From the IMG/VR virus record IMGVR_UViG_3300025616_000016, positions 1 through 39,531 of that record: a DNA stretch of 39,531 nt; one strand, 5' to 3'. Under the pieces are notes generated by a model that worked only from the letters and a program-made list of their open reading frames with translations, was not told the DNA's origin and ran no database searches. The position numbers were made by a program, and so were the translations under genes. This stretch comes from a virus. Shown here one piece after another: positions 1-39,531 of this stretch (within the stretch, counting starts at the first letter, position 1; the number at the start of each line of letters is the position of its first letter).

Positions 1-128
1 TTTTCTTCATTCCATATAAGATCAACGAATTGAGAAACTACGTTTCTATATTCATCTATAAAAAGATGAAGCGAATCCAGTTTTTTTGGATTCGAGAATT
101 TTAAAGTAGTTTTAGTTGATCTTATCAT
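1..128 (-). CDS. tnpB: TnpB N-terminal fragment (IS607-type element), cut by window edge
   Basis: Reading leftward from an ATG at 126-128, 42 codons are open up to the window edge. The protein begins MIRSTKTTLKFSNPKKL and continues with FIDEYRNVVSQFVDLIW, which resembles the N-terminal region of TnpB, the RNA-guided nuclease carried by IS605/IS607 elements. The start overlaps the 3' end of tnpA by 17 nt, the tnpA-tnpB arrangement usual for IS607. The RuvC core and zinc finger would lie outside the window. No Shine-Dalgarno precedes it, so translation may be coupled to tnpA. The assignment rests on position plus weak N-terminal resemblance. Confidence 0.7.
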   Translation of the reverse strand, partial: MIRSTKTTLKFSNPKKLDSLHLFIDEYRNVVSQFVDLIWNEE

Positions 129-702
129 TTTCTAATTCCTTGATTAAAAGTTCCGTTTTTCTTTTACTTCTTCTATTTCCATAAATCCTTGCACAATAAG
201 AAGTTACAATTGAAATAAAATCTTGTATAAGATCTTCTTTATCAGAATCAACTTCGTTGATTACTATAATCTCACATTCTGGATATAAAGTTTTTATATA
301 ATTAAATCCAAAACGAGTTAAACGATCCTTATGTTCGACTATAATTCTTGTTGCCTTTCTGTCTTTAAATATTTTTTCTAACTTAGGTCTGCTATCATTT
401 AATCCACTTGCACATTCTTTAACTATTTCATTAACAATCCATCCTTTTGCGTTGCAAAATTGACTAACTCTATCTGCTTGACTATTTAAATTAATCTTAT
501 TTTCAGATGAACTAACTCTAGCATAAACTATGTTGTGTTCAGATGTTGAAGAAACTTCAACATCTTTAACTTCAATTAATATAGTTCCACTATCTAATTG
601 TTTGCTTTTTGGGATTCCATCCCGTTTAAATAAACCAAATGCACCTCTATATGAATAGTTATTCATTTTTGCCCATTCAGATAATTTAATATATTTACTC
701 AC
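112..702 (-). CDS. tnpA: IS607-family serine recombinase TnpA
   Basis: 196 residues, the usual length for IS607 transposases. Residues 1-50 look like a MerR-type helix-turn-helix (KLSEWAKMNNYSYRGAFGLFK), placed at the N terminus as in IS607 rather than at the C terminus as in classical resolvases. The catalytic domain follows: VYARVSSSENK with the nucleophilic serine, RPKLEKIFKD, and IIVEHKDRLTRFGF with the arginine-containing EHKDRLTR motif. It ends in a long basic helix (YGNRRSKRKTELL). No motif is broken, so the enzyme may be active. It excises and inserts the element through a circular intermediate; IS607 elements lack terminal inverted repeats, so the left end cannot be read exactly and should lie a few tens of bases beyond 702. 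Confidence 0.93.
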   Translation of the reverse strand: MSKYIKLSEWAKMNNYSYRGAFGLFKRDGIPKSKQLDSGTILIEVKDVEVSSTSEHNIVYARVSSSENKINLNSQADRVSQFCNAKGWIVNEIVKECASGLNDSRPKLEKIFKDRKATRIIVEHKDRLTRFGFNYIKTLYPECEIIVINEVDSDKEDLIQDFISIVTSYCARIYGNRRSKRKTELLIKELENDKIN

Positions 703-766
703 ATTATTACTTAACCTAAATAGTAAAATTTTATTGAAATTATTTAATATATTTCAAGACTTTTCA

Positions 767-883
767 ATGAAAGATGTAAAGGTATCTAATACTAAAAAAT
801 ATAACTGCGAAAAAGAAGTAGAAGAGTTTTTTAAATCAACATTACAAAAAATAACAAATAGAGAAATGATGGGAAGATTTTAA
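767..883 (+). CDS. Small ORF, 38 aa, possible 3' remnant of an interrupted gene
   Basis: An ATG at 767 opens a 38-codon frame, MKDVKVSNTKKYNCEKEVEE continuing FFKSTLQKIT and ending in NREMMGRF. Composition is protein-like: charged, amphipathic and lysine/glutamate-rich. The same frame stays open upstream through 740-700 into the flank of the IS607 element, so this may be the C-terminal end of a gene cut by the insertion rather than a complete small gene. I do not recognise the family. It is followed, 41 nt later, by the first homing endonuclease gene. Confidence 0.35.
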   Translation: MKDVKVSNTKKYNCEKEVEEFFKSTLQKITNREMMGRF

Positions 884-890
884 TCAAAGA

Positions 891-918
891 TTGACTTATT
901 ACGATTCTGTGTTATTTT
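891..918 (+). promoter_or_regulatory. Candidate sigma70-like promoter for homing endonuclease gene
   Basis: TTGACT at 891-896, a 16-nt spacer, then TATTTT at 913-918. The spacing equals that of three other candidates in the window (7163, 9846, 31554). The start codon at 925 is only 7 nt beyond the -10 box, so the transcript would be nearly leaderless; this weakens the call. Confidence 0.3.
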
Positions 919-924
919 CTATGA

Positions 925-2526
925 ATGGAAATCATACCAACATTTAATCAAGTAGTAAATTCAAAGAATCCAAAATGTAAACTATATCCAGAATATAAAA
1001 AGGTTGTAGATTTTACTCATTTCTTAAAGGATAGTGCAACTTTTAAAGAACGTTGGTGGTATTATGAAAATAAACTTCCATCTCCAGTATTATGCCTATG
1101 TGGATGTGAAAAATCAATCAAAACTCCTTGGAAAACTAAATTCCTACAAGGACATTCTAATAAATCTGATGTAGTTAAACAAAATAAAAAAAATGCACTA
1201 ATGGAAAAATATGGAGTTGATAATGTTTCCAAATTAGATGAAGTTAAAAATAAAAAGAAAGAAACTACATTCAAATCTATTGGAGTTACTTCACCATTCG
1301 ATAGAAAATATATGGAACCTATCTGGATGGAAAAATTTGGAGTGAATAATCCTTCAAAAATACCAGAAGTTGTCGATAAAATACAAAAATGGCATAAAGA
1401 AAATAGTAAATATACTACACAATATAGAAATGAACGATTTATGGATAAGTTTTATGATAAACTAATCAATGAAGATCGAGATTTAGGAGATTTTAAAATA
1501 TTGTGCAAAAAGGAAGATTATAAAGGAGTATTCGAAATATACGATTTTGAATGTCAGAAATGCAAAAATATAACAAAAAGTAATTTAGATGCAGGTAAAA
1601 TTCCTAGATGTTTCACATGTTATCCTAAAATTGAAAGCGGTGGACAATCTCTTATAGAAAAAGAATTAATTGATTATTGCAAAACATTTAATTATAATAT
1701 CATAGAACAATCTAGAGATATAATACCACCATTAGAGCTAGATATATTCATTCCTGAATTATCTTTAGCAATCGAATTAAATGGATTATATTATCATTCA
1801 GAAAAAATGGGAAAACATAAATTCTATCATAAATTTAAAACTGAAGCATGTGAAAAAAATAATATCCGATTAATTCATATTTTTGAGGATGAATGGAATG
1901 ATAAAAATAAATTATGTAAAAATAGGATAAAACATATTATGAATAAAAATAATAAGAAATCAATATATGCTAGAAAATGCGAAGTTAGAGAAATACCATC
2001 TGACGTTAAAGCAAAATTCTTGAGAAAATATCATATCCAAGGAAATGATACTAGTAAAATACATTTAGGATTGTTCTTTAAAAATAGAATGGTTGCAGTT
2101 ATGACGTTTTCTAATATGAGAAGGGCGTTAGGATATAAAAACTCTAATACTGATGATTATGAATTAGTTCGTTATTGCTCTATTTTTAATTTTAGTATTG
2201 TAGGAGGCGCAGGAAAATTATTATCATATTTCGAAAAAACTTATAAACCAACAAATCTAACTTCTTATGCTGATAGAAGATGGTCGGATGGAAATCTATA
2301 TAAAAAACTAAATTTTGAATTTAAAGGATTCACACTTCCTAATTATTGGTATACTAAAAATGATAATCGCTTCCACAGATTCGCATTCCAAAAACATCTA
2401 TTAGTAGAAAAATTAGAAAGTTATAATCCTGATATAAGTGAAGTAGATAATATGAAAGCAAATGGATATTATAGAATTTGGGATTGTGGACATTATAAAT
2501 TCGTTAAAAAATATATATGGGAATAA
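925..2526 (+). CDS. Vsr-like homing endonuclease with C-terminal GNAT-like phage domain
   Basis: 533 residues. The N terminus has a cysteine/histidine cluster (LCLCGCEKS, then GH near residue 76). Two repeats follow of the form EKYGVDN/EKFGVNNPSK + basic helix (about 93-150), a putative DNA-binding module found in phage homing nucleases, and a second cysteine pair set (CQKCKN, CFTC) near 213-232. The nuclease core at about 244-345 resembles the Vsr/EDxHD fold: LELDIFIPELSLAIELNGLYY, then HSE, and IRLIHIFEDEW. The C-terminal 190 residues (YARKCEVREI, YHIQGNDTS, VGGAGKLLSYFE, SYADRRWSDGNLYKKLNF, IWDCGHYKF) form a conserved domain often fused to such nucleases in phages. It probably spreads as a selfish free-standing element next to the capsid gene. 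The ATG at 921 is in another frame; 925 is used. Confidence 0.82.
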   Translation: MEIIPTFNQVVNSKNPKCKLYPEYKKVVDFTHFLKDSATFKERWWYYENKLPSPVLCLCGCEKSIKTPWKTKFLQGHSNKSDVVKQNKKNALMEKYGVDNVSKLDEVKNKKKETTFKSIGVTSPFDRKYMEPIWMEKFGVNNPSKIPEVVDKIQKWHKENSKYTTQYRNERFMDKFYDKLINEDRDLGDFKILCKKEDYKGVFEIYDFECQKCKNITKSNLDAGKIPRCFTCYPKIESGGQSLIEKELIDYCKTFNYNIIEQSRDIIPPLELDIFIPELSLAIELNGLYYHSEKMGKHKFYHKFKTEACEKNNIRLIHIFEDEWNDKNKLCKNRIKHIMNKNNKKSIYARKCEVREIPSDVKAKFLRKYHIQGNDTSKIHLGLFFKNRMVAVMTFSNMRRALGYKNSNTDDYELVRYCSIFNFSIVGGAGKLLSYFEKTYKPTNLTSYADRRWSDGNLYKKLNFEFKGFTLPNYWYTKNDNRFHRFAFQKHLLVEKLESYNPDISEVDNMKANGYYRIWDCGHYKFVKKYIWE

Positions 2527-3524
2527 ATTTAAAAATAAAAATAAAAGAATTCCTAGAAATTAAATATAAAGGTTCTACAAGATTCCTAAAACCTAAACTA
2601 TTTATTGACAATTTTGGGAATATCGCATATAAAGAGATTATTGATAACACTATTTTTTTAAATGATACCGATCCATTCTCTAGAAGAGTTTATTGTTTTA
2701 TAAATGATATATCTACTAAACCTATTTGTAAAATTTGTAGCAATACTGTAGTTTTTAATGCAAATAATGGCTACCCTACATATTGCTCAAATCCTTGCCG
2801 TTTTAAAGATATGGATGCAATACAAGAAGTAAAAAGAAATACAAATTTACAAAAATATGGAACAACTAACGTTCTATCAAGTGATTATGGTAAGAAAAAA
2901 ATAAAAGAAACTAATATTAAAAAATATGGAGTTGATAATTATACAAAAACTGATGAATATAAAAATAGAATCAAAAATGGCGATATTCAAAGGAAAAGTA
3001 ATGCAATAGAAGTATCCAAAACTTTATTAGATAAAAATTATTCATCATTAAAATCTAAATATCCTTATTTAACTCCTTTATTCACTAGAGAAGAATATAA
3101 AGGTGCTGATTCTTATGAGATTTTATATGATTGGAAATGTAATAAATGCGAAAAACAGTTCCAAAGATGGCTGAATAATAATTATCCACTGTATTGCCCT
3201 CATTGCTCACCATCAGGATCAAAAATAGAACTTAAAATTAAAGATTTTCTTGACAAATATGAAATTGTATACCAATATAGATCAAGAAAGATTATACCAG
3301 ATGGGAAGGAACTTGATTTTTATATACCTAATAAACATATTGCTATAGAATTAAATGGATTATACTGGCATAGTGAACAATGCTTACCTGATAAAAACTA
3401 CCATGTTAATAAAACTAATGAATGTATTAAATTAGGAATACAATTAATACATATTTTCGAAGATGAATTACTTAAAAATGAAAGGTTGGTGCTTAATAGA
3501 CTAAAACACATACTAAAAATATAA
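2517..3524 (+). CDS. Second Vsr-like homing endonuclease, lacking the C-terminal domain
   Basis: 335 residues, starting inside the last codons of the preceding gene (10-nt overlap), so probably co-transcribed and translationally coupled. It has the same order as the upstream protein up to the nuclease core: a C-x2-C...C-x3-C cluster (CKICSN, YCSNPCRF) near residues 75-95, two KYG-type repeats (LQKYGTTNVLSS and IKKYGVDNYTKT, about 111-150), a zinc-like CNKCEKQF...CPHC, and the Vsr-like core (GKELDFYIPNKHIAIELNGL, YWHSE, IQLIHIFEDE). It stops at NRLKHILKI, exactly where the upstream protein continues into its GNAT-like domain. It may be a natural single-domain form or a truncated copy; sequence identity to the upstream gene is limited, so it is not a recent duplication. 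Confidence 0.8.
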   Translation: MGINLKIKIKEFLEIKYKGSTRFLKPKLFIDNFGNIAYKEIIDNTIFLNDTDPFSRRVYCFINDISTKPICKICSNTVVFNANNGYPTYCSNPCRFKDMDAIQEVKRNTNLQKYGTTNVLSSDYGKKKIKETNIKKYGVDNYTKTDEYKNRIKNGDIQRKSNAIEVSKTLLDKNYSSLKSKYPYLTPLFTREEYKGADSYEILYDWKCNKCEKQFQRWLNNNYPLYCPHCSPSGSKIELKIKDFLDKYEIVYQYRSRKIIPDGKELDFYIPNKHIAIELNGLYWHSEQCLPDKNYHVNKTNECIKLGIQLIHIFEDELLKNERLVLNRLKHILKI

Positions 3525-3527
3525 AAA

Positions 3528-3555
3528 ATAAGGAGCACCTTTCGATGCTCCTTAT
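3528..3555. terminator. Bidirectional hairpin terminator between gene 23 and homing endonucleases
   Basis: Perfect 10-bp stem, ATAAGGAGCA (3528-3537) with TGCTCCTTAT (3546-3555), around an 8-nt loop. Read on the minus strand it is followed by a T-rich tract, so it best serves the major capsid gene, which ends at 3586. It also sits 3 nt beyond the plus-strand endonuclease stop. Confidence 0.8.
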
Positions 3556-3585
3556 CACATTTAACTTATTTCTTTATAATGACGC

Positions 3586-5031
3586 TTACAAGTATACTGC
3601 TGTCTGACCAGGAGTAAATGCTTGACCCAAACCTTGGCATATTACCAAATGGTAATATAGATTTGCCCCAAAGATATGATCCACAACACCATAACGTGTC
3701 ATTAAACCAACTCTTGGAGAGAAGTCATTTGGCCCTACTGTGCGTTGTACCATGACAGGAATATATGGACAATACACAAGTCCTGTGTCGTAATATTCTG
3801 GCCCTTTATACCCTAAAAGAGCATAATCGATTGCTTTACGAGCAGAATGATAAGAAGCACCTGCTCCTGGGGCTCCATAATTACCTTGATTGACTTGAGT
3901 TTCTGTGCGTGTATCACGGTAGATTTGGAATCTTCCACCAACTGAACCTACTTTAGCAATACCTACTGGTGTTGTGTTAACATTACCAGTGATTGGCTGC
4001 CAAGAGAAGTTTTGAAGGGTTTCCAAAATAGCACAAATACGAGGAGTTGCAATAATGAAATTAGCAGCACCACGACGATTGCGGATAGCAACGCGATTCG
4101 CTTCAACAACAACTCTGTTGTAGAAATCACGAGCACGTTCACCAGACCAACGACCATCAGCAGAAGCGGCGTTCCAAATTGAATAACCAACGTTTGCACC
4201 AGCGTTCAAACAGACTTGAATCATACGCATGATCATTTCACGGTCGATTTCGGCTTGAATTTCATAACTCATAGCATTTGTCAACTCGGAATCAATATCA
4301 ATTCCGTTCATGTTCTTCAAATCCTGTTCCAACTCTACTGACCAACGAGCTGCCAACCTACGAGTACCAGCTTCAACAGCAGTTTTCTCAAATGATACAG
4401 TCATTTGAGGAATGTTCGAAGTTAATTCGAAGTTACTCAAAAGTTGTGCTACACCTTGATCTTCCACAGGGTTATTGAAATATGTAGAATCACCTGTCAA
4501 GAACTGACTGGATGTACCAGTAAATGCTGTATTCAAGTAGTTATAACCTAATTCAGCACCTTGACTAGCTTGCTGTACTCCACCAGTAGTTGTATTGCTC
4601 AAATTACCATCAGTTGATCCACCAGAATAACCAAGTGGGGATGCTTCGTATTTGTAACGAAGTGCGAATGCCAATCCAACAGGTCCAGTCATTGGCTGTA
4701 CACCTACGATCTCATTTGTGATGAGTTCAGGGAATGTACGGCGAATCATTGGGATGAGGACTTTAGGAAGTCTAGCATCACCAGCAGCGTATGTATCGCC
4801 ACTGAATTGTGTTGCATTAGCTCCACCGTTACCGAAAACTCCACCTGCTCCAGATGAATTTCCTGATTCAAAACACCATTTCTCTTGGTTTTCCAAAAGG
4901 ATAGCGGTGTTAAGTCTTGTGTGATCGTCTTTAATAGCAGCAACTTTGTCAGAAGTGTAATCCAATACTGGACTCCACTTTTCAACAAGCTGTTCTGCTC
5001 TTACTTTATCTATATGTAATAATTGTTCCAT
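3586..5031 (-). CDS. 23: Major capsid protein, T4 gp23-like
   Basis: 481 residues (T4 gp23 is 521). Segments that match the gp23 family are: AILLENQEKW near residue 43, as in the T4 prosequence FENQEK; RRTFPELITNEIVGVQPMTG, corresponding to the T4 RRAIPNLIAFDICGVQPM region; VEAGTRRLAARWSVELEQDL followed by an acidic helix and EIQAEIDREMI; and near the C terminus FSPRVGLMTRYGVV, as in T4 FQPVMGFKTRYGI. It should form the hexamers of the head shell and be trimmed near residue 55 (CFE/SGN is a plausible cleavage site by homology with the T4 x-x-E rule) by the gp21-like protease encoded upstream. It lies last in the head gene series and ends at a strong terminator. Composition is less AT-rich than its neighbours, consistent with high expression. 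Confidence 0.96.
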   Translation of the reverse strand: MEQLLHIDKVRAEQLVEKWSPVLDYTSDKVAAIKDDHTRLNTAILLENQEKWCFESGNSSGAGGVFGNGGANATQFSGDTYAAGDARLPKVLIPMIRRTFPELITNEIVGVQPMTGPVGLAFALRYKYEASPLGYSGGSTDGNLSNTTTGGVQQASQGAELGYNYLNTAFTGTSSQFLTGDSTYFNNPVEDQGVAQLLSNFELTSNIPQMTVSFEKTAVEAGTRRLAARWSVELEQDLKNMNGIDIDSELTNAMSYEIQAEIDREMIMRMIQVCLNAGANVGYSIWNAASADGRWSGERARDFYNRVVVEANRVAIRNRRGAANFIIATPRICAILETLQNFSWQPITGNVNTTPVGIAKVGSVGGRFQIYRDTRTETQVNQGNYGAPGAGASYHSARKAIDYALLGYKGPEYYDTGLVYCPYIPVMVQRTVGPNDFSPRVGLMTRYGVVDHIFGANLYYHLVICQGLGQAFTPGQTAVYL

Positions 5032-5055
5032 AGTTTTTTTTGTTTTTGTTTTGTT

Positions 5056-5063
5056 TGTTTATC
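5056..5063 (-). promoter_or_regulatory. Variant late-promoter octamer upstream of gene 23
   Basis: On the minus strand reads GATAAACA, two changes from TATAAATA, 24 nt before the capsid gene start. The intervening leader is almost pure A/C (poly-A with single C), with no Shine-Dalgarno sequence. Confidence 0.4.
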
Positions 5064-5084
5064 TAAATCTAAATTGAGTATGAA

Positions 5085-6224
5085 TTATCGGGTAAAACTT
5101 AATCTACTACCGTCTTTTTTCTTCATCTCGCTCAGATATCCCCCTACTGAAGAATCTTCATTCTTCGTAAAGTAAGAACCGATATTTTCAGATTCTGTTA
5201 CTATTTCAGGGCGATCAATGGATTCTGAGATCCTTTTTGACATTACTCTTTCTTTAGTATCTTCTTCCTTTTCATCGATATCCTTTTCGAACATCTCAAC
5301 TACGTATTGGAAATTTTCCTGAATGAATTCAGGGGTTTTATTTTTAAGTAGTTTATTAACATGTGCTTTTGTAGCATGTGCTAAACTTTTCGTTTTCTGT
5401 TCAAGCAAATAAGCAGATTCTGTTTGGTTCAACTTCTTGTTGACTTCAACATTACTCTTAATTGCTTCATTTAATTCTTTCTTCAAAGAGTCAATAATTT
5501 TTTTACCGTCTTGAAGTGCTTCTTTTACTTCAGTATCGATATATTCTTCACTAATAGAAACTAAATCACGAATTGCATTTAATGTTTTACGAGCTTTGAT
5601 ATTTTCAACTGCTTCAGAAATTTGATTTTTAGGAACTGCTTTTTCAAGATATACATTCATATAATCTGAAATATCAGTAGTTAAACTTTCTTTATAAGAA
5701 AGGGCTTCTTTTGTTAATAATACTTCATATTTATTAACAATTTTTTGTAACATTCCTGTATGTTTTTCGTCAATTTTAATAAAAGCAGTTTTTATTTTAT
5801 TAGCATGGTCAGAATCAATTGCTTCAACAATTTCAGATAACTTTGCAGTATGAGATTCATCGATATGTTCAACTGCTTGTTTTAATTTAGAAGCATAATT
5901 AGAATCTTGTGCTTTTAAAGCTTCTTGTAACATTTTTGCATGTTCCGTATCGAGTTTAGAAATAGCAGATTCAAATTTAAAAGCATGATCTTGATCGATT
6001 GCTTCTACCAACTTTTGTAATTTTGAAGTATGATCAGTATCAATAGAAGATTTCAACTCTTCTACTAATTTTGTATGTTCTTCATCCTTTATTATAATAG
6101 CAGATTCAATTTGAAGTTTTGCTTTATCATCTACAGCAGAAATAAATGCTTCTGATATAGTAGTTAAAGATTCTTCACTTAAATCTTTAAATTGTTCTTT
6201 TAAAAGTTCTTTAAAATTCTTCAT
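5085..6224 (-). CDS. 22: Prohead core scaffold, T4 gp22-like, with DH-repeat coiled coil
   Basis: 379 residues, very charged and helical, with one proline-poor rod. Residues about 45-170 contain about seven tandem units of 18-20 residues built on a pattern I/L-D-x-D/E/S-H-x-x-K-L-x-x-A/I, for example IDTDHTSKLQKLVEA, IDQDHAFKFESAI, LDTEHAKMLQEAL and IDESHTAKLSEIVEA. The family assignment rests on position between the protease and capsid genes, on size and on composition; the T4 protein is shorter (269). The scaffold would fill the prohead and be degraded by gp21. Several L/I-x-E sites are present that could be cut. The repeats suggest that length has changed by unit duplication. Confidence 0.8.
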   Translation of the reverse strand: MKNFKELLKEQFKDLSEESLTTISEAFISAVDDKAKLQIESAIIIKDEEHTKLVEELKSSIDTDHTSKLQKLVEAIDQDHAFKFESAISKLDTEHAKMLQEALKAQDSNYASKLKQAVEHIDESHTAKLSEIVEAIDSDHANKIKTAFIKIDEKHTGMLQKIVNKYEVLLTKEALSYKESLTTDISDYMNVYLEKAVPKNQISEAVENIKARKTLNAIRDLVSISEEYIDTEVKEALQDGKKIIDSLKKELNEAIKSNVEVNKKLNQTESAYLLEQKTKSLAHATKAHVNKLLKNKTPEFIQENFQYVVEMFEKDIDEKEEDTKERVMSKRISESIDRPEIVTESENIGSYFTKNEDSSVGGYLSEMKKKDGSRLSFTR

Positions 6225-6235
6225 GGGTATAAATT

Positions 6236-6243
6236 TATTTATC
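6236..6243 (-). promoter_or_regulatory. Late-promoter-like octamer upstream of scaffold gene
   Basis: Reads GATAAATA on the minus strand, one base from the T4 late consensus TATAAATA, 11 nt before the scaffold ATG. No Shine-Dalgarno lies between. Confidence 0.55.
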
Positions 6244-6256
6244 TAATTTTGTTATT

Positions 6257-6406
6257 TTATTTGCTTGTTGACGAGATTTCGCTACGAATTTTTGTTTTTA
6301 GCTTCTCTTCCACTGCGTTTTGCATTGCTTTTTCTGCTTTTGCATAATCTTTAACTGACATATGAGTTAAAAATTCTTGTATTGCTTTTTTTTCTTGTTT
6401 ATTCAT
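6257..6406 (-). CDS. Small prohead core protein candidate, 49 aa
   Basis: A 50-codon frame begins at the ATG 6404-6406, 10 nt after the protease gene stop, and ends with TAA at 6257. The protein starts MNKQEKKAIQEFLTHMSVKD and continues with YAKAEKAMQNAVEEKLKTK. It is lysine/glutamate-rich and helical. T4-like phages commonly carry tiny core proteins (gp67/gp68 type) around gene 21, and small proteins with this QEFLTHxSxKDYAKA character occur there. The placement between protease and scaffold, short gaps and same strand support a real gene. It may be a minor core component; the exact T4 counterpart is not certain. Confidence 0.75.
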   Translation of the reverse strand: MNKQEKKAIQEFLTHMSVKDYAKAEKAMQNAVEEKLKTKIRSEISSTSK

Positions 6407-6416
6407 ATAATTTGTA

Positions 6417-7091
6417 TTAAGCTTTTTTAATTGCATTGATAAAACTTAAAAGTTGTTCTTTCAAATATTCATCTCTTTGTTTAAGTGGTAAATTCCTAAG
6501 ATTATTTCCTAAATTGTTATATGCATCAACTGTACATTCGATAATAGATCCATCTGAACGCAACGACCATTCCCTACTTTCCATTACGGATTCTAGCATT
6601 GCATTTTGAACGGATGGTTGATGAACAACATCTAAACATATCAATCTAAAGTTAGAAACGTTTTTACCACCACCAGATTCAGCAATATTTCCTAATCCTC
6701 TTGTTGATATGCCAAGTTTAATTTGATCATGAATAAAACTCTCTAGTAATTTACCCATTGGAGTAGAAAGCACTTGAGATTTACCCATGAAGTAATTTCC
6801 ATTTCTTTTTAAATCAACAACAACGTGGCATGCATTAACAGGATTTACTTCGGTACTTTGGGGATGATTCATTTCACCAATCGCTCTACGAGTTGAAACC
6901 ATATCCTTTGTATAACGATTCACTTCACCAACCATTTCATTAATATCATAGATACGTCCATTACCATTAGGACTTCCAGCCATCATGAAAGGTCCAGTGA
7001 TAAAAGTTCTTCTTTCTCCAGTTTTATTTTGTTCTTCAACTAAGAAATCGATATCTTCATGTACATCTTCAACAATAAATTTTAGTCCCAT
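6417..7091 (-). CDS. 21: Prohead core protease, T4 gp21-like
   Basis: 224 residues, close to T4 gp21 (212). The herpesvirus-assemblin-like serine protease signatures are visible: PNGNGRIYD near residue 42, the catalytic histidine in GEMNHP (His76) and the catalytic serine in LGISTRG (Ser129). The following FRLICLDVVHQPS is also characteristic. The enzyme sits in the prohead core and, once activated, cleaves scaffold and capsid proteins. It is the first gene of the protease-core-scaffold-capsid run, and short gaps to the downstream genes suggest one transcript with internal late promoters. Confidence 0.95.
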   Translation of the reverse strand: MGLKFIVEDVHEDIDFLVEEQNKTGERRTFITGPFMMAGSPNGNGRIYDINEMVGEVNRYTKDMVSTRRAIGEMNHPQSTEVNPVNACHVVVDLKRNGNYFMGKSQVLSTPMGKLLESFIHDQIKLGISTRGLGNIAESGGGKNVSNFRLICLDVVHQPSVQNAMLESVMESREWSLRSDGSIIECTVDAYNNLGNNLRNLPLKQRDEYLKEQLLSFINAIKKA

Positions 7092-7104
7092 AGTATTATT
7101 ATAT

Positions 7105-7112
7105 TATTTATG
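7105..7112 (-). promoter_or_regulatory. Late-promoter-like octamer upstream of gene 21
   Basis: Reads CATAAATA on the minus strand, one base from TATAAATA, 13 nt before the protease start. A second CATAAATA copy lies about 30 nt farther upstream (near 7136-7143). Confidence 0.55.
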
Positions 7113-7162
7113 CTAATTTGTATTCTTTATTATCCTATTTATGAGAATATGTATGTTTTTCC

Positions 7163-7190
7163 TTGCAAATCCCCTAAAAAGTAATAAAAT
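7163..7190 (+). promoter_or_regulatory. Candidate sigma70-like promoter for lipoprotein gene
   Basis: TTGCAA at 7163-7168, 16-nt spacer, TAAAAT at 7185-7190. It faces away from the gene 21 late promoters, giving the lipoprotein its own transcription. Confidence 0.5.
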
Positions 7191-7219
7191 TACAAAGATT
7201 GATAAATAAGAAATTAAAC

Positions 7220-7729
7220 ATGAAAACAATAAATTACATAGTATTAGCGATAATCTCCGCAGTTTTATGTGCATGTTCTACCGTAAAAAAAGAACCACAT
7301 AATCAATTTAATAAGAAGGAATTTGCAAAGAAAATGCATCTAGTATCTGTTCCTGAACTATCTTGTGTACAGCAAAAAATGATTGCACGTATTACTTTTT
7401 ATAATAAACGAGAAGCAGGTGGAGATAGATTAGCATCATCTTCAAAAGGTCGTGCAAAAGAAGGAATTACTGTTGCTGCTCATCCAGATTTTGCTTTTGG
7501 AACTAAAATTGTTATACCTGCTTTAAAAGATAAAGTTGGAAATGGCAATTTTACTATTGAGGACCGTGGTACAGCAGTAACAAAAAAGAAGGCATCTCAT
7601 GGAAAAGCCTTCGTTTTCGATATTTATGTCAATGTAGCTTCAAGAAAAGATGCAAATAAGAAACTTACAAAATTAGAACAAGAAATTGGTGATTATGCTG
7701 AAGTTTATGTTCTAAAATCAGGAAGTTAA
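7220..7729 (+). CDS. Lipoprotein with 3D/RlpA-like double-psi barrel domain
   Basis: 169 residues from the ATG at 7220; an in-frame TTG at 7199 would add seven residues but spoils the signal peptide start. MKTINYIVLAIISAVLCACS is a lipoprotein signal with lipobox L-C-A-C (Cys19), so the protein should be anchored in a host membrane. The remainder resembles the 3D (Asp-Asp-Asp) or RlpA-like barrel: ITFYN, ITVAAHPDFAFGTKIVIPAL, FTIEDRGTAV and KAFVFDIYVN, with Asp residues where the family keeps them. Related domains bind or cleave peptidoglycan. The gene is reversed within the head operon and its stop overlaps that of the convergent endonuclease gene by 3 nt. A moron-like role (cell-envelope modification, lysis or superinfection exclusion) is inference. 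Confidence 0.75.
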   Translation: MKTINYIVLAIISAVLCACSTVKKEPHNQFNKKEFAKKMHLVSVPELSCVQQKMIARITFYNKREAGGDRLASSSKGRAKEGITVAAHPDFAFGTKIVIPALKDKVGNGNFTIEDRGTAVTKKKASHGKAFVFDIYVNVASRKDANKKLTKLEQEIGDYAEVYVLKSGS

Positions 7730-9819
7730 TAAAAATTTAAACGGAATTTATGATGCCCACAATCATATACTCTATAAAATTTAGAATTGTTCATATTTTC
7801 TTCTTCTGTTTTATTAGGATCAAATTTATCACCAAGCAATTTAGATAATTTATGCTTTTGACATTGATATCTTGAATATTGCATGTTACTACCACCATTA
7901 TAAAAATATCCAGGTTTTGTTATTCCTTCATATATAAATCCCGCACGTTTATAGCAACTACCTTCAAATAAATTATTATCAGAATATGTTATAAGTTCTG
8001 TTACCTTTAATATATTTTTAACATATGATATGAATTTCTCTATTCCTCCAATAATATAAAAATTATTCATTGTTACATATCGAATTAATTCTTTAGCATT
8101 AGAATTTTTATTAGTAAATCTATTTTCACCTATAGAAATATAAGATACTAATCTATTTTTATAAAACATCCCAATATGATTTAATGCCGCAGAAAATCCA
8201 TTAAGATGATATTTTTCACTAAACTTTCGTGCAACTTCTGGTGTAATACTTTTTATTTTACATTTTCTACCAAATATTTTATATTTATTACCTTTTATTT
8301 TATTACGTATGATACCATTGACTATTTTAGGTGTTATCATAATCGACTTACCCCAAAAATGTAATAAAGATATCCCCTGTTCCTTACATAATTGTTTTTT
8401 CTCTAGATGATAGTTTTTATCAGTATTATACTTAGTGCTATGCCAATATTCTCCATTACATTCTATTGCAATTTTTAATTCTGGTATATAAATATCCAAT
8501 TCTCTGGATTTTATAACATCTCTACAATTTTTATTATATGTTATATTCATCTTATCTAACATAATTCCTACATATTGTTCTAATGTTGAATTTTTAAAAC
8601 GTCCTATTGGTGGATATCCGGTGTAATAAGCATTAAATATTTCATTGTTACAAGTTTTTCTCCAAGGAAATTTCTTATTAGTATCTTCTATCCATTCTTC
8701 TATAGTAAATTCTGGTATACAAAGATGTTTAAATCTTTTAAAGTTATCATATGCTTTTATTTTAGCATCCAACTTTGACTTTTCTCGTATTTCAGGTAGA
8801 TTCATACAACACGTTACTCCATATTTTTCTAAACATGTATCCTTTGATTTTTGAGATATTTCTTTTAGTTGCATCGGATTTTCAACGCCATATTTTTTTA
8901 AAGAATTTTCTTTTCTTGTTTGTATAGATCTTTCTGTCCAATCTCCATGTATTTCTTTAAAATGATCCATTATTTTAGATGGATTTTCTACACCATACTT
9001 TTCCATACAAGTATCTGTATATTTTTCAAGTTTAGTTCTTGTATCTAATGCTTTAATCCTATCATTTTCTATTCGTTTTATTTCATTCAACTCTAATCTT
9101 TTATCGAATGCCTTTTTCTTATTAACATCTAATTTAAATGGAGATGATACTCCATATTTTTCTATACAAGTATTCTTTCGTTTTTCTATTGTTTCTTCAG
9201 TTACTATTTTTCCAGTATGTTTTATAGAACTTGCAATATGCGATGCTTCAGTTGATGAATATACCTGATAACAAATACTTTTTATATTAAATTTTCTTTT
9301 TATTTTAGCAATATCACAAATAGGGATTTCTTTATAATTTTCTCGATATAAATGAAATGCTTCTTCATTCGATTCTATAATATTCAAATCAAATCCTCGT
9401 TTTTCTAATTGAACCCAACAATGATTAATAAAAATAGGATATCGCTTTGATACATTAGCCTTCATTTTTCTAAATTCAGTTTCTATTATAGTTTCATCAT
9501 ACTTATAATACAATTTTTTTATCTTACTTTCTAATTTAGTTTGGGGAAATATAAAATTTAATACTCTAAGTTTACCTAATCTATTATAATATGTTTTATT
9601 TATACTCTTTATTAAGTTTCCAGTTATAGGACACTTATAAGTTTCATCAATATTATATGCAATACAGAAAACTCTCTCTTTGAAATCATCATTTTTAATC
9701 CATTTCGTAATAGTATTGATTTGTGATATTTCTTCCTCCGTAAATAATCCCGCCTTTCTTCGTATTACATATTTCCCTTCTTCTATAAGTCTTAAGCACT
9801 TTTCTTGTAATGTTTCCAT
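7726..9819 (-). CDS. Vsr-like homing endonuclease with four KYGV repeats and GNAT-like C-terminal domain
   Basis: 697 residues, the largest of the three related nucleases here. A residue 1-110 region carries CPITGNLIK. Four repeats follow between about 215 and 355: CIEKYGVSSPFK, CMEKYGVENPSK, SLKKYGVENPMQ and CLEKYGVTCCMN, each followed by a basic helix. The Vsr-like core is near 405-490 (SRELDIYIPELKIAIECNGE, YWHST, ISLLHFWGKS). The C-terminal domain (GRKCKIKSITPE, YHLNGFSA, RYVTMNNFYIIGGIEKF, YSDNNLFEGSCYKRAGF, VYDCGHHKF) is full length. It sits between the neck gene and gene 21, and has its own sigma70-like promoter, so it appears to be an inserted selfish gene. Confidence 0.85.
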   Translation of the reverse strand: METLQEKCLRLIEEGKYVIRRKAGLFTEEEISQINTITKWIKNDDFKERVFCIAYNIDETYKCPITGNLIKSINKTYYNRLGKLRVLNFIFPQTKLESKIKKLYYKYDETIIETEFRKMKANVSKRYPIFINHCWVQLEKRGFDLNIIESNEEAFHLYRENYKEIPICDIAKIKRKFNIKSICYQVYSSTEASHIASSIKHTGKIVTEETIEKRKNTCIEKYGVSSPFKLDVNKKKAFDKRLELNEIKRIENDRIKALDTRTKLEKYTDTCMEKYGVENPSKIMDHFKEIHGDWTERSIQTRKENSLKKYGVENPMQLKEISQKSKDTCLEKYGVTCCMNLPEIREKSKLDAKIKAYDNFKRFKHLCIPEFTIEEWIEDTNKKFPWRKTCNNEIFNAYYTGYPPIGRFKNSTLEQYVGIMLDKMNITYNKNCRDVIKSRELDIYIPELKIAIECNGEYWHSTKYNTDKNYHLEKKQLCKEQGISLLHFWGKSIMITPKIVNGIIRNKIKGNKYKIFGRKCKIKSITPEVARKFSEKYHLNGFSAALNHIGMFYKNRLVSYISIGENRFTNKNSNAKELIRYVTMNNFYIIGGIEKFISYVKNILKVTELITYSDNNLFEGSCYKRAGFIYEGITKPGYFYNGGSNMQYSRYQCQKHKLSKLLGDKFDPNKTEEENMNNSKFYRVYDCGHHKFRLNFY

Positions 9820-9845
9820 ATTATTATTTAATGATCTAATGTTAT

Positions 9846-9873
9846 ATTATAACACTATTCAAAAAATAATCAA
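9846..9873 (-). promoter_or_regulatory. Sigma70-like promoter for homing endonuclease
   Basis: On the minus strand TTGATT (9868-9873), 16-nt spacer, TATAAT (9846-9851), 26 nt before the start at 9819. It is the best host-type promoter match in the window and differs from the late octamers before structural genes. Confidence 0.6.
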
Positions 9874-9898
9874 GATATATAAGATAAGGTTAACGATA

Positions 9899-10816
9899 TT
9901 ATGCAAGATTTGTTATAAATAACTGACCAATAGTTAATAAAGCAAGAAAAATTCCTAAGAAAAATAATGGTGGTGTGGTATCTTGATGTGATGTAATTAG
10001 TTCTTTCTCTAAAGCATCTTTTTCATTATATCCCTGTCCTAACATAGAAGAACTTACATTACCACCTCCAAACATTTGAGTTCCGGTGAATTTCTCTCTG
10101 ACATTACCACAAGTAATTTTTGTTAACGCCAATCCATATCTTTGAACCCATAATTCTCTTACTAAATCTCTAATAGGACGTTCTAAATAACATCCTACAA
10201 GACCTAAATAACTTTGGGAAGGTATTGGTTCTGGAATAATTCGCAATATTTGTGTTCTATTATCAAATCTAAAATGTGGTGTTTGTGCAAGGACACGTTT
10301 TCTAGTATCGATCCACCCTTTAAGGACTTGCCAACTTGTAAGGTCAAATCCAAAACTACCAATCATATAAGAAGAGTAAATTTGTTGTGCCATTGCCTGT
10401 TCCATTGTAAATAACGTATTAATACCTGTTGATTCACCAATATCAAACGAAAATACATCAACAACGCGTCTATAAACATTTAAATCATAATCAAATGCTG
10501 TAGATAATCCTGACATCATACTACTATACATTTCAGGTGTTGAATTAATTAAGGTTCCAACGTCTATTCCAACACCCGGCATATATTTCTTAGTATCAAA
10601 TACCATGAATTCTTCAGTATATCCAGTCCATTTAGTAAAAAATTCTATAGCATTTGAAATGTTATCATATATTGCTTCATCCGCAATTTCAATATTAACT
10701 AATGGATATCCTAATTGATGTTTTATACGTAAAGCAACATCTTCATAACAAGAAACACTAGTATTTAAAGAAGTTCCACCTCTAAAATTTTTAATAACTG
10801 ATGGTAATACAGACAT
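9899..10816 (-). CDS. 13: Neck/head-completion protein, T4 gp13-like, with C-terminal hydrophobic tail
   Basis: 305 residues (T4 gp13 is 309). Residues about 25-65 (RIKHQLGYPLVNIEIADEAI, then YDNISNAIEFF) match the gp13 segment [20 protein letters not shown]. The middle (FGFDLTSWQVLKGWID) and the segment LWVQRYGLALTKITCGNVRE followed by a glycine-rich loop and EKDALEKEL parallel the T4 order near its C terminus. The last 25 residues (TTPPLFFLGIFLALLTIGQL and on) form one long hydrophobic segment that the T4 protein lacks after its PPFG motif. Gp13 helps close the filled head before tail joining. The tail extension adjoins the inserted endonuclease and may come from that event. Confidence 0.7.
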   Translation of the reverse strand: MSVLPSVIKNFRGGTSLNTSVSCYEDVALRIKHQLGYPLVNIEIADEAIYDNISNAIEFFTKWTGYTEEFMVFDTKKYMPGVGIDVGTLINSTPEMYSSMMSGLSTAFDYDLNVYRRVVDVFSFDIGESTGINTLFTMEQAMAQQIYSSYMIGSFGFDLTSWQVLKGWIDTRKRVLAQTPHFRFDNRTQILRIIPEPIPSQSYLGLVGCYLERPIRDLVRELWVQRYGLALTKITCGNVREKFTGTQMFGGGNVSSSMLGQGYNEKDALEKELITSHQDTTPPLFFLGIFLALLTIGQLFITNLA

Positions 10817-10823
10817 ATATTAT

Positions 10824-10831
10824 TACTTATC
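10824..10831 (-). promoter_or_regulatory. Variant late-promoter octamer upstream of gp13-like gene
   Basis: Reads GATAAGTA on the minus strand, two bases from TATAAATA, 7 nt before the start codon. The same variant occurs at 19692-19699. Confidence 0.4.
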
Positions 10832-10836
10832 AAATA

Positions 10837-12747
10837 TTATGCTTCTGGTGGTGGAGTTTGTTCAGTAGGGGCTTCTGTACCTCCTGCTGGTGCTTCTGTA
10901 GGTGTTTCTGCCTCTCCTGCTTCTGGTGGTGCTTCTGCTTCCGCATTGCCAAATTCTGGTGGCATTTCTGCGCCTCCAATTTCACCACCTGATGGCATCT
11001 CCCCACCTCCACCTCCTCCCCCACCTGCTGGCGCACCTTCTCCTTCCACTGCCCCACCTGCTGCTGCCGCAATTTGTTCTCTAAAATTAGGACCAGATGC
11101 TTTAATTTGAGTTAATTCCCATTCTAATGCAGCATCTTTTCTTAACCATTCACGATTTTCAGTCATTTGTTCATCCGTTAATCCCAAATAATACTTTTGT
11201 GCATATGAAGGAGCCATTGATTGGTTTTGAGTAGATGTAGAGAAGTTATCAAACTTAAGTTTTAATAACTCTTGTTCTCTCATAGCCATAAATGACGTAG
11301 GAACGTTAAATTCAACATTAACTGCACGTTCTCTTAGTTTACATTCTTTCCATATTTTGCGTAATTTTAAATGAACTATAAAACTATCTCTAATGCTAGT
11401 CGCAAATTGTCTTTGAATACGAATTATATAACGTGCAAAACGCAATTCTTCTCTAGTTATTTCAGTTCCATCAGTAAATTTAGCAGAACCGCCAGAATCC
11501 ATGATAAATCTACTTGCAGGAACTTTCATTGCTTTATATAATTTCTTGAGGAAATATTCCAAATCTTTCATTTCTCCGAGGTTTGATCCACCTTGAAGTG
11601 TTGTTACATCAGTACCATTTCCTTGTGCATCTTTCGGGAACCAATAAGAATCAAGCATACTTTGTGGGTCATAAACGTTAGTAACTCGACCACCTTGAGG
11701 TCCAGATCCACCAGATGTAGTATCATAATTCTTTCTGCTCCAATATTGTTGCATTAAACGTTTTAAGTATGCTTCGGCTTTTGGTGCTGGCATATTTCCA
11801 GTAAATACTTTAAATACCAAACGTTCTGGTGCTCTAACTAATCGATAAATTACTATACTATCTTCAATTAATGATAGTTGTCTATATGCTCTTTTTGCAT
11901 TTTCTATATATGGAAGTCTAATCGTTTTAAATTCATTCCAAATACCAGTATGAACATAAGTAACTTGACTCTTTTGCAAGAATAGTATCTCTTCTTTATC
12001 CTTTTTATTAATACTTGTTAAAGGTTGTATTAATGGTTTTATTAATAAGTAACCTTTAATTAATTCATTTTGGGTATTTTGGTAAACTGGATTGATAAGT
12101 TCGCTTGGAATACTAACAATTCCAACAATTCCTAAATCTGGATTATCTTCATCTATAATATTTTCAAAAAACAATTCACCATCTGTTAAAAACTGTCTAA
12201 AATATTCCCAACCAGTATCTTCTAAGTCATAAATATTAATAAACTTTTTAAATTCTTTTTCTACAGTATCTTTTATTTCTTGAGAATAATCTCCTCGTAA
12301 TTGAAACGTAACAATGTTATCATTTTCATCCTTTACGATACATTCATCTGCAATTTCATCCATACAGTCTGCCATTTCTGCGTATGATGCCATTCTTCTA
12401 TAATCCATTAATCGATTAGTTTTATCTTTATCTACACTTGCATAAACAAATGCTTGATAATCTTTATTAATGATAATACCTGCTGAAGTGCTATCGCCTA
12501 AATTTGGATCATTGGGTTGAGAAACAAATATAGATTCATCATTTATTAAATCATCTCTTCTTGATGTAACATCTCTAAAAATTTCATATTTAGGATTTTT
12601 TCTTACCATTGAATCAATAATTTGATAAGCGTATGGTAATTTAGATATAAATGCCCCTAATAAATTAGATTGTGGGAATCCTTGATTTGTTGTAGGATAT
12701 TGCCCACTTTGAGGTATTGCAGCTGGTGCATAAGGTTTTTGTATCAT
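10837..12747 (-). CDS. 20: Portal vertex protein, T4 gp20-like, with low-complexity C-terminal tail
   Basis: 636 residues (T4 gp20 is 524). Family signatures are clear: DYRRMASYAEMADCMDEIAD near residue 123, FLTDGELFFENI, VRAPERLVFKVFTGNMP, and the run VTTLQGGSNLGEMKDLEYF followed by LKKLYKAMKVP (T4: EITTLPGGQNLGEMDDVNYFQKKLYKALNVP). It forms the 12-subunit portal through which DNA enters and leaves the head. The final 80 residues are an Ala/Gly/Glu/Pro tail with a run of eight glycines and PTEAPAGGTEAPTEQTPP; this stretch of DNA is much richer in C/G than its surroundings. A 27-nt separated ATTAAATA may be a weak late promoter. Confidence 0.95.
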   Translation of the reverse strand: MIQKPYAPAAIPQSGQYPTTNQGFPQSNLLGAFISKLPYAYQIIDSMVRKNPKYEIFRDVTSRRDDLINDESIFVSQPNDPNLGDSTSAGIIINKDYQAFVYASVDKDKTNRLMDYRRMASYAEMADCMDEIADECIVKDENDNIVTFQLRGDYSQEIKDTVEKEFKKFINIYDLEDTGWEYFRQFLTDGELFFENIIDEDNPDLGIVGIVSIPSELINPVYQNTQNELIKGYLLIKPLIQPLTSINKKDKEEILFLQKSQVTYVHTGIWNEFKTIRLPYIENAKRAYRQLSLIEDSIVIYRLVRAPERLVFKVFTGNMPAPKAEAYLKRLMQQYWSRKNYDTTSGGSGPQGGRVTNVYDPQSMLDSYWFPKDAQGNGTDVTTLQGGSNLGEMKDLEYFLKKLYKAMKVPASRFIMDSGGSAKFTDGTEITREELRFARYIIRIQRQFATSIRDSFIVHLKLRKIWKECKLRERAVNVEFNVPTSFMAMREQELLKLKFDNFSTSTQNQSMAPSYAQKYYLGLTDEQMTENREWLRKDAALEWELTQIKASGPNFREQIAAAAGGAVEGEGAPAGGGGGGGGEMPSGGEIGGAEMPPEFGNAEAEAPPEAGEAETPTEAPAGGTEAPTEQTPPPEA

Positions 12748-12804
12748 TTTATTATAGAGTTAATTGTTAAAAACTATTTAATCAAAATATATCAATTTTC
12801 AAAT

Positions 12805-14619
12805 TTAAATAGTGGTAGTTGTCAAATATGTTCTTAAATCTATTGCATATGATATTAATGCCGTGTTGGGTTTTATGTTAGTTTGTGATATATAAATATT
12901 CATAATACTTGATACATAATCAACCCAAACATATACTGGTGTTCCTTGAACTCCATATATTGGTAATATTGGAGTAGACATGGTGAATATAGGACTTGCG
13001 GTAATAAGTGATGATGCAACATCGCCATTAACATCGATTTCTACATGATTAGTATTTGGATCAAATTCTGAATTATAAAATGTGTCTAAACTTACTGATA
13101 TACTATTTAAAATACTACTATAACCTAATCCACCACCTCCACCTCCAGCAATATTAGTATTACTTTGTAATATAAATGATAAACCATCTGCATGTCCATA
13201 ACCACCACCCATTGCAACTGTAAATGTTGCATTCCAATCTATTAAATTGCCATTTTTATCAATAATAATTTGAGGATTATTATAATATATATTACCACTA
13301 GTATCTCCAATATTTGGCGTTAATCTTATTAAGTTATTAATATTAATAGCATTTCCTAATAAAATAGAATCTTGTAAAAATCCAGAAAATAATAGATTTT
13401 GATAATCGCTATTCCATGTCATATCATATAACCAATGTTCATTCCAACGTGATCCTGTACCTGCACCAAATCCAATATAACATGCATTTTTACCTAATAT
13501 TGGTATAATAATTGGGTGTACAGGATCTATTGTTCTAATCGTCGGAAATGTTGTTAATTCCGCTCTTGATTTTGTATTAATAATAGAAAAATTATTACCA
13601 GTTTGAATTCCGTACATATTACCATTAATACTATTACGAACTTTCATAATATGCAATGGAGCACTATTTATAGTATCATATGAAATAGGACCAACAACAG
13701 TATTTGCTATAGAATTCTGATTGGTATTCATACTATATGCTGTAATAGAAGGATAGAATGATGATATTGAACTAACTATTTTTGTATATGTATGAATTGC
13801 GTTATAATTTCTAGGATCATTTATATCATTTGGATATGCTCCAGTATATATAAAACTAGTATCAGGGGTTGAATATCTAGTAACGGTTTTAATGTCAGAT
13901 CCATCACCAAAATCCCAAATTATACGTTCATATGGAAAACTACCACATAATGATGCACTTGGACATATTTGTATAGTTAATGGGGATGTTCCAATTGCTG
14001 GATTTATATTAGTATGTAACTTTGCTATAGGTAAAATCTCTAAAACTTCTATCGCATCAATTAATGAACTTTGCGTATATGAAACTGCATAATAATTAGA
14101 AGTTTGTGTATTACAACTAGCATCTACAATTTTAGAATTTCCCCAAGTTGCTGTATTATTTCCAATTGTACTAACATCTTTCCAAGTAAGAAAATTAGGA
14201 GTATTGGATTGTAAATTTAACCAATTCCATGTTTTACAAAATTTACCAAAACATTTATTTTCAGTAATAGGTGTAACTATAGATAATAAAGATAAAATAT
14301 TTTCTTGAATAGTTAAAGATACAGAATATTTACCGGGCATTGTATATGTATGGGATACATTTTCTTTTGAAGATGTTGTAATAGTGTTTGTATATTGATT
14401 GTAATAATCTCCAAAATCCCATATATAATATGCATAATCATTTGTTGTTAAATTATCTAATGTTGAAGTATTTTTAAAACTAACCGTCAATTCTGGTGCA
14501 TATCCTTCTATATCATATCCTACAAATGTTGCATTAGATGATGTTGTTGGATATATGCCATTCCATTTAAAGGTATTTGACACTGTTGATCCGCTTAAAA
14601 TATAGAAATTAGATGTCAT
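12805..14619 (-). CDS. Putative adhesin: two PKD domains plus L-type lectin domain
   Basis: 604 residues. PKD domain 1 spans about 40-105 (YYIWDFGDYY, then SHTYTMPGKYSVSLTI). PKD domain 2 spans about 198-298 (RIIWDFGDGSD, AIHTYTK). Residues about 405-600 resemble an L-type (legume-like) lectin: GHADGLSFILQ (476-486) carries the metal-site Asp, SISVSLDTFYN (506-516) matches the VEFDT strand, and DPNTNHVEIDVNG (520-532) matches the second metal and sugar loop. A six-glycine run precedes the LDTF strand. Known domains of this kind bind carbohydrate, so the protein probably sits on the virion surface or tail tip and contacts host glycans. It is first downstream of the giant structural gene and just upstream of the portal gene. 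Confidence 0.8.
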   Translation of the reverse strand: MTSNFYILSGSTVSNTFKWNGIYPTTSSNATFVGYDIEGYAPELTVSFKNTSTLDNLTTNDYAYYIWDFGDYYNQYTNTITTSSKENVSHTYTMPGKYSVSLTIQENILSLLSIVTPITENKCFGKFCKTWNWLNLQSNTPNFLTWKDVSTIGNNTATWGNSKIVDASCNTQTSNYYAVSYTQSSLIDAIEVLEILPIAKLHTNINPAIGTSPLTIQICPSASLCGSFPYERIIWDFGDGSDIKTVTRYSTPDTSFIYTGAYPNDINDPRNYNAIHTYTKIVSSISSFYPSITAYSMNTNQNSIANTVVGPISYDTINSAPLHIMKVRNSINGNMYGIQTGNNFSIINTKSRAELTTFPTIRTIDPVHPIIIPILGKNACYIGFGAGTGSRWNEHWLYDMTWNSDYQNLLFSGFLQDSILLGNAININNLIRLTPNIGDTSGNIYYNNPQIIIDKNGNLIDWNATFTVAMGGGYGHADGLSFILQSNTNIAGGGGGGLGYSSILNSISVSLDTFYNSEFDPNTNHVEIDVNGDVASSLITASPIFTMSTPILPIYGVQGTPVYVWVDYVSSIMNIYISQTNIKPNTALISYAIDLRTYLTTTTI

Positions 14620-14627
14620 ATTATTAA

Positions 14628-17600
14628 TTATGTTGATATTACATTAAAATTATAATCAGTATACCCATAATTATTAGTAAGTCTAACTGGTATCATATAA
14701 TCACCTATTTGTGTTGGTATTCCACTTAAAACTCCAGTAGTAGAATTTAATGATACAAAATTAAATGTATTATTAATTAATGTATAATTTGTTACTGTAT
14801 TTAATGCATAAAGATTAAATACAAATGATGATAAGGTAGTTGATAGTATATTTGTAGTTTTAGTTAATTCTAAATTTCCTAATATTGGAGGTAAAGGTTC
14901 ATTATTAGTTGTTGTATATACTCCAATATTAATTAAAGGATATCCATAAACATTTTTAATATAAACTTCTATTAAATCATTAAAACCAGAAATATTACTA
15001 ACTATCGTAGATAATAAATATTCTTTAGAGACATAATCATAACTTAATAATGGTCTATCAACAATATTAGAATATCCTAATAATGCCATAAATACTGACG
15101 CATCTTGAAAATTATTTGGAAATATCTTTTGAAAATTGCTTGTATTTATATCTAAACTATATAATTCTACATTAAAAACTCCAGAAGATAACCAAACCAC
15201 ACTAACAATAAGTTGTTTTTCTATCGGAGAAAACCAATATTCACCAATTTTAGCAAAATCATAATCATTTAAATTCGTATTATTAAGTTCTTTATTTATA
15301 TTAGAGGTTAATGGTAATGCTAATGATAGATATTTTGATTTATTTGACTGTCCCGTAATTTTATCTGTTGAATAATCATAATTTAAAGTTTCTATTATTA
15401 ATACTCCAGATGTTTCAATAATCATAGTATCAAAATATATATCAAAATTTTTAATACCATTTCCAGTTAATTCATCATATAAATTAGAATTAATATATGG
15501 TGAAAATATAGATGATAATGCAATATTTGCTGCATTAACAGTTTGTCCATTAGTTCTAATCCAAAGTTCACCAAGAACTTCATTTCGTTCAATGGGAGAT
15601 ACACTACTTATATTCTTATATAAGGTATATTGATTTCCAAATATATCTGAACACCAATTATACATTTGTTTACCAGTAGTTTTTAATACTTGAGTTTCTA
15701 CCCATGAATTTACATTAACTTCCCCTGCAAAATTAATTGGGTAATTTTTAGTATCTGTCCAAACACTATCTTGATATCCCCCCCAAGGACTATGACGACT
15801 ATTCGGTTTAATAACACCTAAACTACCATTATTATGAGTTTCAATATCAGATTGGTATGGTATAAATTTTTGATATTTTTTAGAAATTGCTCTATCAACA
15901 TTTCCTGCTGAATTTCCTGTTAATATAGATTCTTTCATCCATGTATTATCTTCCTTTATTATATTATATGGAGTATACGTATCCTTTTTTGATAATCCCC
16001 TGCCACCAACTATAAATTTCGAATCTTCTACTAATGCAGAAACTTGAATAGAAGATGTATTATAAATTGATGTATAATTTTTACCAACATATACTGAAGC
16101 CCCTAAATTATTAGGAATAAAATATCCACCACTATCATATTCAGTATATAAATCTTGTAATGTAGGAATTAACGCAAAAGAAGGATAATTTCTATTAGAA
16201 AGATTTGCATATGGTTGATAACTTATAATTGCAGAACTTAATGAAAAATCGCTCTGTGTTAATGTATTAGTTATTGCCTTTACTGCTGTAATATTCCATA
16301 CAAAATTACCTAATGAATTATAATATATTTCTACTAAATTATTATTTACATAGTTATTAAGAATAATATCACTAGGAATATCTAATGCACTAGCATTTAA
16401 TACTAAAGAATTACCAACTATACTTGATAATTGAGTAGTTTTACTATTCATTAATATTTTATTCCAAGTTGTGGTATTAACTCTCTTTCGTAATGTAATT
16501 GGTTGATTCCAAGAAAGATCATTAGAATTATTTTGATATTCGAAATAAATATCACTATTCAATACTATATCAGATATTATTGGTTGTGATACTATATTAT
16601 GTAAATCAACTACGCTTAGTGATGAACCCCAACTTTCTATAGATTTATTATTAGTTACAACTGATTTATCTGTATACCCTTTAACCCAAATAGGTCTAGC
16701 CCCTAAAGATTTACCATCATATGTAAATATATTATAATTCCAACCATATAAATCCGTTTCTAAAACAAATCCAGGAACTGGTGTGCTATATGATGTAATA
16801 GACGGAACATATGTTTGTTGCGTTGATGCTGATATCACTGGAATATTAGTAAATGCATAAATTCCATTATTTAATATACCTGGATACTTACTAAATGCAT
16901 TTGAGTTTATATATGCTGAAAGTGATACTAAATAATTTCCAGTAAGATTAGGAACAAATGATAATACAAAATTAGAATCGACTACTACATTAGTTATAGT
17001 TGATGTATATGATGATGTTCCCGTAATATTATAAGAAATATTTCTTATAACTGGATCGGATGTATATATAGTTCCATTAGGATCAGTTAATTTCCAATGA
17101 ATTGCTGATATATCATTCATTAATACGCTTGGATATTGTTGATACGTTGCGGTTAAGGATGAAACATTTATATTACTATTGGTTGGATAATTTACATATA
17201 TAGAACCTATATTTGGTTGGTCTATAACAACATGATCATAAGTAGACCAAATTGTATTTATATTTTTACTTACATCATTATCTCCATTAATAAACCCTGA
17301 TAATATAAATGAAGATATCGGTGTTTTTTGATATAATAATACGTCATTAGCATTAAAAATCATATCCGATGGTTTATTTCCATTATACCAAATATCATTA
17401 GCAACATCATGAAATCCTTTTATCCATATCGTATTATTTGAAGTATATGCATGTCTAACTGTATAATCAGGAAATGCAGAAAGGGTTAAATCTTGTGTTG
17501 ATGTAGTAGTTCTATAATAGATATAAGCACTTCCTTTTTTAAGCAACATATTATTACTCCAACTTCCATATCCCCAATTTGGAGTAGATAATGTTGAATT

Positions 17601-19679
17601 AAACCATGTAAAATCTGAACTATTATTATATCCTAATAAATCACTACCAACCCAAGTATTTAAATCAAATTCCAAAGGAGAAAATGTATCTAATGCTATA
17701 AAATCCGCAACACTTCCAAAATCAGTATAATTCATCCCATTATGTCCAAATGGGGTGAATTGAACTTGTCTACATGTGCATAATGCATTATTATTAGCAT
17801 TTAAATTATTTAAATATAAACAATTATTTTCATGTTTCGTTGAAATAAATATAGTATTAACTAAAGTATCATTACCAGTCCAAACAAATCTAGTTTTTGT
17901 TCCTGATTTAAAATTTGCAGTAAACCCTTTTTGTGAAATACTTTTAAAATTATTTTTTGTAATATCTGATCCTGATAGCCATGCACATTCTAACGCATTT
18001 GATTGTGTGGATTGATAATTAGGAACTTTATATATAATATCCGCAGAACTTATATGATTAGATGCTGTCGCGTATGGTATATATAAAGCCGATAATGGCA
18101 TAGAATTACATATATTAGTAGTAGAAACATCAGGAAATGCATCAATATACGTAATAATATTATCATCTAATTTGGTATATGGCCATTTAATAGTAGTAGA
18201 ATCTCCTGAAAGTATTGATAAATTAGTTTTTGTAATTTTATATAACCATGCTTCTGATATATCTCCATTATAAGACGATTGGGATATATCAGGAGCGATA
18301 TCCCATGTTCTTATTTTATTAGCATGAGTATATAAAGAATTTGCATATGCTCCATAATCTACTAATGTTGTATTATTAATATTAATAGGTAATGTTGAAC
18401 TTACAGAATAAATAGAACTCCAATAAATTTCTTCAATTGCTTTCTTATATCTATTATCCAAATATGTAAATGTTGGATCATAGGTTAAGGATGGACCAGT
18501 CCATTCTAATGAATCTCCACTTAATCCATATCCTGCAAATGGATATCTAAATATTGTTTTAGAATTTGCACCAAAAAAAGCATTAATTGATAAATCATTA
18601 GAAATATCATACTGTTTATAATTTAACCATGCGCCATTTATTCCATCAACACTTTTAACAAAAATAGTATCTGCTAAATCAATACTCGATCCTCCAATTC
18701 CAAGAGTTTCAATATTAGCAGAACTTAATGGAAGGGATTTATATATTGGATAACTATATGCTAATGATTCATATACACCAAATGGATAGTAGAAAAAATT
18801 ATTACCTTCTACTATATTTACAGCATAATAATCATTAGAAATACTTGATGCTTGAACATTAATAGTATATTTCGATTCTCCTAAATATTTTCCTTGATCG
18901 TTAATTAAATCTATTGCGGATAGATTTAATGCTGATAGATCAAAAGTTCCTGCTGAGTATGCCCAATCTAAAGATGTTAATGATAATCCTAAACTATTAA
19001 AATAGGTTTCTGTTGTTATGTCTTGATTATTTATGTAACTAGATAGTGGAATCTCTAAACTTCTATCAAAATATTGATGATCATCATATAATTCTTCTAT
19101 TTCTATATTAATTGTATCATTAATAGCACTTAGTTCTGGTAAATTTGTCCATACTGAAGCAGGAACTGTTATATAAGTATTACTTCTTTTACTATAATTA
19201 GATAATATAACATCAGTTAATTCTTGTATTCCTCCTCTTACAGAACCTACCAAGTTATATTTTAATTTTGTTTCTTTTAATTTTTTCCTTTGTTGTAAAT
19301 AATATAAAGAAATATTTTTTAATTTAGTTGCAAAAAATGGAATTTCTAATAATAATTCCTTTTCATCACTAAGATTAACATTACTATACCATGTTTCTTT
19401 CTCTATATCAGTTAAAAACATCTGTAATCCGTTTAATAAATTTAAATATTTTATACGAATTAAATTTAAAGAATTTGTCTCAGTTTGATTTTTATTTTGA
19501 TACCAAGTTATTAAATATTGATTATATTGTTTATATGCTTGATCAGGAATTACATTTGAATATGTTGCATACCAATCTTTAAAAGAAAATGGAAAATCTT
19601 TATCTAAATCAGGAGATACTAATCTCAAAGGATTTGAATATTTTTCTAGTTGTTGAGGAGTATTAAATAAAGTTTGCAC
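14628..19679 (-). CDS. Giant virion protein, 1683 aa, with baseplate-like N terminus and Ig-like end
   Basis: Starts with GTG at 19677-19679; a late-promoter variant lies 12 nt upstream. The first 170 residues are helical and aromatic (FPFSFKDWYATYSNVIPDQA, then YKQYNQYLITWYQNK), unlike the rest, and look like an attachment region to the baseplate. The remaining 1500 residues are Ser/Thr/Asn/Tyr-rich beta sequence without transmembrane segments. The last 80 residues (LNSTTGVLSGIPTQIGDYMI, then PVRLTNNYGYTDYNFNV) match the putative Ig (He_PIG) pattern. I recognise no enzyme domain. Its place between the PKD-propeller and PKD-lectin genes, 8 nt from the latter, suggests a long tail fibre or baseplate appendage. 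Function is inferred from context only. Confidence 0.65.
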   Translation of the reverse strand: MQTLFNTPQQLEKYSNPLRLVSPDLDKDFPFSFKDWYATYSNVIPDQAYKQYNQYLITWYQNKNQTETNSLNLIRIKYLNLLNGLQMFLTDIEKETWYSNVNLSDEKELLLEIPFFATKLKNISLYYLQQRKKLKETKLKYNLVGSVRGGIQELTDVILSNYSKRSNTYITVPASVWTNLPELSAINDTINIEIEELYDDHQYFDRSLEIPLSSYINNQDITTETYFNSLGLSLTSLDWAYSAGTFDLSALNLSAIDLINDQGKYLGESKYTINVQASSISNDYYAVNIVEGNNFFYYPFGVYESLAYSYPIYKSLPLSSANIETLGIGGSSIDLADTIFVKSVDGINGAWLNYKQYDISNDLSINAFFGANSKTIFRYPFAGYGLSGDSLEWTGPSLTYDPTFTYLDNRYKKAIEEIYWSSIYSVSSTLPININNTTLVDYGAYANSLYTHANKIRTWDIAPDISQSSYNGDISEAWLYKITKTNLSILSGDSTTIKWPYTKLDDNIITYIDAFPDVSTTNICNSMPLSALYIPYATASNHISSADIIYKVPNYQSTQSNALECAWLSGSDITKNNFKSISQKGFTANFKSGTKTRFVWTGNDTLVNTIFISTKHENNCLYLNNLNANNNALCTCRQVQFTPFGHNGMNYTDFGSVADFIALDTFSPLEFDLNTWVGSDLLGYNNSSDFTWFNSTLSTPNWGYGSWSNNMLLKKGSAYIYYRTTTSTQDLTLSAFPDYTVRHAYTSNNTIWIKGFHDVANDIWYNGNKPSDMIFNANDVLLYQKTPISSFILSGFINGDNDVSKNINTIWSTYDHVVIDQPNIGSIYVNYPTNSNINVSSLTATYQQYPSVLMNDISAIHWKLTDPNGTIYTSDPVIRNISYNITGTSSYTSTITNVVVDSNFVLSFVPNLTGNYLVSLSAYINSNAFSKYPGILNNGIYAFTNIPVISASTQQTYVPSITSYSTPVPGFVLETDLYGWNYNIFTYDGKSLGARPIWVKGYTDKSVVTNNKSIESWGSSLSVVDLHNIVSQPIISDIVLNSDIYFEYQNNSNDLSWNQPITLRKRVNTTTWNKILMNSKTTQLSSIVGNSLVLNASALDIPSDIILNNYVNNNLVEIYYNSLGNFVWNITAVKAITNTLTQSDFSLSSAIISYQPYANLSNRNYPSFALIPTLQDLYTEYDSGGYFIPNNLGASVYVGKNYTSIYNTSSIQVSALVEDSKFIVGGRGLSKKDTYTPYNIIKEDNTWMKESILTGNSAGNVDRAISKKYQKFIPYQSDIETHNNGSLGVIKPNSRHSPWGGYQDSVWTDTKNYPINFAGEVNVNSWVETQVLKTTGKQMYNWCSDIFGNQYTLYKNISSVSPIERNEVLGELWIRTNGQTVNAANIALSSIFSPYINSNLYDELTGNGIKNFDIYFDTMIIETSGVLIIETLNYDYSTDKITGQSNKSKYLSLALPLTSNINKELNNTNLNDYDFAKIGEYWFSPIEKQLIVSVVWLSSGVFNVELYSLDINTSNFQKIFPNNFQDASVFMALLGYSNIVDRPLLSYDYVSKEYLLSTIVSNISGFNDLIEVYIKNVYGYPLINIGVYTTTNNEPLPPILGNLELTKTTNILSTTLSSFVFNLYALNTVTNYTLINNTFNFVSLNSTTGVLSGIPTQIGDYMIPVRLTNNYGYTDYNFNVIST

Positions 19680-19691
19680 AGATTATTCAAT

Positions 19692-19699
19692 TACTTATC
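19692..19699 (-). promoter_or_regulatory. Variant late-promoter octamer upstream of the giant gene
   Basis: Reads GATAAGTA on the minus strand, identical to the octamer at 10824-10831, 12 nt before the GTG start. Confidence 0.4.
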
Positions 19700-19715
19700 A
19701 ATAAAAAAATTAATT

Positions 19716-22700
19716 TCATTGAACATCCATCCATAAATTTTTTGTTAGTAAATAATTGAATATACTATCAACAATTCCATTTTCTATATACCAATCAGCG
19801 GAAAGTGTCATATCTAATGTTGTATATGGACTATTCCAATCGATAATATTATTTGTTAATGTATTTGTTCCACTTAAATTACATCCCCATAACCTTTGAC
19901 GAGATACTGATGCAAGATCTAACATATTTTTTATTTCAGCAGGAAAATTGTTACCATAATCAAATAATGGTTGATCAATTTCAAATGCTAAAGATTTTAA
20001 TTGATCTATATTACATGTATCTACATCTGACACATTTGATGTAAAATTTGCAATTTTTGAATAAATTTCTTTTCCCATATCTTCAAAAAGATTTGAATTC
20101 GATATTGTTCCATCACCAACAACAGCAGGTAAAAATTCATCAAATAATTGCGTATTATCATATAAAACTTCTGGAAATGCTAATGATTTCATATATCCTG
20201 CCATATTAAAACTTTCATTAACTTTTCTTATCTCATATGAATTATTAAAATCTGCAACATTAAAAGGTGCGGATACTCCAGATAATATTAGATTAGATGA
20301 TAAATCTTCTGCATATTTTTGATACCATACATTTCCAGTCCAATCTCCAGTAACACTTGCAGATTTTGCAATATTTGAACTTACTACACTTACAATAGTA
20401 TCATCAGTATCAGAAAAATAGTATATTAAATTAGGTCTTTGTTTTGCATTAATAACAGTAACATCAGTATTTGTATTAAATGTTGGATCAGCATTAAACA
20501 TATGTGCATTATTTGTTATAGCATCAACTACCCAAACTCTATTATACACATCTACTGATAATGCGCCAATTTCTTCATCATCTTCAAATGGTGATAATAT
20601 TTCAGATGATGGAGAAAATATTACTCTTGGCGAAGTATCATTAAGTGTAGTGGAAGGTATACTAAACGACCAAGTATTTATAATAGTTTTACTAACACGA
20701 TCTATATAACCAAAACTTCTTACCCCAAATGTAAACCAAATATTATTATTGGCATCCAATGAAATATAATTAGGAACATTTATACCAGAAATAGATGTTA
20801 ATAATGTTCCGGTTTTACTATATTGATTTATTCTTCCTAAAATTGTACCCGAAGTTGTTGATGTTGATGTGCCAAACGATTCAGTAACCCAAATATTATT
20901 TAATTTGTCAACTGCAATATTCATAGGAGTTGAATTTGCTGATAAGGTAATATTAACTGATGATAATCCTGCTGATGTATATTTAATAAGAGCACTAGAA
21001 TTTGGATTGCAATATGTAACCCAAATATCATTATTCCTATCAGTTTCTACAACAGGAGGTTTCATTAAATAATCATCATATAATCCAAATTCTTGAGTAT
21101 TATTAGGACATATCGCAAATAGAAAATTAAAATTCTTATCAAACTTTAAAACTGATAAACTATTATATAAAGAAATCCATATATTAAAATGTTTATCAAT
21201 ACTTATATATGAAGGAGTAGTTGGACTAGTTACAGGATCTTCAGTTATAATACTTGATAGATTTAATGTGCTTAATAAAACTCCAAAACTTGAAAATTTA
21301 TATAAACAATCTTGTTCACCATCAACTGCTAAAATTTCATAATTTCTAGGATCAATTGCTATACCATATATACCAGAAAATCCAGACATATTATAGTTAA
21401 AAGTATTATTATTAGTTACTACCGGAACAGGAAATTTTAAAATAGATCCTTCTACTACTAATCCATTACTTCTATAATAATCTACAGTAGGACAATTAAC
21501 TGAAATTGTAGGTTGTGGGGTATATATAATTTTACTAATAGATCCTATATCTGGAGTAGGAATAACAACAAAATTATTAGGAGCATATTTAGAAGGATAT
21601 TGAAATTTATAATCACCTACAGAAATATTATTTGCTGTAGTATATGCGATTAATGTTACATTATCAAACGCACTAGATGAGGTAACTGTAGTAAATCTAT
21701 AACCTCCATTTCTAAATCCATTATCATCAGTAGCAATAAAATATAATGGAGTATCTTCACAAGATATTGAAGTCATACCTGTTTGTGAAGATAATTTAAA
21801 ATTTATAGTATTTACTTCTCCTTCGATATTACTATTAGGATATGTAAATACTACGCCAGTAGCAATATCAATACCATCAGTACGTTCATTAAGAATATAA
21901 TCTCTACTATAACTATGTGCAGTAATCATAGTAGGAATTTTAACATTTGTCCATTTTTGTGGATAAATTTCGTCAATATAATTTCCAGTAACTCTTAAAT
22001 AATCAGGAGATATATCTCCAACTTGCCATGTAGTAACAGCACGAGATACTTTACTATTAGAAAAACTTTTATATGAATATATATTCGAATCTAATGGATT
22101 GATAAATCCAGATGTTTGTAATGTTGCAGATATTAATAATGGACAATTATTTGTAATATCACCACTACCAATACTATCAACATAATAAACTGATGCTTCT
22201 GCGGATGCTCCAACAACAGTATTATTATAATATATAGGTTGTGATGATAATACTATATTAGTTACTGCATTTATTCCTGCGGGATCTGTTGTAAATTTCC
22301 ATGTAGGATTTATAAAATTCCACTTTTCAGGAACTTCTTGATATGGTATAGATTTAGAATTAACAGCATATAATTCTAATATAAGAGGTTCAGATGATAA
22401 TGGTATTTGTGCAGAAAATACTTGAACGATAAATGGTGATGTTGTTGGCATACCGACAAGACCATAAGCAGTTGGTAATGCGAAAAATGTAACATAATCA
22501 TCAACATAAGATGATGCAGTTATATTCATATTTGAGGTGCTAAAATTATTATAAGCATCAAATGTAGAAAGCGTTACTGTATATATTCCAGCATAGTTAT
22601 AAATATGATTTACAATATTTTCATTATAAATATAAGTTCCATCCCCAAGATTCCAAATAAGTTGAACACTACTATTATTTATACCTGTATTAGAATTAAC

Positions 22701-22775
22701 AAAGGTAAATTCAGTTGCGTATATATATCCAATTGAATCTGATGCTAAAGTAAAATTTGATGTTAAATTTGACAT
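19716..22775 (-). CDS. Baseplate-associated protein: PKD domain, NHL-like propeller, baseplate C-terminal domain
   Basis: 1019 residues. An N-terminal PKD domain spans about 5-90 (LIWNLGDGTYIYN, NHIYNYAGIYTVTLS). Residues about 465-765 hold at least five NHL/SMP-30-type blades, each with a D-x-x-x-N-I-W-V core: ISIDKHFNIWISLYN, VETDRNNDIWVTYCN, IAVDKLNNIWVTES, ISLDANNNIWFTFG and LSVDVYNRVWVVDA. The last 160 residues (SYEIRKVNESFNMAGYMKSL, FDEFLPAVVGDG, IANFTSNVSDVDTCNIDQLK) resemble the C-terminal domain of phage baseplate proteins seen near gp6. The stop is 36 nt from the giant gene, and the start is 1 nt from the gp6 stop, so it is in the baseplate operon. It is probably a virion component with a binding role. 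Confidence 0.75.
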   Translation of the reverse strand: MSNLTSNFTLASDSIGYIYATEFTFVNSNTGINNSSVQLIWNLGDGTYIYNENIVNHIYNYAGIYTVTLSTFDAYNNFSTSNMNITASSYVDDYVTFFALPTAYGLVGMPTTSPFIVQVFSAQIPLSSEPLILELYAVNSKSIPYQEVPEKWNFINPTWKFTTDPAGINAVTNIVLSSQPIYYNNTVVGASAEASVYYVDSIGSGDITNNCPLLISATLQTSGFINPLDSNIYSYKSFSNSKVSRAVTTWQVGDISPDYLRVTGNYIDEIYPQKWTNVKIPTMITAHSYSRDYILNERTDGIDIATGVVFTYPNSNIEGEVNTINFKLSSQTGMTSISCEDTPLYFIATDDNGFRNGGYRFTTVTSSSAFDNVTLIAYTTANNISVGDYKFQYPSKYAPNNFVVIPTPDIGSISKIIYTPQPTISVNCPTVDYYRSNGLVVEGSILKFPVPVVTNNNTFNYNMSGFSGIYGIAIDPRNYEILAVDGEQDCLYKFSSFGVLLSTLNLSSIITEDPVTSPTTPSYISIDKHFNIWISLYNSLSVLKFDKNFNFLFAICPNNTQEFGLYDDYLMKPPVVETDRNNDIWVTYCNPNSSALIKYTSAGLSSVNITLSANSTPMNIAVDKLNNIWVTESFGTSTSTTSGTILGRINQYSKTGTLLTSISGINVPNYISLDANNNIWFTFGVRSFGYIDRVSKTIINTWSFSIPSTTLNDTSPRVIFSPSSEILSPFEDDEEIGALSVDVYNRVWVVDAITNNAHMFNADPTFNTNTDVTVINAKQRPNLIYYFSDTDDTIVSVVSSNIAKSASVTGDWTGNVWYQKYAEDLSSNLILSGVSAPFNVADFNNSYEIRKVNESFNMAGYMKSLAFPEVLYDNTQLFDEFLPAVVGDGTISNSNLFEDMGKEIYSKIANFTSNVSDVDTCNIDQLKSLAFEIDQPLFDYGNNFPAEIKNMLDLASVSRQRLWGCNLSGTNTLTNNIIDWNSPYTTLDMTLSADWYIENGIVDSIFNYLLTKNLWMDVQ

Positions 22776-22776
22776 A

Positions 22777-24582
22777 TTATATTATTACTATTTTATTAAT
22801 AAGATTATTTAAATCGAATAAATATGGATATTCGAAAAAATTAAATACTATATTATTCGTTGTCTGTAAAGTATCTAATGATGAATAGTCAGGGTTCCAT
22901 ATAAATAACGACAATCCATTAATTTGAACACTATTATCAATTCTTCCAGTATAAAAACTATCAATACCATTAATATTTAATATTTGTTGTGATAGTGAAG
23001 TAATATCAAGAGTTTGTCCTAATGTAAGATTAGATTTACTAAAATATGATGTAAATATATTTATAACGTCCTTAATAATAGATGAATTATCTCTATTATT
23101 ATATACATTTTTTTTAATATATAATCGACTTAAACTTTCATCAGTAACGGTAATATTTGTATTAGAATTATTAGAATTAGTTCCTATTGCTACTGCTTTA
23201 TATACAGGATCAGCATATGCAATTTCAGCAGTCATACTCTTTAATAATTGTACAGAAGTTGTAATTAATTCCTTTTGTGGTGGTAATAAATATGATAATG
23301 TTGTATTATCTACAGTTCTAGGAACAATAAATAAATAAACATTATTAAAATTACATGCATCTGAAAATTGAAATTGATTAAATAATGCTCTACCATTTAA
23401 AGAGGGGTCAGTTAATCCTAAATTATAAAAATATTGTAAATATTGTGTTGTATATGTAATATTATCAACAACTGTAACATCAGATATTAAATTAGAAAAA
23501 TTAGTATTTATAAAAGATTTATAATCATTTTCTGTTACTAATCTATATTGACTACGAAAAACAGAAGGAGCTGCAGCACGTATTTCATCCGGTGTTTGAA
23601 TAGTTTGAACTGGAGTAGATGCAGATTTATTAGAAAATGATATATATGCTAAATCAGAATTTGATATTATATCATAAGAATTATTTGATAATACACTTGC
23701 AATAATCTGATTAAATTGTGTTGTATTATATTCAGTTGCTTTAGCGGATGTTATAGCATTTTTACCAACTTCGCCAACACTTCCATCACTTTGTAGATAA
23801 TATACTGCAACTTTATCATTCGGTTGTAGTTTTACTCCATTAATATCATCTCCGAATGTGATTTCATATTGATTATTACCATTTAATCGGATTTCATATT
23901 TTTCTGCTATACTATTTTCTAAATATAGACTATTACTTTTTGTATATTGCGACCAAATACCTAAATTATTTCTATTTACATAAACATCAATATTAAAATG
24001 ATCGATATTAATATTAGTTGCAGGAGAAAGTAATACCATTTCATTTTCATCTCCAATTGCTGTATATAAAGGATATTCCTGATAACTACCTTGATATAAT
24101 AATGCTTGACTACTTAACTCTGTTAATCCTTCTGAACTTAGTGATACAGTTTTAACAAATGTTTGCTCGGAATTAAAAGAAAATTTTATACCATTAACAC
24201 TAACTGAAGTATATCTAGGTATAGTATAAGTTCCTGCATTTAATGTATCTACAGTTGCTGAAAATGGCAATGTAGAAGTTTGATATCCTAATGGATTATA
24301 ATCAAGTAATTTTACTATTCTATTTATATTTTCATATAACTGTGCCTCTGTAAACATAGATTCAGATGCAGTTTTATTTAAATAATACATTAATGTATTA
24401 AATGTATAAGCCACAATATCAATAACTGATGCAAGATTACTTCCTATATAATTTTGGTCAGTAAAAACTTGTGTAGTATTTAGTCGATCTAAAATTAATT
24501 GTCGTAATGAAGTTGCATCAAAGGCAACATATTCATTTGATGGTATATTGTAATTATTAAAATTCGTATTATTTGTTGCCAT
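22777..24582 (-). CDS. 6: Baseplate wedge protein, T4 gp6-like (gpJ family)
   Basis: 601 residues (T4 gp6 is 660). The N terminus has the conserved LRQLILDRLNTTQVFTDQNY, then NLASVIDIVAYTFNTLMYYL and ENINRIVKLLDYNPLGYQTS. The middle has IRAAAPSVFRSQYRLVTEND, followed by YKSFI, the hallmark of gp6/gpJ proteins. It forms the ring of baseplate wedges around the hub. It begins 6 nt after the gp25 stop and ends 1 nt before the propeller gene, so the three are one transcriptional unit driven by the late promoter at 25101. Confidence 0.92.
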   Translation of the reverse strand: MATNNTNFNNYNIPSNEYVAFDATSLRQLILDRLNTTQVFTDQNYIGSNLASVIDIVAYTFNTLMYYLNKTASESMFTEAQLYENINRIVKLLDYNPLGYQTSTLPFSATVDTLNAGTYTIPRYTSVSVNGIKFSFNSEQTFVKTVSLSSEGLTELSSQALLYQGSYQEYPLYTAIGDENEMVLLSPATNINIDHFNIDVYVNRNNLGIWSQYTKSNSLYLENSIAEKYEIRLNGNNQYEITFGDDINGVKLQPNDKVAVYYLQSDGSVGEVGKNAITSAKATEYNTTQFNQIIASVLSNNSYDIISNSDLAYISFSNKSASTPVQTIQTPDEIRAAAPSVFRSQYRLVTENDYKSFINTNFSNLISDVTVVDNITYTTQYLQYFYNLGLTDPSLNGRALFNQFQFSDACNFNNVYLFIVPRTVDNTTLSYLLPPQKELITTSVQLLKSMTAEIAYADPVYKAVAIGTNSNNSNTNITVTDESLSRLYIKKNVYNNRDNSSIIKDVINIFTSYFSKSNLTLGQTLDITSLSQQILNINGIDSFYTGRIDNSVQINGLSLFIWNPDYSSLDTLQTTNNIVFNFFEYPYLFDLNNLINKIVII

Positions 24583-24588
24583 AAATTA

Positions 24589-25089
24589 TTATTGTGATTG
24601 GATTATCGTAAATGTTTGAGTGTTAACATTAAAAACAAAAGTCGATTGGACATTTACTAAATTTAATACTATAATATCCATATATATTGATATTACATAT
24701 TGATTATTATCAGGTTGTGCAACTACATTTATCGCTTTAATTTTAACTCTTGGTTCATAAATAGAAATTTTATTTAATATAGTATTTCCGATTGATTCAC
24801 CTGCTTGTTGTGATATTGGTTGAAATAAATAATAATCAAGATTCGTACCATATTCAGGAAATAAAATTCTTTGTCCTGGTCTTGTTGAAAATAAATTATG
24901 TAAAGAGTTTTCAATTGCGGCAACATCTTCACTAATTTTAATATCCCCTCCACGAATAGAATTAGGAAAATTAATGTTAGTGCTTACAAGTTTGGAATAT
25001 GTGATATCTAAGTATAAATCACGATAGATAGACCCCATTTGTGTCTTTGTATTGGATATATTATCTAAGGTTTTTATACGAATTGCCAT
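24589..25089 (-). CDS. 25: Baseplate wedge protein, T4 gp25-like
   Basis: 166 residues. The conserved gp25/GPW core is present: EDVAAIENSLHNLFSTRPGQ, followed by RILFPEYGTNLDYYLFQP and, later, a Y-E-P-R-V turn before the last strands. The EPR motif is the family hallmark. Gp25 connects the inner baseplate to the sheath initiator. It is the first gene of a minus-strand operon preceded by an exact TATAAATA late promoter, and is divergent from the plus-strand gene at 25133. Confidence 0.95.
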   Translation of the reverse strand: MAIRIKTLDNISNTKTQMGSIYRDLYLDITYSKLVSTNINFPNSIRGGDIKISEDVAAIENSLHNLFSTRPGQRILFPEYGTNLDYYLFQPISQQAGESIGNTILNKISIYEPRVKIKAINVVAQPDNNQYVISIYMDIIVLNLVNVQSTFVFNVNTQTFTIIQSQ

Positions 25090-25100
25090 ATTATCTATAT

Positions 25101-25108
25101 TATTTATA
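25101..25108 (-). promoter_or_regulatory. T4-type late promoter (TATAAATA), gp25 operon
   Basis: Exact TATAAATA on the minus strand, 11 nt upstream of the gp25 ATG and inside the 43-nt divergent gap. Confidence 0.75.
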
Positions 25109-25132
25109 GAAGAAAGTGTTAAATAATATCAT

Positions 25133-25690
25133 ATGACTGAAAATTTCGATTTATTATATAAAACTTTATTAGAATCTGCATCAAATGAAAGAGGACAGCA
25201 AGGTGGGTTTATGGGTGGTGATAGAATTACATTTCAAAAAGACACATTAAAACATGAATATTTTAAAAATGTAGGGCAAAGTCTTAGGGATTTAGTTGCA
25301 AGCTGTATGGAAAAAGATTTTGATAAAATTCTTAGAATTAGTGTATTAAAAAGTATATATCCGACAACATCACAAAATTATCGTGGAGGAACAGAAGCCC
25401 CTGATGGAATTTTTGCTGATGTTGTAATTGAAGGAAATCCTGGATTTTACACATCACCAATGACTGTTCCTATTGGTGTTCTTGTTCTTCATACTGATGG
25501 AGGTGGTAGAGGTCCAGTTCCTGATAGTTTAAAAAGAAAGGAAAAATTAAATGATCCTGAAAAATATAAAACCAAAAAAACTGATGGCAAAGAAGATGAT
25601 CATATAAATTATGCATCAAGTGATACTAAAATCGCAGGGGGAAATAAATGGGATGATACAAAACCCGGTAGTGGAAGTTATAAAATGTAA
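25133..25690 (+). CDS. Uncharacterised phage protein, 185 aa
   Basis: No family recognised with certainty. The first half is mixed helix and strand (LLYKTLLESASNERGQQGGF, then MGGDRITFQKDTLKHEYFKN); the middle contains YRGGTEAPDGIFADVVIEGN and a run of small hydrophobics (MTVPIGVLVLHTDGGG). The last 50 residues are polar and lysine/aspartate-rich, likely disordered. Proteins with this GGF-MxGD...FxKDxLKHE layout occur in other T4-like phages and are probably virion or morphogenesis proteins, but I cannot name a T4 counterpart. It is divergent from gp25, ends at a strong terminator and precedes the reductase gene. Confidence 0.8.
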   Translation: MTENFDLLYKTLLESASNERGQQGGFMGGDRITFQKDTLKHEYFKNVGQSLRDLVASCMEKDFDKILRISVLKSIYPTTSQNYRGGTEAPDGIFADVVIEGNPGFYTSPMTVPIGVLVLHTDGGGRGPVPDSLKRKEKLNDPEKYKTKKTDGKEDDHINYASSDTKIAGGNKWDDTKPGSGSYKM

Positions 25691-25714
25691 CATATAGATG
25701 ATATAAAAATAATT

Positions 25715-25746
25715 AAAAAATCTCAATATAATGTTGAGATTTTTTT
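25715..25746 (+). terminator. Intrinsic terminator after the 185-aa gene
   Basis: Stem TCTCAA (25721-25726) with TTGAGA (25734-25739), extended by A6 opposite a T7 run, 7-nt loop, then poly-T to 25746. It isolates the reductase gene from upstream transcription. Confidence 0.8.
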
Positions 25747-25750
25747 GTTT

Positions 25751-25772
25751 TGTGTCATAATTAATAGACACA
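25751..25772 (+). repeat. Inverted repeat upstream of the reductase gene
   Basis: TGTGTC (25751-25756) and GACACA (25767-25772) flank a 10-nt AT spacer, 14 nt before the reductase ATG. It may be an operator or a small mRNA hairpin near the start; no function can be read from it. Confidence 0.4.
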
Positions 25773-25786
25773 AAGAAATTAATATT

Positions 25787-28700
25787 ATGTCAATACGAGC
25801 ACTTCAAGATTATACATTCTACGCAAAATATGCGAAATACAACAAAGATAAAAAACGCAGAGAAACATGGCAGGAAACTGTAGATAGAGTTTTTGAAATG
25901 CATGAACGTAAGTTTAAAGATATATTAGAAAAAAATGAAAATTTTAGGAAAGATTTCAATTTTGCAAAAGAACAGGTATTAAAAAAGAGAGTTTTAGGAG
26001 CACAAAGAGCATTACAATTTGGTGGTGATCCAATTCTTAAAAAAAACGCAAAAATGTATAATTGTTCAGTATCTTATATAGATAGAACAAAAGCATTTCA
26101 AGAATGTATGTATCTTTTATTATGTGGATGTGGTGTTGGATTTTCTGTTCAAGATAAACATATAAATAAATTACCAAATATAGAAACGCGAACAAAAGGG
26201 AAAAAAACTTTTATAGTAGAAGATACTATAGAATCTTGGAGTGATTCAATTGGGGTTTTAGTTAATTCATATTTTAGTAATAATGATAATATATGGAAAG
26301 ATTATCAAGGTTTTGAAATAGATTTCGATTTATCTAATATAAGACCGGAAGGTGCGCCAATCACAGGAGGATTTAAAGCACCTGGATCAAAAGGGTTGGA
26401 AGTTGCTATATCTAAAATTAAAGCAATATTAGATTATAGGATTTCGTTAAATGAAAATCGTATGCATGCTATTGATGCATATGATATTATAATGCATGCA
26501 TCTGATGCTGTATTATCAGGAGGAATTAGACGATCAGCAACTATTTGTATTTTTAGTAAAAGTGATAATGAAATGCTAAAGGCAAAAACTGGAGATTGGT
26601 TTATTAAAAATCCACAAAGGGGTCGTAGTAACAATTCTGTAGCTTTAATAAAAGATAAAACAACTCGTGAAGAATTCTATGAAATTATGGAATTTGTAAA
26701 AGAATTTGGAGAACCAGGATTTGTATGGCTTGATAATGAAGATATAGTATATAATCCTTGCCAACCATCTTGGGCTACGGTATTAACACCTAATGGAATA
26801 TCCACAATAGGGGATATAAAAGAAGGTGATAAAATTTGGTCCGAAACTGGTTGGACAAATGTGATAAAAAAATGGTCTACTGGTATAAAAAAAGTTTATA
26901 ACTATAGAACAACATCTGGAAATTTTTACGGAACAGAAAATCATAGATTAATATCTAATGGCGAAAAAATAGAAGCAAAAGATTGTGAATCTATTGATAT
27001 TTTACATGGAGAATATAAAAATAATATATCAATTAATATACAAGATGTAATGGATGGGTTAGTATTTGGTGATGGATCAGTTCATGAAGCAAGTAATAAT
27101 TTAGTATATCTAATAATAGGGGAACACGATAATGTTTATTTTAATAGCGAAATATCAAATCTTATAATAAAAGATAGGAATAAATTACATCATGGAGCAT
27201 ATGAAATAACTACTACAATTAAAAATACAGAAATTCCATTAACATATAATAGAATAATACCTTCTAGATTTATATATGAAAATAAAAATAAAGTTTGTGG
27301 ATTTTTAAGGGGATTATATTCTGCTAACGGAAGTATTTGTGGTAAAAGAGTTACATTAAAAGCATCTTCTTTTAATGTGATAGAAAAAGTCCAATTAATG
27401 TTATCATCTATAGGTATACGTTCATATTATACTACAAATAAAAGTAATACTATACAATTTTCAAATGGAACATATACATGTAGAAAAAGTTATGATTTAA
27501 ATATAACAACTGATATAGATAAATTTTCTAATATTATAGGATTTATACAAAACTACAAAACCGAAAAGTTGAATTCGATTTTAGAAAATAAAAAAGAAGG
27601 AAATTTTAATAAAAAAACATATGATATAATAAACAATGAATTTATTTCAGAAGAAGAAGTATTTGATATTACCGTAGATAATAATACTCATACATATTGG
27701 ACTGGTGGTGTTAATGTCTCTAACTGTGTCGAAATTGGAATGATTCCTAGATTAGAAACGGGAGAAAGTGGTGTTCAATTCTGTAATTTAACTGAAATTA
27801 ACGCAAAAAAAATAAAATCTTTAGAAGATTTCTTACAAGCAGCAAGAGCAGGAGCAATAATAGGGACGATGCAAGCAGCTTATACAGATTTTCCATATTT
27901 AGGAAAAATATCAGAAGATATAGTTAAAAAAGAAGCTTTATTGGGCGTATCAATGACAGGCATGATGGATAGTCCTGATATAATCTTTAATGAAGAATAT
28001 CAAAGATTAGCAGCACTAGAAGTATTAAAAGTAAATGAGATTATTGCAGGATATATAGGGATAAACCCATGCGCAAGAGCTACATGTGTCAAACCAGCAG
28101 GAAGCACTTCTTGTATTTTAGGTAGTGCAAGTGGTGTGCATCCACATCATGCAAAACGATATTTTAGACGAGTACAAGCAAACCGTTTAGAATTTCCGTT
28201 GCGACATTTCATGAAAACAAATCCATTAGCAGTAGAGAAATCAGTTTGGTCTGCTAATAATACAGATTATGTTATAAATTTTTTATGCGAAGTTCCATTA
28301 GGATCAATTACAAAAAATCAAATAAAAGCTGTTGATTTGTTGGAAAAAGTTAAATTAACTCAAAAAAATTGGGTAGAATATGGAACTCGTCCTGAAAGAT
28401 GCACTGATCCTTCAGTAAGACATAATGTTTCAAATACAATTACAGTAAAACCAGAAGAATGGGACGATGTTAGTAAATTTATATATGATAATAAGAAATG
28501 GTTTGCAGGAATTTCATTATTACCCGCATCAGGAGATAAAGATTACCCACAAGCACCATTCTGTTCTGTTCCTAGTATAACTGAATACAATTCACAATAT
28601 GGCGAAGCAGGACTTTTTGCTAGTGGATTGATAGTAGATGGTCTAAAAGCATTTAATGACAATCTATGGGCAGCATGTGACGCTATTGTGGGTATTGGAG

Positions 28701-29089
28701 AGAAGTTGGAAGAGATAGAAGAACCAATAGAACCAAAACAACCAAAAAAGAATGGATATACTGATAAAGAATATATCAAAAAATTAAAAGAACATACAAT
28801 AAAATTTTATACTCATCTAGAAGAATATGAAAAATATGAAATAATCAAATTAAAATTAGATTGGATTCGTAGAGCGAGACAATTTGCTGATAGATATTTT
28901 AATGGAGTTAATAGTATTAAACAAATGACTTATTGTTTAAAAGATTGTCATAATATTAAATTATGGAATGATTTATCAAGAGAATATAAAGATATTGATT
29001 GGAGCGATGTAATAGAAAGCGAACATTCAGTAAATATAGATTCATTAGGTGCTCAATCATGTTCTGGAGGTAAATGCGAATTAATTTAA
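25787..29089 (+). CDS. nrdJ: Adenosylcobalamin-dependent (class II) ribonucleotide reductase with intein
   Basis: 1100 residues as translated, 778 after removing the 322-residue intein. The ATG at 25787 is preferred over an in-frame TTG at 25745, which lies in the upstream terminator. It reduces ribonucleotides to deoxyribonucleotides using a B12-generated thiyl radical. Visible class II monomeric features are RALQFGGD, the first redox cysteine in YNCSVSY (Cys93), the active-site NPC-VEIGM (NP at 323-324, catalytic Cys647), the second redox cysteine in VQFCNLTEIN (Cys666), and the C-terminal shuttle pair CSGGKC (Cys1092 and Cys1097, CX4C as in Lactobacillus RTPR). The gene gives the phage its own dNTP supply, independent of oxygen. 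It stands alone between terminators, within structural genes. Confidence 0.93.
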   Translation: MSIRALQDYTFYAKYAKYNKDKKRRETWQETVDRVFEMHERKFKDILEKNENFRKDFNFAKEQVLKKRVLGAQRALQFGGDPILKKNAKMYNCSVSYIDRTKAFQECMYLLLCGCGVGFSVQDKHINKLPNIETRTKGKKTFIVEDTIESWSDSIGVLVNSYFSNNDNIWKDYQGFEIDFDLSNIRPEGAPITGGFKAPGSKGLEVAISKIKAILDYRISLNENRMHAIDAYDIIMHASDAVLSGGIRRSATICIFSKSDNEMLKAKTGDWFIKNPQRGRSNNSVALIKDKTTREEFYEIMEFVKEFGEPGFVWLDNEDIVYNPCQPSWATVLTPNGISTIGDIKEGDKIWSETGWTNVIKKWSTGIKKVYNYRTTSGNFYGTENHRLISNGEKIEAKDCESIDILHGEYKNNISINIQDVMDGLVFGDGSVHEASNNLVYLIIGEHDNVYFNSEISNLIIKDRNKLHHGAYEITTTIKNTEIPLTYNRIIPSRFIYENKNKVCGFLRGLYSANGSICGKRVTLKASSFNVIEKVQLMLSSIGIRSYYTTNKSNTIQFSNGTYTCRKSYDLNITTDIDKFSNIIGFIQNYKTEKLNSILENKKEGNFNKKTYDIINNEFISEEEVFDITVDNNTHTYWTGGVNVSNCVEIGMIPRLETGESGVQFCNLTEINAKKIKSLEDFLQAARAGAIIGTMQAAYTDFPYLGKISEDIVKKEALLGVSMTGMMDSPDIIFNEEYQRLAALEVLKVNEIIAGYIGINPCARATCVKPAGSTSCILGSASGVHPHHAKRYFRRVQANRLEFPLRHFMKTNPLAVEKSVWSANNTDYVINFLCEVPLGSITKNQIKAVDLLEKVKLTQKNWVEYGTRPERCTDPSVRHNVSNTITVKPEEWDDVSKFIYDNKKWFAGISLLPASGDKDYPQAPFCSVPSITEYNSQYGEAGLFASGLIVDGLKAFNDNLWAACDAIVGIGEKLEEIEEPIEPKQPKKNGYTDKEYIKKLKEHTIKFYTHLEEYEKYEIIKLKLDWIRRARQFADRYFNGVNSIKQMTYCLKDCHNIKLWNDLSREYKDIDWSDVIESEHSVNIDSLGAQSCSGGKCELI
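26759..27724 (+). other. Intein with LAGLIDADG endonuclease in nrdJ
   Basis: 322 residues, from Cys325 (CQPSWATVLTPNGISTIGDI) to Asn646, followed by the extein Cys647. Splicing block A is at the N terminus with Cys1; block B is GTENHRLIS with the Thr-x-x-His-like T-E-N-H; block F is VFDITVDNNTHTYWTGG, and the end is VNVSN before the cysteine. The penultimate residue is Ser rather than the common His. Two LAGLIDADG motifs lie between: DGLVFGDGS (Asp429) and RGLYSANGS (Asn514 where Asp is expected). The insertion is immediately before the catalytic cysteine in the NPCxEI motif, so unspliced protein is inactive. Splicing would restore NPCVEIGM exactly. Confidence 0.93.
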
Positions 29090-29112
29090 TCAACTACTAA
29101 CAATTAAAACTA

Positions 29113-29147
29113 AAAACCCCCAAAATATAATAAATTTTGGGGGTTTT
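29113..29147. terminator. Strong bidirectional terminator between nrdJ and RCC1-like gene
   Basis: 14-bp perfect stem (29113-29126 with 29134-29147) containing CCCCC/GGGGG flanked by A4/T4, 7-nt loop. It has T-rich tracts on both sides, so it can end the convergent reductase and RCC1 transcripts. Confidence 0.9.
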
Positions 29148-29164
29148 ATTTTACCAAATTTTAA

Positions 29165-30757
29165 TTAGGTAAACCTAACAATATTTGGTAAATGAATTGA
29201 TCCACCATCTTGATTAGGTAACGCTCCATCCGCATAATTTCCATTATATCCACATGTCAATACTCTACCATTTGATAATAATATTTGTAAATTATTATAT
29301 ATATTATGTTCAGGACTTCCCATTCTTGCTTTTATAACTTTAACTCCACTACCAATTGCTAATGGAACTTGTACAAAATAATTTTGCTGAACATTATTAC
29401 CAATACCAAGTTGTCCATAACCATTATAACCACATGTCCATACTGATATATTTCCAGTTTGATTTATGTCTCTAGTAATAAGAGTGGAATAATCTGATCT
29501 ACTAACAGTTTTAACATTAGTCATAGAAGTTAAAACTGGAGAATTCCTTTGTGTTACATCTCCTAATCCTAATTGTCCATTTCCATTATATCCCCACGAA
29601 TATAACGAGCAATATCCCACACCATTGCTACTAAGGGCATATACCGAGGTGCTTTCACAAGAACATTGTAAATCTATTATATTATTAAGTCCAGATATTA
29701 TAGTAGGAGTATTATATTGCGTAGCAGGAGTATTATATGTTCCTTGCCCTAATTGTCCATAAGTATTATAACCACAAGAATATACATTACCTCCATAAGT
29801 TATAAAATATGTAGAAGAACCTGTAGTATTAGCATATCCACTAGTTTTGATTGATACTATACTATTTGAGGTACCTACTGTAATATTAGATATAGAAGAT
29901 ATTATAGTTGGTAATAAATAATTTATATTATCACCTTGTCCTAATTGTCCTAATCCATTATATCCACATGATACTATATATACTTTACCCGCTTTAACTG
30001 CAATAGCAAACATAATACCTGTTGTAGTATAACCACCAGCAATTATATCAGTATAATATGTATTTAATCCAGCAGTATTTGAAGGATCTATTTGTATTGG
30101 TGTATGTTGATCGGTTGTATTTCCTACTCCTAATTGTCCTGCATTATTACATCCCCAAGACCATATTGTGCCATCAGTTTTTAATGCATAAGCAGAAAAT
30201 CCTGAATTATCATAACCAACTGGATTTCTAGATAATTCAAGTTTTTTAACATTAGATAATATCGGTATACTACAAAAAACGTTAAGCTTTGCATTATCAG
30301 CATTACTAGAAGCTCCACCACCAGTCCCATAATTTACATATCCTGAAACCCAAACTTTTCCCAATGTAGAAAGTAAATATGTAGAACGTGTTGTGCAATA
30401 TATACTCTTAATTGAATCTCCAGTATCATTAGGATTCCATCCATTTATACTACAAATTTCTGGTTCAGTTGCTCTATAACCTACATAATTATTTGCTAAT
30501 TGTCCATAACCATTATATCCATTTGCTCTAACCGTATTATCAGCCATTAAATAAAAGTGATTCGTATCCCCTGATCCGTTTTCCCAATCAACAACAGTAT
30601 TACATGCTTCTTGAAAATATGAATTAGCTATTATATTAACTTTTCCACTTAGACCATATAATAATGTATCAAAATTATTAGAGTTAACATTAATAGAAGA
30701 TAGAGAGGTTCCTATACATTCAGACCCGTTAATTGTAATTGTTCCGTAATAGCTCAT
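29165..30757 (-). CDS. RCC1-type beta-propeller protein, putative virion adhesin
   Basis: 530 residues. RCC1 repeats occupy most of the length after residue 80: GYNGYGQLANN, SWGCNNAGQLGVGNTT, SCGYNGLGQLGQGDN, SCGYNTYGQLGQGTYN, SWGYNGNGQLGLGD, TCGYNGYGQLGIGNN and TCGYNGNYADGALP, consistent with a seven-bladed propeller. The N-terminal 70 residues (TITINGSECIGTSLSSINVN) form a separate beta region, which may attach to the virion. RCC1 domains usually mediate protein binding; in a phage late gene an exposed tail-tip or fibre role is the natural inference. An exact TATAAATA precedes it by 7 nt, and a strong terminator follows. Asn/Gly-Tyr content is high. Confidence 0.85.
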   Translation of the reverse strand: MSYYGTITINGSECIGTSLSSINVNSNNFDTLLYGLSGKVNIIANSYFQEACNTVVDWENGSGDTNHFYLMADNTVRANGYNGYGQLANNYVGYRATEPEICSINGWNPNDTGDSIKSIYCTTRSTYLLSTLGKVWVSGYVNYGTGGGASSNADNAKLNVFCSIPILSNVKKLELSRNPVGYDNSGFSAYALKTDGTIWSWGCNNAGQLGVGNTTDQHTPIQIDPSNTAGLNTYYTDIIAGGYTTTGIMFAIAVKAGKVYIVSCGYNGLGQLGQGDNINYLLPTIISSISNITVGTSNSIVSIKTSGYANTTGSSTYFITYGGNVYSCGYNTYGQLGQGTYNTPATQYNTPTIISGLNNIIDLQCSCESTSVYALSSNGVGYCSLYSWGYNGNGQLGLGDVTQRNSPVLTSMTNVKTVSRSDYSTLITRDINQTGNISVWTCGYNGYGQLGIGNNVQQNYFVQVPLAIGSGVKVIKARMGSPEHNIYNNLQILLSNGRVLTCGYNGNYADGALPNQDGGSIHLPNIVRFT

Positions 30758-30764
30758 TTGTTAT

Positions 30765-30772
30765 TATTTATA
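30765..30772 (-). promoter_or_regulatory. T4-type late promoter (TATAAATA), RCC1-like gene
   Basis: Exact TATAAATA on the minus strand, 7 nt before the ATG. Transcription from it would give an extremely short leader. Confidence 0.7.
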
Positions 30773-30784
30773 TAAAAATTTAGT

Positions 30785-31333
30785 TTATTCTGATATTATT
30801 TCATTTGTTATAACAATCATTTCAGGTTCTTCAATAGGAATTCCCATCATTTGTTTTATAATTTCTTCTCTAGACGCTACAATTACTTGAGTATTATTTG
30901 TTATATTATTTCCCGCAGGAAGTGCTTTAACAATTTCCTTTTTATTAGCAAAATCTAATGCTTTTATTTCTTTCGTCATTTCATGTTTTTTTCTTAATAG
31001 ATGTAATTTATTTAAAGATTCAATTGCTCCAGTTGTAGATGTTATTAATGACGCTAATGCAGATATTTCGTCTGGATTTTGACCAGAGGTAATAAAATCT
31101 TTTAAATCTTTTACTGAATCCAAACTTAAATCTATTAATGCGCTCGATTTTTTTAATATAAATTTCTCTAAATCATCTTCAGTCAATTCAACTTCAGGTT
31201 CTTTAATTGGTTCTGGATGTTTTGGATATCCCGAAGAAAGTTGACTTAAAAGTGTATCAATATCTCCATTATCCATAAAATCATCTACCATTTTTGCTTG
31301 ATTATTTAAATCATCATCTAAATTTATTTCCAT
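30785..31333 (-). CDS. 16: Probable small terminase subunit, T4 gp16-like
   Basis: 182 residues (T4 gp16 is 164). After an acidic N-terminal 60 residues comes a helical part (LEKFILKKSSALIDLSLDSV), then ISALASLITSTTGAIESLNK followed by LHLLRKKHEMTKE, aligning by eye with T4 [28 protein letters not shown]. The last segment (NNITNNTQVIVASREEIIKQ followed by MMG) parallels T4 [21 protein letters not shown]. These two matching segments in the same order support the call, but similarity is weak. The subunit would recognise DNA for packaging. The large subunit gp17 is not in the window. It lies just upstream of the RCC1-like gene. Confidence 0.55.
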   Translation of the reverse strand: MEINLDDDLNNQAKMVDDFMDNGDIDTLLSQLSSGYPKHPEPIKEPEVELTEDDLEKFILKKSSALIDLSLDSVKDLKDFITSGQNPDEISALASLITSTTGAIESLNKLHLLRKKHEMTKEIKALDFANKKEIVKALPAGNNITNNTQVIVASREEIIKQMMGIPIEEPEMIVITNEIISE

Positions 31334-31391
31334 ATATGAAATATTTAATGATTATTGTGGAAAAATCAAAATATTATGATAATTATAATAT

Positions 31392-31550
31392 ATGGAAACC
31401 ATCGTTAATACAATCCAAGGAACATTCATCGTCCCAAAAAATAAAGAAGCTGCACTTATTAATTGGTTACAAGCAAATGCAATTCGTCAAGGAGCACAAA
31501 ATCTTGGAGAAGGTACAGGATATAATGGGCAACAATTCATAGTAGGATAA
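31392..31550 (+). CDS. Small conserved-looking phage protein, 52 aa
   Basis: ATG at 31392, TAA at 31548-31550. The protein is METIVNTIQGTFIVPKNKEA continuing ALINWLQANAIRQGAQNLGE and ending GYNGQQFIVG. The pattern FIVPKNKEAALINWLQANA, a strand followed by an amphipathic helix, resembles small proteins I have seen in other T4-like phages, but I know no function. It starts a plus-strand island and ends 38 nt before the clamp-loader gene, whose promoter starts 4 nt after its stop. Another reading frame overlaps it (31294-31542) but looks like chance. Confidence 0.6.
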   Translation: METIVNTIQGTFIVPKNKEAALINWLQANAIRQGAQNLGEGTGYNGQQFIVG

Positions 31551-31553
31551 TTC

Positions 31554-31581
31554 TTGCATTTTATATTTTTTAGGGTAATAT
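31554..31581 (+). promoter_or_regulatory. Candidate sigma70-like promoter for clamp-loader gene
   Basis: TTGCAT at 31554-31559, 16-nt spacer, TAATAT at 31576-31581, 7 nt before the ATG. Confidence 0.45.
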
Positions 31582-31588
31582 AGAGAAT

Positions 31589-32518
31589 ATGTTGCAATCT
31601 GATGAATTTAAAAACTTGTGGTGTGAAAAATATCGACCTAAACAATTTAGTGATTTAATTCTAAGCGTTGAAGATAGAGAATATTTTCAATCATTAAAAA
31701 CTAAACAAGAAATCCCCCATCTATTATTTACTGGAAATGCTGGTAGTGGTAAAACTTCACTCGCAAAAATAATAGTAAATGATATATTAGATTGTCAATA
31801 TTTATATATCAATGCATCTGATGAAAACGGAATTGATACTATTAGAACCAAAATTAATGGATTTGCACATACAAAATCATTTGATGGTAAAATGAAAGTA
31901 ATTTTACTAGATGAGGCTGATAATTTGACGAATTCAGCACAGGACGCATTAAGAAATATAATAGAAGAATATGCTACCAATTGCAGATTTATTTTAACTG
32001 GAAACTATTTACACAAAATAAGCAAACCAATTCAATCTAGATGTCAATCAATTAACTTAATACCTCCAATAAAAGAAATTGGAGCAAGAGTTATAAATAT
32101 CCTTAAACAAGAAAATATACAAATTACTGACGAAGAAATGCCAAAACTTCTAAAATTGATCAAAGGAATTTACCCTGATATTAGAAGCATTATCGGAAAG
32201 TTACAACAATATTCGCATTCAGGCATATTACAAATTAAAGATTCAAATATTAAATATATTGCAGATGAAATATGTAATAAATTAAATACTAAAGAAAATA
32301 TTAATACTATTCGTACATATGTAATCGAAAAGGAAGTAGAATTCGCAGGAAATTATCATCAATTGTTAAAAGAAATGTTTGAATGTTATTATAATGATGA
32401 AAAGATTTCTCGTGATATTAAAACTGATAAATTACTACAAATATCTGAAGCGATGTATAGAGATGCAATAGTTCTCGACAAAGAAATTAACTGGTTCGCA
32501 TGTTGTTTAAAATTATAA
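31589..32518 (+). CDS. 44: Sliding-clamp loader ATPase, T4 gp44-like
   Basis: 309 residues (T4 gp44 is 319). AAA+ features in order: EKYRPKQFSDLI at the N terminus (typical of clamp loaders), Walker A GNAGSGKT (49-56), Walker B VILLDEAD (104-111), sensor 1 ILTGNY (about 135-140), and the arginine-finger SRC motif at 150-152 (QSRCQSI). The C-terminal domain is all helical. Four copies with gp62 would open and load the sliding clamp for the replication polymerase. The partner gp62 and clamp gp45, adjacent in T4, are not beside it; the following gene is unrelated. It has its own sigma70-like promoter, consistent with early expression. Confidence 0.93.
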   Translation: MLQSDEFKNLWCEKYRPKQFSDLILSVEDREYFQSLKTKQEIPHLLFTGNAGSGKTSLAKIIVNDILDCQYLYINASDENGIDTIRTKINGFAHTKSFDGKMKVILLDEADNLTNSAQDALRNIIEEYATNCRFILTGNYLHKISKPIQSRCQSINLIPPIKEIGARVINILKQENIQITDEEMPKLLKLIKGIYPDIRSIIGKLQQYSHSGILQIKDSNIKYIADEICNKLNTKENINTIRTYVIEKEVEFAGNYHQLLKEMFECYYNDEKISRDIKTDKLLQISEAMYRDAIVLDKEINWFACCLKL

Positions 32519-32522
32519 TTAT

Positions 32523-32786
32523 ATGGGAAATTATTTTACTAATATTACAAAAGAAGAAGATGGTTTGTATTTAGGAATTGTTTATGATGCAACGACATCA
32601 CAAGAAGTAACAAGAACTGAAAAAAATGTAGATCAAACTGTTGTAATACTTTCTATTAATTCATATATAAAGAATCTTGCCAATAATAAAGGGAATCCTA
32701 GACCATTAAAAAATGTTATATCTACACCAAATCAAATACAAAATACTACACCAAAACCTCCTAGTTGTAGAGTTTGTGGTGGATAA
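32523..32786 (+). CDS. Uncharacterised 87-aa protein with C-terminal CxxC
   Basis: Begins 4 nt after the clamp-loader stop, so probably in the same transcript. The N-terminal 50 residues are beta-like (LYLGIVYDATTSQEVTRTEK, then VVILSINSYI), followed by a proline/asparagine linker and the end PPSCRVCGG. The single CxxC near the end might bind metal with a partner, but there is no full zinc finger. It is convergent with the hub gene (8 nt between stops). I do not recognise it. Confidence 0.7.
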   Translation: MGNYFTNITKEEDGLYLGIVYDATTSQEVTRTEKNVDQTVVILSINSYIKNLANNKGNPRPLKNVISTPNQIQNTTPKPPSCRVCGG

Positions 32787-32794
32787 ACGACATT

Positions 32795-34552
32795 TTAAAG
32801 ATTTCCTGCATATTTAGGAATTGGTATAAAATTATGAATTTTAATTGCAGTTATATCATTATAATACGCAGTTCCTTCAAATACATGAGAAACTGCAATA
32901 ACGAAATATTGTCCTAAAAGTCTATTATCCAAACTAGAATCTGGATCAGCACCATTTAGTTTATCTATTCCTATAAATACTCCTGTTTTTCTTGATGTTA
33001 ACCCGTTAATTCTAAAATTAATTCCAGTATTTAAAAATACACCTAATTTTAAAAGTTTTTGTAATCCCGCAGTTTGACGTATTGCACTAGATGAGGAATC
33101 TCCATATAAACTATAAGTAGGATTCATGTTAAATAAACTTTTGGTTTTATTTAAATTTATTAGGAAATAATCTTCTTCATTTCCAGTAGTTCCATGAGAT
33201 TCCTTATATAAATTATTAATATATTTTTGCGCAATAAATCGTCTTGCAGTTTCAACGCGATTTGCTAATAGATCCAATTTAAAAGTTCCTGTGCTCATAT
33301 CAGTACTATGAACTGGAGTATTTTTAAATAATGCTGAATTAATATCAGGAGGAATATCAGTAAATGTGTATTTTAAAATTTCCACATATCCTGCAAGTTT
33401 ACTATCAGTTTTATTTGGTTTACCGGAATTTAATGGTGCTCTATTTGGTTGAATATTTGCTGATGAATTAGCATCAGGCAAATCATCAGTAATAAAAAAA
33501 TGTTCAGTTTGTAATGATCCTGGTTCTGATGCAGTTTTTCCAGCCTTTTCAAAATATTTATGCATTGGTATTAACGTCAATCCCCCAAGATACATAGGTT
33601 GTTTAGTATTAATAACATCTAATCCATTTGTAGTAGAAATTCTTTTATTTTCTAATATACAAAAGTCATAAACATCAGTATTTTCCTCTGTAGGATTTTT
33701 CAAGGTAGATTTTAATTCTCCTACATTAAATTTAATAGGAGTTTTGATAATACTTGAATGCATATCTAATATATATTTTAAATCATCACTTGCCATATCT
33801 TCCGCACTTGATGTATAAAATGTTTTATTCGCTCCAATATCCCAACTATCAATATCAGTGTCTTTAGGCAATGAATCTCCAATACCAGCAAATGTAATAA
33901 CGTCTTTCAATATCAATCCTGTTTCTTTTAAACCATTCGATCTACTATTTGGTGCTTCGCCTTTTGATGGCATATAACTAGAATATAAAATATTTGATGT
34001 TTTTAATTTTTGATATTTATAATCTTCTAAAAATAACTTTTTAACTTTATTTGCTGCATTAGTTGCTACTCCTTCTAATCCTACTGGACTGTCAATATCT
34101 TCTATCCTATTAATAGCAAAAGTATATTCTAACTTCCAATCAGTTATATCAACTCCTTGTGAAGCTAATGTAACCATCTGTTTTTCATTTGGAATAATCC
34201 TAACATATAAAACATCACTCCCATCATTTTGTAATTGTCGTATTTGATTGTTTTGTGTTGTATTTGATTGTTTATTAATAGTATCAATAGAACCATCTAT
34301 AACATATCTAAATATTAATTCACCTTTTGTATTCCAATCAGCAAGGGTTTCCGATAAAGTAAATTTTATAATACCTTCTGGAGATATACCCATTTTATAT
34401 TTTACGTTTGGATGGTCAGATGTTGCTGGATCAAATGACTCATAATCAACTTCCATAATAAAAAACTGAACATCATAAGTAATATTAGAATATAAATGTT
34501 CTATAGTCCTTTGAAACAAAAATGCTTGCGAAATTGGAGTATTCGTTGCCAT
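32795..34552 (-). CDS. Putative baseplate hub protein (gp27-like)
   Basis: 585 residues. Mostly beta, without signal or transmembrane segments. The C-terminal third resembles hub proteins of the gp27/gpD type: INFRINGLTSRKTGVFIGID, a loop, then NRLLGQYFVIAVSHVFEGTA and YYNDITAIKI; hub proteins often end with such a L-x-G-x-Y-x-V-x-x-V-x-H pattern. T4 gp27 is shorter (391), so the N-terminal half would be extra. The gene starts 1 nt after the gp53-like stop and closes the tape-measure, initiator and gp53 run. If right, it forms the central cylinder under the tail tube. Assignment is moderate and based on pattern plus neighbours. Confidence 0.5.
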   Translation of the reverse strand: MATNTPISQAFLFQRTIEHLYSNITYDVQFFIMEVDYESFDPATSDHPNVKYKMGISPEGIIKFTLSETLADWNTKGELIFRYVIDGSIDTINKQSNTTQNNQIRQLQNDGSDVLYVRIIPNEKQMVTLASQGVDITDWKLEYTFAINRIEDIDSPVGLEGVATNAANKVKKLFLEDYKYQKLKTSNILYSSYMPSKGEAPNSRSNGLKETGLILKDVITFAGIGDSLPKDTDIDSWDIGANKTFYTSSAEDMASDDLKYILDMHSSIIKTPIKFNVGELKSTLKNPTEENTDVYDFCILENKRISTTNGLDVINTKQPMYLGGLTLIPMHKYFEKAGKTASEPGSLQTEHFFITDDLPDANSSANIQPNRAPLNSGKPNKTDSKLAGYVEILKYTFTDIPPDINSALFKNTPVHSTDMSTGTFKLDLLANRVETARRFIAQKYINNLYKESHGTTGNEEDYFLINLNKTKSLFNMNPTYSLYGDSSSSAIRQTAGLQKLLKLGVFLNTGINFRINGLTSRKTGVFIGIDKLNGADPDSSLDNRLLGQYFVIAVSHVFEGTAYYNDITAIKIHNFIPIPKYAGNL

Positions 34553-34553
34553 A

Positions 34554-34898
34554 TTATGAAATTATTTGCGCTAATATATCTTTAACTACTGTAGCATTTG
34601 GAATCTTTAATACAGTTCCTGCTATTAATGGTTCTAATGGATTTGAAATTTTATTCGCAAGAAGTATAATCCACCATAAATCAATAGTATTATAAATTTT
34701 ATATGATATTAATGACCATGCATCCTGATTTCCTACTGTATATTGAACAAAAAAAGAGTTTGGTAAATTATCAGGAAATACTATAGTTTGTAATAAATTA
34801 TAGTAATAATTATTATCAACATCAGTATATACATTAAAAATATTTTCATATTTTGTGCTATTTAATCTAGGTAAATTATATATTAAATTTTGATTCAT
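34554..34898 (-). CDS. 53: Baseplate wedge protein, T4 gp53-like
   Basis: 114 residues. The sequence VQYTVGNQDAWSLISYKIYN followed by TIDLWWIILLANKISNPLEP and LIAGTVLKIPN is the pattern of gp53 and LysM-like baseplate proteins: a variable start, W-x-x-I-S-Y-K, a double-tryptophan strand, N-x-I-x-x-P, and a final G-x-x-L-x-I-P. T4 gp53 is longer (196); the shorter form is usual in other T4-like phages. It links the wedges to the hub. Gaps to the neighbours are 8 and 1 nt. Confidence 0.8.
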   Translation of the reverse strand: MNQNLIYNLPRLNSTKYENIFNVYTDVDNNYYYNLLQTIVFPDNLPNSFFVQYTVGNQDAWSLISYKIYNTIDLWWIILLANKISNPLEPLIAGTVLKIPNATVVKDILAQIIS

Positions 34899-34906
34899 AT
34901 AATTAT

Positions 34907-36022
34907 TTAATATGGAGTGGAAACTAATGGAGATAAAGGATTTTGAACTGAAGAAGATACTATAGGTGGTAAATTAACTCTATTTATTAAGTTTCTACTT
35001 GGCATAACCATATCTTCTAATGTCATAGTAACTTTATATGCATCAGGTATATTTGCAGTTATACCATTACCCATTAAAATTGTTCGTATATTACCAAGAT
35101 TTTCAACATTTAAAGTTTTCATTATTGCACCTGGAGAAGAATATTGACCTGGAATAAAAACTTTATAAAATACTGGAGGATATGAATTTGTCATTGTAAT
35201 CTTAGCATATGAATTCTGAAAGTATAATTGATTACATAATTCCCAATTTTTTTGTATATCATTATAAGATAATGTATTATATAAAAAAAACTCTATTGAA
35301 AAACTTCTTTTTGTTGACTCTGCCCATGTCATAGGTTTATCCGCAAACCCAACATTAGGATATCGTAACCCTTGCGCTGCTGCTACCATTTCAATTCCAG
35401 CATTCGCTAATTCTACAACTTTTCCTGCTAATGGAGCAGCTTTACTAATGAAATTTCCAATTGCTTGTGTTGCATCCGATTGAGTCCATGCGTTAGCTGC
35501 ATTTATGTTCTCTGTATTATAATAAGGAAATGTATATACAAAATTAGTTATACCACTATAATCAAATAACAAATCATATGCAGCATCTGTACTATTAGGA
35601 TCACTTGTATAATGTGAATATTCAGGTTGTGGATTTCTAGTAATTATTGCACCAGCAGTTTTAAAGGAATTTGAAATATTACTAGCTGCTATTTGTGCTC
35701 CACGAATTAACATGCTCTTAGTCATTTGATATTCATATAAATATATAGCAGGTACGCGATTGGCCATTGCTGGACTACTCATTGGCGTTAATGTCCAAGG
35801 ATAATTTCTAATAACATCGTATTTAGTTTTATCTAATGATGAACTAGTGTGAACCATTGATTCTTTTAAGTTGCCTTGAATTGCGTTAGAAAGTGATTTT
35901 GCAGTATTTGATATAGATGTAGAAATATTAGTTCCGTTATTAATTACACTACTGATTCCATTAGTTAATTCTTGCATTACTGATTGTGGTGCTGGTGGGC
36001 CTAGTGTTTCTGGAGTTGCCAT
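34907..36022 (-). CDS. Putative baseplate tail-tube initiator (gp48/gp54-like)
   Basis: 371 residues. The N-terminal 55 residues are Ser/Thr/Asn-rich and disordered-looking. Then come a mixed region with YPWTLTPMSSPAMANRVPAI and, toward the end, a beta part: RSFSIEFFLYNTLSYNDIQK, then KITMTNSYPPVFYKVFIPGQ and IPDAYKVTMTLEDMVMPSRN. That last P-D-A-Y-x-V-T-x-T-L-x-E/D pattern is typical of tube-fold proteins that cap or start the tail tube. In T4 the order is gene 29, 48, 54, and here the gene follows the tape-measure candidate by 4 nt. Whether it equals gp48 or gp54 cannot be told. Confidence 0.5.
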   Translation of the reverse strand: MATPETLGPPAPQSVMQELTNGISSVINNGTNISTSISNTAKSLSNAIQGNLKESMVHTSSSLDKTKYDVIRNYPWTLTPMSSPAMANRVPAIYLYEYQMTKSMLIRGAQIAASNISNSFKTAGAIITRNPQPEYSHYTSDPNSTDAAYDLLFDYSGITNFVYTFPYYNTENINAANAWTQSDATQAIGNFISKAAPLAGKVVELANAGIEMVAAAQGLRYPNVGFADKPMTWAESTKRSFSIEFFLYNTLSYNDIQKNWELCNQLYFQNSYAKITMTNSYPPVFYKVFIPGQYSSPGAIMKTLNVENLGNIRTILMGNGITANIPDAYKVTMTLEDMVMPSRNLINRVNLPPIVSSSVQNPLSPLVSTPY

Positions 36023-36026
36023 GTTA

Positions 36027-37910
36027 TTAAGTAGTATAAATTGAATTTAAGAATTGGTTACGAACGGCATCAATTGCGCTCGATGTTGATTGTAATGCTT
36101 GTGATTTTTTATCTTGTATTTGTTGTATTTGTTTTGGATATACATTTACTCCTTGATTTGCAGTCTGTTTATTTAGAACATCTATCAATTTAAATAATGA
36201 ATTTGCCAACATTCCTAGTGCTTTATTAGTATTATCAGTATTCTTTTCAATAGATCCAAGAATTTTACTATTATCACTAGAACCTCCTTTATTAAGCATC
36301 GAATCTATTGGTCCACCAGATTTAAATCCAATTAATGAATCTTCACTAGAAATTGAAAATGTTGGCGTATTCTTTCTAGATATAAAATCATCTACATTAG
36401 TAACATATCCTTTAGGAATTGTGGTTGCTTCAGTTGGTACATTTTGAATAGAAGATTGTGTATTATTTGCTTCAGTTGGTACATTTTGAATAGAAGATTG
36501 TGTATTATTTGCTTCAGTTGGTACATTTTGAATAGAAGATTGTGTATTATTTGCTTCAGTTGGTACATTTTTGATAGGAGTTTTTGCTGTTGCATTAGTT
36601 TCAGTAATGCCCAACATTTTATTCCAAGCATCTTTTATAGATCCTCCTATTTTTTTGGCAAAATTTGCAACCTTATCATAAATAGAATCTTTCATCCATT
36701 TAAAAAGATCTGAAAATATATTTGCGAAAGTTTGCGTTGGTTTTGTATTATCTTCTTCTGGTTCTACAAATGCTTCAAATTGTAAAAGAAGCATACCAAA
36801 AGAATTACCTACACAGTAAGACAGACTTTTTAAGCCTTCAAATATATCTCCATCCATTATATGATTTACAGCATTTAATAAGTTTTTAATGAATGGAATT
36901 TTTTTCAATTTACTCCATGCCCAATCTCCTAAATCTGCCGCCCATCCCATTATCATACCACCTTTACCCTTTCCACCACCTTCAGGAGTTCCCCCCGCTT
37001 TATAATCTAGAAATGCGTTAAATACATCTAATCCAATAGCAATTCCAGTTCCCAAACCAGGCACTCCAAAATCAATTATTCCTGCTAATGCTGATCCAAT
37101 ATCTATTACACATCCTATAACATCTCCTTGTGAAAATCTAGTCCATGCCGAATATAAACTAATAGCAGTTCCAATAATAGGAACACGTTTTAAAAATCCT
37201 TTAGAAAAAATCCCCCCAATCTTTCCCAACATTTTACCTATAATATTACCACCTTCTTTTTTTGCTATTGCTGATCCTCCTTCTTTTCCAGCAACCTTTA
37301 AAACATTAACAGTTACTTCTTCTATTTCTTTTATTGAACCAAACACTATACTTTTTATCGCATTAAAAGCTTTAACAACTCCACTAATAAGTGATGTAAC
37401 TTTAGCAACAACAACTTTTGCACCTATTTTACTTAATAACGTTAATGCGCCCTTTAAAGGTCCACTAGATTCAAATGCTTTATATAATAAATATGCTTCA
37501 CCTAAAAGTAAAACTAAAGTTTCTATCCATCCAGCAGGTTTTTTTTCTGGTTTTTTTTCATTATCTGCAACTTTACCACCAACAAATGAAGGCAATCCCT
37601 TTTTCATTTTAGCAATGCCTTCATCAGTAAATCCACCAATAATTACAGTTTTTGGTTTTTCCACATCCGCTATTTCTTTTACTTCTTTATTTGGTGGTTT
37701 TACTACGTTTCCAATTGATGCCCCAAAACTTTCAAATAATTTATGTAAAGGATTTAAATCCAATTTTTGTTCTTTAACCTTTTCACTTTTAATACTAAAA
37801 TCTTTTAATTTGGCTTCAAATGCCCTAGAAAGTTTATCTACGTACGCAGATGTAATTCCCTCGAAGAATTGAGGGGTTAACATTTTAGATATATCCAAAT
37901 TTTCAGCCAT
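36027..37910 (-). CDS. Tape-measure-like protein (T4 gp29 position), with tandem repeat
   Basis: 627 residues (T4 gp29 is 590). Residues about 130-330 hold several hydrophobic, glycine/alanine-rich segments (WIETLVLLLGEAYLLYKAF, VVVAKVTSLISGVVKAF, VIDIGSALAGIIDFGVPGLG), typical of tape-measure proteins that later enter the host membrane. Residues about 445-495 contain the repeat NNTQSSIQNVPTEA, three full copies plus a partial one. The end is helical (NTDNTNKALGMLANSLFKLI). Position before the tube-initiator and gp53 genes agrees with the T4 gp29-48-54 order. It would set the tail length and form part of the hub. An exact TATAAATA precedes it by 14 nt. Confidence 0.65.
   Translation of the reverse strand: MAENLDISKMLTPQFFEGITSAYVDKLSRAFEAKLKDFSIKSEKVKEQKLDLNPLHKLFESFGASIGNVVKPPNKEVKEIADVEKPKTVIIGGFTDEGIAKMKKGLPSFVGGKVADNEKKPEKKPAGWIETLVLLLGEAYLLYKAFESSGPLKGALTLLSKIGAKVVVAKVTSLISGVVKAFNAIKSIVFGSIKEIEEVTVNVLKVAGKEGGSAIAKKEGGNIIGKMLGKIGGIFSKGFLKRVPIIGTAISLYSAWTRFSQGDVIGCVIDIGSALAGIIDFGVPGLGTGIAIGLDVFNAFLDYKAGGTPEGGGKGKGGMIMGWAADLGDWAWSKLKKIPFIKNLLNAVNHIMDGDIFEGLKSLSYCVGNSFGMLLLQFEAFVEPEEDNTKPTQTFANIFSDLFKWMKDSIYDKVANFAKKIGGSIKDAWNKMLGITETNATAKTPIKNVPTEANNTQSSIQNVPTEANNTQSSIQNVPTEANNTQSSIQNVPTEATTIPKGYVTNVDDFISRKNTPTFSISSEDSLIGFKSGGPIDSMLNKGGSSDNSKILGSIEKNTDNTNKALGMLANSLFKLIDVLNKQTANQGVNVYPKQIQQIQDKKSQALQSTSSAIDAVRNQFLNSIYTT
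36427..36573 (-). repeat. 42-bp tandem repeat inside the tape-measure-like gene
   Basis: Three exact 42-bp units (36427-36468, 36469-36510, 36511-36552) and the first 20 bases of a fourth. In the protein this gives the 14-residue unit NNTQSSIQNVPTEA. Units are identical at DNA level, so expansion is recent. Confidence 0.95.
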
Positions 37911-37924
37911 AATAACTATATTAC

Positions 37925-37932
37925 TATTTATA
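37925..37932 (-). promoter_or_regulatory. T4-type late promoter (TATAAATA), tape-measure operon
   Basis: Exact TATAAATA on the minus strand, 14 nt before the start at 37910, directly after the terminator of the preceding gene. Confidence 0.75.
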
Positions 37933-37942
37933 CTAAAAATAA

Positions 37943-37978
37943 AAAACCTTGCATTATAATTAAATGATGCAAGGTTTT
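37943..37978 (-). terminator. Intrinsic terminator after the 89-aa gene
   Basis: 12-bp stem (37943-37954 AAAACCTTGCAT with 37967-37978) and 12-nt loop; read on the minus strand it is followed by TTTTTTATTTTT. It ends transcription from 38006 and lies 11 nt before the next late promoter. Confidence 0.85.
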
Positions 37979-38005
37979 AATTTAATACTATATCTTGATT
38001 AAATC

Positions 38006-38275
38006 TTAAGGAATTTTTATACCATTTTCTTTGAACATAGAAGCTATATGTTCTTTGCTCCATCCTCCACATTTGGCTCCAGTTCGATATGCTTGATGTA
38101 TTACTCCAAATTTTTCATATAAAGTTATTCCATCGCTATCACCATCCATCTCTGCCGTTTCAAACCATTCAGCAGCTTCTTGATAACTTTCAATAGGAAT
38201 TGTTTTCCCATCATTTGCTTCGTATTCCATCATTTTTATCCATTTATTAATTAACTTATCCTTCATTTCTTTCAT
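38006..38275 (-). CDS. Uncharacterised 89-aa protein
   Basis: Acidic and basic, helical, tryptophan-containing (KLINKWIKMMEYEANDGK, SYQEAAEWFETAEMDGDSDG, AYRTGAKCGGWSKEHIAS). The CGGWSKEHIASMFKENG end looks like a small helical binding unit, but I know no family. An alternative start is the second Met (four codons later, MKEM-KDK). A weak AGG lies 9 nt before the ATG, one of few possible ribosome sites here. It has its own terminator, so it is a separate unit from the tail operon. Confidence 0.75.
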   Translation of the reverse strand: MKEMKDKLINKWIKMMEYEANDGKTIPIESYQEAAEWFETAEMDGDSDGITLYEKFGVIHQAYRTGAKCGGWSKEHIASMFKENGIKIP

Positions 38276-38314
38276 AATTACCTATATTATATCAGAAAAA
38301 AAACAAATGTCAAA

Positions 38315-39166
38315 TTACTCATTAAAAAAACTTGCATCCATTGGTATAGATTTATTCAAGATATATTTCTCAGTAGAATCTTTTATTGGAAATTCTACTT
38401 TTAATATTGTAAGACGTTCCGTTAAAGTTTTAAATTGTTCCATATACTTTAAAACTTTATTTATAACTGTAGCAGGAAATTTAGAGACTAATGCTGCTCT
38501 TGTTTTAAAATCTAATCCATCAAAACTTATAACATTTACACCATCTATAGAAAATGATTTTATATATTTCGTAACTTCGTTGATAAAAGTATTACCCACA
38601 AATTCTCTTAATTCTTCAGGAGTATTAACTTCCATTTTTACAATTTTATTAACTTCCTTTTCAAATATATTTTCCGTTTTAATAGTTGGCAAATCACAAA
38701 CCACTATATACGGCGAAACTATATCAATAGTAAAATCTTTATAATCAGTCACTAATGAAGTAGTAAATAATTTTAATGTTTCTAACAACGCCACAGTTAT
38801 CTCCTTTGTAGTAGTGTTCAAATTGTTATCTATAATTTCATTATCTTCTATTTTAAATTTATATTCATCAGAAATACTATTAGCACGTAATGCGATAAAA
38901 TATACAAGTTTATCTAATACATTTAACGAATTAACGTCAATATTTTCAGTAATGATGTTTTCTTTTATAATTTCATTTAATGCTAGTGTAAATATAGAAT
39001 TTTGTAATGGAGAATCTACTAAACTTTTATATAAACGTTTTAATTGATCAGTATTTAAGATTTTAGATTTAAGATTGCAATTTAACGAAGGCGCAAAAAA
39101 ATCAAATGTAATTGTTTCATTAATAGTATCTAATGATGCTAGAATATTTTTGATGTCTTGATTCAT
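38315..39166 (-). CDS. Putative baseplate hub assembly protein (gp26/gp51-like)
   Basis: 283 residues. The start TITFDFFAPSLNCNLKSKIL followed by NTDQLKRLYKSLVDSPLQNS and NEIIKENI has the pattern of hub-associated proteins in T4-like phages (a beta strand, then T-x-x-Q-x-K-x-L, then S-P). The rest is alpha-helical, with VLDKLVYFIALRANSISDEY. There is no membrane segment. In T4 the hub chaperone genes 26 and 51 lie before 27-29, and here the gene is upstream of the tape-measure candidate, which is the main support. The match is by eye only, so an unrelated structural role is possible. Confidence 0.4.
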   Translation of the reverse strand: MNQDIKNILASLDTINETITFDFFAPSLNCNLKSKILNTDQLKRLYKSLVDSPLQNSIFTLALNEIIKENIITENIDVNSLNVLDKLVYFIALRANSISDEYKFKIEDNEIIDNNLNTTTKEITVALLETLKLFTTSLVTDYKDFTIDIVSPYIVVCDLPTIKTENIFEKEVNKIVKMEVNTPEELREFVGNTFINEVTKYIKSFSIDGVNVISFDGLDFKTRAALVSKFPATVINKVLKYMEQFKTLTERLTILKVEFPIKDSTEKYILNKSIPMDASFFNE

Positions 39167-39266
39167 AATTTTATATTTTAATAGATTCTGATTTATTATT
39201 TGTTATATCTAATATGGTTTTTAATAGTTAATTTTTTTATTGAAAAATCTTTGCGATTATCAAATA
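39167..39266 (-). other. Right flank of the IS element; expected omegaRNA/element end, unresolved
   Basis: A 100-nt very AT-rich stretch between the tnpB stop and the start of the hub-associated gene. In IS605/IS607 elements the RNA guide for TnpB is transcribed from the tnpB 3' end and this flank. I see no convincing hairpin, so neither the guide nor the element boundary can be placed. Confidence 0.25.
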
Positions 39267-39531
39267 TTAGTTTTTTAGGGCATCAGGGACTGTACGCTCC
39301 TGATCTAAAGTTAGCCAATAAAACCCTTTTCTATTAGCGTTCTTTAATCGTTGTTGCTTACTTATTGGTAGCAACTTCGAAGCAATATTAATTGAAGCAT
39401 TAAGATCAGCGTTACATTCAAATGCACATTTAGTACACTTGAAGAACTCACATCCAAACGCGTTCTTCTTTCTATTACTTCTACGAACCCATCCACAACA
39501 GCTACACCTTTGACTTGTATAAGTAGAATTA
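39267..39531 (-). CDS. tnpB: TnpB C-terminal fragment, entering from right window edge
   Basis: 87 codons, open from the right edge to TAA at 39267-39269. It contains YTSQRCSCCGWV followed by a basic stretch and FKCTKCAFEC, that is the TnpB zinc ribbon (CxxC and CxxC), then NADLNASINIASKL with the third RuvC acidic residue. These are the usual last motifs of TnpB. The N-terminal part is outside. The frame matches that of the tnpB fragment at 1-128 if the two edges are joined (2 + 1 bases), which has a one-in-three chance of happening by accident. Confidence 0.9.
   Translation of the reverse strand, partial: NSTYTSQRCSCCGWVRRSNRKKNAFGCEFFKCTKCAFECNADLNASINIASKLLPISKQQRLKNANRKGFYWLTLDQERTVPDALKN

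Follow-up and report, generated by a model that had tools for sequence, protein, structure and literature searches.

An L-type lectin circularly permuted at the gene level on a PKD-PKD scaffold of an uncultivated far-T4 myophage

Canonical strand order is not a defining feature of L-type lectins; mature concanavalin A (ConA) also departs from it, with its new N-terminus lying just before the metal loop. The phage protein described here resembles ConA in being a circularly permuted L-type lectin, but its permutation is in the gene and the cut falls in another loop, between the YAIDL and YIGF strands, whereas ConA is permuted after translation through cleavage and religation by asparaginyl endopeptidase (PMC10979261). 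The natural permutation known in legume lectins is post-translational, and a literature search, with most subscription journals outside its coverage, found neither gene-level permutation of an L-type lectin nor phage L-type lectins. Compared with the legume/L-type lectins of PF00139 (such as 7elv of Methanocaldococcus jannaschii and pea lectin), the protein has the same predicted fold, ADG Asp, Gly-rich loop and Asp-Asn-Asp-His metal/sugar loop, but differs in the rotation at the gene level, a Ser in place of the transition-metal Glu and the fusion to a phage PKD scaffold. Modular Ig-like adhesins with exchangeable domains are reported from gut phages of crAss-like and Flandersviridae-like type (PMC13370021); both are phage adhesins with exchangeable domains, although the adhesive fold and the phage groups differ. 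The tail-collar short fibres (PF07484) of related phages have an N-terminal ECIGDSLxxINxNF module in common with one of the permuted lectins (contig L044), in which the lectin replaces the collar domain, while the protein described here uses a PKD-PKD (PKD2) scaffold and not this docking module.

The window analysed is a 39,531-nucleotide stretch, positions 1 to 39,531 of the IMG/VR virus record IMGVR_UViG_3300025616_000016, and the features of the lectin gene and its neighbours are given in Table 1. By capsid protein, the nearest phages in the annotated collection are cyanophages at ~34% identity, and the window therefore represents a lineage without a close cultured member in that collection. 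The lectin protein has no match in the PHROG phage family library. Two PKD domains had been proposed for it in the initial annotation. The first is confirmed by Pfam (PKD_4 at aa 45-106, 1.7e-12); the second, with WDFGDGSD at aa 235-242, scores 15 bits, below the Pfam cut-off of 27, yet is modelled as a separate, confident beta-sandwich. The conserved R-N anchor and hairpin mark the end of the region common to the window protein and its lectin-less relatives.

Table 1. Coordinates of the lectin gene, its parts and neighbouring genes in the window
Feature	Position	Strand	Remarks
Whole ORF, 604 aa: PKD, insert, PKD-like, hairpin, linker, circularly permuted L-type lectin	12805..14619	-	
PKD domain 1, aa 1-113	14281..14619	-	Pfam PKD_4 and predicted beta-sandwich, pLDDT mostly ~90
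Cys/Trp-containing insert, aa 114-173	14101..14280	-	Low model confidence; length varies in relatives
PKD-like domain 2, aa 174-312, with WDFGDGSD	13684..14100	-	Confident predicted beta-sandwich; kept in most of 36 loci
Conserved R-N anchor and predicted hairpin, aa 313-350	13570..13683	-	
Flexible linker, aa 351-376	13492..13569	-	pLDDT < 50
Permuted segment, aa 377-404, YIGFGAGTG-SRWNEHW..MTWN	13408..13491	-	Canonical C-terminal strands and loop D, placed first
Remaining lectin jelly roll, aa 405-604	12808..13407	-	Canonical strand 1 to pre-cut strand (SYAIDLRTYL)
Asp478 of ADG loop	13186..13188	-	ConA Asp208 equivalent
Metal/sugar loop, aa 510-525	13045..13092	-	S510, D512, F514, N516, D520, H525
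T4-type portal gene	10837..12747	-	Portal_T4 1.1e-103; adjacent only in this genome
1683-aa upstream neighbour	14628..19679	-	Homologues in other phages have the permuted lectin at their own C-terminus
1019-aa PKD-containing protein	19716..22775	-	Syntenic neighbour
Baseplate wedge gp6-like protein	22777..24582	-	PHROG 219, 2.6e-31; syntenic neighbour

The ORF contains a genuine legume/L-type lectin domain. Lectin_legB (PF00139) matches aa 409-601 at 1.2e-24, with 87.7 bits against a curated cut-off of 26.3, whereas the match to PF18483 stays under its own cut-off (56.7 versus 78.3 bits). The motifs reported in the initial annotation lie where they are expected (ADG at 477-479, LDTF at 511-514 and DPNTNH at 520-525). 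The structure prediction that it had proposed yields a legume-lectin jelly roll (AlphaFold, pLDDT 84.1, pTM 0.86), the best structural matches of which are all legume lectins (Z ~16-19). The predicted lectin model aligns with 7elv at Z 17.1 and rmsd 2.4 over 167 residues, and the full-length model, built from an input alignment in which every lectin-region sequence is permuted, aligns better (Z 19.0, rmsd 1.9 Å over 168 residues). In the latter the lectin (aa 378-601) has pLDDT mostly of 85-97 with some loops lower, and the sugar-site loops are of moderate confidence only. A search of the viral structure library was uninformative for the lectin; with the whole chain it gave low-TM matches, to phage proteins of Ig/PKD type. 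The fold is thus well supported by the predicted models. The lectin call of the initial annotation was right; it overlooked the main anomaly, that the domain is circularly permuted.

The canonical linear strand order is not present in the window lectin. The YIGFGxGTG..NEHW segment, normally the end of an L-type lectin, comes first, and the ORF stops where this segment should begin. The Pfam match ends at position 209 of 250, which is the end of the ORF, and the absent end of the domain (YIGFGAGTG..NEHW..W) sits at aa 381-402, preceding the canonical first strand. A canonical profile built from 29 canonical bacterial and archaeal lectins matches the window in two non-collinear pieces (aa 416-597 to profile positions 11-190, and aa 370-401 to 188-219). 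When the same profile is reordered into a rotated version, all nine phage sequences give a single continuous match with a gain of 14-28 bits for the best domain (from 111.7 to 134.0 bits in the window), while the mean score of the 29 canonical cellular lectins drops from 233 to 194 bits (~39 lost). The moved segment of the window reaches 16.5 bits, and the best of 5000 shuffled versions only 8.6; in L044 the tail-only profile gives 0.4 bits, which is not above shuffles, and the permutation is visible by the rotated profile only (80.0 to 94.0 bits). Independently, with phmmer, query residues 63-177 match 7elv 13-123 and residues 13-36 match 7elv 177-199, out of order (the second match is weak alone). 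When the parts are rejoined canonically in a test query, the Pfam match extends to 236 instead of 209 and scores 96.1 instead of 91.8 bits; the moved segment alone, too short for such a search, has no match in Pfam or PDB. The moved segment has high confidence in the AlphaFold model. In a sequential structure alignment, model residues 39-235 pair with residues 2-205 of plant lectin chains; the first 38 model residues and the last ~25 residues of the matched chain stay unaligned, so that the moved piece drops out at both ends. A gene-level circular permutation of the lectin is therefore well supported.

The PKD2 part that carries the lectin, the first ~350 aa, recurs in at least 36 loci, which form a family with variable C-termini. 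Among the relatives listed, L001 has nothing there, L005 an LRR-like region and L006 and L008 NHL-type propeller repeats with a PT stalk (all three read by eye), L013 a 190-aa domain, and others short tails; a separate branch has proteins of 1227-1610 aa with PKD2 fused at their end. The gene order gp6 - 1019 aa - 1683 aa - PKD2 is kept in most contigs long enough. Since the 350-aa scaffold has no functional family assignment, calling it baseplate-associated rests on this gene order. The adjacency to the portal gene pointed out initially is true of the window and not general: a portal match near the PKD2 gene is found in 0 of 14 related loci examined, so the adjacency does not argue for a neck location and says nothing about function. 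The 1683-aa homologues in L043 (459-5699) and L054 (1507-6702) contain a von Willebrand A domain (~aa 820-920) that Pfam does not find in the window protein.

These data suggest that the window protein is probably a virion tail or baseplate adhesin of an uncultivated far-T4 myophage, with a permuted-lectin plug-in on a PKD-PKD scaffold that probably binds a host glycan. We infer sugar binding, virion location, the role in adsorption and the host for the window protein; the glycan-binding virion adhesin proposed at first is the best reading and a plausible one, because in relatives the lectin domain sits on a tail-fibre docking module and on a baseplate-region protein. The N-terminal PKD-PKD part would be a scaffold built into or onto the tail, with its C-terminus serving as a highly variable plug-in position. 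Here the plug-in would be the permuted lectin, attached via a flexible linker of ~25 aa and predicted to fold as a normal legume-lectin jelly roll, with the putative Ca-site and core sugar-site residues retained (Asp478, the Gly-rich loop 492-497, Asp512, Asn516, Asp520 and His525). As the phage adsorbs, the lectin head would then probably bind a glycan on the surface of its bacterial host. Judging from the strand order of ConA, the new N-terminus presumably lies across the fold from the sugar site, so that the binding face would be turned outward from the stalk.

A different role, in which the glycans bound are not those of the host (but of mucus, exopolysaccharide, algal or particle surfaces) and the lectin head holds the phage close to its hosts without taking part in the receptor-binding step, is unlikely, though it deserves weighing. 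The module is absent in the nearest relative, L001, and so may be dispensable for infection, and the gut-phage Ig-like adhesins are reported to be modular and to bind epithelial surfaces (PMC13370021). The lectin of L044, however, lies on a module that bears tail-collar domains in related phages, which is the setting of a receptor-binding fibre. Its N-terminal module (ECxxDSLxxINxNF) is common to many small proteins of related phages, some with the Pfam Collar domain. The neighbour of this lectin, a 1343-aa protein at 5721-9749 of L044, contains a GLEYA/PA14 domain, of a sugar-binding type that also occurs in yeast adhesins. The same docking module (ECIGxSLxxIN) also starts a 530-aa RCC1-repeat protein of the window (29165-30757, minus strand), probably another tail fibre with a beta-propeller head.

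Most of the residues expected of a binding site are kept. By alignment, D208, D10, N14, D19 and H24 of ConA would correspond to D478, D512, N516, D520 and H525, while the position of ConA Glu8, the plant transition-metal ligand, is Ser510. The Glu8 equivalent is lost in eight of the nine phage sequences (G, S, L or M in the relatives) and kept as Glu only in L120; L044 has also lost the His. These losses, together with the moderate confidence of the modelled sugar-site loops, could indicate that the lectin fold is only a structural spacer or capping domain which no longer binds sugar. We consider this improbable, because all aligned phage sequences retain the ADG Asp, the Gly-rich loop and the equivalents of Asp10, Asn14 and Asp19 despite an overall identity of 41-52%, and because animal L-type lectins manage with a Ca site that lacks the transition-metal Glu of plants, which is hence not defining for the superfamily. 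With the Glu lost in all permuted sequences except that of L120, a Ca-only lectin of the animal type, probably still competent to bind sugar, is plausible from these alignments.

The same permutation with the same cut point is found in ten other IMG/VR phage contigs and on five other scaffold types, making six in all: PKD2, the C-terminus of a ~1,700-aa protein, a unique N-domain, the docking module and two kinds of PT stalk. L039/L040 and L041/L042 encode proteins of 303-306 aa with their own unique N-domain; in L043 and L054 the lectin is the C-terminus of a homologue of the 1683-aa neighbour; in L044 it forms a 281-aa protein with the docking module; L117 and L119 carry it on a PT-rich stalk; and in L120 (31% identity) the PT stalk lies on both sides. 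The L117 (5500-6675) and L119 (5620-6675) proteins are near-identical, come from two samples and differ by ~40 aa in the length of the PT-repeat stalk. Although the window is a metagenome contig, the possibility that the permutation is an artefact of a truncated tandem lectin, a frameshift or mis-assembly is extremely slight and was rejected, given the identical order and cut point in ten other contigs and six scaffolds, the mere 57 bases from the stop to the portal start, the unbroken fit of the rotated profile and the confident models of the permuted chain; it would require a shared assembly error in all eleven contigs, which is very unlikely.

As far as searched, the gene-encoded permutation is confined to phages, where it provides a natural experiment on the effects of permutation in a lectin. 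The permuted profile matched in 82 of 888 cellular genomes taken from three phyla, always in canonical order; no match starts before model position 31, so that the moved segment in phage order is never covered. In tblastn searches of 50,697 phage records, no match was found for the whole protein, two phage lectins, a canonical bacterial lectin or the 1683-aa neighbour, in line with the rarity of the lectin fold in phages remarked on initially. A single-sequence pattern scan found no lectin relatives in viral or cellular contigs, and relatives surfaced only once a 7elv fragment joined the query alignment. A canonical lectin scan of viral contigs, limited by pattern sensitivity, gave no confirmed relative.

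In the lectin tree, the nine distinct phage sequences form one group of eight, with the most divergent, L120, outside it. The identical cut suggests a single origin, and the sequences would fit one or two permutation events depending on L120. The nearest relative, L001, is 65% identical in gp6 and 49-50% in the PKD2 and 1683-aa proteins but lacks the lectin. L041 and L054, which do carry it, are more distant, at 43% in gp6 and 26-31% in the 1683-aa protein, yet keep 45-52% identity in the lectin. This identity pattern fits exchange of the lectin module, to which different constraint could also contribute, and far-T4 phages would then exchange a binding domain across different scaffolds. There is, in our view, about an even chance that the permutation originated in phages and gave rise to a lectin lineage of their own, moved ready-made between unrelated tail scaffolds with the sugar site outward; such movement is proposed because the new termini, on the far side, would allow attachment to a stalk. 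The permuted lectins mark a class of probable glycan-binding phage heads that has no name in the PHROG library. Elsewhere in the window, a 697-aa homing-endonuclease-like protein (7726-9819, minus strand; phrog_3339, 3.5e-92) lies among the head genes between the protease and the neck genes, and a perfect 42-bp tandem repeat of 3.5 copies (36425-36571) lies within a 627-aa ORF.

Follow-up and report, generated by a model that had tools for sequence, protein, structure and literature searches.

The three large open reading frames (ORFs) that lie behind the gp25- and gp6-like genes of this DNA probably make up the periphery of the baseplate-wedge operon in an uncultured T4-like phage, in which the products of 1019 and 1683 amino acids (aa) would sit at the wedge and the 604-aa product would act as a lectin-tipped host binder. 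The window, as we call the whole stretch of 39,531 nucleotides that was analysed, is an IMG/VR virus fragment of 39.5 kb in which Pfam recognises head genes of the T4 type, namely gp23, the protease gene gp21 and the portal gene gp20; its gp23 is 36% identical to that of P-SSM2, 31.5% to that of RM378 and 28% to that of T4.

The gene block behind gp25 and gp6

The gp25 and gp6 genes and the three large ORFs (1019, 1683 and 604 aa) all lie on the minus strand, one behind the other, with gaps of 6, 1, 36 and 8 bp between them, as a preliminary description of this DNA had claimed for the latter three, and the portal gene lies 57 bp beyond the 604-aa gene. As homologues of the block genes in L003 (related loci carry L numbers) are conserved at 38-45% identity, we regard the three large ORFs as real genes. 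The genes concerned are as follows.

24589-25089, minus strand: gp25-like baseplate wedge protein, 166 aa (PF04965, E 6.7e-13)
22777-24582, minus strand: gp6-like baseplate wedge protein, 601 aa (phrog_219, E 2.6e-31; hhalign 99.8% to cyanophage gp6 and 97.9% to T4 gp6)
19716-22775, minus strand: 1019-aa protein in the gp7 slot
14628-19679, minus strand: 1683-aa protein in the gp8 slot, GTG start
12805-14619, minus strand: 604-aa putative receptor-binding tip protein, N-terminal part constant in relatives
34554-34898, minus strand: gp53-like small wedge protein, tentative (hhalign to T4 gp53 just 19%, E 0.0012; a conserved gene adjoining P32795/P34907 in relatives)
29165-30757, minus strand: 530-aa protein with an RCC1 propeller, of uncertain membership in the block, its slot being variable (PF25390, E 1.4e-50)

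The RCC1 propeller at 29165, which the preliminary description had counted among a set of binding modules, is readily recognised. The slot that it fills, after the gene at 30785-31333, holds an RCC1 protein in L008-L010 and a partial one in L011, and unrelated ORFs of ~155-760 aa in other relatives.

We scanned viral contigs with gp6, with the 1019-aa protein and with the 1683-aa protein and obtained 167 loci, among which some contigs or viruses occur more than once; after reduction at 70% identity, 57 non-redundant sequences of the C-terminal core (C-core) of the 1019-aa protein remain and 46 of the N-terminal core (N-core) of the 1683-aa protein. In every one of the 156 loci with a complete gp6 the gp25 gene lies upstream of it, and a 1019-like ORF is the next gene after gp6 in 147 of them; among the nine exceptions some are at a contig end and others have the profile match further downstream or in a second ORF. 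The 1683-like gene directly follows a complete 1019-like gene in 104 of 119 cases and lies further on in 6 more, and among the exceptions to this adjacency some are again contig ends, whereas L078, L080, L117 and L163 look like genuine differences. The neighbour set that the preliminary description had singled out is thus conserved in the IMG/VR relatives, and the order gp25, gp6, 1019-like, 1683-like is nearly invariant among them.

Since the genes that follow the block in relatives match the tail-fibre families phrog_4492 (E 6e-53 and 2e-38), phrog_892 and phrog_5939, and others among them carry laminin-G, GLEYA, FG-GAP or propeller domains, the locus appears to be the host-contact region. 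One such gene, at 4886-6544 of L181 (84886-86544 of contig G003), lies after the 604-like gene and encodes a 552-aa tail-fibre-like protein (phrog_4492, E 6e-53) that also weakly matches the cyanophage gp7 profile (E 2.8e-4), hinting at shared modules. In L103 a subtilase gene (12264-14294; Peptidase_S8, E 1.1e-26) stands between the 1019-like and 1683-like genes, and in L131 (2995-6426) the 1019-like protein is split into two ORFs, one with the PKD domain and the middle and the other with the C-core, and the 1683-like N-core is a separate ORF of 331 aa.

Cores, modules and known wedge proteins

The two large proteins are each built from conserved cores and from modules that are optional within the family, laid out as listed here.

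22521-22754, minus strand: N-terminal PKD domain of the 1019-aa protein, residues 8-85 (PF18911, E 4.5e-7)
20436-21395, minus strand: NHL-type beta-propeller of the 1019-aa protein, residues 461-780 (phmmer to the designed Pizza6 propeller in the PDB, E 5.5e-9)
19719-20378, minus strand: C-terminal conserved core of the 1019-aa protein, residues 800-1019, predicted to be partly helical (alignment A5)
18990-19679, minus strand: N-terminal helical core of the 1683-aa protein, residues 1-230 (alignment A6, 115 hits, 46 of them non-redundant at 70%)
16080-18989, minus strand: middle of the 1683-aa protein, residues 231-1200, which is cut down or replaced in compact members
14910-16079, minus strand: C-terminal conserved core of the 1683-aa protein, residues 1201-1590
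14631-14909, minus strand: terminal domain of the 1683-aa protein with an Ig-like motif

The 1019-aa family, represented by 123 complete ORFs of 393-1893 aa, is defined by its C-core, which is present in all compact forms. A PKD profile is found in 114 of the 123, usually near the N terminus, and the NHL profile in 88, being missing from compact 693-aa forms (e.g. L132, L134 and L143); the Pfam Vgb_lyase match on the propeller of the window is weak and below the cut-off. Of the PKD-NHL-baseplate fusion that had been reported for this protein, the PKD domain and the NHL-type propeller stand, whereas the "baseplate" part matches no known baseplate family and owes its label to synteny.

In the 1683-aa family (98 complete members, 250-1859 aa) it is the N-core that defines membership and the middle that varies, as the profiles M1683a and M1683b, which cover it, are found in 44 and 58 of the 98; the profile of the C-terminal core (C1683) is found in 85. 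Compact forms of the two families, of 693 and 843 aa, lack the NHL and most of the middle; L190 has examples at 17542-19623 (693 aa) and 15005-17536 (843 aa). The protein had also been called Ig-ended, and by family profile it does possess a discrete C-terminal domain, present in 32 of the 98 members and in tandem in L008, yet nothing in Pfam or the PDB matches this domain (best E in the PDB 0.71).

Neither family matched any of 50,697 phage records in a translated search, and the cores of both gave no informative Pfam, PHROG or PDB match. AF2 models of the 1019-aa C-core (pLDDT 61) and of the mostly helical 1683-aa N-core (pLDDT 72), both of modest confidence, found no PDB structure with Foldseek, and the search of BFVD returned one uncharacterised 1033-aa protein (E 3.6e-7) that is probably a member of the same family. 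Both families appear to be undescribed so far; they are conserved across a large uncultured T4-like group, and placing them in the wedge slots provides a name for annotation and defines cores that can be tested.

Segments of the 1019-aa protein are 49-69% identical to their counterparts in L008, where gp6 is 65% identical, and those of the 1683-aa protein are 43-62% identical in L083, which is the same contig as L008. Within the subclade of the window all modules of the two proteins therefore diverge at similar rates, a pattern typical of structural proteins that speaks against a recent exchange of modules.

In T4, in the Kyanoviridae and in Vibrio phage K491 gp7 lies directly behind gp6 and is usually followed by gp8, and it is these positions that are occupied by the 1019-aa gene, 1 bp after gp6, and by the 1683-aa gene, the second after gp6. 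It is quite possible, if somewhat doubtful, that the two proteins are true orthologues of gp7 and gp8 that have diverged very far, in an ordinary T4 wedge operon with large insertions; their position is identical to that in T4 and the Kyanoviridae, and hhalign places a stretch of the 1683-aa N-core, K-x-K-Y-N-x-x-G-S-x-x-G, on the KGT/KGI motif of T4 and cyanophage gp7. That alignment, however, is not significant (E 0.04-0.25), and as the unrelated gp6 profile lands near the same place we dropped the coincidence. A hint of similarity between C1683 and gp7 (E 0.005) fell to E 0.067 with a gp7 family profile, and a gp8 signal is absent. In the core searches, run with HMMER and hhalign and with reversed-profile controls, no core exceeded a probability of 7% against gp7 of T4, of the T4 family and of cyanophages, with gp6 as positive control at 99.8%, or one of 0.3% against gp8, and T4 gp8 had no phmmer match to the 1683-aa family; none of these profile similarities, to T4 or cyanophage gp7 or gp8, was significant. 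Nor did the window, or either of the large contigs G003 and G009, yield a significant homologue of gp7-gp12. As homology to gp7 or gp8 could not be shown, we state the position and the likely role of the two proteins and not membership in those families.

The gene order of the window resembles that of the Kyanoviridae (S-SRM01, P-SSM2, Bellamy and S-CAM9), in which gp25, gp6, gp7, gp8 and a giant ORF follow one another; gp6 and gp25 are homologous, and there too a very large module-bearing protein comes right after gp6 (2514-4067 aa for the complete ORFs in the gp7 slot, and 5195 aa by the coordinates of the P-SSM2 record). In contrast, the two cyanophage proteins after gp6 have no detectable homology to those of the window, the three cyanophage gp7 proteins that were scanned have YHYH modules where the window has PKD and NHL, and cyanophage gp8 (~520-530 aa) is not enlarged. 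T4 shares the succession of gp6, two proteins in wedge slots and then host-contact proteins (gp9-gp12 in T4), but its gp7 and gp8 are of 1032 and 334 aa. The block had been set apart from the long tail fibres of T4, a contrast that is fair in itself, and yet the Kyanoviridae layout is very similar and relatives carry recognised tail-fibre proteins in the region.

In the Herelleviridae the protein called baseplate wedge 3 (Vp4 Gp119, A511 gp105) likewise comes after a gp25/gpJ pair and is enlarged in some phages and compact in others, whereas the module types differ and the cores of the window have no significant profile or sequence similarity to A511 gp105. In Bacillus phage Vp4 it is carbohydrate-binding modules that enlarge Gp119, and this protein binds cells of Bacillus cereus, whereas its compact, unenlarged Deep-Blue counterpart Gp177 does not (PMC11406892); we regard Gp119 as the closest tested precedent in mechanism. 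Beta-propellers are found at the baseplates of other phages in phi11 Gp45 and PhiKZ gp131 (PMC4901313), which are separate receptor-binding or peripheral proteins, unlike the NHL-type propeller of the window, which in the gp7-slot protein has a PKD domain fused on one side and a conserved core on the other. Our literature search found no paper that joins an NHL repeat and a PKD domain with a phage baseplate. The decorated baseplate wedge is a kind already known, from the giant gp7 of the Kyanoviridae and from Vp4 Gp119, and what appears to be new here are its two families.

The lectin-tailed protein and the proposed arrangement

The 604-aa protein consists of two parts, both recognised by Pfam, and the PKD-lectin protein of the preliminary description is confirmed.

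13504-14619, minus strand: constant base with a PKD domain, residues 1-372 (PKD_4, E 1.7e-12)
12817-13395, minus strand: legume-type lectin tail, residues 409-601 (PF00139, Lectin_legB, E 1.2e-24; PDB legume lectins, E 7.9e-11)

The base is 49-54% identical in L083 and 36-39% in L003. The match of the tail to PF00139 scores 87.7 bits against a curated cut-off of 26.3, and in an alignment with favin and pea lectin the Asp of the ADG motif and the metal-site motif D-T-F-Y-N...D-P...H are kept, so that the metal ligands Asp, Asn, Asp and His are conserved, and the Glu of the Mn site reads Ser. As these motifs align with those of the two plant proteins, and on what we take from general knowledge of legume lectins to be the roles of the sugar-binding Asp and of the Ca/Mn ligands, calcium and sugar binding by the tail is plausible.

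The lectin is absent from L083, and in other relatives the 604-like proteins carry a tail of 3 to ~240 aa that does not resemble it. No homologue of the lectin tail turned up in the related loci, in the viral-contig scan or in the GTDB scan, such scans being ones that find close relatives only, and within this range the legume-lectin tail belongs to this one virus alone. With a constant attachment part and an exchanged distal part in its family, the 604-aa protein is the only one of the three to behave, as judged from sequence, like a dedicated receptor-binding tip, and it is putatively classed as such. None of the 1019-, 1683- and 604-aa proteins has a PHROG or Pfam tail-fibre match that would relate it to the long tail fibre proteins gp34-gp37, and we found no paper that joins a legume lectin, a phage tail and carbohydrate binding.

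We propose that the 1019-aa protein takes the place of gp7 and the 1683-aa protein that of gp8, and that the C-terminal ~220 aa of the former and the N-terminal ~230 aa together with the ~390-aa C-terminal core of the latter would dock on the gp25-gp6 wedge. The inserted PKD, propeller and other beta domains would point outward and may touch host glycans. The 604-aa protein would attach via its constant PKD base, and its C-terminal, calcium-dependent legume-type lectin may set or widen host binding. We likewise infer the assembly of the three proteins into the virion, their location in it and their stoichiometry. As two proteins that are apparently standard parts of the tail base in many relatives from lakes and the sea are here combined with a swappable sugar-binding tip, the host grip is probably built partly into the baseplate, beyond separate fibres. 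This suggests that host specificity sits in the lectin-tipped protein and perhaps also in the wedge-borne modules, and if the modules inserted in the wedge bind hosts, as those of Vp4 Gp119 do, a prediction of host range from fibre genes only would overlook some of the parts that recognise the host.

Turnover is usually faster in adhesins than in wedge proteins. Behind gp6 the two large proteins are near-universal, their cores are conserved, and in the subclade of the window they evolve vertically and evenly along their length with no sign of module swapping; for these reasons we regard them as decorated core wedge proteins in the gp7 and gp8 slots, and consider it quite improbable that they form a separate adhesion apparatus merely beside the baseplate genes, even though their beta-rich modules are of the binding type and recognised fibre genes occur in the same region of relatives. 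From the distinct adhesion apparatus raised in the preliminary description there remain the binding-type modules and the tip-like 604-aa protein. Folds of the PKD and propeller types often serve as spacers and as scaffolds for protein interactions, and the subtilase gene inside the block of one relative indicates that other activities occur here, so that the propeller, PKD and lectin modules might have extracellular polysaccharide as their main target, or serve as spacers between proteins, and not be receptor binders. This we hold to be unlikely, as the residues of the lectin site are mostly intact and as PhiKZ gp131C and phi11 Gp45 are baseplate propeller proteins, phi11 Gp45 being a receptor-binding protein (PMC4901313).

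A further step from the decorated wedge that we favour would be to see in these families not gp7 and gp8 but an independent solution, that is, a baseplate periphery without gp7-gp12 in which host-binding arms made of propeller and PKD domains lie inside the wedge proteins and the place of the short tail fibres is taken by a swappable lectin protein. The phages so built would be a widespread uncultured T4-like group that may infect Bacteroidota. This is a speculative reading and, taken as a whole, rather unlikely.

Host signals and other genes of the fragment

A Shine-Dalgarno 4-mer within 20 bases upstream of the start was found for none of 22 genes of the window, as against 9 of 14 in the T4 region and 4 of 16 in the P-SSM2 region. 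In relatives AATAAT is common just upstream of the gp25 gene (92/163) and of the 1683-like genes (65/98). These data suggest that initiation is independent of the Shine-Dalgarno sequence in the window and its relatives, and as the absence of such 4-mers fits a Bacteroidota host, this is possibly the host of the virus, a lead that agrees with what was suggested for the Far-T4 phages (PMC7198788). The latter are uncultured aquatic T4-like phages that one study linked to Bacteroidota (PMC4360716, PMC7198788); the window resembles them as an uncultured T4-like phage, a likeness for which gp23 identities alone were compared and which does not imply placement in that clade. In Rhodothermus phage RM378, the sole Far-T4 isolate, no homologue of gp6, gp25 or the block was detectable, and a scan of GTDB genomes aimed at finding the host returned no relatives of gp6. 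As a candidate late promoter, TATAAATA was rejected, as its 26 sites against 21 expected are no enrichment.

Outside the block, the gene at 25745-29089 on the plus strand encodes an NrdJ-type ribonucleotide reductase. It contains, at about residues 340-600, an insertion that is probably an intein and that the 776-aa homologue in L005 and the ~663-aa homologues in other relatives lack. Three genes resembling homing endonucleases, with EKYGV-type repeats (925-2526 and 2517-3524 on the plus strand and 7726-9819 on the minus strand, the third matching DUF7487), flank or interrupt the head genes. At the ends of the fragment lie, on the minus strand, an ORF resembling a serine recombinase (112-702) and the C-terminus of a zinc-ribbon transposase-like protein (39267-39530), which, as judged from their translations only, are possibly parts of IS607-type elements.
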